A stretch of 64,000 bases of DNA from Glandiceps talaboti. Lineage: Eukaryota; Hemichordata; Enteropneusta; Spengelidae. Positions within the stretch are counted from its first letter, which is position 1. Each line of letters starts with the position of its first letter. The notes below the pieces were generated by a model, which worked only from the letters and a program-made list of their open reading frames with translations, was not told the origin of the DNA and did no database searches. The stretch spans positions 18,870,615 to 18,934,614 of the forward strand of contig NC_135555.1 of the NCBI RefSeq assembly GCF_964340395.1, read 5' to 3'. Shown here piece after piece: positions 1 through 64,000 of this stretch. Position numbers and translations under genes: made by a program.

Positions 1-496
1 TATGGATCTCGCGGTGTAGTATTTTACCGCCTGCCTATGGCCTTATTGACAATCCTTAGTAGATTGAGAAAGTTGCAGTATTTATACCTCCCGTCTTCAA
101 TAAAAACTCTACGCGGGTTACGTGTCCATCCACTTTCGATACAGGCATCCATCTCTTGCTGGTATAAAGAGAGCTTGTACATGATATACGGTAATACCGC
201 AGGCAAGTAGCAATACCGTGCTGAGGGGGGGGGGTACCACTCATTGATAGCCCAAAATAATGGGAATGATAAGTTTCTGTCTTCAATGCTTGATCGATGC
301 TTGTTTTTTTCTCGACATAAGAGGGTGAATTTACCATATTCATGTAAACAGAGAAATACGACCGCACGCCTTAAACAGGGCATGGTTGATTGATTCTTAT
401 ATTTTCATTTATATGCTATCAATTTATGTTTAATTGTGTATCTACGTACCCGTACAGCTCAAGGAACCCCATTTATCCGTTAGACGTCATCACATA

Positions 497-844
497 TTAA
501 AGTGGCCATATGGATGACAAATAGTTATTTTGGATTTTTTTAATTATTGATGAATTAATTGAATTAATCTCTACAAAAAAAAAACAATATGCAACAACAT
601 ATATTATACCAATTCAGTGTTTGTGACTGAATAAGTTGCAAAAAAATCTACAAAATGAGCAAAACAGTTTGTAATTGTGCGAACAATACCAAATTCTTTA
701 CTCTTTTATTCAATTGTTGCAATTTACCGAGTTACGGACACAGAATTTGCATACGTTGCGTCACATTATTTTTTCAAGTACAAAAAAACATAGTGGAGTT
801 CTTTCATCAATTAAAAATCCAAAATCTATATGGCCACTTTTTAA
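497..844. mobile_element. Foldback MITE flanked by TTAA (left-arm copy)
   Basis: The element starts AAGTGGCCATATGGATGAC and ends with the inverse, and most of its 348 bp forms one long imperfect hairpin. TTAA lies at both outer edges (497-500 and 841-844). A TTAA target is the signature of piggyBac-type integration, so this is probably a piggyBac-related MITE. There is no coding capacity. Confidence 0.75.
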
Positions 845-1203
845 TGCCTAGGTCACTGACTGTTGCATTTCGGTTTTCATTTTGAAGTTGCTCATACAAT
901 CTCAGAGTAGTCTGAGATAAAATAAATAGTACCTATTTCTTCTAATTAGTTCTTAGATCAATGAATAACATTGGTCAGGGAAATCTCAACATGTTGAGGG
1001 AAGATTTCATGTATTTTCAATTTAATATTGAACTTTAGTATAACTCTATTTATTGGCTTTAAATTGTGTCTCGTTGACTCTTGGTCAGCCGTGTTTGACA
1101 CTGGAGTAGTAATTCGGGTCAGGTGCAACATTTGTATAAATTCCCATCATACTGTAAACATATCGTCCAACTGTTGTTTCCAGTATCACAACACCCCTTC
1201 CTA

Positions 1204-1294
1204 GTAAGATACGTTCTGTCGCTCCGCCCTCACCGGCCTGCTGTGAAAGTGGTTGGCCGATGTGTGAGGGCGCCCCTTTCACGGCGTACCTTAC
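1204..1294. mobile_element. Short inverted-repeat element (left arm)
   Basis: About 90 bp with ends GTAAGATACG and CGTACCTTAC, and a GC-rich core containing GAGGGCGCCCC. Related copies stand at 16785-16880 (arm partner) and 18854-18942. Probably a very small MITE; no clear target duplication. Confidence 0.45.
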
Positions 1295-1999
1295 AGACTA
1301 ACCCCCGCCAAGAACAAAAATTAATGCACTCATTCATTATCTTCCATGGGTGTCAGCTGAGACCACAGGTAGCTGACAACGTTCTAAATGTTTCAACTGT
1401 AAACAAATTCTGTGATTGTATTAGTATATTTTAAAGGTAAAAGTACTGGTAATTTGATGGTACCTCTAAGCATTTTGTCTCAATACGTTCGAACTTAGCG
1501 TTATAATATCTAGTCTATTCAGATGCAGATTATATTTTGTCGTAATCCTCAAAAACCTTCTGAAATATGTTTTATCTAAATACTAGTTGTGTGCAAATAC
1601 ATAACCTATAACACAATCTAACAGTCACCATGCACAGTGCACATACAGAATGCATGCTACTAGTACTCACAGAGGATTCAAACACAAAATCTTGACTTCA
1701 TGGAACGTCCTGCGCACACCATGTTTTAATAGGGAACTTGCAATCCAGACTGAGCATGCTCAGATGCAAAGGACTACGGGATTGTCTGTGGTTATCGTAA
1801 TACCTAATCTGGAGGTACTGATAAACTTAACTTCCCACAATGGTCAGAATAAGTGTGCAGAGTACCCTACAGCCATTTTAATGACGTGATGCCCGCCCAC
1901 CATCAATAAAATGCCAAAAATACAAGTAGGTCAGGCCTGTTGAACAGTTTTGGGTTGTTTTTTTTCTGGCCTAAGGAGTAAGTTAAAGTGTGTCCCACT

Positions 2000-4900
2000 T
2001 TATGATGTGTTATGTATTTTTTTCTGAGAAAGTTTAAACAGAGACGAAAATGCTACATACAGCAATTTGAAACATAACAGGGGACTATTGTTAATACAAA
2101 AGCTCATTGTGAATGTCTGTGAAGGATCCAGCTCCTGTTGCTTTGGAATTCCACAACCATCTTTAATTACTCTAAGAGTACTCTTTGCAACGTGTGTACG
2201 GGTGACAACAACATGAGAGGTGCCCATTAGGGAGACATGGTACACGATCTTGAAATCATCAGTTTCAAATGGAGATCTATCTGCAACACTGAGGCACTGT
2301 CCGATAACCTGTGATATTTTTTTATGTGCTCCAGACGGTGTTGACTTGTTTCTACGGCTTGCAGTTGATTTGGTAGCTTTTCCTTTTTCATGTACGCCAC
2401 TTGTGTTCTAAATAAAATAAAATGATAATAGACGAGTTACAAATATATGTGATGGTACTTATCGACTATTTTGGCATCAGGATTAATCTCACTGAATTCA
2501 CTGCAACTACTCTACTAGATATTGATTGACCAATTGAGTCACATTACTTATGCACAAAGTAGCCCAATATATACATTGAAACTAGACTATGAAATTCACC
2601 CTTCAGGTATCTACACAAACAGTGAAGAACTGTGTCGATGTAGCTACCATCTTGATAATTTTAGAACTGTTCAATTCTGAACTCTTGGACCAAAATGGGA
2701 CATTTCTTCTCAGAAAATGTGTCAGACTTCTAGCTTTCATCCGTATTTGTCAACAATGTAATGTCAATGGTACATTTGGACATGCCAAATTTTCGTAACA
2801 AGCTCTTTATTTATTATTATTATTTATTTATTTCGGAATAGAAAAAAAATTCCATATACTGAAGAAAAAATAGAAAAGGGGAAAAAAGACGGATTAAAAA
2901 ATCCTCTGGCCCCACACATTCCACAAAGTGCTTTTGGTGACAAAGGTGTTATATAAGACACTCGCAATAATCGGGTTTTGAGATGCCGAAATTCGTTGGT
3001 AAAAAGCACTTGTTTTTTTTCTTAAAACTTCATCAAAAGTACAGACATACATACTTACAAACAATGCACGGTTGCTTTGAACAACAGAATGTTTAAAACC
3101 GGTCAATTTCCTAAAAACCTGAGAAAATGCTTTTCTAATCATATTAAAAGTACTGACAGTAAAGTTACTCCACAGGTAGGAACAATACGGAATGTCACAA
3201 TAAACAGAAAACAAATGACACTTAACAGAAAGTGACGTATATTTAAAGTCACGGATAACTGCATTTCCTCTGGCATAAAAAAGACGAATCTTCGCCTCAA
3301 TATCAACAATATCTTTAAAATCGGGAGTAATTAAAACACCAAGATACTTATAGACGTTTACATAACTAAGAGATCTTTCATTTAAATAAATAGGAACCTG
3401 GCTAACTTTCCTTGTATTTGCTTGGAACAACATGCATACAGTTTTTTTCTCATTAAAAATAATTGAACAGCTATTGCCGTATTGTCCGCAACAGTCAACC
3501 AACATTTGTTGGCCATACGCCCCTGTAGAGAATAAAACTATATCATCAGCATAAATCAAGTGATTCAGTTTTAGGCCACCAACAAGACAGCCAAACGGAA
3601 GAGATGAAAGAGTCTTGCTAAGTGTGTCTAAATAGATTGTAAAGAATATAGGTGACGAAATTCCACCTTGTTTTACGCCGTTAGTTGGATGAAACCCTTC
3701 GGAGAGGCTTCCGTTCCATTTTACAACAAATTCTTGGTAGCGGTACAAATACGCTAAAACTCTTAACAAAAATGGTTTAACACCTCTAGTCACTAATTTA
3801 CTAAAAAGAATATCATGTCGAACATAATCAAATGCTTTTGAAGCATCCATAAATGTTACAAAAACAGGTGTATTGTGTTGCTTATAATGGTTCAGAATCT
3901 CCTTTAGTACAAAAATTGACATATCAGTACCATGTGCTGCTTTAAAACCAAACTGATTGTCGGTGGTTGAAAGACAGTCCATGGAACGGGCTAACCATAC
4001 CCTCTCTAGAAGTTTAGATACAATTGTTGCCACAGCTATAGGGCGATAGTTTGATTTATCGCAAATGTCACCACCGGGATCCTTAGGAATAGGAACAATT
4101 ATTGTTGACATTAGCTGTTTGGGTACAAAGCCATGGATGAAAATAGAAGAAAAACACATTGCTAATATGACGGACGCTCTGGGCGGTGAATTCTTCAGAT
4201 GTTCCGGGCTAATGCCATCCCTACCAGCAGACGCACCTGTTTTAAGAGCCTTAATTAGGTCACGCATTTCGTCATGGTGTACAAGCATGTCATTACAATA
4301 GTGGTTATTCTCAAAAACAGGTGTAAAATCTTTCCCAGTTTTTGTCAAAATAGCCCTGTAGTGTTCTTTCCACATGTTGGCAATATTCTCATCTCCGGAG
4401 TAACCGTCCACCGATGAAGGGGAGGTTGCCTTACCTTTGCGTCGAGAGACTTGTCTCCAATAAGACTTCGGATCATTTTTCAAGCTATCTGCGAGAGCAG
4501 TAGCTCGCAATTCATTTTCAATTCTCCTACAGTTTGCCAATTGCCTTTTAAATTGTGCTCGAGATATTCGCATTAATTCAAAGAAGGGCCCAGATTTAGG
4601 AGAACCATTATCCCTCCAAATCAAAAAATCTGTTCGAGCTTTATGATGGTGATCTTTAACTAGATCATTCCACCCCGGAATTGCGCGCATATTACAATCA
4701 GGAGCATTTGGAATAGTTTTTTCTGCTGCTAACTTTAAAGCTAAAATTGTATCATTATAAAAGTTATCGATCTGTTCATGATGAATGGTACATTCTGTAT
4801 CAGTACAGGCAAGTGCCTCGTTAGGAATTATCACTCTCGAAAGAAGCTTGTTACATAACACAGAATAGTTATTTAAATGAGTCTCCTTAGCCTTATCCCA

Positions 4901-7900
4901 TTTTGGTTTAAAAGATGTGTGTTTAGGTGTCGAACTCAACATTGGAAGTAAATTGATCTGAAGTGAACAAAATACTGGAAAATGATCTGAGGATAAAGTG
5001 TCATAGTTTACATGAATACTTTCGATGATCCTGTTTACAGCTTGTGTACAGACAAAATGATCAAGCCAGCTTTGAGCCAGACAAGAGTCGCTTAAATATG
5101 TATAAGTGTTTGGTGAAAGACGATCAATGTCCGCAATAACAAAGTTATTGTCCTTAGAAAAGTTTTCCAACAAATCATATTCATGTTGATTTCTCCCTGG
5201 ATCAGCATTGAAGTCCCCGGCGATAAGACAGCAACAGGTGTTTAGATTAGTTATAGTGTCCTGTAATAGGCCTAAAATACGCTGGTACTCATCTGGATCA
5301 GAGTTCGCAGTTGGGAAATATACATTTAAAATTACTAAATCAGGGTTGCCCGATATATACCTTGCCTTGATACGAATACCCACAACTCGACATTCTCCAT
5401 GAATTACAATAGGCGAAACTCCATCAAGTTTTCTGCGCCACAAAATGCCAACACCTCCATAGGGTCTCCCAGTGAGAACACTGTGTGAGAGATCCATAGC
5501 ACTCCCACCAACTGAGGTAAAAGCTGTATGTAATGTGGTGAGCTCCGTAAGGTTATCCTTGCTGAGCCAATGTTCCTGGACAAGTAAAATGTCGCAACGA
5601 TCAAGCAAATCATGAATAACACCGCGAGAGGATTTCAGTCCCCTCAAATTGTAGCTCGCTATGTTGATGTCAGTCATGATTTATTTGGATGCAGTAACAC
5701 CATGACGCGTCTTCTCTCTTTTTTCCATAAGCTCAGATTTCGACAAGTAATAAGGCTTTACAAGTAGCCCTTCTGGCCATATTTCTGGGCGTAGGATACT
5801 ATTTATATTACTCTCGTTTACATCTATTCTCGGGTACTTTCAATTTTTCAATGCTTTCCATGACTTACAAATGTTGGTATTCACAAAAGCGGAGTATTTT
5901 TTTTAGAGGAGTGCAGCATTCACCTTCACGTAAACAACATGGCAACAAGAATAGCTTGACCTCCTTGACATCCATTGTTAGCCACATTCGCAAATCTCAT
6001 GAGGTCTGCCACAAGACAAGGAAAATGGCTTATTGATGGAATGTCTGTATTCAACACAGGATTTAGAGTTCACACTCTCTTATTTTTACACAATACTCTG
6101 GAGAACTGATGATAGTGGTGAGGGTGATAGTGATGCATGTGATAGCGAGGCTGATACGGATTCTCAGGGTGATAGTTGAGAAGTTAAGGGTGACAGCAGT
6201 GGTGATTAAAACTCTACCACCTATAACTGGAACATTTTTTTCAAACTATAATTTTGTTAGATATAACTTGGTCTCAATATTGAAGTGTGCTGAATCACCA
6301 GTATGTCAATATATGCATAATTGTACAAATAGCTCATTACAAAAAAAACAAACATTCACGTTTATTTTAGGTTACAGACCCTAAAATACAAAATTCACAC
6401 ATGTTGTATTGTCAACTGTACAGCTACACATACAAGTATACACCCAGGAGATTCAACACACTTCATGGTGCATGATATTAAGATTATTACCCTTGCATGG
6501 ATCTATAGCAGCACAACGGCCCTTTACTTCAACTCCCTGGGGAGTATATAATCCATTGCAGCCTCTTTAAGTGCATAGGATTAATGCATTCACATTGCAA
6601 CATCTATCCTACCAGGTCTCCAATTATACAGCTGGGTTGACTGAGGCACAATCATGGTTCAAATCTTGCCCAAGGACTTTAGGCAGTCAGAAACAAACAG
6701 CAGCGACAGGGCTTAAACCTGCAACCTGCAGATTCAAACCCAGCCACTCTAACCATTTGCCCATCATGACTCCACTTTTTTTTATTTTCATCTTTTTTGA
6801 AACCAACAGTCAGAATACTTGATATTTGGTGTGCATCTTCATTGTTTAAAACATTTTGAGAGGTACAGGTAAATGTAAGTGCTATAATTACTTTACTTCA
6901 GTGTTGCAGCCAGAGGAGTTTTTGGTCATTTGACACATTTTTTGGACCTGACCCACAATTTTGGAAGTGACAGGTCATAGATGACCCACACTAAAATTGT
7001 AAGCAAATATGTTTAGCAACATGACCACACCTATAGCAACAGCCAAATGATCCTGTATATTGCATAGATAACAGCCGGGTTGGATAGGCAACTGCATAAT
7101 CATTCAGCAAATATCTAGCATGGATCAGCATGTGGGTAAATATTTTTGGAAACTGTACAGTTATGCTACAATGCCATTGTGACCCAGAAAAATGAGAGTC
7201 TCAGGACACTATGTCCCACTCTTTCAAAAGGCTGGCTGCAACACTGAAACTTTACTTTAATATTTAAAGCTCTTCCTTGAATGTGCCACATGTCTTAAGC
7301 AGTTAATATCTTTATGTAGTGTTACTATACTAATTGTCAATACTGTTATTTCAGAAAGATATACCCCATTCTATGGAGATTGAATGATAAACTATAGTTG
7401 TATCCAAATCATAGCCATGATGATATTGTTATAACACACAATTCATCAGAACTTGAAACGTACACGGAAGCAACAGACTACATGTACATACCTCACTTAA
7501 TATAAGTGGGGTTCCATTCTTCTTAATGTCTTCAATGGGGTAATATGTACTCTGTGCCAAGAGAACATTTGTCTCAGATCTCACCTGTACCCCACAGATA
7601 TCAAAACAGAGCCTTGTGGCGTCACGTAACCTACAAAGAAATTAACAGTAAAATGCTCCCATAAATAACATACAAATGGCATATATTTACTACATTTGAT
7701 GTAGAACAACCACTTTGAAGGATAAAATTCTTTTGAATAACATTTTGCTTACAATCCTGCAATGGGACTTAAAAGTTTCAAATCTTATAATGTGTTTTAC
7801 TATCTACCACTGAAAAGCTATCATGACATCTAAATTAATAGTGGTGTGACATTGCATCGATCATCGGGAGTGGGTAATTAATTAAGCTTGCCTGACTTTG

Positions 7901-8145
7901 TGAGATTGTCTGTTAAACACTTATAATATATAACTAAAGATATCTTACAAAACATGGTATTCTCCCTTCAAATCTTCTTCCTTCATTATGATAAGGTAAA
8001 GTACTTGTTTTATGATTTCATCTATTTCGACCGCTATTGCATTCTCTGCACAGATGTTGTGTATTTGACAAATCAGCTTCTTAATCTTCCAAATAATGTT
8101 TGGTGGTAGTAGTCCTTCACCAATGGATAAACCAAGTATGCACGG
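2000..8145 (-). CDS. Unrecognised gene, last three exons (left-arm copy)
   Basis: Three exons with consensus splice sites and matching phases: 8145-7949, 7630-7492 and 2407-2000, the last ending in TAA. Together they encode about 157 codons upstream of, or including, a conserved C-terminal exon of 135 residues rich in basic residues at its start (EKGKATKSTASRRNKS). I do not recognise the family. The reading frame is intact, and the three changes seen in the last 81 residues relative to the other copy are conservative (V/I, P/S, L/V), which argues for a functional or recently functional gene. A 3 kb LINE sits in the last intron. The 5' part is not complete: a phase-compatible first candidate exon lies at 10703-10596, but at least one exon present upstream of the other copy is missing here. 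Confidence 0.6.
2894..5677 (-). CDS. LINE ORF2: endonuclease and reverse transcriptase
   Basis: This 927-residue ORF has no internal stop. An EEP (exonuclease-endonuclease-phosphatase) domain fills roughly residues 1-240: SYNLRG at the start, catalytic Glu35 in VQEHW, GDFNADP around Asp155 and Asn157, and the SDH motif at 230-232. The reverse transcriptase domain covers about 470-760, with SNYRPIAVATIVSKLLERV, the catalytic FMDASKAFD (Asp611), NGVKQGGISSP and YADD (709-712). A C-terminal region of some 150 residues follows. Known role of the family: nicking of the target and target-primed reverse transcription of the element RNA. It starts three bases after the ORF1 stop codon, so translation by re-initiation is possible. 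All visible catalytic residues are kept, so this is a young copy, although the element lacks most of ORF1. Confidence 0.95.
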   Translation of the reverse strand: MTDINIASYNLRGLKSSRGVIHDLLDRCDILLVQEHWLSKDNLTELTTLHTAFTSVGGSAMDLSHSVLTGRPYGGVGILWRRKLDGVSPIVIHGECRVVGIRIKARYISGNPDLVILNVYFPTANSDPDEYQRILGLLQDTITNLNTCCCLIAGDFNADPGRNQHEYDLLENFSKDNNFVIADIDRLSPNTYTYLSDSCLAQSWLDHFVCTQAVNRIIESIHVNYDTLSSDHFPVFCSLQINLLPMLSSTPKHTSFKPKWDKAKETHLNNYSVLCNKLLSRVIIPNEALACTDTECTIHHEQIDNFYNDTILALKLAAEKTIPNAPDCNMRAIPGWNDLVKDHHHKARTDFLIWRDNGSPKSGPFFELMRISRAQFKRQLANCRRIENELRATALADSLKNDPKSYWRQVSRRKGKATSPSSVDGYSGDENIANMWKEHYRAILTKTGKDFTPVFENNHYCNDMLVHHDEMRDLIKALKTGASAGRDGISPEHLKNSPPRASVILAMCFSSIFIHGFVPKQLMSTIIVPIPKDPGGDICDKSNYRPIAVATIVSKLLERVWLARSMDCLSTTDNQFGFKAAHGTDMSIFVLKEILNHYKQHNTPVFVTFMDASKAFDYVRHDILFSKLVTRGVKPFLLRVLAYLYRYQEFVVKWNGSLSEGFHPTNGVKQGGISSPIFFTIYLDTLSKTLSSLPFGCLVGGLKLNHLIYADDIVLFSTGAYGQQMLVDCCGQYGNSCSIIFNEKKTVCMLFQANTRKVSQVPIYLNERSLSYVNVYKYLGVLITPDFKDIVDIEAKIRLFYARGNAVIRDFKYTSLSVKCHLFSVYCDIPYCSYLWSNFTVSTFNMIRKAFSQVFRKLTGFKHSVVQSNRALFVSMYVCTFDEVLRKKTSAFYQRISASQNPIIASVLYNTFVTKSTLWNVWGQRIF
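5681..5828 (-). pseudogene. LINE ORF1, C-terminal remnant
   Basis: Upstream of ORF2 on the same strand an open frame of about 48 codons runs from the insertion boundary to a TAA at 5683-5681. It includes the segment LRPEIWPEGLLVKPYYLSKS and a charged end (SELMEKREKTRHG). Its position and a spacing of only three bases to the ORF2 ATG identify it as the tail of ORF1, cut off by 5' truncation. It has no start codon of its own. Confidence 0.7.
6480..6775 (-). mobile_element. tRNA-related SINE (left arm)
   Basis: On the minus strand the element opens with a tRNA-like head (TGGGCAAATGGTTAGAGTGG, then GGTTTGAATC and similar B-box-like text), followed by the block TCCTTGGGCAAG and TCAACCCAGCTGTA found as a conserved central domain in many invertebrate SINEs. 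It closes with a GGGTAATAAT tail. No target duplication was established. Confidence 0.6.
6899..7246. mobile_element. hAT-like MITE (left arm)
   Basis: Terminal inverted repeats CAGTGTTGCAGCCAG and CTGGCTGCAACACTG bound 348 bp without coding capacity. CTTTACTT stands directly left of it and again three bases to its right, which suits an 8-bp target duplication of the hAT type with slightly eroded ends. Confidence 0.65.
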
Positions 8146-9116
8146 CTGTGTAGAAAAAAAAATAAAGCCCCAATGGGCGTTGTAGCACAACAACTGTACA
8201 GTTTGTAAAAATGTTTATCCACATGCTGATCCATGCTAGGTATAGGTGTTCATTTGCTGAATGACTATCCAGTTGCCTATTCAGCCCTGTTGTTATCTTA
8301 GCAATATAAGTGATCATTTGACTCGTACTACGAGTGGGGTCTTGTGCTAGGCATATTTGCATACACTTTGATGTTTCTTCACTTGTCTATGAATCTGTTA
8401 TGATTGTGAAATACACAATGGGTTGGCTGTTGCTATGGGTGTGGTCATGGTTGCTAGGGATATCTGCACATATTGTTTGAATATTTACTAACCTGTCTAC
8501 CAGATGATAATATCATTTTAGCAAAATATAATGCCATTTGAGCTTGCTATGGGTTTGGTCATGGTTGCTATATAAAGGCCAACTGTGTCAAAATGTTTAG
8601 CAAGTTCTAGAAACATCTCACCAAGTTTCAATCTCATGACCGAGTACTTTTTTGAGATACATGTTTTTGACAAAAGTTAAGATTTTGCACCCAATTTGCA
8701 CATTACTAATGAGATCATTATATATTTAATATTTCTTCATCTATACACCCAAAAATGCTTCCCCATTAAATTTCAGCCAAATCTGCACAGTAGTTTTGGA
8801 ATTTAAGAATGTTGACCAAAAAGCCACATTTTTAAGCCTCATTTTGCATATCATTGATGGGATCACGTCATCAACAAATCTTAATCTATACAGCACTAAG
8901 AATTTTCCCACCAAATTTCAAACCAATCGACAAAGTTGTTTTTGAGTTAAGTTTTTGACCAAAAATTACATTTTTTGACCTAAATCACACCTGTGATGTA
9001 CTTATTTGGCTTTGAACAATTTCCCCAACTAGACAACAAAAGTAATGGCCCCACAAGTACAAAGGCCGCAATTGATCGGGCGTTTTTTGAGTTTTAGGTG
9101 TTCACGCATGCACGCA

Positions 9117-9118
9117 CG

Positions 9119-9170
<52 letters not shown>
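9117..9170. repeat. CA microsatellite (left arm)
   Basis: A run of CA following a short CG/CA stretch. The partner tract in the other arm is about 20 bp longer, a useful marker of arm divergence. Confidence 0.95.
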
Positions 9171-9172
<2 letters not shown>

Positions 9173-9194
9173 CAAACAGGGCTCTATGCCTATA

Positions 9195-9345
9195 TCACTA
9201 CAGAATTGGATTGTATGCTCCCCGGGGAGTAGAGGAAGACTAAAGGACCGTTGTGCCGTTCTGATCCGAGCCAGGGGTAATAATTGTAAAGCGCTTTGAG
9301 CACGGCGTGGGAAAGCGCTATATAAGAACCCAACATTATTATACT
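9195..9345 (+). mobile_element. SINE 3' fragment (left arm)
   Basis: Only the 3' half is present: it matches the tail of the SINE at 6480-6775 and continues to AAAGCGCTTTGAGCACGG and GCGCTATATAAGAACC, a tail shared by many LINE/SINE pairs. It follows directly on the CA microsatellite. Confidence 0.5.
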
Positions 9346-9639
9346 GAACCTAGCGTATAAGACATAAAGTCCTACAGGTTGGTGACTAATTACATAGCAA
9401 TTAGATGGTAGGCACCAGTAGTTCTGCACATTTCACATTTAGATGTTGTTCCAACTGTTTCTTTGCTTTCAGAAAAGCTGCATACTAGCACGAATGGCAT
9501 CATCTGGCTCAAAGGGGGCTAAAAAGCGTCCTTGTGTCTATGCATTTTGTATATATCACATAAAATTTGTATTTACAATCAAATGGATTTTTCAAAAATT
9601 TACACAAGTATGACTATTAGATTTCAGATACCAAAACAG

Positions 9640-9854
9640 TGATAAAGTCTTCATCAAAGATAGATGTTGCCGGTCCTAAGTTATGGAACTCTCTCCCAAT
9701 TCACATTAGGAGAGCGGTATCGATCGAAACATTCAAGTCCCAACTTAAGACATACTTGTTTACAAACTTTTAGAACATACTATACTTTTATAAGCAGTAA
9801 TAAATAAGTTTTGTTTTTTAGTGAATTTCAAGTTGTCAGGGTTTTTTTGGGTTT

Positions 9855-9903
<49 letters not shown>

Positions 9904-9972
9904 TGTAAAGTGCATTGAGGCTGTTGCGTAATGCGCTGATAAGAATTTATTATTATTATTATTATTATTATG
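9640..9972 (+). pseudogene. LINE 3' end in the spacer
   Basis: An open stretch reads GPKLWNSLPIHIRRAVSIET and then FKSQLKTYLFTNF before a stop, which is the usual C-terminus of CR1/L2-type reverse transcriptases. After an internal CT tract the sequence ends with a GTAAAGTGCATTGAGG-type tail and an ATT repeat, the typical 3' end of such elements. Everything upstream has been lost. Confidence 0.75.
9859..9898. repeat. CT microsatellite
   Basis: Twenty or so CT units, inserted in the 3' untranslated part of the LINE fragment. Confidence 0.95.
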
Positions 9973-10595
9973 TCTACTACAATAGGTCAATTCAGTACAC
10001 ATACATGTACAAGTCACTGTTTTCTCCAGCAATTTGTGTATTTTAGTAATGCCCTGTTTTCCTCATTAACCAACACAGCCATACACTGATACATTGTAAA
10101 TGGAGGGAGGCATTTCATAAAACCACTGATGCCTACAGATGGTGTACATTGTGCTTGAAGGTTAGCAAGTAGTTGAAGTACATGTATACTAGTCTAGTTC
10201 CTACACAGTATCGTTACGATTTATACCTTCACTCACCGCAGTATAATCAAGGCCCTGACGAAAGGTGTTACATTTGTAATTATGGTGCAGCCCCATAGTG
10301 AGCAAAGCACAACAATGCATGCCACTAGTAACAACGGGCTGTTGTCACTGCTCATTAAATATTCATTTGGTACAGCTTTTTTCACGACGTAAAATGTCCA
10401 ACCAGGACTCCACCGCCAGTCCGTTTAAACTAAATTACATAGGGATGCAACAACATAATCATGTTTATATAAACGCAATAGGAGGTAGAACAGGAATGTG
10501 TGCTGGTTAAGGGAATTTGAACAAACTGTGTTGTGGTTATACCACAGTCCAGTTACCCAAACTACATGTATACTAATGTGAAAGGAAAGTTATAC

Positions 10596-10703
10596 CTACT
10601 CCAAGTGTTTTCTTTTGTTCTATACTTGCAGACTTGATTTTAAATCCACGAGATTCCAAAGCTTCACTCAAATCATTAACATACATAATGACTGGATCAT
10701 TCT
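10596..10703 (-). CDS. Candidate internal exon in the spacer
   Basis: On the minus strand a T-rich acceptor (ends CATAG) opens a 108-base exon that closes with a GTATAA donor. It encodes DPVIMYVNDLSEALESRGF and about 15 more residues. It ends with one base of a codon, which is exactly the phase the plus-strand exon at 11474 needs. In the left copy the next known exon (8145) starts in phase 0, so direct joining would break the frame. I read this as an upstream exon of the same gene, left on the opposite strand by rearrangement; that link is inference from phase and position. Confidence 0.45.
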
Positions 10704-11473
10704 CTATGAAAAAAAACACAAGAACAAGTTACTTTCACATTTTTTGTATTCAGCTATTCCAGTTGCTGTGATTCATGTAAAAGTATCAATACATTATTAA
10801 TTATTCAATTTCAACTTCAACTTTTATTACCCTTTTTGACAAGTTACAAATCACATTGGATATTATTATTATACATTTGGTACTGGAATAAAGGGTAAAG
10901 GGTAAACGGGAAATAGCAAATGCTAGTTGAGTCCGTTCTTGTGGTCACTGTATATTGCAGTTGTAAAATCACTAAGACATTTGGAGGGCAGTGTATCAAG
11001 AAGATGTCCTGACTTGTTAATAAATAAATAAAATAACTTATACATTTAAATAAGTAAATAAATTATACAATATAAACATAGAGCAGTAAACAAAATGTAA
11101 AATAGTTACAAAAAAATAATAATAATAATTTTGTAGAAGTTGGTATTTGAGGGAGTGCCTAAATGAGTAAAATCGAGTTGTTTTTGCTCTTATTTGCTCT
11201 GGTATTGAATTCCCAAAGAGAGGGCAAGTAAAGGATATAGCAAATTTACCTATGGATGTATTGACATTTGAAACATAAAGATTTTCTCTGCTTTTATAGC
11301 ATGTACAATAATTGTGAAAGGGTAAGCTGACAGTAGGTTGTTAGACGATGTGGTAAGTTGTTATTCATTTAAATCATACTTGAAGTTTGTGTAATTTGTG
11401 AGATATGTAATTATAATACCTGAAATTGTATATATCAAGAATGTAATATAGAGTTACTATCTCACAACAAAAG

Positions 11474-11873
11474 TGAAAGGCCTCGACTACCAAACACCTC
11501 AATTCTCGGATACATCATCACCAAATATATTACCTGAAAACTCTCTCTGTATGGACTTTAAAAAAGCGTCATCCACAATATTTGGGGCTGTTACTTTCTC
11601 CAATTCTGTAAGACCGATGCCTACCATCTGGTGCCTAACATCTAATTGCTATGTAATTAGTCACCAACCTGTAGGACTTTATGTCTTATACGCTAGGTTC
11701 AGTATAATAATGTTGGGTTCTTATATAGCGCTTTCCCACGCCGTGCTCAAAGCGCTTTACAATTATTACCCCTGGCTCGGATCAGAACGGCACAACGGTC
11801 CTTTAGTCTTCCTCTACTCCCCGGGGAGCATACAATCCAATTCTGTAGTGATATAGGCATAGAGCCCTGTTTG

Positions 11874-11957
<84 letters not shown>

Positions 11958-14900
11958 CGTGCATGCGTGAACACCTAAAACTCAAAAAACGCCCGATCAA
12001 TTGCGGCCTTTGTACTTGTGGGGACATTACTTTTGTTGTCTAGTTGGGGAAATTGTTCAAAGCCAAATAAGTACATCACAGGTGTGATTTAGGTCAAAAA
12101 ATGTAATTTTTGGTCAAAAACTTAACTCAAAAACAACTGTGTCGATTGGTTTGAAATTTGGTGGGAAAATTCTTAGTGCTGTATAGATTAAGATTTGTTG
12201 ATGACGTGATCCCATCAATGATATGCAAAATGAGGCTTAAAAATGTGGCTTTTTGGTCAACATTCTTAAATTCCAAAACTACTGTGCAGATTTGGCTGAA
12301 ATTTAATGGGGAAGCATTTTTGGGTGTATAGATGAAGAAATATTAAATATATAATGATCTCATTAGTAATGTGCAAATTGGGTGCAAAATCTTAACTTTT
12401 GTCAAAAACATGTATCTCAAAAAAGTACTCGGTCATGAGATTGAAACTTGGTGAGATGTTTCTAGAACTTGCTAAACATTTTGACACAGTTGGCCTTTAT
12501 ATAGCAACCATGACCAAACCCATAGCAAGCTCAAATGGCATTATATTTTGCTAAAATGATATTATCATCTGGTAGACAGGTTAGTAAATATTCAAACAAT
12601 ATGTGCAGATATCCCTAGCAACCATGACCACACCCATAGCAACAGCCAACCCATTGTGTATTTCACAATCATAACAGATTCATAGACAAGTGAAGAAACA
12701 TCAAAGTGTATGCAAATATGCCTAGCAACAAGACCCCACTCGTAGTACGAGTCAAATGATCACTTATATTGCTAAGATAACAACAGGGCTGAATAGGCAA
12801 CTGGATAGTCATTCAGCAAATGAACACCTATACCTAGCATGGATCAGCATGTGGATAAACATTTTTACAAACTGTACAGTTGTTGTGCTACAACGCCCAT
12901 TGGGGCTTTATTTTTTTTTCTACACAGCCGTGCATACTTGGTTTATCCATTGGTGAAGGACTACTACCACCAAACATTATTTGGAAGATTAAGAAGCTGA
13001 TTTGTCAAATACACAACATCTGTGCAGAGAATGCAATAGCGGTCGAAATAGATGAAATCATAAAACAAGTACTTTACCTTATCATAATGAAGGAAGAAGA
13101 TTTGAAGGGAGAATACCATGTTTTGTAAGATATCTTTAGTTATATATTATAAGTGTTTAACAGACAATCTCACAAAGTCAGGCAAGCTTAATTAATTACC
13201 CACTCCCGATGATCGATGCAATGTCACACCACTATTAATTTAGATGTCATGATAGCTTTTCAGTGGTAGATAGTAAAACACATTATAAGATTTGAAACTT
13301 TTAAGTCCCATTGCAGGATTGTAAGCAAAATGTTATTCAAAAGAATTTTATCCTTCAAAGTGGTTGTTCTACATCAAATGTAGTAAATATATGCCATTTG
13401 TATGTTATTTATGGGAGCATTTTACTGTTAATTTCTTTGTAGGTTACGTGACGCCACAAGGCTCTGTTTTGATATCTGTGGGGTACAGGTGAGATCTGAG
13501 ACAAATGTTCTCTTGGCACAGAGTACATATTACCCCATTGAAGACATTAAGAAGAATGGAACCCCACTTATATTAAGTGAGGTATGTACATGTAGTTTGT
13601 TGCTTCCGTGTACGTTTCAAGTTCTGATGAATTGTGTGTTATAACAATATCATCATGGCTATGATTTGGATACAACTATAGTTTATCATTCAATCTCCAT
13701 AGAATGGGGTATATCTTTCTGAAATAACAGTATTGACAATTAGTATAGTAACACTACATAAAGATATTAACTGCTTAAGACATGTGGCACATTCAAGGAA
13801 AAGCTTTAAATATTAAAGTAAAGTTTCAGTGTTGCAGCCAGCCTTTTGAAAGAGTGGGACATAGTGTCCTGAGACTCTCATTTTTCTGGGTCACAATGGC
13901 ATTGTAGCATAACTGTACAGTTTCCAAAAATATTTACCCACATGCTGATCCATGCTAGATATTTGCTGAATGATTATGCAGTTGCCTATCCAACCCGGCT
14001 GTTATCTATGCAATATACAGGATCATTTGGCTGTTGCTATAGGTGTGGTCATGTTGCTAAACATATTTGCTTACAATTTTAGTGTGGGTCATCTATGACC
14101 TGTCACTTCCAAAATTGTGGGTCAGGTCCAAAAAATGTGTCAAATGACCAAAAACTCCTCTGGCTGCAACACTGAAGTAAAGTAATTATAGCACTTACAT
14201 TTACCTGTACCTCTCAAAATGTTTTAAACAATGAAGATGCACACCAAATATCAAGTATTCTGACTGTTGGTTTCAAAAAAGATGAAAATAAAAAAAAGTG
14301 GAGTCATGATGGGCAAATGGTTAGAGTGGCTGGGTTTGAATCTGCAGGTTGCAGGTTTAAGCCCTGTCGCTGCTGTTTGTTTCTGACTGCCTAAAGTCCT
14401 TGGGCAAGATTTGAACCATGATTGTGCCTCAGTCAACCCAGCTGTATAAATGGTGACCTGGTAGGATAGAGGTTGCAATGTGAATGCATTAATCCTATGC
14501 ACTTAAAGAGGCTGCAATGGATTATATACTCCCCAGGGAGTTGAAGTAAAGGGCCGTTGTGCTGCTATAGATCCATGCAAGGGTAATAATCTTAATATCA
14601 TGCACCATGAAGTGTGTTGAATCTCCTGGGTGTATACTTGTATGTGTAGCTGTACAGTTGACAATACAACATGTGTGAATTTTGTATTTTAGGGTCTGTA
14701 ACCTAAAATAAACGTGAATGTTTTTTTTTTTTGTAATGAGCTATTTGTACAATTATGCATATATTGACATACTGGTGATTCAGCACACTTCAATATTGAG
14801 ACCAAGTTATATCTAACAAAATTATAGTTTGAAAAAACTGTTCCAGTTATAGGTGGTAGAGTTTTAATCACCACTGCTGTCACCCTTAACTTCTCAACTA

Positions 14901-16051
14901 TCACCCTGAGAATCCGTATCAGCCTCGCTATCACATGCATCACTATCACCCTCACCACTATCATCAGTTCTCCAGAGTATTGTGTAAAATTAAGAGAGTG
15001 TGAACTCTAAATCCTGTGTTGAATACAGACATTCCATCAATAAGCCATTTTCCTTGTCTTGTGGCAGACCTCATGAGATTTGCGAATGTGGCTAACAATG
15101 GATGTCAAGGAGGTCAAGCTATTCTTGTTGCCATGTTGTTTTACATGAATGCTGCACTCCTCTAAAGAAATACTCCGCTTTTGTGAATACCAACATTTGT
15201 TAGTCATGGAAAGCATTGAAAAATTTAAAGTACCCGAGCTAAAGAGCTTGTTACAAAAATTTGGCATGTCAAAATGTACCATTAACATTACATTGTTGAC
15301 CAATACGGACGAAAGCTAGAAGTCTTAGACATTTTCTGAGAACAAATGTCCCATTTTGGTCCAAGAGTCTGAGTTCAGAATTGAACAGTTCTAAAATTAT
15401 CAAGATGGTAGCTACATCAACACAGTTCTTCACTGTTTGTGTAGATACCGGAAGGGTGAATTTCATAGTCTAGTTTCAATGTATTGGGCTACTTTGTGCA
15501 TAAGCAATGTAACTCAATTGGTCAATCAATATCTAGTAGGGTAGTTGTAGTGAATTCATTGAGATTAATCCTGATGCCAAAATAGTCGATAAGTACCATC
15601 ACATATATTTGTAACTCGTCTATTATCATTTTATTTTATTTAGAACACAAGTGGCGTACATGAAAAAGGAAAAGCTACCAAATCAACTGCAAGCCGTAGA
15701 AACAAGTCAACACCACCTGGAACACATAAAAAAATATCACAGGTTATCGGACAGTGCCTCAGTGTTGCAGATAGATCTCCATTTGAAACTGATGATTTCA
15801 AGATTGTGTACCATGTCTCCCTAATGGGTACCTCTCATATTGTAGTCACCCGTACACATGTTGCAAAGAGTACTCTTAGGGTAATTAAAGATGGTTGTGG
15901 AATTCCAAAGCAACAGGAGCTGGATTCTTCACAGACATTCACAATGAGCTTTTGTATTAACAATAGTCCCCTGTTATGTTTCAAAGTGCTGTATGTAGCA
16001 TTTTCATCTCTGTTCAAACTTTCTCAGAAAAAGATACATAACACATCATAA
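11474..16051 (+). CDS. Unrecognised gene, last four exons (right-arm copy)
   Basis: Four exons join in consistent phase: 11474-11607, 12928-13124, 13443-13581 and 15644-16051 (TAA stop). The donors are GTAAGA, GTAAGA and GTATGT, and acceptors end in CAG or TAG. Exon 1 of this set lies in the spacer, just outside the inverted arm, and reads KGLDYQTPQFSDTSSPN at its start; it is absent from the left copy. Later segments include SIGEGLLPPNIIWKIKKLI and DATRLCFDICGVQVRSET. No catalytic motif or known domain is apparent to me, and I assign no function. The first exon begins with one borrowed base, so more 5' exons are expected; none is seen upstream on this strand. It could be a 5'-truncated duplicate. 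Confidence 0.6.
11705..11855 (-). mobile_element. SINE 3' fragment (right arm)
   Basis: Arm partner of 9195-9345. It ends against the long GT microsatellite. Confidence 0.5.
11877..11950. repeat. GT microsatellite (right arm)
   Basis: Reverse-strand partner of the CA tract at 9117-9170, longer by about 20 bp. Confidence 0.95.
13827..14174. mobile_element. hAT-like MITE (right arm)
   Basis: Arm partner of 6899-7246, exactly the same length and with the same termini. Confidence 0.65.
14298..14600 (+). mobile_element. tRNA-related SINE (right arm)
   Basis: Arm partner of the SINE at 6480-6775, on the opposite strand as expected. Head, central domain and tail are in the same order. Confidence 0.6.
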
Positions 16052-16784
16052 ATTTAAGTTGGACACACTTTAACTTACTCTTTAGGCCAGAAAAAAAAAC
16101 AACCCCAAAACTGTTCAACAGGCCTAACCTACCTATATTTTTGGCATTTTATTGATGGTGGGCGGGCATCACATCATTAAAATGACTGTAGAGTACTGTG
16201 CACACTTATTATTATTCATATTTATTCTGACCATTGTGGGAAGTTAAGTTTATCAGTAGCCCCAGATTAGGTATTACGATAACTACATATAATCCCATAT
16301 TCGTTTGCATCCTAGCATGCTCAGTCTGGATTGCAAGTTCCCTATTAAAACATGGTGTGCGCAGGATGTTCCATGAAGTCAAGACTATGTGTTTGAATCA
16401 TCTGTGAGTACTAGTAGCGTGCGTTCTGTATGTGCATGGTGTATGCTTACTGTTAGATTGTGTGTTTAAGGTTATGTATTTGCACACAACTAGTACATGT
16501 ATTTAAATAAAACATTTCAGAAGGTTTTTTAGGAATAGGACAAAATATAATCTGCATCTGAATACAGACTAGATATTATAACGCTAAGTTCGAACGTATT
16601 GAGACAAAATGCTTAGTGGTACCAAATTACCAGTACTTTAATTACCTTTAAAATATATTAAAATACAATCACTGAATTTGTTTACATTTGAAACATTTCG
16701 AAAGTTTTCAGCTACCTGTGGTCTCAGCTGACACCAATGGAAGACAATGAATGAGTACATTTTGTTCTTGGAAGGGGTTGGTCT

Positions 16785-16880
16785 GTAAGGTACGCCGTGA
16801 AAGAGGCGCCCTCATACATCGGTCAACAACTTTCACAGCAGACCGGTGAGGGCGGAGCGACAGCTGAGACCGTATCTTAC
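16785..16880. mobile_element. Short inverted-repeat element (right arm)
   Basis: Arm partner of 1204-1294, with ends GTAAGGTACG and CGTATCTTAC. The core is less well kept than in the left arm. Confidence 0.45.
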
Positions 16881-17225
16881 TAGGAAGGGGTGTTGTGATA
16901 CTGGAAACAACAGTTGGACGATATGTTTACAGTATGATGGGAATTTATACAAATGTTGAACCTGACCCGAGTACTACTCCAGTGTCAAACACGGCTGACC
17001 AAGAGTCAACGAGACACAAAGCCAATAAATAGAGTTATACTAAAGTTCCATATTAAATTAAAAATACATGAATCCTTCCCTCAACATTTTCCTGACCAAT
17101 GTTATTCAGTGATCTAAGAACTAATTAGGAGAAATAGGTACTATTTATTGTATCTCAGACTACTCTGAGATTGTATGAGCAACTTGAAAATGAAAACCGA
17201 AATGCAACAGTCCGTGACCTAGGCA

Positions 17226-17571
17226 TTAAAAGTGGCCATATAGATTTTGGATTTTTAATTGATGAAAGAACTCCACTATGTTTTTTTGTACTTGAAAAAA
17301 TAATGTGACACAACGTATGCAAATTCTGTGTCCGTAACTCGGTAAATTGCAACAATTGGATAAAAGAGTAAAGAATTTGGTATTGTTCGCACAATTACAA
17401 ACTGTTTTGCTCATTTTGTAGATTTTTTTGCAACTTATTCAGTCACAAACACGGAATTGGTATAATATATGTTGTTGCATATTGTTATTTTTTGTAGAGA
17501 TTAATTCAATTAATTCATCAATAATTAAAATAATCCAAAATAACTATTTGTCGTCCATATGGCCACTTTAA
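17226..17571. mobile_element. Foldback MITE flanked by TTAA (right-arm copy)
   Basis: This is the arm partner of the element at 497-844, with the same termini and the same TTAA flanks at 17226-17229 and 17568-17571. Its presence in both arms means it inserted before the arms separated. Confidence 0.75.
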
Positions 17572-18569
17572 TATGTGATGACGTCTAACGGATAAATGGG
17601 GTTCCTTGAGCTGTACGGGTACGTAGATACACAATTAAACATAAATTGATAGCATATAAATGAAAATATAAGAATCAATCAACCATGCCCGGTTTAAGGC
17701 GTGCGGTCGTATTTCTCTGTTTACATGAATATGGTAAATTCACCCCTCTTATGTCTAGAAAAAAACAAGCATCGATCAAGCATTGAAGACAGAAACTTAT
17801 CATTCCCATTATTTTGGGCTATCAATGAGTGGTACCCCCTCCCCCCTCAGCACGGTATTGCTACTTGCTTGCGGTATTACCGTATATCATGTACAAGCTC
17901 TCTTTATACCAGCAAGAGATGGGTGCCCGTATCAACAGTGGATGGACACGTAACCGCGTAGAGTTTTTATTGAAGACGGGAGGTATAAATACTGCAACTT
18001 TCTCAATCTACTAAGGATTGTCAATAAGTCCATAGGCAGGCGGTAAAATACTACACCGCGAGGTCCATATAATCGCTATCACCCCTTTATTCTCGTCGGC
18101 ACCCTAAACGTAATATAATACCATTGGAGCATAATTCGTATAACATTGGTTTATGGTCGCAATATTTGGACTTTCCTTAATACTTCATTACAGAAAACTA
18201 ATGTAGGTAAATTACCAGATGTTATAAATATAGGACCAAGCGTAAACATAATTTTGACATTTGCGTTTTTATCTTGGTTTAGTCATATTGTGACCCGGAA
18301 AAGATGTGCTAAGAATGAGAGAAAAAACATTCAGAAGTGGAAGCGTTCTAGACCCAATTCTGCGTCTTATAGCAGGGAGTTATCGAATCACATGCTTATC
18401 ATGTGACCATGCAGTAACGCGCAGAGAACGTAGGTTTGGTTTATAGATGCGTGTAAGAAAACATTCCAGTTCAGAACACATGAAACTTGTGACTTGACTA
18501 GTTACACGTCTCTGCAGTGAATGAAATTGTATGTATATTGGCTATATTCCGGAGGTTCATCGTACGAAT

Positions 18570-19155
18570 ATGGGTCAGAATCAAAGCAAACGCTTCAAGA
18601 ACTTGAAGTTTTCAATTTTGAAGAAGTTTGGTCGTGGTCGTAGGTAAGTTTAAATTTATAAAAACATTTTCTTTTCTGATTGGAACTTTGACTGCGACGT
18701 TAACTTTTGTTGATAAACCGAGACGTCGCCAAGGTATCATTTGGAGAAAAGTTTGTTCGTTGGGATGTTAAAATCTATTCTTGCATAGATATCTGAAGGT
18801 TGTGTCCTAGGAAATATAACTTGTAATAAAACACTGCACATTTGTAGGTGATTGTAAGATACGTCGTGACGTTCTGCCTTCACCGGTGTGAAAAGGAATT
18901 GACCGATGTGTGAGGGCGCCCCTTCACAGCGGCGTACCTCACAGAATAGTGAACGACTGACTTTGAGGTGATGCAACGGTATCAATTTCTTTACCATCGA
19001 ATAAACTATACAATTACGATTTTCTCACCCAAGTTACTATCTGTATTTAACGGGATTTTTTTTACCATCATTGCAAATTCTTCATCACTAGTATGAAAAT
19101 TATTTCCAGGCTAAATATATTTGTCCTCTCTAGCGCATTTACCATATACATACAT

Positions 19156-19218
<63 letters not shown>

Positions 19219-19275
19219 TACATACATACATACATACATACATACATACATACATACAAACATACAAACATACAT

Positions 19276-19370
<95 letters not shown>

Positions 19371-21158
19371 TTGCATAGTTACATTATTGGTTCGATTGCG
19401 TCAGAATTCTCGTCATATTCGCACCCGCACAAAAAACAACAGTTCAATTTATTATTGTTTTTCAGGAAAACTGTCGTTGAAACAGTCAGTCTTACACCTC
19501 GTCAAGTAAAATGTAGTAATGAAGAATGCAGGAGTAGTAGTGTTTTTGATGACGGACAGATAGTCATTGAAAGGAAGAGTTCTCCTCTATCCAAGTGTGA
19601 ATTAACAAGGGACATGTCATCCAAGACTGTGCTGCCTAATGCAGTTAGTGGAGAAGTCTATGAAAGTGACGTCACTAATGCAGTAACCAGTAACCAAGGT
19701 AGGACTAGTAATCACGTATTAATGGACTTGTCCTGCATGTCAGAATTGTTAAAGAATTTAAAGATACCAGTCGATGGTGATGACAAAGATAGTACTCATC
19801 TTAAAGTAACTAATCTAGACCAATCTAAATCGAAAATTCAGTTCATGAAGGTTGTGGAGGGTCAAAGGTCAGACGACCGTGTTTCGGAAGTTCAGCACTC
19901 AAAAGTCGATAAATGTAGTGATGAAACTGACGGTAAAAATCAAAATCAAAATATTATCAGTGATACGGCCAGTGATAGTAGTTACCATGGTGATAGTGTG
20001 GATACCATAGCAACTAACAAAGATGACAGCATCATTGAAGTTGAACATTTAAAACATGCTGAAGTAAAAAGTTTCGAAGATACAGATTCTTTTATCCAGT
20101 CTGTACAAGGCATTCAGGGATGTTGTAAATGTGAATCCATTGACAGTTTCGTAAACTCGGTTAGTGTTTCGACTATAGAAAATATTCAAGGAAGTCCTTG
20201 TGGATCGCTTGAGAGTTTCGTAAACTCAGTCAGTGTCTCAAATGTAGATGGTATTCAAGGAAGTCCTTGTGAATCCATTGAAAGTAATGTATACTCACTT
20301 AGAGTCTCGAATGCCGAAAGCATTCAAGGGAGTGAACGTCAAAGCGTACATGGAGACGTAAAGAAGAAAAACGATGTTGAAGTGTCTGTTGGTAGTACAC
20401 ACCATCATAAAGAGGAGAACGATAAAACTGAACACGTAAGAAGAAGACGTCGTAGCAAAATCCCCATCAGTCAGAATGATCATATTGAATTGCACAAGAC
20501 TTTACACGATTTGCAAGAAAAGGTTGACAAACTAATGAAATCTATCAACGTGACAAAGAAGTGGTGGAAGCCACTCGTGAAGAAAACTTCACGTGTTCAT
20601 CCAAGAGGGGGAAATTCCACTGGAAAAGTTTTCAATAAGACACACGTACACCCATCTGTCAATCATAAACCCACTGATATCAAGAATCAAAGAGAAGATG
20701 ATCAGACATCCCGTAAGATGTTGACTATGAATACCAAACCAAAACAAAAACTGGTTAAGTTTAACCCCAATGTATGTATGTATGGCAGGATTAGATGTAT
20801 CAAGGCAAAGAATTGTCTCTGTCGTAAAAAAACCGCCTGTACAGAGAAGCCCAAAACCAGAAATAGTCAAGTGAAGGATAACCCTATCATTACAGAAACG
20901 GCAAATGTTCATATGCAAAAATTTCTGAATGACCTCTTTACATGTGATTTGCCACCTCCATACGACATCAACAATATGAATGTACAGGGAACACCCTGTG
21001 GTATCCCTGAAATTTACTACGATGATTCGTTGTCGGAAGTTGATGAAGAAGACCTGGTAAATCATTCAATATCGAGAGCACATAAAAGGCGAATCAGAAA
21101 CAGTTTAATAGGCTTAACCATTTATGATATGTTAGATGACACGAGTACGAGCGAGTAA
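18570..21158 (+). CDS. Predicted N-myristoylated repeat protein, function unknown
   Basis: Two exons, 18570-18643 and 19466-21158, joined through AG|G with a GTAAGT donor and a TTTTTCAG acceptor, give 588 residues. The start MGQNQSKRFK has Gly2 and Ser6 of an N-myristoylation signal and is followed by a basic patch (KKFGRGRRK), so membrane attachment of the N-terminus is likely. Residues about 235-316 hold three to four copies of a 25-residue repeat (IQGSPCESIES, then FVNSVSVSN). A basic RRRRRSK and a probable coiled coil follow at 355-397, then a Cys cluster, and LPPPY at about 520-524, a WW-domain ligand. The C-terminus is acidic. I do not recognise the family. The first exon is supported by splice signals and by the textbook myristoyl motif, not by homology. 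The intron holds long CA, CATA and TA tracts. Confidence 0.7.
18854..18942. mobile_element. Short inverted-repeat element, outside the arms
   Basis: A third copy of the 90-bp family, inside the intron of the gene at 18570-21158. Ends are GTAAGATACG and CGTACCTCAC. Because it lies outside the inverted repeat it shows that the family moves or is copied independently. Confidence 0.45.
19149..19365. repeat. Compound CA / CATA / TA microsatellite
   Basis: Consecutive tracts of CA (about 19149-19214), CATA (to about 19278, with CAAA variants) and TA (19279-19365), all inside the intron of the gene at 18570-21158. The long open frames across it on both strands are artefacts of simple sequence. Confidence 0.97.
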
Positions 21159-21231
21159 CAACCAAGAAGTGGACAGTTGACAGAGAGAAAGACATTTTCA
21201 ACCGTTCATAGTGCCAATAAGAATGTGAACA

Positions 21232-21237
21232 AATAAA
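21232..21237 (+). promoter_or_regulatory. Polyadenylation signal
   Basis: AATAAA about 75 bases after the stop codon of the gene ending at 21158. A second AATAAA at 21430-21435 could give a longer 3' end. Confidence 0.6.
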
Positions 21238-21439
21238 TTGTTGTATGTATTTTGTGATAGAATCTCAATGCTGATGATCGTGCAAAGAGGACCAAGCTGT
21301 ACAGTACAAGATAGTGAATATGTAACTCGGTGAAATAAGGGGTGAACCATTTTGTATCGGAATGGTGTGTAGAAAATATGTTGTTATTTGAAGAGGTGCG
21401 ATTGAAGGAAATATATTACTCACATTTATAATAAAACAG

Positions 21440-22980
21440 ATTCTTTTTTTAAAAAAAAAACACAAAGAAACATTGACTTAGATTTCTTCTGATGTTTGCC
21501 CAAAATACCCACATCCCATCTTTTTCAATTAATAATCATGTCTGTGTGAATGCTGGGAGGGGTTACTCCTTACATACATTCACACTTGATATTTGGTCAT
21601 GCCAAAAGTATACTGCAAGTACTAGTCATATGGTTAATGTTCTGTTCTGTAAAAGCAAAGTTTTGTCATAGAAATTTGAACTTTTTGCCTTGATATCTCT
21701 ATTGTGAACGAAAAAATAAGGTCTTGTCCTATGAAAGAAAAGTTTTGTCCTTGCAAAAATCAATTATTTATTCCACAAATTTATTGTTTCTGTGTCTCCT
21801 ATGGGCCACCGTAGAGTTGGCACTAGGTTTAGTAAGTCAAAGCTAAAAGTCTGTGGTAAATGTGGTAGATTCTGATTTACTGATGAGCTGATCATGGGAA
21901 TAATTCCTTTACAACGCGTAGTCCACTATTCAGAATCTCGCCAAGCCCCGTATTAAAAACAAAAAGTATCAAAAGAAAACCGACATAGAAAAAAAAGAGT
22001 TGTGATAGGAAGAAATTTAAAGTTCATGATAGAAATTCTAAACAAAATAAACCAAACCAAACCAGCCCATTCATCAGTGATGTACACGGCACGGATGGAT
22101 AAGGGCATGTAGTATTTCTTGCCTACAGCCTAGCCTCATAAGTATAGCATTGTGAGTTCAGCTTATTGAAGCCCAGACCACTTGTCTCGTGTATTTAGTG
22201 GACTGAGACGCCTTTGCCCTACCAGTGAGGGGGGAGGGGGTGATTTATACCACTCTTAGATCACCATTCACCAGGAAGTAAAAAACTCTAATTCATCATC
22301 TTCACCAGTTTCTCCAGATATCAATTCACGTTCACCAAATATTAATGTAATTCATCATTCGCCATACACCACTGTTTGATGCGGGTTAAACACCAAAACT
22401 TAAAAAGTCGCCAAAACAGACGAAAACCCCCTCAAAATCGCAGCAAAACGCTACAATTATTGCAGCTATAATATAACCTGTTAGTATATCAAAATTGTAC
22501 CTAAAAAGGTGTATCATAGTAGAGTGTATTGATACAGTTGTAGTACCAGGATTAATGTGATAGTATTCTTAGGAAAACAACAATCTAAGCAATGATACGT
22601 GCCCCTGTGTTCGGGTGATCACGTGTACGTCCTCAGTGGTGTATGTCACAGGGGCGTGTAATATTTCATAGATTGTTGTTTCCCAGGTCTACAGACTAAA
22701 TATAACAACATGTTGACTATATATTCTTTGTAGTATAGAGATTGATACATTTGTAGCAGCAGGATTCGTACGATATTTTCCTAAGAAAACGACATTCTAA
22801 GCAATAACACGTGCCCCTGTGGTCTATGTATGATCCGTGGTTCTGCGCGCACAGTGTTCATTGCGTTTCCAATTGTAAACTGAGCATGCGCACAACCTTT
22901 GACCCATGAAAGCACGACCCTCTACATGTGCGTCGGGGTTAAACACATGGTGATCGGACTTGCCTGAATTTCATGGTTTT
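21440..22980. other. Intergenic stretch before BOP1
   Basis: No gene seen. It contains a diverged direct repeat of about 120 bp (22490-22615 and 22700-22820, each ending GTGCCCCTGTG) and, overlapping the first copy, an inverted repeat (22568-22609 against 22647-22687). No TATA box stands near the BOP1 start. Confidence 0.5.
22568..22687. repeat. Inverted repeat upstream of BOP1
   Basis: The arms share AAACAACAATCTA and CGCCCCTGTG-type text at either side of a 37-bp loop. A third, direct copy of the arm follows at about 22780-22820. Probably remnants of a foldback element. Confidence 0.55.
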
Positions 22981-23114
22981 AACGTCAGATCCAACACTTG
23001 GAATATTGTCTTACTAAACCTAAGCACGCCAGGGAAATATCTGTATCTGATAAAGGTGTTAGTTGGTTTGTGAAGGTGACACCAGAGCGATTTACAACAC
23101 ACGTGGATCTCAAG

Positions 23115-26100
23115 ATGGCGATGGAAACACGTAAACTAAAACGGAAAGCTCGACTAGACAACACAGATCTCACCGAAAGCACTGATAATCAGGTAAAAAC
23201 AGCATCTTTAATTTGTGTATACTTTGTGAACGTTTGTGTTATATCGCGTATGATGAGAATTGATGTTAGTTAGGGTAGTTTGATTGGCATTTCAACTCAG
23301 GGCAACATGCTACAGGCCCATCCAATACAAATACTTCAATTACTTGCATACGATGATACGGCGTAAGTAGTCCCTTCCTTCTCCGAAACGCGTACACCGT
23401 CCAGTCTGCAAGTAGGACTATGTCACAATGTGACATTACTGTACAGTGTACATAGTTTAATACTAATCAAACATTTAAAGTGACTGAAACACCAATGTGT
23501 GATTATGCTTACAAATTTATACTTACAAAGGGCCGTGTCCACCTTTTGAACGCAATACCCATGGTTATACTAGGAAGTCTTATCCAATCCTATCCCTAAT
23601 ATAACCATGGATGTACTTTTACTGTGTCATCCTCGGCCAAGGTATTCAATGGCATATATTTTTGTCTTTTCTGTGAATGTGATAGTTGTCATATTGTACA
23701 TGTACATTTGTATATCCCATTTTTTTGTTTGTGGTTTTCGAATATTTTTTTTTGCCAAATAAAATAACATAAAATAAAATAAAATTTATTATACCGATAG
23801 TCCTGCTTGCAGACGGAGTAAGTCAGGACTCGATTTTGACAGTGTCTCTTTTTTTTCGGTTTACGGACATTGTCAGAATTGATTCCTGTACTCTGTTTGG
23901 AAGCAGGTCTAAAGATAATTCATCCATGCCCTAAACTAGACATAATACTCACGACTATTTAGCTTGAGTACAAATCTATGTTGGTTACCCATGCTTCATT
24001 CTCTTGGTAGTGCAAGGAAATATAAGAAAGTCAGCCATACATGGTTAGGAATAAATGTTTATTCAACACAGAGATTTTATTTAGTGGTAAAATCTGTACC
24101 TCTATGGTCAACATGAGTCTTTGTGTTAATACTAATAAATCAAGTGTTTATTTTACAGCTTGACAAGTTGTTTGTTGACGAGCCTCCTGAGTCTGCGTCA
24201 GACTCTGATGACGAAAGTGACAGTGATGAAAGTTACTATTCAGGACTTGAAGAAGATTTAGAAGATAGTTCTGGAGATGAAATAGAAGAAATAGATGAAG
24301 GCGAGGATGAGGATAGTGAGCAATCTGATTTGGAGAAGGTAGGAGGACTAACGCTACTATTACAATTATCCAAACTGCCATTTTGATTTTAAAATTTTAA
24401 TTTACCATTTTGAAATAGCAGGGCTCGAAATTAACTTTTCTCCCTGGTAGCCCCTGTGGGCTACCATTCATAAAGGTCAGTAGCCCCATGACCTTCACTG
24501 GTAGCCCCATATATTTGTGTACATAGTTATCATACAACAGTGGTTTACCAACACTGAATGTGGACTATAATGTCTGTTTAACAATGTAAAAATGGTTGAT
24601 AATAAAGTTATGAATTTCTGTTGTAATGATAGGACAAACGTCTCAAGTATCTATGATTACTCATATGGCATAAACTATGAACACACCATGACCATTCATC
24701 TACTTGACTGCTTGACCATTTTACACCAGTCCATCAAAAGACCGTGTTTCGATGTCATATACCATCAGCCTCATCTATTACGTACTGGTTGTCGTCGCAT
24801 GAAATTCGAGTTTCGTAATTCCCAGTCTGTATATTCGTTCATTTGAAACCAAGCATTTCCTAAAATGTTTTACATTAAAATCCGAAATGTGAATGAACGC
24901 ATCGACTTCGGCTATGATTCCATCACCACTCGAGCCGAGTATTACGGAAATGACAAAATTGACATCGTACCGAAAATGGGTGAACGGGTCCTGCTGTCAG
25001 TAACCAACAACTTCGTGTCAAGTACTAACAACGTAAGGAAGTGCTTCACGGATTAAAACGCATGTTTTTTCATCAATTTTTGTGGAATTGTTATCACGAA
25101 ATGTACCCCGGAAGTATCTGAATTAGCTGACATCGCAGCACATGGTGTGTCCAGGGTGTGACGTCATAACATCGTTGTCAAATATAAATATTCATGAGAG
25201 AATAATATGTAGCGATGTAGACGTCAAACACATCGCGGCCGTGCATGCGTGTGGTAGGTCATAGACTGTGTTGCCATGGTTGTATTGTTGACAATTTTGT
25301 TACATTTTATATAATTTTTAAGACCACGTACGTACACATTGGTAAGACGCGTTGACGTTCGATGTTCAGCGGGAACGTATTGTGTTGGTTATATTAGCGA
25401 CACGACGAAGGCCTGACATGTCAGCTTACTGTTTACGTCGGTAGCCCAAGTGGGCTACCAAATACGAAAAGTAGTAGCCCCGTGTCAACATTTGGTAGCC
25501 AAATGACACGGGGCTACCGTTAATTTCGAGCCCTGAATAGTGTAGTAGCATTTAACACCTGGGGTGAGATCAAAATTTTAATTTACCATTTTAAAATAGT
25601 GTAGTATCATTTAACACCTGGGGTGAGATCAAAATTTTAATTTACCATTTTAAAATAGTGTAGTATCATTTAACACCTGGGATGAGATCAAAATTTTAAT
25701 TTACCATTTTAAAATAGTGTAGTATCATTTAACATCTGGGATGAGATCAAAATTTTAATTTACCATTTTAAAATAGTGTAGTAGCATTTAACATCTGGGG
25801 TGGAATCAATAGTTCAATGTAGGATAAGAAAAACTTAATTCTTATAGTTAGGCCCCAAACTCCCCTTTTAACTAAATTGGCCAAAATTGAAAAGTAAATC
25901 AATTTCTAAATCTACTTATGCAGTGAGGAAAGAATAGCTCTGTCATTGACACTACTGTGTCATGCATTTATGGCGAAAATTCTTCCATTTCTCAATTTGA
26001 CAACAGTTTTATAAATATTTGTATTTAGGGATCCATTAAAAGTAATATCATTTTTTGTTGGATGAGAACTAAATGGTTCAACCCCTCCCCCGCAACTGAA

Positions 26101-29100
26101 AAATAATTTTGTTTTTTTCATCCTACATTGAACTATTAATCTTGCCCTTTAATCTTTCAAGATTATAGGTAGGCTAGTTTAATGTAATGTAATGATTAAT
26201 GTAATGTAATGACTAGAGTGATATTGAATGTTGTCTCCAGCAATGTCATTTCAAAACAGAACAACAGCATTACAACCAAAACATTGATTCCTAGCTCTGA
26301 AGTCATATTTTGTATCAATTCAGAACTTAGCGTAAATAATTTACCTAGAGTATATTCAGCTAAAAAACACCCTCCTTTTGTCTAAGTCTATGTATTGACC
26401 CATATATTAAAACAGCTGAAGAGTGTCAAGTGATATAGGCGAAATTATACTAGGTAAATTATTCATACTCTTGAGTTCAGAACTAATACAAATAAAAGGT
26501 AACAGACTTATTATACTATATATTTTTAAGAATTTCATACAACACCTACATGTACATGTAATGTCGTCATGGCCATGGGGCTGGTGATGGGTGGGGTGGG
26601 GGTGGGGGGGGGTATGTACATGTACTACCCATTTCAACAATACATTGTATATGCAGAAGTGTTACTCTTTGTTTAGGGTAGGTGGGATGTACATATTTAG
26701 TGTGTTTGTTTTCATGTTGTACACTTTAGGTAGAATACATGTATATACCTAGAGTTCCTAACTCATTTTTACCAAGATATTCAAAAAGTAGAAATCTATG
26801 TTTTTGCCCGATTTTCCACTTTCTGTTGCCAGAGTTCTCAAACCTTGGCAAAAACACTGATATTTCAGGTAAAAGAAGTGAACTCTAACTGGGTCCAACA
26901 TTATTTTCTTGGTCTAACAATGCTGTGCAGATTTGTGGTTGAGTTTAGACTTGAATGAATGTTTACAATGCAGTGTGGGATTTTTTCAGTGGTAGCACAC
27001 CCTTTCACATTTTGACCATGGGTAACCTTGCACCCCCCACCCCCCGGCCTAGTTTGTGATTGTCTTCATTGGCTCCCAATATCTGGTGGGTGGGGGGGGG
27101 GGTGTAGAAAAACTCAAGAAAGAAATTGTAACTACATGTACCTTGATTTACATCTTAGGATTCTGAAAAACAGAGTGATGATGATGATGATACAGAGGAT
27201 AAAGTAGCAGATAGTGAAATAAACACGATGTTAAAAAGGACACTTGATTCTAACAAGACACAGAATAATAATGGGACTGACAATTTGAATGAATTAGAAG
27301 CAGACACGACTGAGGTCAAAGATGAATATGAAGAGGATTCATCAGATGAAGAGGTACGTACAGGTAGCCTTGATTGGCTGAAATACATGTCTTTCTGTGC
27401 TGTGATTGGTTTAAATAAATATCTCTATGCCTTGATTGGCTGAAATACATGTCAAATATGTGTGTATTTATGTTGTGATTAGTAAAATGTGTGATTCTCT
27501 CTTTATAGTTATGTTGTGATATTCAGATGTGTTATTTGTTGCATTATTAAAGGATATCCATAACACTGTAGGCAATATTCCAGTGTGTTATTTGCTTCAT
27601 TATTACAGGATATCTGTAACACTGTAGGCAATATTCCAGTGTCTTATTTGTTTCATTATTACAGGATATCCGTAACACTGTAGGCAATATTCCAATGTGT
27701 TATTTGTTTCATTATTACAGGATATCCGTAACACTGTAGGCAATATTCCAATGCAATGGTATGATGACTATCTCCACATAGGGTATGATTTAGACGGAAA
27801 GAAAATAATAAAACCAGTGAAAGGTGACCAGTTAGATGAATTTCTCAACAGAATGGAAAACCCAGAATATTGGTAGGTGAAATGAAATAGTGCTGTGAAT
27901 GTAAAATTTACAAGAGTTTGAAGAACAAAGCATTTCTTTGGTTTGTAACCCCCATGTCACAATATTGACTTGTGTATCAAATAATATATCAACACTTGAA
28001 CAGTGATTAGGAATCAATCAAATCAACTAATCAATTGATCAATCAGTCAAGCAATCAATTAATCAAGCGAGCAATCAATCAAGCAATCAGTTTGAGAGTG
28101 TAAATTTCCAGTCAATCAATCAATCAATCAAGCAATCAAGCAATCAGTTTGAGAGTGTAAATTTCCAGTCAATCAATCAATCAATCAGTCAATCAATCAA
28201 TCAATCAAGCAAGCAATCAGTTTGAGAGTGTAGATTTCCAGTCAATCAAGCAATCAAGCAATCAATTTGAGAGTGCAAATTTCCAGTATGATGTAAAATT
28301 TACAGACATTGTGGGAAGTTTATCCTGTTTTGATGAATTTGTATTCATTGTTTTCAAACAAATGACTCCCTGGTTGAGAGGAGAGGAGAGACTCTGGAGA
28401 TTGGATGGGTTTTTAATTTTTTTCTGAAGGTGTTAGCCATGGTTTTTTGCTGTAATGCCAGTGGTAATTTATTTCACAGCTGGGGGCTGGCACAGCATGT
28501 AAGAAAGCACGCCCACCTGCACGACATGTAATTTGTAATAGGATCCATGCAATGATGAACAGCTTACAGATGATTGAAATGTGATCAACAGGCAGGGTAA
28601 TATGGGAGGACTGGGACCACTCTTACATCGCAGAATTACAGTCACAACTAAAAACTATGACCATGGAACATTGCAAGACTGTTGTGGAAAGAACTATAGC
28701 ATCAGCCTTCCCAGAGTACACCCAGAAGTACTTTCATAACTTTGACTGGGTCTCAAAATCAGTATTCTCTCCAGAAACTTACCTAACACGCACAGTTAAT
28801 TTGCATATGTATTGAATATTTTGTTATGCAGATGAATTCCCTTCTTCCCAACATTCCAACATGTTAAACCTGCTTAAATGGCCCTGGAGAGAAAACTGCC
28901 CTTTCCATTATTGCCAATATTGGTCTAGCCCACTTAACTTTTGTATGAAAATCATAGTGGAATGAGTTAACTTTCTTTTTGTATTTTCTTGACAGGAACA
29001 CAGTAAAAGATAAAATGACTGGGAAAGATGTTGTTTTGACAGATGAAGAGATAGACTTGATTGAAAGAATAGAGAAAGGAAGAATGCCTTCTGAGACAAA

Positions 29101-32100
29101 TATGTATGAACCGTATGTAGATTTCTTTACCAATGAAACCATGATTCATCCTGTTACTAGGAGACCAGCTGATAAACGTAGCTTTATACCATCTTTATTG
29201 GAGAAAGAAAAGGTATGGGTTCATATAGTTTTAACAAACCTGAAATTTAGATTGATGTTGGACTAACTTGGATTGTTGTCCATGTTACAGGGGAAAGTCA
29301 TGCCAGGAAATAGAGACATTTTAATAAACTATGGGTTCTGGAGAGTCATTTCATGATTTGACATCACCTACAATTACTTGCGATTTCAGAGAATCATCAA
29401 GTTGATCTTATGCCCGTATATGGTATATTCGCTGTGGGCGATTGCATTATGGGAGTCAGTGGAAATAATGTATTCAAGTTGCACGTTGAATATTCATGAA
29501 TCCTGAGTGCCTTTACGCTAACAGTGTAAAGCAGCTCTCATGAATATTCAGTGTGCATTTCCTAGAGTGGCGTTCCCCTTTAAGAAATGTGTTTGCTTTA
29601 ATCCAAAGTTGTCACAGGGGTTGTTCCCTGTGGATTAACATGAGATGACTTAATAATAATAATATTTATTTCTTAAAAAGTTAACAATTCCATATAAAAA
29701 CATCTCAAAGCGCCTTACAATGCTACGACAAAAAGGCAATAAAAAAAGATATAAAACACAATAGAGGAATCTGCCAGTAATAAAATAGTCATTCATATAA
29801 TAAAAGGTATGTTTTAAGATTCGACTTAAAAACGCTAATATCCTCACTCAAACGGAGTGACAGTGGCAGCCTATTCCACAAATGTGAAGCACATGTCGAC
29901 TTGTTTTATTCACTTGTGTGTCTTCTGAATGCAGAGTTTGCAGCCTATATGTTCAGATCCGACTGGTCTGGAATTTTGCTCTCCTTAAATATGATATATG
30001 ATATCTACATGTATTAAAGTTCTTCCAATGATTGTTTTGTGTGTGACCATTTAGGTTGGTAGGCTGGTTCATGCTATGCGAATGGGATGGTTGAAACCCA
30101 GTAAAAAGAAACAAGACAAGCCAGATTACTATATGTTATGGGACAACGATGACCAGGTCAAACTAAGTAAAAGACTTAATATGCATATGCCAGCACCAAA
30201 GTTGAAACTTCCTGGACACGAAGAGTCTTACAACCCACCACCAGAATATCTACCAACAGAAGAAGAGGTACAGAGAAATTAACCTATGCTTCAGATATGT
30301 GAAATTAGTGTTATTTCTCAACATTTTTCTTTGGTCAGCCAAGGAAAATATGAATGACCTAAGGGGCCTTTGTCACCACGAGTCACTAGTGTGTCACTTT
30401 AAAATAGAACAAGAAATTCAATTGACTCTCACAAGCACCTATAGTAATGTATGTGTAGCATAAGTTATTGTGTCGACCAAGAAACCGAATGATCATTATA
30501 TGTGTAGCAAAAACAGAAAGGGTCCACCAGCAGACTGAATGTTATAACAACATATACATTTACATCAAAAGTGAATTGTTTGGTAAGTTGAAGTTGAAGT
30601 TGTGATTTTACTTGATAGATAACAACACTTATACCATGCATGAGCCAAGTTGAACAAAAAATATGGAATATATACTCTATGTCACGACAATGCATATCTA
30701 TGTCACGACAACGCGTGTCTATGTCACTGGTTCTGTTGTGACCAAAATATGAGTCAAAACGTTCAAAATTGTCATTACTTTCCCCGATTTTTCTTTGATA
30801 TTACTGGCACTGGTATAATTATGTTATTCTCCATTCAACCAGAAAATACTTGTGACCCAAGGGTTGTCTCTATGAGTTTCTAGACGAGTAGTGACAAAGG
30901 ACCCTTAGGTCACTCATATATTCCTTGGTTGAATGAAGAAAATTTTTAGGGATCAACACCTAATTATACTGCAGAACACAGCATGAATTATTGGGGGTGT
31001 CTGAAAAAGGTGATTCATAAACAAAACTCTCTTCTCAATCACAATCTTGTTGTGGTCACCAGTAAAGGTTTTCTTATCTCATGAGTAAAACAACAGCAGC
31101 TTGTTGAATTATCAGCTTTGATCATAAAATGTATAAGTTATTAAAAATCTTCTGGTAAATGCTTCCTGTTTTAGCTTTATGACACGCCAAGGTCAAGGGT
31201 GATGGGAATTTGTTCATAACTGATAAATTTACATATTATTTTCTATACATATCCAGGGTTTTCCAAAACCCTCTATCAAGTAACAGGTTACTCCGATTGA
31301 TTTCTTCAGTTTAAACTAATTCACGTACTGTAATGATATATTTCAACTCTTTTCTTTTTTACAACCTTCAGATTATAACTTGGGAGGCAGAGGAGCCAGA
31401 GGACAGGAGAACCAACTTTTTACCCAAGAAATATGACTGTCTTCGAAAAGTACCAGCTTATTCACGATATGTGAGAGAACGATTTGAAAGGTGTCTGGAT
31501 CTGTATCTGTGTCCAAGGCAACAGAAAATGAGGGTAAGATTCTCTGTGGTTGTTTCTATGACGACACAAAATGAAGATGTGTTGATCAGTAGTGTCCATG
31601 ACAATACAAAATGGTGATAAATTAATTTACACTTGTTTCCATGACAACACAGAATGAGGACAAGTTGTTCTCTTGTACCCATGATAACACATAACAGGGA
31701 TAAATTAATTTACACTTGTTTCCAAGATGACACAGAATGACAGCAAGTTGTTCTCTTGTACCCATGACAACACATAACAGTTTTAAGTTAATGTGCACTT
31801 GTTTCCAAGACAACACAAAATGAGAGGGCATTTTTTTCCATTTTATGAGTGTCCTTAAAGGCCCATAAGTGATTCCCAAGTTCTTGAATTACCAGTGGAA
31901 CCACAACTTTCTTTTGTTCAGGACCAACATTTTATATAGCTATGCCAGACAATGGTATTTCTTATCCAAATTTGAATTTTCATCCAACATTTTTCTATGA
32001 CTTGTTATTTCACTTCTGTCAATGATATTAGTATTTACTATAAATATACCGATGTTATAGTTTGGCTGCTAGACCCTTGGGCAATTCTGTTAACTTTAAA

Positions 32101-35100
32101 AGTGACCACCAGTCACATAATGCCAAAGTCTCTGTCAAGGGCTTGTGTACCAGATGTACCTGTCATCCACAGCTTTTGTTTGACAACTTTTGTGCTCAGA
32201 TTCAAGGTCGTATGAAAGACTAATAGTTGACACACTAATCAGACATGTAGGAGTTCAAAGGTCAATAAATGTGAATCATGCAAATGATTATAATATTCTT
32301 AAAAAAAACGTGTTGATGATATTTTTTTTGTGAGGCCTAACAAAAAAAAAATTATGTGGTTCTGATTACACTCAATTTTAGAATAGGTGGGGTAGGTAGA
32401 TTTTTTATTTTATTTTTTGTACATTTTTCTGTTTGTATGTTTTCCTTGTTTTCCATATGGTCTCTGTGTTATTGGTTTGTTCCCATCAGATGTACAGCCA
32501 TTACAGATTGGGAGAACAATTTTATATTGTCTTTTTAAGCTGATATCAGTTTCTGCATCCAGTATTTCTTGCAAGACTTCACAATTTTTCGTGATTTTAT
32601 TTTTTTTCTCAAATACGTCAAAACAAAGTTTAGGGTCAGTGTGAAAAACTAGGTGGGGGTCAGGTAACCGGAACCAAACTATTTTTTTTTAGACCTGTTT
32701 AAAAATATTTTAACTGTGAATATCCAGTACTATATGTAAATGGAGCTCATCTCATCTCATATTACTTTATGTTGTTGTTTGACAATTTATATAGGTTCAT
32801 GTGAACCCTGAGGATCTGATACCTAAGTTACCCAAACCTAAAGATTTACAACCTTTCCCTACAACACAAGCACTGGTTTATAAAGGTCATACCAAACTTA
32901 TCAGAACAATTAGTGTTGATTTGTCTGGACAGTGGCTGGCTTCAGGTAAGTAAACAAAATGATTGAGATGAATAAGTTAATTTATATCAATAATCACCAG
33001 TGTTAAATATATTTCAAATCATGTCTTTATATAACATAAATGTAACTTTCAAGTGTGTGGTAAGCATTGTCTTCAGTAGTGTTTTCACGGTATATTTCAA
33101 GGAGAATTAAAAAGTTCATTATGGATATTGAGAGGGGTTTAACTGTAGTATGGTACATTTTTGCTATTAAGGTCAGCACATAAAATATACATGTACCATA
33201 ATCTTTTAATCAAATCAAGAGAAGTAATGAATGAATGAATGTGTGTGTGTGTGTGTGTCTGTCTATGCCTGTGGATTGGTGAAAATAACTTTTCTGAGTC
33301 CTGTAGGCATTAAAAAAAATACAGTTGAGATAAAGCCAGTCTTGCTGTTGTTCCCCTTAAACAAGATTAATGGATATCTTACAGGTTCAGATGATGGTAC
33401 AGTGAGACTTTGGGAGGTGACGTCGGCCAGGTGTGTGAAAACTATCAAAGTGAATGGTCCAGTGCAGTGTGTGTCTTGGTGTCCAAACACAACACTTACT
33501 CTCATAGCAATAGTAGTGGAAAACAAAGTCCACATTGTCAATACTGGACTTGGGGACAAACTTCTAGTTTCTGGCACAGACAACGTGATTGAGAACTACG
33601 AACCAATAGAGGAGACAGAACAAAAGAAGAAATTAGTTGATTGGTTGACAGCAGAAAGTGATATGTATGATACAGGGTTTAGATTAACGATACAACATCC
33701 AAAGGTGAGTAAAGAAAATTAGTTGTTTTCACACAGTTGGTGTACATGAAGTATTGACTCGGAGCTTGAAATATCCACCAGTCTGTCTGTCTGTCTGTCT
33801 GCCTGTTTGTCTGCCCTGTCTGCCTGCCCTGTCTGCCTGCCTATACATGCCTACACATGCCTGTCTGCCTGACAGACAGGCAAGGTTTTTTTTATTCTCA
33901 ACAAACCTGTCACTAAATCTACTATTTATGACAGTTACATTTCTTTTTATCATTATAATTCTCTCCGATGCTAAAGTATGACCAATTGAGAACTTCCCAA
34001 CCTCGAAAATCCGAGGTTAGTTAATATGCTAAGCTGTTAGAAATGTGTTAATTGGCCTCATCATCTATATCAACATAAATAAAGAAGTGTCGGGTATTTG
34101 CATAATCTTCTTTTCCATCTTTTCATTGTATGCATGGTGCGCTCAGACCACTATAGAAAGAGGTTGTCTTGCTGCTAGACGTTCGGGCTTCTCCCGACGA
34201 AGTTCGCTGTGACGGCGAACGCCCATCCTTGTCGTATTGTAAATTCGGAATAACACCTGAGGTCTAGCAGCTAGACTAGGACATGAGTAGCTGTGGCCAG
34301 ATTCATAGGAAGTATTTATAGTAGGAGACACAGAAACTTCAAAGGCTTATTTATTCTTTATTGTTTAGTATAATGTCGTAGCGTTATTTTACAAATTGTG
34401 ACGCGAACTTGGCCGCTTTATAATGAACACGCAGGACAATAGCCACCTTAGCTCTGAAATATGATTTGAGAACTCTCTGTCAGCAGTTGTGTCGCAGTTC
34501 TCTGAGTGCACATTTCCAAACTTTGACCCGTCTTTTTTACACCTGACCCCATGAAGACGCGACATTACACAAATATCCATTATCGGATAAAATCTGATTT
34601 TAGACTCTAGGTTAGATGCTTGCTGTGATTCACTTTTTATGATATTATCCTATAAAAAGTACTCTGTACGTGCGAAGAGTAACATTAGAGTCTAAAATTC
34701 GATTTTGTTGGCGTCTGTCAAATCGCTACCTAATCTTGCTGCTAGATGTTCGTGCTTTCTTTCGATACTAATTACTATAAGCGAACGAAGTTCGCAGTGA
34801 GGGCTTGCCTTGGATGTTCCATCCTCGATAGCGATGTTCGGTCATGTGTCGTATTGTATCGGAAGAACATCCGAGGTCTAGCAGATAGACTAATCGCTAC
34901 CATGAAAAGAGGCCAATGGTTTGCGTGATGTTGAAAATAAAACATCCATATGATTATTATATTGAAACGGCTTAGTGCATACACACAACTAGCACTATAA
35001 ACGGAGATGTGTTCCAACTCAGACTCAGACCACTAATGAATATTTTCAGTGATCTGAGGTTACACAGACAAGGAACACAAAATTGCAGTCCCGTGCTTTT

Positions 35101-38100
35101 AAGTTTTATAATGTTTTGCACTCGCAAATCCGTGATCAAAGAATGTACACTTGCTATTGGATCCAGGATGAATAAAGTTTAAATGTTGTAAACCTTTCTC
35201 GAATATATTCTGACAGTGATGTTGAATTTGAGGGAAAATTCTGTTTGACAATAGAATAGACTAGCCAAGATTACTGACTACATAGCTCTTCAATGTAAGT
35301 GTGAGCAGTGAAGTGAAAACAGCTAGTGTACTTCCCGTTTCTCGGACAAGGCAACATTATATCGCCCTTCACATGCTATTGTTTGTAATTGATAAAACAA
35401 AAGGCGTTCTATGGAATATCATATCCCTTCGTCGCTAAAATTAACAGAGACGAGAAAATGACGGAAATGCAAGTTATCGAACATTCAGGACAAACACCTT
35501 TTTCAGTTAGAAAAACTTCCCTTTTTGAAATGGAGATTAGTCCCCAGCATCATTTTCACAAACCTGCGAAGAGGCCTTGATTGACACAACATTGTACAGT
35601 CATGGACACAGTCTATCTGAGAGACATTCCTTACTGTTCACAAATACAGACATTTCTACTAGGCTACATCCATTTCGTAGGGTCTATGATCCATCTCAGA
35701 CCGGTTGACCACTAGTGGTCTGAGGGTCCATGTCGCCCTGCTTGCATACGGAGTAAGTCGCCTACAAAGAGACAGTTGTGAAACCTGGGCTTACCTGAAA
35801 TGCTAGTATAGTAGTAACTAAAGATTTAACGCATCTGTGTTCAAATATCAGCAATAAATCGACTATTTAGTAATTTTACCTCGCATTGGCTACAAAACTA
35901 CTAGTCCCAGTCCGGAGGACCAGAAATCCCGAAATCACAAGTTCAATCGTAAAATTTATGCCCAAGCGGACGCCCGATCAAATGTGGCGGAGTTTGTAAG
36001 GCGGGACTTTGAAATCAGTCGGAACTGGAAAAGTTCCGATTTCGACACCTTTTGTGATCGTACCAGCGACTACTATCGTCAAAAAGATGTAAAATGAGTA
36101 CATATTCGACCGATTGCTAATATTTGATAGCTTTATAAAAAAAATTATATGTAATTATTTTGTTATTGGTGCGAAAGTATTTTGTTTTCGCACTCGCTAT
36201 AGGACGGTTACTTTTCGTAGGACGGTGTTGAGCGAAACGCGTGCACCGTCTGCAAGCAGGACTGTGAGCCATGGTACAACATCTGAGCACAGACAAGGAA
36301 CACAGTTTCTTGTCTGTGATGTGAGGTACAACTACTGACCATTATCGGATTGAGAGGTGTGAACGAGTTCCAGCAAGATGCTTAGTTTAGACAAACAAGT
36401 TTTATTTACACATAGCCCCAAAGCATAGGCTGGTGGCGTTATTCACCATATGGGTACAGGTGTAAGAAGGTGCTAAAAGGTGTTACTTTTAGCATCGGCA
36501 GAATTGTAATGTTTAGTACTTTAGAGCATGTGTATCTATGGGGCTGATGTCATTTGCTTGTTCATGATTGGCTTTGCAGTTGTCTTCACGGTAGGGAGGG
36601 TTATTTTTGTGTTTCCCCACGGATCTGCAGACTGCATGGGTTGGACGAATATGGAAAAAAAAGACCGCCGCGAGGGTATTTAAGTGATGTGACCAGAAAC
36701 AACCTTATTTTTGTTTTTGGCCAACTACACATTAGCAATCACAATTCTTTATTAGACCCCTCCCCCAGCTCTAGGTAAGGCCTTGTTTCTGATAAATAAG
36801 AATGAGTCCCAGCAGAGATTTTGGGTGACTGCTATTTCCACTGCACTGTTTAAGGTATTGTCTGAACTATAATCTTATTTTATCTCTTGCATACATGCAG
36901 TCTGTGAAGGAAGTATCTTGGCATGGTAGAGGCGATTATTTTGCCACTGTTCAACCACAAGGGAACTCTACACAGGTGTTAATACACCAATTAACAAAGA
37001 GAAGAACACAGAATCCGTTCCGTAAACCTAAAGGATTGGTCCAGTGTGTTCGTTTCCATCCAATCAGACCTTTCCTCTTTGTGGCTGTAAGTTAAAGACA
37101 ATATTAATTTTTTTTCTCTCTATGTGTAAGTCTTCAACTGCATTGTTTTCAAATATTTGTAGTGAAAGCAAAGGATCACCTGTTCTGCATTAGCGAAAAA
37201 CTAGAGTATGCCTGGTAAAGCTTTATGACATGATTGTAGTAAACAGCACTAATTATCATAGAATGAACAGACTGACCGTTGGAAGTCAAAAGTTCTCAGC
37301 TTATCAAATTGTGTGTAGTGCATTGGTTAATATTTTGTTACTCAAAATATGACCTGTTATTGAATGAAGTGACCAGAGCACCCCAGATATTTGTATTTAG
37401 GGGTACACTACAGATTCATTAAAAGTAAAATCATTTTTGTAAATTGTAAGATTAGAACTAATAAAATGACTTGAACAACCCCCCCCACACACACACACAC
37501 ACACACACCACCTCCAAAGTAAAAGAACATCAGTTTTTATTCTACATTGAACTATTAATCTCATCCCTACTGCAATTTAGGGTGTGATGGTATCAAAGTA
37601 GACATTCTGATATTAGGCCATAGATAAAAAAAATGTTCATCACTTTGGTAGAGCACATTATTCACAAAGGTTATAACACACAAGCAATTCAAAGGTTTTT
37701 TTTCATAGATTTCTCTTTCATAGTTTGCGTTAATACCATTGTTATGTACTTTCATATTTTCAGACTCAGAAATTTGTCCGAGTGTACAATCTCTTGAAAC
37801 AAGAATTAACCAAGAAATTATTGACCAATGTCAAGTGGGTGTCTAGTATGGCAATCCATCCAAGTGGTAAGTTGTAAAGGTTTCACAGTTACCACATAAT
37901 AGATGTACTTGCAGTGTTACAATTCACAGCACTGTTCTATCTAATGGTTCTACAGATCTAGCCTGTATGGAAAGTTATCGTCATAAAAATAGTTTTCATT
38001 TTCACCACTTTTGAAAGTCCCGACACTTGAAGACATCAATACATGAGTGGTGGAGAATTCCAACATTGTAGAGTAAAAGATGTGTACTATGTAATCTCTG

Positions 38101-40279
38101 TAAATGAATGTTGGTATACCAGAACAAATGATATGTCTAAAGAAGGTTTGATACAAAATGTAAACCCTAACTTAACATTTAGAGCTTGATTTTTGACAGC
38201 AGACCTATGTAGTCATTTCTGTATGTGTGCTGTCATAGTACTACAGTGTCTACCTGTGATGTCATCATGTTCCAGTGTACCTATGATGTCATCAAGTTAC
38301 AGTGTACCTATTATGTCATCAAGTTACTGTATACCTATGATGTCATCAAGTTACAGTGTACCTATGTCAGAAAATTAGTGTACCTATGATGTCATCAAGT
38401 TACTGTATACCTATGATGTCATCAAGTTACAGTGTACCTATGTCAGAAAATTACAGTGTACCTATGATGTCATCAAGTTACTGTATACCTATGATGTCAT
38501 CAAGTTACAGTGTACCTATGTCAGAAAATTAGTGTACCTATGATGTCATCAAGTTACTGTACCTATGATGTCATCAAGTTACAGTGTACCTATGATGTCG
38601 TCAAGTTACAGTGTACCTATGATGTCGTCAAGTTAGTGTACCTATGATGTCATCAAGTTACAGTGTACCTATGATGTCCTCAAGTTACAGTGTACCTATG
38701 ATGTCGTCAAGTTACAGTGTTACTGTGTACCTATGGTGTCATCAAGTTACTGTACCTATGATGTCATCAAGTTACAGTGTACCTATGATGTCGTCAAGTT
38801 ACAGTGTACCTATGATGTCATCAAGTTACAGTGTACCTATGATGTCGTCAAGTTACAGTGTACCTATGATGTCGTCAAGTTACAGTGTTACTGTGTACCT
38901 ATGGTGTCATCAAGTTACTGTACCTATGATGTCATCAAGTTACAGTGTACCTATGTCAAGTTACTTTGTACCTATGATGTCATCAAATTACAGTGTACAT
39001 GTACCTATGATGTCAAGTTACTGTGTACCTATGATGTCATTAAGTTCCTCTCTGAATAGCTGTGATGTCATCAAGTTTCAATTAAAATTACAATCTTTTT
39101 GTTATCTTTGCCAGGTGACAATTTAATAATTGGTAGTTATGACGCCAAACTGCCATGGTTTGATTTAGATCTGTCCACCAAACCTTACCAGACTCTACGA
39201 CATCATCGTAAAGCTATCCGTCAAGTCTGTTATCACAGATCATACCCGCTGTTTGCTTCAGCATCAGATGATGGTTCAGTCATTGTATGTCACGGCATGG
39301 TGTTTAGGTAGGTGGACTTTATACAAAGTTTTCAATCATGGAGACTTTATAATTTAAAATGGATAGGATACCTTGGGAATTCACTATGGTTAATAAAAAT
39401 GTAGATGTTTAAATACAATATTTTTGGTTTCACTTGCCAGTTCAGAGCTGAACGAGGCAGAAGTGACATCTCTGTTAAATGTGTAGTTAACTACTTCTGC
39501 TGTTTATTGTAGTTGTGTAACATTACAAGCAGTAAATGATATGCGCAAAGCCTGTATGTCACTTCTGCCTGAGTTTTCCGTTTGATGCCAATGCTCTACT
39601 GACAAATGAAAGTAAATGAAACCAACACATTTGATCTTGTTTAAAAGTGGCCATATGGATGAGTATTTATTTTGGACTTTTAATTTATGAAACAACTTTA
39701 CTAGTATGTTTTTCTACTTGAAAAAACAATGTGAAATAACATACACCAAGTCCTTGTTTGTTGCTCAATTAATTGCAAAAAGATGCAAACATTGTAAAAA
39801 ATTTGTTATTGTACACACAATAACAAAAATTTTACACATATTTTTAATGGTTTGCAATTTATTGAGTTACAAACAAGGTCTTGGTATATAGTATTTCACA
39901 TTGTTTTTTTCAAGTAGAAAAACATAGTAAAGTTGTTTTGTAAATTGAAAATCCAAAATAAATACCCCAATTCTCATCCATATGGCCACTTTAACATCCA
40001 CGTTTAATTCACAAGGTGTCCTTTCCCTATAAGTAACTTTAATACACAGTGTGATATTTTGGTACATTATAGTCCACTAAGATGTTGTTTTAATATTGAC
40101 AAGCGATGTCTTGTATTCATTTCAGTGATTTGATGCAGAACCCTCTTATAGTTCCAGTCAAGGTGATGAAAGGACACGTAATCACGAATGACCTGGGAGT
40201 GCTGGACTGTCAATTTCATCCAACACAGCCATGGCTATTCTCCAGTGGTGCAGACAACACAATCAGACTCTTCACCTAG
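23115..40279 (+). CDS. BOP1: Ribosome biogenesis protein BOP1 (complete, 13 exons)
   Basis: Exons: 23115-23192, 24159-24338, 27159-27353, 27721-27872, 28996-29212, 30055-30267, 31372-31533, 32795-32945, 33385-33704, 36901-37086, 37764-37866, 39115-39307, 40126-40279. All have GT/AG borders and agree in phase, giving 767 residues against 746 in human BOP1. Residues 27-155 are acidic and serine-rich. The conserved BOP1 N-terminal domain follows ([50 protein letters not shown]), then a C-terminal WD40 propeller ([26 protein letters not shown], ending [10 protein letters not shown]). In other animals BOP1 joins PES1 and WDR12 (PeBoW) in the nucleolus for 28S/5.8S rRNA processing and 60S assembly. 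I chose the ATG in CAAGATGGCG for its context; the frame is open back to 22998. Intron 3 carries tandem decoy acceptors. Confidence 0.97.
24419..25535. mobile_element. hAT-like element in BOP1 intron 2
   Basis: The ends are CAGGGCTCGAAATTAAC and its exact inverse, 1117 bp apart, and the subterminal regions carry many copies of GGTAGCCC / GGGCTACC. AATAG flanks both sides (24414-24418 and 25536-25540), so the visible target duplication is five bases. The CAGGG...CCCTG ends suit the hAT group, whose duplication is normally eight. No transposase ORF is seen, so it is non-autonomous. It has landed in the first unit of a 59-bp tandem repeat. Confidence 0.8.
25536..25805. repeat. 59-bp minisatellite in BOP1 intron 2
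   Basis: About four and a half units of 59 bp, starting at 25538, 25597, 25656, 25715 and 25774 with TAGTGTAGTA. The sequence just left of the hAT-like element (24388-24418) is the end of another unit, so the array was split by that insertion. Confidence 0.9.
25803..26147. mobile_element. MITE in BOP1 intron 2
   Basis: Inverted ends share AATAGTTCAATGTAGGAT followed by an A-rich stretch. A related right half is present in intron 10 (about 37390-37570), so this is a dispersed family. Confidence 0.6.
27553..27720 (+). repeat. 56-bp tandem repeat duplicating a splice acceptor
   Basis: Three perfect-length units begin at 27553, 27609 and 27665, and the true exon 4 of BOP1 begins a fourth at 27721. 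Each unit consists of the first 30 or so bases of exon 4 followed by the intron end TTTCATTATTACAG. Acceptors precede each later copy; the first copy has AAAG in place of ACAG. Because 56 is not a multiple of three, splicing to any upstream acceptor brings a TAG into frame in the following unit. Confidence 0.92.
28010..28290. repeat. CAAT-rich minisatellite in BOP1 intron 4
   Basis: Blocks of CAAT are separated by repeated copies of GTTTGAGAGTGTAAATTTCC, giving irregular units of about 50-70 bp. The tract is pure non-coding. Confidence 0.85.
29485..29561. repeat. Inverted repeat in BOP1 intron 5
   Basis: TTGAATATTCATGA and TCATGAATATTCA face each other across about 40 bp, with outer GCAC/GTGC also paired. 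Its role is unknown. Confidence 0.6.
29650..29900 (-). pseudogene. LINE 3' end in BOP1 intron 5
   Basis: On the minus strand the text [20 protein letters not shown] then [10 protein letters not shown] and a stop is the common C-terminus of CR1/L2 reverse transcriptases. The tail contains the AAGGCGCTTTGAGATG-type motif and ends in an ATT repeat at about 29650. Confidence 0.75.
30311..30955. mobile_element. Inverted-repeat element in BOP1 intron 6
   Basis: About 640 bp with long imperfect inverted ends containing TTTTCTT, CAACCAAGGAATAT and TGACCTAAGG. The interior includes repeats of CTATGTCACGACAA. A foldback of the same ends stands at 40851-40962, followed by the reverse-complemented interior. 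Confidence 0.65.
31545..31825. repeat. Minisatellite after BOP1 exon 7
   Basis: Three to four imperfect units of roughly 85-95 bp beginning TTTCCA(T/A)GA(C/T)(A/G)ACACA. The array starts about a dozen bases after the exon 7 donor. Confidence 0.75.
32320..32705. mobile_element. MITE in BOP1 intron 7
   Basis: A roughly 385-bp element bounded by GGCCTAA...AAAAAA-type inverted ends with the inner motif GGTTCYGATTA. A closely related full copy lies at 63505-63875 and a partial one at 60255-60390. Open frames within it are not genes. Confidence 0.7.
33776..33890. repeat. CTGT/CCTG-rich tract in BOP1 intron 9
   Basis: Repeats of CTGT and CTGCC, ending in a short hairpin, GCCTGTCTG against CAGACAGGC. 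Simple sequence only. Confidence 0.85.
34164..34278. mobile_element. Mutator-like MITE, eroded copy
   Basis: The ends read TTGTCTTGCTGCTAGACG and, inverted, TAGTCTAGCTGCTAGACC, as in the elements at 34731-34892 and 53495-53648. No target duplication is left. It lies in BOP1 intron 9. Confidence 0.55.
34591..34700. repeat. Inverted repeat in BOP1 intron 9
   Basis: ATTTTAGACTCTA and TAGAGTCTAAAAT face each other across about 70 bp. It lies between the two Mutator-like MITEs and may be another small element. Confidence 0.5.
34731..34892. mobile_element. Mutator-like MITE with 9-bp target duplication
   Basis: A 162-bp element with ends TAATCTTGCTGCTAGATG and, inverted, TAGTCTATCTGCTAGACC. The nine bases ATCGCTACC stand directly on both sides (34722-34730 and 34893-34901). 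A nine-base duplication is typical of Mutator-like elements. It has no ORF of its own. Confidence 0.8.
35690..36365. repeat. Foldback-rich region in BOP1 intron 9
   Basis: CTCAGACC/GGTCTGAG pairs around CCACTAGTGG near 35694-35724, and CACAGACAAG/CTTGTCTGTG near 36288-36318. The block GCTTGCAGACGGAGTAAGTC, or a version of it, occurs here, and again in BOP1 intron 1 (23340-23430 and 23800-23830). Probably remnants of one foldback family. Confidence 0.45.
37390..37570. mobile_element. Partial MITE in BOP1 intron 10
   Basis: Matches the right half of the element at 25803-26147, from CATTAAAAGTAA to CTACATTGAACTATTAAT. A CA microsatellite (about 37478-37510) interrupts it. Confidence 0.5.
38230..39070. 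repeat. 27-bp minisatellite in BOP1 intron 11
   Basis: About 30 imperfect units whose core is CTATGATGTCATCAAGTTAC, mostly 27 bp long with shorter and longer variants. Because 27 is divisible by three, long artificial ORFs cross it. The array ends about 45 bases before the acceptor of exon 12. Each unit contains the near-palindrome GATGTCATC. Confidence 0.95.
39641..39994. mobile_element. Foldback MITE flanked by TTAA, in BOP1 intron 12
   Basis: A third, independently inserted member of the family at 497 and 17226. It is 354 bp with TTAA at 39641-39644 and 39991-39994, and shares the terminal AAGTGGCCATATGGATGA. The two halves pair along almost their whole length. Independent insertion with the same flank supports TTAA as the target site. 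Confidence 0.8.
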
Positions 40280-40520
40280 CTGTACCCAATGTAACCTTTG
40301 ACCTTCAGTGCTGCATGTGCACAGTAGCACAATCAATTCATTCACCAAGGAGGAAGTCAGCTGTATACCCTATGTAACTTTTGACCGTCACGCACGACTG
40401 CAGACAGCACAATCAGAATTCACTGAACAGACTGTCAGTTCTACTCTATGTAACCTTTGGCCTTTCATGCAGCAGATTGCACTGTAAGACTTCAAACAGA
40501 ATGAACAGCTCTACCCTATG
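40240..40520 (+). repeat. Tandem echoes of the BOP1 stop region
   Basis: The last codons of BOP1 and the bases after the stop (GCAGACAACACAATCAGACT, then TGTAACCTTTGACC) recur in three imperfect copies down the 3' untranslated region, about 80-110 bp apart. The copies after the first are not coding. Confidence 0.7.
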
Positions 40521-40850
40521 TAACCTTTGGCTTTCCACCTATACCATACAATACTATGGAATTGTTTGACTTCACAAAGTAGTTCAAGCTATCATATAAG
40601 CATTGACAGAATTGTGCAACAATGTTTCAAATTGATGTAGAGTATTTACAGTTTTGTAGCATCAAGTACTCAAGTTGTAAAGATAACCTGATTGTACCGA
40701 ACACGATGGCCTGATTTTATGCCATGTGAACACTTGGTCTGCTATGTATATACCCATCATATACATGGATGTTTCACTGACCCTACTCTCCTCAAGTTGA
40801 ATACAACTTTTGATTTCCTCATAGTAAAATATATAAACTTTTAGATGCTA

Positions 40851-40962
40851 TTCCCCAATAGTTTTTCTTCGTTCAGCCAAGGAGAATACGAGTGACCTAA
40901 GATGAAGTAGTGACAACCCTTAGGTCACAAGTATTTTCCAGTTGAATGAAGAAAAATATTGG
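40851..40962. mobile_element. Foldback element downstream of BOP1
   Basis: Nearly the whole 112 bp folds on itself: CCCCAATAGTTTTTCTTCG against its inverse, and inner TGACCTAAG against CTTAGGTCA. The ends match those of the 640-bp element at 30311-30955. Confidence 0.7.
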
Positions 40963-41909
40963 GGACTAATATAATTATACTGTCGACAGTAATATAAAAA
41001 AAAGAACAGGGAAAGTAATGTCACTTATGAGCGTCTGATTCATATTTCAAAAACAGCAGAACCAATGATGTAGACACACGTTGTCGAGACATAGACTTGC
41101 ATTGTCATGATGTAGAACGACCAGAGTATATATTCCATATTTTTTGTTGAATTTGGCTCATGCATAGTATAATACCTATTATACAGAAACTGTAATGTCC
41201 AACTTGAATTGATTCTGTGTAGATCTATACATGTATATGAACTTATTTTTGACAAGGCCTTACCAAACGAAATAAACAGTCTACAAATGTCTGTTTTTAA
41301 CTTTATATGTGTGTGGTCAGTTTGATGGTGAGGAGAAGTGTGTATAAATCTATAATCTATGATTAATATTTGATATTCGAAGAAGCTTGAACAAGCATCC
41401 TTACATATACATCCTTGCTTGCTTACAACCATGACTGTTTACCAAGACCATTGGACCTTTCCTTTTGGACATTGCACAAAGGTAAAGTTCAGCTATTCAC
41501 ATGCCAGACTCGTCTAAACATGGCACAAAGGTGAAATTCTACCATTTACATACCAAGCCCATCATTCAACCATAGTAGTGCACAATGGTGAGAATTCTAA
41601 CATTCATATACCAATCTCATTCAAATTTAGTACAAAGATGAGGTTCCATAAATTTGCATGCCAACCCCATTCATACACGGTACAGTACAATCTGATTAAA
41701 ATCTCATGTACGAATACAGCTTTATTTACCTCTATTTCCGTCTCATATTGTTGTTTGTTTTTCGATTTTGTTGTTCCATGAGTGAGCACTCCCTTCTCAC
41801 TGAAGGCCCCTCTACTAGTTCTCAACCAACATCAACAATACCACAAAAAATAAGTATATAAAACACTCAAGACTCTGTTAGATACATTGTTTTGTTGTTA
41901 GAACATTTT

Positions 41910-42520
41910 TGTAACTTCTGGTTTGGAGGTCAATCTGGATAAAACTTAATTACTGCTTATCGGTTCATTAAAGTACAATTGGAGAAATATGGATAACATT
42001 TCACGTAGCTGTGGTCCAATAAGCTACTTTGCATTTTCTTGGGTCATAATCATGAGAAAAATTTATCAGTTAACGTTTACTGTAAGATTAAGAAAATGGA
42101 TGATAAGTTAGCTATTTGGAGATCACGTGATTTGGCCATCAGTGGTAAAGTTACTCTGGCAATCGAGCTTCCAATCTTCTGTATGTGATGAATTCAATTT
42201 CTCTCCTTTCAGAATATGTATAAGGAGTGCACATTCACAGTCATTTAACTTTATTTGGAAGGGAAAAAGACCCTGCATTATAAGAGTACTACCGTTATAG
42301 GTGATCATAATCAAGGGTGTCTGCGAATGGTGGATCTTGAAATACAAAACAAAGCATTTAAACTCATTTGGACTGTTCACATTATAGAGACAGTTGCCTT
42401 GGGGAATAATATGCAAACATTCAATAGATTTGAAGGGCTGGAATTTTTGCTTAGCTGTAACTACAATATCAATAAAAATGTTAATATTCATGACAGCTGC
42501 TTGTTTGGTGTCATTGTGAA
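41910..42520 (+). pseudogene. Decayed LINE fragment (Tx1/L1-like C-terminal part)
   Basis: Broken frames contain GLEVNLDKT, then FNFIWKGK, TTVIGDHNQGCLRMVDLEIQ, NKAFKLIW and FEGLEFLLSCNYN. This order matches the region after the reverse transcriptase in Tx1/L1-type LINEs as I know them. Stops and frameshifts interrupt it. The clade call is from memory of the motif pattern and not tested. Confidence 0.65.
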
Positions 42521-42911
42521 CTATATCAAAGCTGTGCAGTGCATTGGCAAATCAAACTTAGCAATTCTAGTTTTTCTAATAACGACATGTACCTCTTCAA
42601 AACAATAACAGTTGGATATATATTTAAGGGGGAAAGGTGATGAATGACTTTAAGCCTAGTGCTATACGGTCCATTTGATGGGTGCTGCTCGCACGAACGC
42701 AAGCTCACCATATATGACTTTGTGTTACAACTGTTCGTGTAATAATTATAGGTACTATCCGTAAAGAAGTAATAAATTACAAGAAGGAAATGGTGTAACA
42801 CATCAACATGTTTGATAACCTAGAAATTGATGAACAGTGAAACAAACACTTGATAATGATGTACAATTATGTTCTCTTTAAAACTATCAATAAGGTGGAA
42901 AGTCAGTTTCA

Positions 42912-42917
42912 TTTATT
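42912..42917 (-). promoter_or_regulatory. Polyadenylation signal
   Basis: AATAAA on the minus strand, about 120 bases after the stop codon of the PC-esterase gene. Confidence 0.5.
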
Positions 42918-43035
42918 GTCACATTTGTTTCAAAAATTATTATAGTACAGTTGATTCAAGTTTACATAGATTTCATAGTTACGTTGAATGTAAAAACATA
43001 AGTGTGTGTGTGTTCAAACAAATACTGGAGACACT

Positions 43036-45299
43036 TTACTGACAAAACAGAGTGAGTATGATGTGTGCCACCATACGAGAAACAAACCCATTGTAGCGCT
43101 TGGCAGCATGATCACTGCGATAGAAACGTATGCCTTTGTGTATATTCCCACAATAACAACTTCCAGACAATTCGAAATAATCGACTTTTGAAATGTTGTG
43201 ACTGTTGTGAAGAAAATCTTCGGTTAATGCATTCATTAGGGTTAGTCGAGGTTTGGACAAGAAGTCACATCTAGAGGTATCGCTACCTTCTGGGGAATTC
43301 ACCCAAATTATTTGTCCATGTTTTGAAAGAAGCGTCTGTAACTTGCTTGAAAATGCTGGGAGTAGAGTCTTGTATCTTTCAAAGACATTGAACTGTTCTG
43401 ATATATTACCATTTGGTTTTGCATCATGCAGACCAGTCAGAACGACCAACAAGTCTGCATTCCCATGTGGGATTAGTAAACGTTGTAAATCTGCATCGGT
43501 CTTTCCTACAACACAGTCAATTCCACATCCCAATGGTTGTGCCATCACGAAATTAAACTCTAGTCGTCCGCCCATCATATCAAGTGGTCTCGACGTTGAT
43601 TTACTTCTACCAACCCACAACTTCCTGGCTGCCATTTCCCTTTTACTCATCAAAGATGACTTGAAGTTTTGATAGTGATATATTTGTAGCAACTCATTTG
43701 TTAATTCTTCTGTTATTGAGTCTCCTATCAACAAGACTTTTTTTCCCAGGATGCACCTTTTCAAGTCGCCTGAGCTGTACATTTTGAAATGGCAATTGTA
43801 TGGTGCCCACACACGACGAGAACTGCGAAGAATGTTGACGTCACCTTCGCAAAGAACGCCATCACAGCCACTTTTTGGAATACTGACCCAGCGACCTGGC
43901 GATGTGCCTGTTGTACACAATGGTGTAGGTATTTTCTGGAGGGCGCAATTTTGATTACCCACGAGCATTAAAGACAGAGGTGAATTGTCTAGTTGAATGT
44001 CAAGGCAAGGGACGTGATGTCTGGTGTTGAACATTTTGAATCTATCCTTTTCTGTGTGAACCAATAATATTTCAAGACGATACTGTCCAATTGGAAGTGC
44101 GGGTATTGTTACTTCAAACACTCCCTGACCGGAATATATCACCGCAACTTTGTTAAAATGTAAACTGTAATTCTTGCCTTCTGGATATATTTCCAAATCA
44201 GGTCCAACTATTCTACCGTATACATCTAACCAAGGTTCACAGTCTACATTTTGACCTTCCTGGTTGACGCCTCTCACAGTTAGAACCTCTCTGGTACATG
44301 CATTTAAAATCAGGTTATTGTTCCTCATTTTCCTGTCAGAAGTGTCCAATATAAATCTGTCTGGATACTCACTTATGTTACAAAACTGTAAACTCGTTGA
44401 AGCCATGAGTCTTGACATTTCAACAGCTAAACTTACATTCCACAATGCTGCTTCTTGGATGTATTGATTTGATGAAAGTAAAGATACTGCTCTGAAATAT
44501 CCTTTTCCATACCAGTTCTGAAAGAGATGAAGAAATTATGTTAACCAATCTGAGATGACCAACACAAAATACTGGAAATGACTATTGTCTCGGGACATCA
44601 ATAAGGCATTGGTGATGAGACCTTTGAGTCGATATTTAGCATAAAACACCAGTACTCAATTTGCATTTTATAGACGCATAGGAGAATCCATCCATCCATC
44701 CATCCATCCATCCCTCTCTCCGTTTCTTCCTCCCTCTTCCGATCGATCGATCCATCCCTCCCTCCCTCCCTCTAGAGAACACATGACCATATCGCATGAT
44801 ATCCCCCACCAGGTCTTTAAATAAGATTACCATTGTCCGCTGTGATAGAAAAGTGAAATGGTGATGAATAAGCATGCAAGGTGCGTCACGTCAGCATAGG
44901 CATGAAAACTATGGTTTTTGTACATGGTTTATCCGCAGCCTAGTCAATACTCTACAGTCACTAACCTGGCAGAGACTCAGTTCAGTATGCAAACCCGATT
45001 AATTTTAAACAAAAAGAAAAGAGCTGCACCGATATCGGATATATCTCCTACCGAACAGGCTATTTCCTTATTTCGAGAAGCACCGTTTGCAAGATCAACA
45101 GGAATACTAGTAAAGTTCTTATTAAGGGGAAGGAGCAGTAATAACCTACCATGCTAAAAATAATCATGCCCATCCCAGCATATCCATAAAGAATCATACA
45201 TAATATAGTTGTCAATGTGATCATGGCAAATAACGTCTTCTTTATGTTTGTGGTAGACATCCGCACACTCGCCGTTTCTTTCTCGAATTTGTACGTCAT
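43036..45299 (-). CDS. PC-esterase (SGNH-like) type II membrane protein, NXPE-like
   Basis: Two exons, 45299-45150 and 44517-43036, both meet in phase 0 with GTAGGT and TTTCAG borders; total 543 residues. The N-terminus is short and basic, followed by one membrane helix (about 23-48, LFAMITLTTILCMILYGYAG), which predicts a Golgi-type type II protein. The luminal part begins with a beta-rich stretch and ends in the PC-esterase domain: GDSIT with nucleophile Ser317, an HGNADLLVVLTGLHD block, and RSDHAAKRYNG (Asp519-His520) near the end. PC-esterase proteins are thought to act on modified glycans, but the substrate here is unknown. The adjacent Asp-His is less usual than the family's spaced pair, so activity should not be assumed. 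NXPE-like is my best family guess. Additional exons between the two cannot be excluded. Confidence 0.8.
44684..44775. repeat. CCAT / CCCT simple repeat
   Basis: A CCAT run followed by CCCTC and ATCG units, inside the intron of the PC-esterase gene. Confidence 0.9.
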
Positions 45300-45545
45300 C
45301 AAAAGTCTGCGGGTGTTCTGTTGGTAGATATGCCAGATAAGATGTATGATATGATATGATATGATATAATATGATGTGGGTTTTATTGTCATATATATAT
45401 ACTGGTACATATATAATGAAATGTGCATTGATTTTGCGTGTAATGAAGCAGCATCAAGCAAAATAAGATTACAGACAGTTGTAACTAATTGTTGTAACAG
45501 ATTGTAACTAAAAAGAAAGAGTTTAACGCTCATGATATAACTAAA

Positions 45546-46375
45546 ATGAGATTATTAGCGACACAACCTAATACTAAAGAATTTTGGTCTTTGTTCAAAT
45601 CAAAATCAAGTGGTCTGCCGGAAAGTATACAAGCATTTGAATGGTATGATTATTTCAAAGCCTTATTTAACCCTGGAGAAACAATGGATCCAGATAACAA
45701 TGAGTTTTACAACTCTGTTAAGAATTTTACCGATAACTTGTAAATGGACAATACTCAAGATTTCACTGATATTGACTTTGACATTTTAGATGACCATATC
45801 ACAGTGGATGAAGTTAAAACCTGTATTAATAAAATGTCAAATGGAAAGTAACCGGGATTAGATGACTTCTTTAAGAATTCACCTGGTTTTATTCTAGATA
45901 TTTTATGTACACTTTTTAACAAATCTTTGAAAGTGGTTATTTTCCTGAAGTCTGGACGCAAGGCATAATCGCACCAATCTATAAAAAGGGACCCAAACAT
46001 TTGCCTAGTAACTATAGAAGTATCACTTTGCTTTCAAGTCTTGGTAAGATTTTTTATAAGCATTATATATGTACGAATGCAGACTTGGTTTGACATTAAT
46101 TGTGAAACAGTTGAAGAGCAGGCAGGATTTCTTTGTTAATGATTTGGGTAAAAGTCTTAGAACAAATATCTTTTCAGGTGGTCACAATGGAATTTTACAT
46201 TTGTTCTATTTACTGTATGCTGACGACCTATGTATTTTCAGTACTAGTGTAATCGGATTGCAACGTTTACTAAACAAATTGTCTCACTTCTGTGAAATCT
46301 GAAAGCTCTCTGTAAATATTTCGAAGACTAAAAATATTGTTTTCAGAAGGGCCCAAAGGGTGGGATACTGAAAAG
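45546..46375 (+). pseudogene. Decayed LINE reverse transcriptase, internally deleted
   Basis: Starts with FWSLFKSKSSGLPESIQAFE, and continues with KTCINKMSNGK, YKKGPKHLPSNYRSITLLSS and EEQAGF, then YADDLCIFS. Several stops and frameshifts break it, and the catalytic block between EEQAGF and YADD is missing. It begins just upstream of the PC-esterase gene on the opposite strand. Confidence 0.8.
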
Positions 46376-46575
46376 CTATGAGCACTATGACTAGTACTAG
46401 AAGAACAATATCAGATGGATTCCTTCGAAAGTCCACAATAATCTCTTAGATCTTTTTGACATTCAGTTCAAGATTGTTTTCAGAGTACCATGTTACGATA
46501 GAATCCACTTCATTATGATACCATGTTTCATCACTTTTGATTAATCCGCCCACAGTGGTGTCACTCAAAATTGAT

Positions 46576-46855
46576 CAGGGGTGAACAAATCATTTTGTGA
46601 ACAGGTGGTCCCCAGACCAGTGCCTTAAAAAATTCACTGGTCCTGCTGAAAGAATTAGTGGTCCCAGGTCCCGCTAATGTAAAACATTGAATCTTACCTA
46701 TGACTCTGTATATTCAGACGACTTTTTAACACAGTTATTAACAGTAAGGTACTGGTCCGACAGACCAGACAAGGTAAAATTTGTGTGGTCCGCTAAAAAA
46801 AATCACAAGTCCCGGACCCAGGACCAGTGGATTTGTTCACCCCTGGTACCAGTGT
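46576..46855. mobile_element. hAT-like MITE
   Basis: Inverted ends CAGGGGTGAACAAATC and its inverse, 280 bp apart. The interior has further inverted words around GGTCC/GGACC. I found no convincing target duplication. Confidence 0.65.
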
Positions 46856-46869
46856 TAACAACTAGAGAT

Positions 46870-47820
46870 TTCGAATAAGTATTACCAATTTTAACAACTT
46901 GAGATCGATCTAATAAAAAATCTAACATCCATTTACAGATCCTAGCAGTAAGTCCCAAGCGATATTAGTTTGTCATATAATCTAAAGGGTGAAATTGTAT
47001 GTTTTTATTATAGTATAGAAATGTGTCCCAAATGGTTGATATGATAGGAAATAGAATCTGAAGTGCTGCCAAAATTACATGCATGACCATTTATCAAGCA
47101 GTCTGTATAGAACTTAATATGCTGATTCCAACATAGTATTCGTGTCTTTCTGTATACCAAAGGCCACCTATTTCTGTGGAATATGGTGTATGGTATGTGG
47201 TATTGAAGAGCAATATTATTTCACTGGCGAAAAATAGCGACCAAAGGCGTTTGCTTGCTTGTGGTATAGCAGGAATGAGACAAGTTTTACACAGACATAT
47301 AACGTTTTGCGTTTCGGTAACGTATCATTGTATAAACACCACATGAACCCGAGATGCATGCTGATGATTAAATGTCAGGACTTATTCTTGTGCGTTTATT
47401 TTGCTTCGCGGATTACAGCTGCGTAGATGCGCGTGTGTTTTATATTAATTTATATGTGTAAGGGCATAGTCACGTGATTCGAAACAACCCAGGCGTTCTG
47501 TATCAGACGATCATACGTCAAAATGGCGTCTACACGTAATTGTAAATACGTGTTAAGTTTTAGTCATTTTTCTTCTATTAAATTTCGCATTTTTTATATA
47601 AAAGTTCGGAAGCATAATTGTAAATTAATTGCTTTTTGGACAGAAGATGTCAACGCGCGAGTACGAGTGAGTGCACATTCCAATGTCTTTCACGTTTGTG
47701 TACGTCACGTTTGTACACGTCATTACGTGTACGCCTGCACGATACCACAGTACACGCACGGATTAGATGGCGTTGGAATGTAGACGCTTGACAAACGTAA
47801 TGCACAGTATTGTATTTTTT
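46870..47820. other. No gene recognised
   Basis: Contains an ORF at 47523-47783 with a good start context (AAAATGGCGTC) and a CACGTG nearby, but its product is not recognisable and Cys/His-rich only by chance composition. No repeats of note. Confidence 0.3.
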
Positions 47821-47829
47821 ATTCAACAA

Positions 47830-48075
47830 AACCTACGAACATAACCTCCGTCGAAGCTTCATTACAAATCTTTACCGAAGGTTCTTCCGAGGCAACTTGG
47901 TTTGACCTTGGAAAATAAGCTTCGAACATGGGTTTTTTTTATCCACAAACCTCTTTCGAAGCTTCATTACAAATCTTTATTGAAGGTTCTTCCGAGACAA
48001 CGTTAACTTAGTTTAACCTTTGAAAGTAAGCTTCACATAAGCTTTACCCACAAACCTTCGTCTAAACTTCAGAGA
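47830..48075. repeat. Tandem repeat of about 115 bp
   Basis: Two and a half units containing GAAGCTTCATTACAAATCTT, GAAGGTTCTTCCGAG and TTTGACC/TTTAACC. Confidence 0.75.
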
Positions 48076-48393
48076 AACCATTAATTGAAGCTTTACCGAA
48101 AAAAAATTGAACAAGCTTGCCAGTGAACCTTCAAGCGACCTTTGGGTGTCACGAAGGTTTGGCAAAGGTGTTGCACTATCGCGTGTGTACCAGTGACTAT
48201 ATTCTAACCCCGATACATCCAACGAACTACACCGACGTTGTATCGTCGATACCAGAAAATGTTACTCGAATTAACCCCGTGCAGAAAGTTCCCCAAACTT
48301 CGACACATCGCGGAGTAGATAGAGAAGACTGATTCTCAGTTCACCGGTGACAAATATTTATCACGACTCGAGGCTCACGGTTGAGCGACGAAA

Positions 48394-48702
48394 ATGTTTC
48401 ACCGCCGGATTGAGAGAACAACGATTAACGGATACCGTACTGATAGAGACAAAAGTATGACAGGTACATGTACACCAATAAAATCCCATAACTACGAATC
48501 AGAGCCAACGTACATACCTCCTCGTCGCAGCAAGAAGTTCAACGTCGATCACACGGCAGAGAGAAATTGCATGTACCTTCAAGATGGCGCAATTTTTAGA
48601 TACCCGACCCTGTACAATAACGGCAAAGCGATACATTGTACCGCTTTGCCGTTATTTACCAACTACGTCAGAGAGCGGCCAACAAGTAATCAACGAGTTT
48701 AG
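48394..48702 (+). CDS. Unrecognised small ORF of 102 codons
   Basis: Starts MFHRRIERTTINGYRTDR and includes YIPPRRSKKFNVDHTAE. An AATAAA follows at about 48799. A perfect 15-bp hairpin lies inside it. Codon content is not obviously biased, there is no recognised domain, and no flanking exon is convincing. It may be a chance ORF. Confidence 0.2.
   Translation: MFHRRIERTTINGYRTDRDKSMTGTCTPIKSHNYESEPTYIPPRRSKKFNVDHTAERNCMYLQDGAIFRYPTLYNNGKAIHCTALPLFTNYVRERPTSNQRV
48616..48656. repeat. Perfect hairpin with 15-bp arms
   Basis: AATAACGGCAAAGCG pairs perfectly with its inverse after an 11-base loop. No direct repeat flanks it, so it differs from the hairpins at 49142, 56198, 58547 and 60647. Confidence 0.85.
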
Positions 48703-48714
48703 GAGGGTTATGTG

Positions 48715-48990
48715 CCACCATAGTGTAAAGGACAAATAATCAATTTTGTTCTCTCGCGATTTTCCGGATTTCTAATATTATTTTCTGTATATTTCAAATA
48801 AAGTTTTAAATACTGTTTCCCCTCACTGTTTTTTTCTTTCTATTTCCCACCTGATATCACTGTCTTATCTGGGTTTATCAGCTGTGTATTAAATTACTAG
48901 CTGGCTAGAACAAACTCACTCATTATTTGCCCAAATTAACTCGTTATGCCGTGAGTGTAAACATCCACTGATCCGACTAATGGAGGTAAC
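48715..48990. repeat. Dispersed repeat, copy 1
   Basis: Matches 50885-51145 in the same orientation, from GGACAAATAATC to ATCCACTGATCCGACTAA. Nature unknown. Confidence 0.6.
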
Positions 48991-49141
48991 CCGGATAGAT
49001 AGGTTGAATCTTATTTTTACACTTTCTGAAGCCGAAAAATATCGACAATGTTGACATACGTACATGATCAAGAAGAACAGTGGACCACCATTACGTGCAT
49101 TTGTTCTGAGGTCTGTATGTTGATACTACTGTCAGTCAAAC

Positions 49142-49180
49142 CATGGAGGTATATAAGGGGTCTCCCCTTATACCTCCATG
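49142..49180. mobile_element. Miniature hairpin element, 39 bp, with 7-bp direct repeats
   Basis: Begins CATGGAGGTATATAAGGGG and ends with CCCCTTATACCTCCATG, a near-perfect palindrome. GTCAAAC stands directly on both sides (49135-49141 and 49181-49187). Confidence 0.75.
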
Positions 49181-50679
49181 GTCAAACTATTTCATCGATC
49201 TACTTATAAAATACAGTTTTTTTTCAGCCCCCAAATTGCCTCTGATTAGTGCTTTATCCTGTCGGTCATGGTGGCGGCCAAATTAAATGTTGGCCATACC
49301 TTATACCACATACGGTATTGCCCATAGTTTCCGGCGTACCTGTAGAGACGTACATGTATGTGAGATGTGATCTAGGATCTAGTGTCATACGCATACGCAG
49401 TTGTTGTCAGTGTACCCCGTGCTTTCTGTGTGCTAAATTTTAGACTCAACTAAGACTTCATGTATATTTTCACATCTAATGCTTAACATTCCTCTCTCAA
49501 GTTTGGCCCGCATAAATCCATTGTCGACAGTCAAACTTGTAGGAGTACGAGTGCATGCAAAGCAAGCATGCAGTGAATGTGCGGTGTGTGTGTGTTTGAA
49601 GCCTACTACATCCATGGTTTGACAGGCGAACACGATCAACATTAAGGAGGTTAAAATAACTACGATCAGATTTTGAACTGAATGCCTTCCGTAAGGGTAA
49701 TACTGAGCTTTTTGTTCCTACACATAATAATTGCTGGAATGCAACAATCTTGGTTATTGTAGGCTATTAGTACATGATATACCCCTGAATTGGCAAAAAG
49801 GTGTGCCAAACTATAGACATCTGAAAGTACTTTGTGATATCAATCTATGTATGTACATGTAGTGGAACAGATGTAATGGCTTTTGAAATTAAATTATTCA
49901 AATTTAAAGGGGTACACATACATCCGACATGCATACAGACATACGTACATTTACCCATGCATACAGAACAAATGTATGGATTGCTTATTGTAGCAACCAT
50001 GACCACATCCTTAGCAACAGTGAAATTATGATGCATATTACAAAGATAACAGAGATTGGTAGGTAAGAGACTAAATAGTCAAAAATTGCATGCAAATATG
50101 CATAGTAACAGGACCACGCCCATAACAATGGCTAAATGATTGTTTACATTGCAAATATGAAAACTACTGTAATGTAAAAAAGTTTTGAGCGATGGGCTGA
50201 GGCCTTAGCATTTGAAATAAAGCATATATTAATTATAATTGAGCTCAAACTGATTACAGTCACGGTAAAATCTCTGCATGTAGCTAATAATATGATCAGC
50301 CATTAGCTTTCCTTTAATAGAAACTGACTAGAATTGACTATTCCCCTTGTCTTCTGAATATATTCTGCGTTTAATTTGATACACCGTACTTTGTAGATAA
50401 TGATGTGCCTTAAGTGGTCAAAATAAATACATGGAGCAAATCTTTAGGATGTAACTGGTTACATACTACCACTCAGGCCTGTACACTCTCAAAACAATGC
50501 ACACTTCTATGTACTCCCTCAAAAGTATATAGAAACGTAAACATAGTAATAAGTAATACATATATACACACGCCTGCATATACATATATAGGTATACATG
50601 TAATAATGTACCATATATAACTATTTTTCAAATATATTCATTTCCTCATGCATATTATTAAGTTTGTCTGTGTATGTTT

Positions 50680-50682
50680 ATT

Positions 50683-50733
<51 letters not shown>

Positions 50734-50737
50734 TTTG
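50680..50737. repeat. TTTA microsatellite
   Basis: Uninterrupted TTTA units. Confidence 0.95.
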
Positions 50738-50884
50738 TGATGTGATCACTTGGTTTCTTGTGATATATGTCGAAGCATAAAACAAGAACAAATAATAGCG
50801 CCAATGGGGATGTAGCACAACTGTACAGTTTTTAACAATGTTTACCAATATCCTGATCCATGTAGGTATAGGTATTCATTTGCT

Positions 50885-51145
50885 CACAGGGAGAAGGACG
50901 AATAATCGATTTTGTTTAATACGATTTTCTCTATATGTCAAGTTGTTGTAAAGTTTTAAATATTGATTGTTGACTATTTTTTCCTATTTAATACCGTTAA
51001 CACTGTCTTATCAAAGTTTACCAGCTTTGCAATAGTAATAATAATAGTAGATTAATAATCCTATAACAAACTCGTGGGCTAATTGCCCAAATAACACATT
51101 GCGCAGTGAGTGTAAACATCTACTGATCCGACTAAAGGAAGTACT
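50885..51145. repeat. Dispersed repeat, copy 2
   Basis: Diverged direct copy of 48715-48990. Confidence 0.6.
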
Positions 51146-51734
51146 GCCGTTACTGCATATTAACAACCCAATCAACTTGTCTTGAACAAACTTATATCTG
51201 CTCATCCCAAAACACATACCCAACAAATTTCAACTCAATTGGCCCAGTAGTTTTGTATAAGATTCTTGAAGCATTTTTACCCAAAATTCTATGATTAGAC
51301 CTGATTTGCATATTAATGACCCAATCAATTTGTCTTGAACAAACATATCTGCTCTGTAGGTATCTAAATGATACCTACACACCAAATTTCAGGTCAATTG
51401 AGGCATTGACCATGCAGTTTTGACGGACGAACGACAGAGAATCAACCTATAAATGGAACACAGTGAATAAAGAATACAGAAATACGTTGTCAAAGATTTT
51501 AATAGTCGAGATTCAAAGATTGATACATTTATTCAGGTACCCAACAAAAATTAATTTACATAAGTTAAAACTTGAAAGCCCATGTACGCTTATGTATATA
51601 ATGTATTATTTAACATTATTACATGCAACGTTAAAGAGGTCACTGCAAGGTGTAGTTCAAGTTACATACTCTATTTAGTTCAAAGGGTCCATAACATGCC
51701 AAATTGAACCAACAATAGTCATAATGTAATACTG

Positions 51735-51890
51735 TACAGGTCGTTCAATAAATTGAATGACAGATCTTTCGCCATCTGTGGGCCAAAACTATGGAACTCT
51801 CTAACCGAGAAACTTAAGGGCATTGATAATACGGAACATTTTTAAACGTGAGCTGAAAACACATCTTCCTAAACAACATTGTGGACTGTA
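51735..51890 (+). pseudogene. LINE 3' end
   Basis: LNDRSFAICGPKLWNSL is the usual C-terminal text of L2/CR1 reverse transcriptases; the following segment is frameshifted (…NTEHF, then ELKTHLPKQ-like text). Confidence 0.65.
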
Positions 51891-51899
51891 TTTAATACA

Positions 51900-53480
51900 A
51901 TAGGCGTTGCTAGTCTGTTGTTTGATGGTCTGAGGCTCGGTCAGTCTGTGCCTCAACATAGAAACACGACAGGATGCTGTACATTGTCATCACGTCTTCT
52001 CCGGTTGCTGTTCTTTTGCAAAGTCGATGAATACCTGAAAAGTAAATAAATTTTAGCAGTTCAATGACCAGAACGTAGAGGATTCTCTATACTATCGTAA
52101 TGGTCACTTATATTTGCCCAGTTTCGAACTTTTATCTTGGATTTACACTTGAAAATGTCCTCCTTGACCCCTAGTTCGTATATTTCGACTGCCCTTGATT
52201 CCGTCAATTTTGTTTCTTACACTAGTAGAAAAAATAGTACAGTTTACGACACTTTCCGTACTATAGTTCAGATTGAGTTCAATTCTGTACTTTTATGCTG
52301 ATGAGGTGGACGTTTCTGTACTTTCCCATTAGCGCCTGTCTAATCGGATTATACTCGATCTGAAAAATAGTTCAGATTGCGAGTCGGAAGTGATTTGAAT
52401 ACATTTGCATTTAGTTCAGAATATATTCATGAGTTCACCCCCATAACCGGGCAGTAAACAAATGAATATTCAAATCTACCGTGCTTGCAATCAATACGTA
52501 CATAAACGCTATACGTGTAGCTAGTGTATTCGATACATATGTATGTATATAAGCAGGCTTATGATATGAACTACATGGTTAGGACGTACGTAGATTGTAA
52601 TATCACAGGGCTCATTTTGAAATAAATGTTCGTAGTACGCCTTTTCATTATGCACTATATACCGCCACCACTAAACGTGTTTCACATTTCTACGCGTTTG
52701 ATGCATAGTAATACAGATTTAGATGACATGACAATCGTTTCCAATAATAGTTTAAAATTGGGCCACAAATATTGCTAGTGTATGGAGCTTCTTAACAAAC
52801 CTGACCGGCCAATAGCGTCAACAAACTCACAGTAGAGACGTGCTGACAGATTTGAGTCTGTGGACATTATTTCTAGCTAAGTAAAATTGAGTGACTATTG
52901 GGAATATTATATGGCATCCATGTCGTCCATGTCGTCTATAGTTTCTGACTGACCGTGTTATGTACAACGTAACGCTGAACGAAATACGGTCCATCAGGAA
53001 TTAACTAGACTAACCTCTATGGGAATAGTATTCTTGTCCATGTGTCGTTTATAGAACAATTAAGTGTTAGGGTGTGATCTTCACAGTAATAAACAAGCCT
53101 TTAGAAGAACAACAGGTATTCACGCCTCAAATATCTTGGGCATCATCCAAATTACGATCATGAGCACCAAAGTAAAGGAAATACTTAATGACGTTCGGCA
53201 TGCAGAACCCCCCCCCCCCCGGGCCCGTACCTATGGGTACATGCCCGGCATCCATGTAACTGTTATATCACTCTACGTGACGATTCTGAGGGCCCTCATC
53301 TCTTATTCTCTTGTTTTATTTCAATTATACTCATAACTCCTGTTTTTATAGTATAACTGTACAATTGGCTTCGATCAGTGCATTCCAGATTTTCATGAGT
53401 CATGAGTGCACATTGCACAGATATCTGCAGAATACTTAAAAGGATTATGGGTAATGTATGCATATGCGGGAAAAACAAAC
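51900..53480. other. No gene recognised
   Basis: Unique-looking AT-rich sequence. A C-run at about 53210 and short palindromic words at its edges are the only structure I see. Confidence 0.5.
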
Positions 53481-53494
53481 TGCTGTAAGGAGCA

Positions 53495-53648
53495 TAGTCT
53501 CGCTGCCAGACTCGAGACTATCGTCCCTAATCTGTTTACCGAGCGGCGCAGCCGCGAGAATAGAGGGGGACTGGTCCCGCTCTTCTCGCGGCTGCGCCGC
53601 TCGGTAAACAGATTAGGGACGATAGTCTCGAGTCTGGCAGCGAGACTA
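53495..53648. mobile_element. Mutator-like foldback MITE, 64-bp perfect arms, 9-bp target duplication
   Basis: Begins TAGTCTCGCTGCCAGACTCG; its first 64 bases are the exact inverse of its last 64, around a 26-base loop. TAAGGAGCA flanks both sides (53486-53494 and 53649-53657). The perfect arms suggest a recent insertion. Ends agree with the elements at 34164 and 34731. Confidence 0.9.
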
Positions 53649-53659
53649 TAAGGAGCACT

Positions 53660-54700
53660 GACTTTGCCCTCATATCTTCATCCCATTTTGCACTGAAGAA
53701 GTTTCACATGGCTCTCATATTTCATATATACTCTTTCTAAATATATGGTGATGCAACATGAGTAAAAATAACTGGGGTTAACTAAGTTTGGTAGTCAATA
53801 TAGCAGGTTTACCATCAAACTGACGCAAAATTTGTTTCAAATTTGTCTAGTAAAAACCGTTGGCCCAGTTGTCGATTAGGCTTACAAGTTACACAAAGCA
53901 TGATAAGATACTGTGAATGGTGCAAATAAACAACGTGCGAAATGCCAAATACCAAATGCAAACAATACAAGCGAACAAAAGGGCCTGTATGCACTCTAAT
54001 AGCCCGATATTTTGCCTAAAATCAGGCTCACATGTGCGAACGGTGTGTTTTTGACGTACCTAGTAGGCAGTGATGTAGATAATAGCCGGTTACCGGTCAC
54101 AACGCCCAGCTATAACTTATAAGTATAACAGTTGTGGGACCGGCTTAGGAAAGTACTCAAACCTGACGATCATTGAACAACTTCTAAGGTTGGAAAATTA
54201 AATATGAGTTGCCCGGGAGTTCTAATAGCAAGTAAAATACCCAAAGTGTAAACAAAAAGATAAATTAATTCATAATTATTTGGAAAACATTAGACGATTA
54301 CGCAGTAAAACAAGACTGGCCACGCTATCGCTAGCGAAAGCCTTCGAACTAGTTTCATAACGACCGGACGTTGAAGGAAGCGCGAAGCGAAGTGTGAGGT
54401 CAATGTGACGTCTCATGATGATGTATGATGCATCAACATGACGTTTACGTAGAGTTGCACTAAATGTTTTCTAAACTTCAGTGGAAAGAATTTTTGTCGA
54501 TCAGACACTGACTATGTTTAAATTCTTAAAACATCTGAGAAAACTGAAGAGGGGAAGCAAAATGTGACACTGACAGACAAGCCAGACGTACGGCACATGT
54601 ACAGAAGGCGAGGCACACCCTCTGATGCAAACTGGACAATTATCGTGCGTGTCACGTATAAGGCATCAGATGTAATACATGTAGCTAACCAAATATTCTT
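53660..54700. other. No gene recognised
   Basis: No ORF, splice-bounded exon or repeat family that I can support. Confidence 0.5.
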
Positions 54701-54704
54701 GTAC

Positions 54705-54707
<3 letters not shown>

Positions 54708-54769
<62 letters not shown>
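54708..54769. repeat. GA microsatellite
   Basis: About 30 GA units. Confidence 0.97.
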
Positions 54770-54771
<2 letters not shown>

Positions 54772-55499
54772 GAGACCAAACTAGAGTCGGTACTCACCCC
54801 ACCACGACATATGCATTTTTGTGATTTTGAAACGATAAAGAATGTTAATATGGATATTGGGACGATTGGAAATCGGACGATGTGAATCGTAATCGAATAT
54901 CTCAGACCATCCACAATATATGTCGTGTTGACTTAGGCGATCCCAGAAACCATTCTTAGTTTACCCCTTTCACATATATTATCAACCATGCTAATGTTTT
55001 GAAACAAATCTCGATTAACAGGTAATTTAGCGCTTGAAAGATGGCGACGTCCATACCCCCCCCCCCGGCTGCACATATTTTAATATGCAATTATACATTA
55101 CCCCCTCCCCATACACGTCAGAGAAGTACAGTATGGTACACTATATGACACACTGTAAGCTAACAGTGGAAATCAACTTCAGTGTCCATACATATCAGAC
55201 ATAGAGATTTCTTTACAAATGGATGTGGGCTCATTGGGCTGTAACCTGTACTTGGAAAAACTTAACCAGCAGAGTTTTCGTTTTGAATCCTATGTCTTGA
55301 CAGAAACGGCACCCCCCTTCGATAACTAGTGGGGAGGGTGTGTCCCCCTCCCACAGTAGGCAATTGTTTGAAAAATAAGGACATGTAGGAGGCCATTTAG
55401 CGGCATAATATTTCAAACCATACACATTATTGGAAGCCATAAAATACTTGAGAGAGAGAGAGAGAGGCATACACTTATACAAATGTAAATTTACTTGGT

Positions 55500-55625
55500 A
55501 AACAACTGCTCCTGAGGTTTAATTTTGGTTCAAATCATGAGCAGAATATTCGGGGGCCCTTTCAGACCATCACAATTGTCATGCCCCCCTCCCTTTGAAC
55601 CTCAATTTTGTTCATGCCCCCCCCG
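55500..55625. repeat. Dispersed repeat shared with 61240-61400
   Basis: CTGCTCCTG, TCAAATCATGAGCA and CCCTTTCAGAC occur in the same order in both places. Confidence 0.5.
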
Positions 55626-55649
55626 TAAATTCTGACTCCAGCATAATTT

Positions 55650-56500
55650 CAAGTTTATTCCGAGCTCGGTATTACAGGCATTCGACTAGAGTCTTTATAC
55701 CTCAAAGATATACAACAGTCCATTTCTGTACAAGGCATATCAGAAACCAAACATTTGCAGTGTGGAGTGTCACAAAACCCTGTGCTTGGTCCACTCTTAC
55801 ACGCGTATGCTGTCTATACACATCACCACTTGGAAAGCTAATCCGACATCAAAATCTCAATATGCAACAACATGCAGACGACAACCAGATTTACCAATAT
55901 ATTTCCCCAATCACATACGTCAACTACAGTAACTAAGATGGAAACTGTTGCACATGATATTAAACGACCCAAAATAAGCTAGTTTAATGATGGCAAAACC
56001 GAGGTCCTCCTTATCACGTCTCAGTTCAACAGGCTTCCTCGTCTCATGAACCACATCAACATGGGATCGTCTTCTGTGCAGTTAGTGGATTCAGCATGTA
56101 CCATTTGTGTAACAATTGATGACCGTTATAACCTCAAGAAGCACATCTCGTTGACATGTAGATCAGTTCTTTTTCACCCCCGAACAATAGGTCGCATCAT
56201 TGACAGTGGAGGGGGCCCCTCCACTGTCTATGGTCGCATACGCCAGTATCTTACAAACGGAGTTTGTCAGAACCTTGGTCATGCACTTATATCATCGATA
56301 CCTGACTACTGAATGGCCCTTCTGTATGGGCTGCCAGCTAAAAACATTGTTCCTCTTGAACATGCCCAAAATACAGCAGCTAGGATTGTGTCAGGTACAA
56401 AGAAAACAGATGACGTCACATCGGTTCTTTCAATAACACAGTTTAGTTAGAAATCACACTGGCGTCAAGTGCAGTTACATAATATACCAGTAGGTAGGGC
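55650..56500 (+). pseudogene. Decayed L2/CR1-like LINE reverse transcriptase
   Basis: Readable pieces include VQGISETKHLQCGVSQNP, NMQQHADDNQIYQYISP (where YADD has become HADD), GKTEVLLITSQFNRLP, a KKHISLTCRS block and AQNTAARIVSGTKKTDDVTS. Stops and frameshifts separate them. A miniature hairpin element interrupts it at 56198. Confidence 0.85.
56198..56232. mobile_element. Miniature hairpin element, 35 bp, inside a decayed LINE
   Basis: Begins CATTGACAGTGGAGGGG and ends CCCCTCCACTGTCTATG. GTCGCAT flanks both sides (56191-56197 and 56233-56239). The LINE sequence continues on both sides as if cut at this point; hairpin plus duplication add 42 bases, so the frame is kept. Confidence 0.8.
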
Positions 56501-56832
56501 CTACATGTACATGTAGTCTCAGGTCACTACATTGTGGTCTGAGATGTAGTTTACACCACTATGACCTAAGAACTTGAACCAGGGCTGAGGAGAAGTGGTC
56601 TGAGGTTAAAGTTTTGCAGCTCTCGTTCAGCAATCTCAAAACATTTCAGCCTACTTCCCGTAATGAACACTTGTCAAGCATTTTTGTAGCTCCCATACTC
56701 AAAGACTACATATATGTTTATATACGACTCAAAATATAACACTGAAATTTACTTTGAACACGTTCAGTTTCAGTAGACCTATTAAAACCCAAAATCTCCA
56801 CTGTATAATTTAATATCGGTAATAGTTTACAG

Positions 56833-57078
56833 TCAAAAACTTTTAAATTTAGTTTTGACTAGGAGGTCCCCAAGTTTTGCAAGTTGACTCATGACCGCAA
56901 TCATTGCTTTACTCGCTTGAGCTGCAAGCGCTAAATACCATAGACCACTGCTTGACATAATCACGCCTAGATATTCATAAAAAGCGAACAACGTCGAGTT
57001 TATGACCACCAATAACCACTTTTCAATTTTCTTAAGAATTTCATCTCTTAGTAAATACAATAATTTTAGTTTTGACAT
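56833..57078 (-). pseudogene. LINE fragment, post-RT region
   Basis: Open on the minus strand and containing YEYLGVIMSSSGLW, AAQASKAMIAVMSQLAKLG; this is the usual text after the reverse transcriptase of several LINE clades. Confidence 0.55.
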
Positions 57079-57079
57079 A

Positions 57080-58066
57080 CATGTAATTTACTTTCAAAAG
57101 ACAATGTTAGAAACCCCTACCCCATTGATTCCTGTGGGAACATGCCTTTCGTGAAGAAAAAATGGTTACATAACATGTCTACAAGAATTGTTGGAGAATG
57201 TCTATGTAGAATGCCACACTGATCCCATATCCACACCTTGAGTTTTATTTTTATTGTTCTTCAATGATCTCCTTCAAAGTAATAGTCTGGATGCCAATAT
57301 GGTTTCTAACTAAACCACGTCTAGCCAAAAGCCCCTCAAATAGCACAAAAAGTTGTTCACCCAATCAGTGAAACCTAAATGTTTTGGTGATGTAAACAGT
57401 ATATAAGTAGCATCATGGGCTGACAAATATACCACATTTGAACATTACTGTCCCAATAAACACTAACTTTATGAGGGACTGTGTTATTGGTTAGAGTTTT
57501 GTGATTTATTAACAAAGACATGATGTTAATGACTGTGTGGGTGGCTGTAAATGAATTTTAAATTGCATCTCATGCATTTCAAGACTTCTAGAGTAACGAC
57601 TCTGACTATACTTTGAGTGGAGGTATAAATGGTAATGATACAGTATAGGAACTAGACTATCAAAGTAATTACCTTGTCCAAAAGACTACAGTCGGATATT
57701 AATCTCACCATTAATGCCTGAATTTATGTCTATCAAGGTGGATCTGATAAGATCATGGAAATCGAGAAACTTTCATCACTTTGGACTTGAGCATTGAATA
57801 CATTTGTGAAGTACTCAGACCATGATTCATGTTTTTTTTTAGAGATTAATTCCACTAGATCGTCCACTAAATCGTCCACGAAAACAAATACATTCTATCA
57901 TTCCACCATGTCACTCAACAACACGCATCGAATTCTATCACTTGAATTTCCGTTATTTAGTCGTCTGAAGATCGTAACGGACTCCGTACCATAACTTGTG
58001 TACTTTGTGTAAATACAGCTCTACTTCTCAGTATTGAGCACTTTTCCTTCAGTTTATGACTTACCT

Positions 58067-58070
<4 letters not shown>
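57080..58070. other. No gene recognised
   Basis: No coding or repeat signal that I can support. Confidence 0.5.

Positions 58071-58145
<75 letters not shown>
58071..58145. repeat. TA microsatellite
   Basis: About 35 TA units. Confidence 0.97.
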
Positions 58146-58147
<2 letters not shown>

Positions 58148-58546
58148 CCATTGCTCGGTTGACGGCAACGCGGTCAAAGATATCGGGTTCTTTGCACAAT
58201 ACACGTGTATATAGAAATGATGTCCCTTAAATTTCCCCTCTTTTCATTCTTGCTCTTTTCAACTACAATATAGATTTTGATAATTTCCATAGGTCTCACG
58301 AGATATACTCTTCAAGGAAAAACAAGTTCGTGTCGGAGTTTGACACGAGAATAGTCTGTGCTTGGAGTAATTATACTGTCAGTATAATTTCTCAAAGGTA
58401 TGTGTTATCGTGGAAGTTTAAACATTATTTATACTTTAATGGTGTTATAGATTTTGACCCAAGCTATGCATGCCACGGTCACAAGCTATATTGCGTCAGA
58501 TCGATTTGCCAAACAAGTTTGCCAGAATTAACGCATCCCATCAAAC

Positions 58547-58578
58547 CATGGACCCTCCACAAAGGTGGAGTGTCTATG
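58547..58578. mobile_element. Miniature hairpin element, 32 bp
   Basis: Begins CATGGACCCTCCAC and ends GTGGAGTGTCTATG. The seven bases on each side are ATCAAAC (58540-58546) and GTCAAAC (58579-58585), six of seven identical. Confidence 0.65.
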
Positions 58579-58849
58579 GTCAAACAAATGACAGGTCGCA
58601 GAAACTAAGGTCATGGAAGTATGAACGTCGTTTATACTTGTACGCCGTGACATACAATGAGCGCAGTGCCATGATTGACCGGATTATTCAGTGTCGACAA
58701 TCCCAGTTAATATAATCCCAAAGGCAAACTTGTTTTATTTACCACCTTGCCAAGCAACACAGGGTGGTGGCGAGGCGAAGTTGTAATGTACTGTCGCTTT
58801 GATATTCACGATTTTGGAAAGGAAATAGATAACATCGGGTTAGATCTTG

Positions 58850-60211
58850 AGAGTAAATAAGAAGAAAAGAAGAGTTAATTTGAAATCAGTGATAAACGAG
58901 TTGTCTATTTTTAAGAAACTAAATATAAGGAAAGCTATGGGTCCTGATAACATATGTGGTAGGTTACTGAAAGTCTATGCATCGCAGTTAGCTAGTGTTT
59001 CCAGTAGATTGTTCAATTGGTCGTACAATGATCATACGATATCAACCATTTGGAAAACATCTACCATCTGTCCGGTCCCTAAAAACTTCCAAGGCATCGT
59101 CCTGTAGCACTGACTTCCATTGTGATGAAATGCTTCGAGCGTATTTTACTTTGTCAAAACCCACAAAAACATTCACACCTTGACCCATACCAATTTACAT
59201 ATTAAAGTAATAGAGGTACTGATAATGCAACTCTCACATTACTTCACGATGCGTATACACATCTTGAAAAACCAAGTTCATTTGTAAGACTGTTGGTTAT
59301 TGATTTTTCATCAGTCGTTAACAGAAGTCAACCAAACATGATGGCTCATAAACTTAGTTATTTAAACGTTAACCCCAAACTCATCCTCTGGATAATGGAT
59401 TTTCTTGTCAACCTTTCCCAGTTTGTTCGCTACCAAAAATTAAGTTCAGCCTTCCATTCAACATTTAGGGGTGCCTCACAGAGCACGATACTCTCACACA
59501 AACTATTTACACTTTACACAAATGACTGCTCATCAGGTACCGATACAAATCCACTTATCAAATATTCTGATAACTCTGCATTAGTTGACCTGTCAAATTC
59601 TGACCGTACTTATTTCGATGAAGTTGATAGGTTTGTTACTTGGTGTAAAGAAAACTACTTGGACGAAAGGTCGACTTTAGGAAGAACCCTAAAGTAGTGC
59701 CCGACCTTTTTATTGACAATGTTAAAGTTGAACAGGTGACTAAATATATATATATATATATATATAGGAACAGTCTTGGATAATAAATCAAATGTTAAGG
59801 CCAACACAGATTTCATTAACAAGAAATGTCAATCTAGAGTTTACTGTCTACAACAATTGAGGGGCCTAAAATTTTGTAAATGCCAAGGTATTACAGACAT
59901 TCTATCGGAGTTTTGAGTCGGTTTAACATTTTCTTTTTTGTGCTGGTTTGGTAGTCTAGGGACTAGCTACAAGAGTGTCTTGAACAAAATTGTAAATGTG
60001 TTTAGTAAAGTATTGAGTGAAAAGTAGACTAATTTGAATGAAATGTTTACATCTCGTGTACAAAACAAAGCTGGGAAAATGGTAATTGACAAAGGCCACA
60101 TTATGTCCCAACACTTTGAACTCCTGCCATCAGGGAGACGATTTCGTGTCCCTAAATTCAGAACAGTCAGAACCAAATCAAGTTTTGTGCCCACTTCAAC
60201 TAAATTTTAAA
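58850..60211 (+). pseudogene. Decayed LINE, Rex1/L2-like
   Basis: Pieces in order: IRKAMGPDNICGRLLKVYAS, TSTICPVPKN, FVRLLVIDFSSVVNRSQPNM (catalytic DFSSA-type motif, D kept), ASQSTILSHKLFTLYTNDCS, YSDNSALVDLSNSD (YADD-like motif as YSDN), VTWCKENYLDE, and at the end HFELLPSGRRFRVPKFRTVR. A TA tract is inserted near 59745. Stops and frameshifts throughout. LPSGRRFR is a hallmark of the Rex1/Babar-type C-terminus as I know it. Confidence 0.85.
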
Positions 60212-60254
60212 CCAAACTAAATAATTCTATTTCAAAGACATCTGCTCTGCATTC

Positions 60255-60390
60255 CAGATTGGAAGAACCGCGTTTTTTTATTGTCTTTTTTAAGTTGATG
60301 ACCATTTCTGGCAAGACTTCACTCACAATTTTCTCGATTTTACTGATTTTTCTTCTTTATTAAAAAGGTTTAGGGTCGGCACCGGATTTC
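60255..60390. mobile_element. Partial MITE
   Basis: Middle part of the family at 32320-32705 and 63505-63875: TATTGTCTTTTTTAAGTTGA and TTTAGGGTCGGC. Confidence 0.55.
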
Positions 60391-60466
60391 TAGAATGGAA
60401 GCGTTTGGGGAGTTATGTGTGATTTATTTGTTGAGAAAGGTTCAAAGACAATAAATATCGCCATAA

Positions 60467-60507
60467 GGTGGCACTTGCCGTTCCAGTGAGGAACGACTAG
60501 TGCCACC
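60467..60507. repeat. Imperfect hairpin
   Basis: GGTGGCACTTGCCGTTCC against GGAACGACTAGTGCCACC with a 5-base loop. No flanking direct repeat. Confidence 0.7.
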
Positions 60508-60646
60508 ACGGTAGTACTCGACAATTCGATGGACCACGGCCAAGTCCGCCATTCACAATTTTCAAATCACTTGAAATAAAGCAATCTGGCAAAACTCGCC
60601 CATGTGCATTTACAATCTTGTCGCAACTAATTCTAGTAGGTAAAAC

Positions 60647-60670
60647 CATAGACCCTCCACCCTGTCTATG
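60647..60670. mobile_element. Miniature hairpin element, 24 bp, with 7-bp direct repeats
   Basis: CATAGAC and GTCTATG enclose a 10-base loop of CCTCCACCCT. GTAAAAC flanks both sides (60640-60646 and 60671-60677). Confidence 0.75.
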
Positions 60671-60679
60671 GTAAAACCT

Positions 60680-63480
60680 AGTCGCATTCATAACTTTCAT
60701 CGAGGGTAAGGTAATTTTAGTCATCAACTTCTATAAAGTCCAAAATGAAACGATAAAACATGTACATTTTGGAAATTATCCCATGTATAATGCCAGATTA
60801 TAAAGTGACAAAGAGTGGTTCATCTGAGTGGATAGCTTAACCTCTTGACCGTCGGACGATTTATAAACAATGGGAAATAGGCAGCTATCTTGATGTTCAT
60901 TTTAACCTATTTTCCCGGAGAATATTTTCAGAACTGGTATCCAAATTACCAAGATCACGTTTTTCATATTTACTGATATGCCGCTTTAGTTATGGCCGGT
61001 TTTGTGGGATGTTTTGCGTGCACAATGTAAACCACAGACAAGGCATGTAAACTTCTACTTGCAAACCCGTCTATTTCAGGCTTGGCCTCTTACCACTCTT
61101 GGAGGAATTGTACTGACTCCTCCAAGACCACGTCTGACACAGTGGCCTGAAACCCATAGTCTATCGCGAGTATATTGTCTACCCTTCAAGAGACACACAT
61201 TCTCTGCCAGTCACCCTTTTAAAAATACGCTTGTTAAACGTCTGCTCCTGGAGTTAAATTTGGTTCAACTCATGAGCAAAATATTTGTACGTGACTCCGG
61301 GCCCCTTTCAGACAATCCGAATTTTCACGCACGTCCCAATTCGTTTTTTTCCCGTGACAACAATTTTTCTCCTGAGCCTCCCCCTACCCTAATCTAGTTC
61401 CTGACGACCGTATTCCAATTTTACACTACATCTTTACATATTACGTATAGTCAATGTCATTACTCTCGTTGCCGATGTGTTGGCAATTATATACATGTAT
61501 ATATATAATATCCATAATCACAACATATTTCCTGCTCAAAGAAGAACTGTTTCAGCTTATTCCATTTCGATATAAACAGACAGAGAGTCCAGGGATAAAA
61601 TACCCATGTACTACTCCTTATATTACTGGCTAGGTAATGTCAACCGTAAAATAATCCAAGCACCAGCGTCCCTAAAATCCGTGAAACAGTGTCGATATTA
61701 CAGTATTTTGCTGACACTTATTACTTTCTGTAACTGGTCTATATTTGTGATATCATGGTAAATATGCTTGGAATTTATGGCCTAACAAACCAGACATTAC
61801 GTAGATTTGAATATTGAAGAAAATCAAAAACAAAAACAAGGCCATGGCCATGGCCGGTCAGGTACTGATATTAGTACTTTAGACATCAGTGGGGGTCACA
61901 CTTGGTCATTGAAACTATATTGACCGACCAAAATTCTAAACATCACGGATAAATAATTTCATATCGAAATGTATGTACGGAGATTCAGGTTTTTAGACCA
62001 CGTGGCTTTGACATGACATCATCAGCTAAATTTGCAATACGAAAGTAACGTAAAACATGGATGTATCTAGTAGGGAGCAAAGTCCGCATGTCTGTATGGA
62101 TGTTTGAAGATTTACTATCGGTATATGGGAGGCATAGAGGGAAATATTTGAATAGCGTTATTTAACGTTACATAATTCATAACTGACTACTAAACTACCG
62201 TCAAGAGGATTGTTTTTGCTTCCATTTATCTGTATTAATTTTTTTTAAAGGCAGTGATGGTGACTGCCAATGCCGGTAGTGAAAATATGGCCCGCACATT
62301 CTGAAGATTTTTGTATCATACAAGTTCAATGTTGTAGCTGAGAATGTGATTTATATTTATAACTCAGTAGAATGGGTACCGGTACTGATGCGAGGGATGT
62401 GAACCAACCTTTGTGTTGCGTGCTTTTTAATATCACCGTGTGTGTGTGTGTGTTGTTTGTTTGTTTGTTTGTTTGTTTGTAATGTAGATTCGTCGTTGAT
62501 ATACTGCTACTAGATCAGACCGTGGGTTATACTTCCATGATCAGAACATGACCAGACACAACTCTCCACGGCACCATTTTGGTTTTACAACTTTGATTAC
62601 TTTGTTTTGAATAGCTTTTGTCAAGTTCTTGACTTTCCTGATATGACAATAAAGCAAGGGCGGTGAAATATTATTATAGTAGTCCTTCAAAAAACAAGAC
62701 AATTTTGAAACTTTTAGTGGAAAATGTTAGTGAAGACACAGTTTACCCGCATAAATTAACTAACAAAAGACAAAAGAAATGTACACATGGTTCATTTTCT
62801 AGGTGTCGACCTCATGAATATGCACCAAGATTTAGAACCGAGTCAGCTTTAAATGTGTTCACACCTCCAAATCTGGTCTGGACAATATTGTCTGGGCTTA
62901 GTCACCCTTTTATGCGGACTACAGAGCGGCCCTGGTGCGGACTATTTCTGCCACCTATTAATGCCTGAAAGTCAAGTGGCATATGCTGAGGTTGTGTACA
63001 ACCAGCAACCCATAACATTTTAGCAATCTACAGTTCTACCTCAGTATGGCTATTAGCCATGCTAGGTAGTTACTATAATGATTAATATAATGGTTGTCTT
63101 GGTAAAAGTTGTCGACCCCCCCCCCAAAAAAAAAGAAGAAAAAAAAAAGAAAAAAAGAAAAAAAAAAAGATCAACAAAACATTCTATGATATTGAAAGCG
63201 CTCCTGGCATGTAATTCCATAGAACAGTTTCCTGTAGGGAATGGCAGCGATTTCATTCAAACTCAAAGACAGAGATGTTGCTAACCAACGTGAACAGCCA
63301 TAAAAAATTGTATGTGAATGAGTATGACTCTGAGATCCCGCTAACGGTTTCATTGTTGTCGGTCTAACCAGAGACACTGGAGAACTTCACTGTCTATGAT
63401 CTAATCGTATTGCTCAGTGTGAAAACCGTGCAAAGCGTTACTATTTTGGCGTTGTATTTTCGCACATTTTTGGTTCACAA
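60680..63480. other. No gene recognised
   Basis: Contains a hairpin (CTTGGAGGA/TCCTCCAAG, 61098-61126), a GT/GTTT tract near 62440-62480, and an open frame at 62663-62968 that I cannot assign. The rest shows nothing supportable. Confidence 0.4.
63112..63170. repeat. C-run and purine-rich tract
   Basis: Nine to ten C followed by about 45 A/G bases. Open frames on both strands here are artefacts. Confidence 0.9.
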
Positions 63481-63504
63481 GGGTCCAATAATTTAAGCTT
63501 GAGT

Positions 63505-63875
63505 TAGGAAATAGGCCTATTAAAAAAATTGTGTTGTTCCGATTAGGCAAAATAAATAAATAGGTGGGGTAGGTAGATTTATTTTTATTCATGTGCGAGT
63601 GTCTAATTCTGGTTTTCCATTTTTTCCAAATGATCTCTGTGTTATTGGCTTCTTTCCATTAGATGTACAACCATTACAGATTGGAGGAACAGTTTTATAT
63701 TGTCTTTTTAAGTTGATGTCAGTTTCTGCATCCACTATGTCTCGTGAGACTTCACAATTGTTGCGATTTTGTTAGTTTTTCAAGAACACGTAAAAAAAAA
63801 GTTAAGGGTCGGCAGTGAAAAACTAGGTGGGTCGGGTAACAGAAACCAAACAGTTATTTTTTAGGCCTAAGGCAT
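63505..63875. mobile_element. MITE, second full copy
   Basis: Bounded by TAGGCCTA-type inverted ends followed by A-rich text, and matching 32320-32705 throughout (ATCTCTGTGTTATTGG, GATGTACA(A/G)CCATTACAGA, TTTCTGCATCCA). Confidence 0.7.
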
Positions 63876-64000
63876 AACGTAGCATATAAATCTACCCAAC
63901 CTGCGCGAGCAAGATCTGCATCGGTCAATGTAATATTTACATGGTCTATTACAATTTGGTAAAGTGTACCATTGTATATGCTTGTGCGAGACGTAAAAAG

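Follow-up and report, generated by a model that had tools for sequence, protein, structure and literature searches.

What produced four short hairpins, each set between 7-bp direct repeats, in a single stretch of the genome of the hemichordate Glandiceps talaboti? The window analysed here is that whole stretch of 64,000 nucleotides. The original prediction described four CAT..ATG hairpins of 24-39 bp with 7-bp direct repeats, and all four are present where it placed them (Table 1). It took each hairpin for a tiny mobile element, an interpretation which is most likely wrong. The hairpin looks like the remnant left by excision of a ~9-kb element of the P superfamily rather than a mobile element. 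We conclude that the hairpins are very likely excision footprints of P-superfamily DNA transposons. A footprint probably consists of two truncated terminal inverted repeat (TIR) ends, back to back between both 7-bp target copies.

Table 1. Hairpins, target copies and repeats in the window
Feature	Coordinates	Strand	Description
Hairpin 1	49142..49180	+	39 bp; motif/flank scan
Hairpin 1, left 7-bp target copy	49135..49141	+	GTCAAAC
Hairpin 1, right target copy	49181..49187	+	GTCAAAC
Hairpin 2	56198..56232	+	35 bp; motif/flank scan
Hairpin 2, left target copy	56191..56197	+	GTCGCAT
Hairpin 2, right target copy	56233..56239	+	GTCGCAT
Hairpin 3	58547..58578	+	32 bp; arms of CATAGACCCTCCAC type
Hairpin 3, left target copy	58540..58546	+	ATCAAAC
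Hairpin 3, right target copy	58579..58585	+	GTCAAAC; one mismatch versus left copy
Hairpin 4	60647..60670	+	24 bp; unequal arms, CATAGACCCTCCACC type
Hairpin 4, left target copy	60640..60646	+	GTAAAAC
Hairpin 4, right target copy	60671..60677	+	GTAAAAC
Young multicopy repeat	52220..64000 (part in window)	+	begins CACTAGTAG; runs beyond window end
Dispersed-repeat frame	56001..56447	+	has a 42-bp in-frame interruption, made up of hairpin 2 and one target copy

All CAT.GA / TC.ATG pairs lying 12-5000 bp apart were examined across the whole window. Only these four have 7-mer flanks with at most one mismatch, and the flanks are exact at three of the four. A search for short inverted-repeat elements between exact 7-bp flanks, made without reference to the motif, returned two elements, hairpins 1 and 2; applied to 30 Markov-simulated windows, it returned none.

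Genome-wide, the pattern ACCATNGAN{5,35}TCNATGGT has 1232 matches in 590 Mb versus 60 for the reversed control. Flanks were read at 50 listed places among the 1232, all within the first 25.6 Mb of contig C1. These places without duplicates, together with window hairpin 1, make up the 39 distinct hairpins that were scored. Their 7-bp flanks are exact in 18 cases, carry one mismatch in 6 and three or more in 15, and cross-pairing of the flanks gives a chance level of 0.34 exact and 2.92 one-mismatch pairs. The 24 flank-matching hairpins include three copies of hairpins 3 and 4, and one of the 15 poorly flanked ones, L012, is in fact a longer footprint whose flanks match exactly. The repeats had been proposed to be target duplications, and they behave as such.

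The transposase domain PF21788 led to the parent elements, and their ends were searched for independently of the CAT.GA motif. Of five transposase loci, two have clear ends. L053 measures 9,454 bp, with the 7-bp duplication GTATAAT and a perfect TIR of 36 bp; L054 measures 9,179 bp, with the 7-bp duplication GTTACAT and a 37-bp TIR. L052, nearly a duplicate of L053, runs off the edge of the fetched stretch, and the end search gave no ends at L051 and L055. The target duplication of both complete elements is thus 7 bp and not the 8 bp of Drosophila P. Their open reading frames (ORFs) match TNP-like_RNaseH_N (2e-23 and 2.2e-25) and, in both elements, RNaseH_C (PF21787 and PF21789). GBD (PF21788) occurs in an ORF of L053, and the genome search matched PF21788 at both loci. 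The P-superfamily signature of a TNP-like RNase H with a GTP-binding insertion domain is present in both elements. A THAP domain was absent from the 10 ORFs scanned among the 24 listed for L053 and L054, a scan which small exons could escape; each element has a C2H2 zinc-finger-like ORF. Searched against the PDB, the transposase ORF had no match.

Hairpins matching the L053 repeat are referred to as family F. Hairpin 2 consists of 17 nt of the L053/family-F TIR, a G and the same 17 nt reversed; compared with bases 1-17 of the L053 TIR, its right arm is exact and its left arm has one substitution. For hairpin 2 and family F, the residue starts and ends with bases of the parent TIR. The right arm of hairpin 1, read inward, is CATGGAGGTATAAGGGGAGA (20 nt), and comparison by eye shows that its bases 14-20 are those of the family-F inverted repeat. 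For hairpins 1, 3 and 4, no parent element was found in the genome.

The family-F pattern occurs at 261 places versus 1 for the reversed control. From 50 listed of these places, 44 hairpins were read out: the 7-bp duplications are exact in 29 and carry one mismatch in 7 (expected 0.19 and 2.26), and the remaining 8 have flanks mismatched at two or more bases. Any two of these loci have at most twenty flanking 12-mers in common. A target preference had been suggested by the original prediction, and in family F it takes the form of a palindrome, about RTTNAAC. The search pattern let hairpins reach 55 bp in all, and the TIR is 36 bp long. Among the 72 arms of the 36 well-flanked hairpins, 17 measure exactly 20 nt and none is longer, a limit which applies to this one family and was read partly against a one-base TIR variant inferred from the hairpins themselves. 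The 36 hairpins comprise 30 distinct sequences, with unequal arms and fillers present. Middle bases are absent in 22 of the 36, and the middle spans -1 to 16 bases. Some identical hairpins turn up again at unrelated loci.

These observations can be arranged into a mechanism. Insertion would take place at a palindromic target, about RTTNAAC, whose strands would be cut 7 bp apart. At a later time, the transposase would cleave one strand at the boundary of the element and the other strand about 20 nt further in, which would leave each flank with a 20-nt 3′ tail of identical sequence. Being identical, the two tails could not base-pair, and end joining would then trim and fuse them, often with no filler and sometimes with copied filler, and fusion of the trimmed ends would yield a short hairpin by geometry. 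Hairpin 2 would correspond to 17+1+17 and hairpin 1 to about 19+20; hairpins 3 and 4 would have lost more to trimming, in hairpin 4 to an unequal extent on its two sides. A larger repeat may then have spread hairpins 2-4, which it carried as passengers. The arm lengths of family F suggest that the transposase would cut ~20 bases inside the element. A cut at 17 nt, known from Drosophila, was considered first and fits hairpin 2; it was given up because the family-F survey shows arms up to 20 nt. The arms of hairpin 2 end at 17, not 20.

Could the hairpins instead be minimal non-autonomous elements, extreme MITEs which are cut and pasted by a P-type transposase? Target duplications, TIR-like ends, many copies and a few sequences that recur unchanged elsewhere would fit such elements. 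However, the arms end at 20 nt though the repeat has 36 bp, and the sequence is not near-constant, given the many variants, unequal arms and fillers of family F. To move, Drosophila P elements need their 31-bp repeats and internal binding sites. Both features, the latter bound by transposase, are described for Drosophila P elements in PMC7776569, and the P-MITEs of Anopheles are described in PMC1562414 as retaining the ends of their parent. Overall, we regard a MITE origin as very improbable.

An origin without any transposon deserves even less weight. Template switching can make short inverted repeats, so the hairpins might be filler from ordinary double-strand-break repair or replication slippage. 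This has almost no chance of being right: the arms match specific transposon ends, including those of full-length elements, and the 7-bp duplications stand in fixed register around a target consensus, with the excess over the reversed control given above. Near-perfect stems in many copies could also belong to a selected family of functional RNAs or protein-binding sites, such as a terminator or a regulatory site. We find this scarcely credible, since an Rfam scan of the window at the gathering threshold gave no match, the middle and the length are free to vary, and relatives of the hairpin-2 site lack the hairpin. A tRNA scan of the window yielded nothing. Excision of P-superfamily elements is the reading we retain.

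The history of the hairpins at this locus is partly that of a larger repeat. The original prediction regarded the four as insertions; the hairpins are real, and hairpins 2-4 are not recent separate events here, because all three lie inside one young repeat (>17 kb, left edge 52220) and recur in its other copies. Hairpin 2 interrupts a dispersed-repeat frame, a putative CR1-like reverse-transcriptase remnant; a Pfam scan and a protein search with this frame gave no match. At the hairpin-2 junction, 24 of 40 scored rows cross without an insert, 11 carry exactly +42 bp and 5 stop there. The original prediction had proposed to seek empty sites in other individuals; insert-free relatives do exist for hairpin 2 in the form of paralogous repeat copies. 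Six copies of the carrier repeat included no hairpin-3 or hairpin-4 site devoid of its hairpin; the single copy without hairpin 3 has lost the whole region. When the window was compared with itself, none of the four had an empty counterpart.

The traces that excised transposons leave are often too faint to recognise. Taken together, our data make it rather likely that hundreds of P-type excisions from several families form a readable fossil record, that the branch with 7-bp duplications cuts 20 nt inside and not 17, that breaks in the germ line were mostly closed by plain end joining, and that footprints inside older footprints order waves of activity. If so, a self-identifying hairpin would allow transposon losses as well as gains to be counted genome-wide, natural repair products could show how breaks are mended in a non-model germ line, and the cut offset of a transposase could be inferred from sequence alone. 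Repeat annotators should not log such hairpins as the smallest MITEs. Footprints of this kind are already known; new here are a natural record at genome scale and a cut inferred at 20 bases, and the titles and abstract openings of the literature searched contained neither a genome-wide natural P-footprint set nor a 20-nt offset.

Several known systems resemble the one described here. According to PMC1562414, the P-MITEs of Anopheles gambiae are short non-autonomous P relatives with target duplications; however, they keep 5′ and 3′ parts of the parent as well as a central region and have 8-bp duplications, whereas our hairpins retain at most 20 nt per end (family F). Zebrafish Pdre2 / THAP9 also belongs to the P superfamily and its inverted repeat begins with CATA, but its repeats measure 13 bp and its duplications 8 bp; excision by zfTHAP9 in fly cells produced larger flanking deletions (PMC10983969). 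Galileo, a member of the P superfamily in Drosophila, shares 7-bp duplications with a palindrome-like consensus, GTAGTAC, and differs by its long foldback-like inverted repeats; the text consulted in PMC2775673 mentions no footprints of the present kind. The same layout is seen in Drosophila P footprints from laboratory crosses, in which both target copies are kept and the arms are capped at 17 nt (PMC2895639, Table 1). Their junctions show microhomology, blunt joins or filler, and the residue is often about 30 bp (PMC2895639). Among the 66 isolates of that table, the residue is longer in 44, where it ranges from 7 to 44 bp (median 30); another 19 are joins that kept no more than about 7 bp and belong to a class invisible to the search patterns used here. 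Both target copies, arms with a fixed limit and varied junctions are thus common to the two systems, whereas Drosophila P makes 8-bp duplications with at most 17 nt per arm and the hairpins described here have 7 bp and at most 20 nt (family F) in a natural genome-wide record.

The hairpins of this window are probably footprints, that is, products of the excision of P-superfamily transposons which left two truncated inverted-repeat ends between two copies of the target; we infer this from sequence. A direct check of the window confirmed the original prediction's description of all four hairpins and of the 7-bp repeats beside them. When CAT.GA/TC.ATG pairs 12-5000 bp apart were collected over the 64 kb, the flanks agreed to within one base at these four hairpins only. 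A motif-blind scan recovered hairpins 1 and 2 in the window and none in 30 Markov-simulated windows. Hairpins 2, 3 and 4 all lie inside one repeat of more than 17 kb, which is ~97-99.9% identical among six C1 copies and the window, and they predate its spread. Three of the six copies (L056, L058 and L064) contain a tandem duplication of ~296 bp whose junction coincides with the right-hand border of hairpin 2, as would be expected had this hairpin served as a breakpoint.

Direct repeats of 7 bp had also been expected to exceed chance throughout the genome (590 Mb, 47 contigs), and an excess was found in the hairpins read. The pattern ACCATNGAN{5,35}TCNATGGT matched 1232 times versus 60 for its reversed form. 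Flanks were read for all 50 places among the matches listed, from the first 25.6 Mb of contig C1; removal of duplicates and addition of window hairpin 1 gave 39 distinct hairpins. Their flanks were exact in 18, had one mismatch in 6 and three or more in 15, with 0.34 exact and 2.92 one-mismatch cases expected when left and right flanks were paired across loci. Among the 24 matching hairpins, three are further copies of hairpin 3 or 4. The 15 poorly flanked hairpins include other palindromes or repeat pieces, and one, locus L012, is in fact a longer footprint with exact flanks.

The P-element transposase domain TNP-like_GBD (PF21788) served as the query for candidate parents and gave five loci in the genome. 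In the ~10 kb surrounding each, ends were recognized by a CA..TG pair, an inverted repeat and direct repeats of 7 or 8 bp on either side. Clear ends were found at two, L053 and L054; L052 is a copy of L053 (98-99.5%) running past the edge of the stretch examined, and L051 and L055 showed no clear ends in the ~10 kb around the domain match. In both full-length elements, ORFs match the two halves of the RNase H domain of P-type transposase; one ORF of L053 matches the GTP-binding insertion domain as well. A scan of 10 of their 24 ORFs detected no THAP domain. On the strand opposite the transposase ORF, both elements carry two further ORFs, one C2H2 zinc-finger-like with weak Pfam scores and one of ~345 aa with no Pfam match. 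Hairpin 2 has arms identical to bases 1-17 of the L053 repeat, except for one substitution on the left. Those of L008 and L009 track the L054 and L053 repeats, respectively, for 15-17 bases (one mismatch allowed); the flanks of L009 do not match. For hairpins 1, 3 and 4, no parent was identified among the five loci.

Hairpins with arms like the L053 repeat (family F, including hairpin 2) were collected with CATAGACAGTN{5,35}ACTGTCTATG, which matched 261 times in the genome versus once for the reversed form. This pattern places no constraint on the flanks and thus allows a target preference to be read, which the previous one cannot reveal because it fixes AC and GT beside the hairpin. The sample comprises 44 of the 50 matches listed, the seven units of one tandem array being reduced to one. 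Exact 7-bp repeats flank 29, seven have one mismatch and eight two or more differences (0.19 exact and 2.26 one-mismatch expected); any pair of loci shared at most twenty flanking 12-mers. The target preference suspected originally is borne out by the 29 exact targets, whose consensus is palindromic, about R-T-T-N-A-A-C.

In the 36 well-flanked family-F hairpins, arms follow the repeat for 10-20 bases, the lower limit being the minimum set by the search pattern. Exactly 20 bases are kept in 17 of 72 arms and more in none, against a repeat of 36 bases and a pattern admitting 55 bp in total; lengths were scored against two references, the L053 repeat itself and a version with one base changed that was derived from the hairpins. 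At least one full 20-nt arm is retained in 14 of the 36. The junctions have no middle base in 22, a one-base overlap in two and 1-16 middle bases in 12. These arm lengths, from family F alone, suggest a cut offset of 20.

A dispersed repeat has an open frame, presumably of a CR1-like reverse transcriptase, that hairpin 2 interrupts by exactly 42 bp, the hairpin plus one target copy; the interrupted frame had no match in family or protein searches. The 101-bp joined flank was searched against the genome and 40 rows of 213 candidates were scored: 24 cross the junction without insert (82-95% identity), 11, all on C1, carry exactly +42 bp, and five end at the junction. The L038 footprint is likewise missing from a related repeat at window 52365-52491, with a 10-bp difference adjoining the site. 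These relatives without the insert are paralogous copies, not the orthologous alleles that the original prediction had envisaged.

Some footprints sit within others. At L024, an inner footprint (target GTATAAC) lies in the arm of an outer one (target ATTACAC), which is the older of the two. Arm pieces are repeated in L012 and L007, as copied filler would give. At L110, a footprint-like 30-bp hairpin with its 7-bp target copy occurs seven times with a 37-bp period, apparently a footprint turned into a tandem array.

Elsewhere in the window, a retroelement ORF separates the two left-hand pieces of a large inverted duplication, whose right arm is without it. For another ORF, with a weak NXPE4_C match, the five database hits listed all come from acorn worms: Ptychodera (two, at 56 and 53% identity) and Saccoglossus (three, at 40-41%). 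This points to animal DNA and probably to a hemichordate host.

Coordinates of the hairpins, transposons and neighboring features
Feature	Location	Details
Hairpin 1	window 49142-49180	
Hairpin 2	window 56198-56232	
Hairpin 3	window 58547-58578	
Hairpin 4	window 60647-60670	
Repeat of >17 kb	window 52220-64000; G000:C1 copies	starts CACTAGTAG; six further copies compared
Tandem duplication	window 55938-56233	
L053 transposon	C14	9,454 bp; duplication GTATAAT; 36-bp perfect inverted repeat CATAGACAGTGGAGGGGAGAAGGACAGGAAAGCCGG
L054 transposon	C24	9,179 bp; duplication GTTACAT; 37-bp repeat CATAGACCCTACACCAACAGGATACGCAACTGCGGCA
Opposite-strand ORFs	L053:9233-9604 and 7112-8146; L054:690-1034 and 1862-2902	
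Nested footprint	L024:289-366	
L110 array	G000:C2:5596562-5596813	
Inverted duplication	window 1-18069	
Outer pair	1-2809 vs 18069-15240	93%
Inner pair	5829-9418 vs 15238-11628	98.6%
Retroelement ORF	window 2894-5680	minus strand; RVT_1 + endonuclease domains
NXPE4_C-like ORF	window 43036-44535	minus strand

The closest comparison is with laboratory footprints of the Drosophila P element. Its transposase cuts with a 17-nt stagger (PMC7776569). Excision leaves non-complementary 17-nt 3′ overhangs, and after these are end-joined, both 8-bp copies of the target survive together with at most 17 nt from each inverted repeat, at microhomology, blunt or inserted junctions (PMC2895639). In the table of the latter, 44 of 66 isolates were counted, with residues of 7-44 bp (median 30); 19 joins with residues of about 7 bp or less, a size invisible to our genome patterns, and three without one target copy were left out. 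Our comparison sample (window hairpin 2 together with 23 of the 24 hairpins in the 39-hairpin set that were well flanked, a duplicate of hairpin 3 being dropped) measures 17-45 bp (median 32), a range that the search pattern itself bounds. The two sets agree in layout and size, whereas the Drosophila offset is 17 and the duplication 8 bp, compared with a probable offset of 20 and a 7-bp duplication here. A 7-bp duplication, as for these hairpins, is given for Galileo, also of the P superfamily, with the consensus GTAGTAC (PMC2775673).
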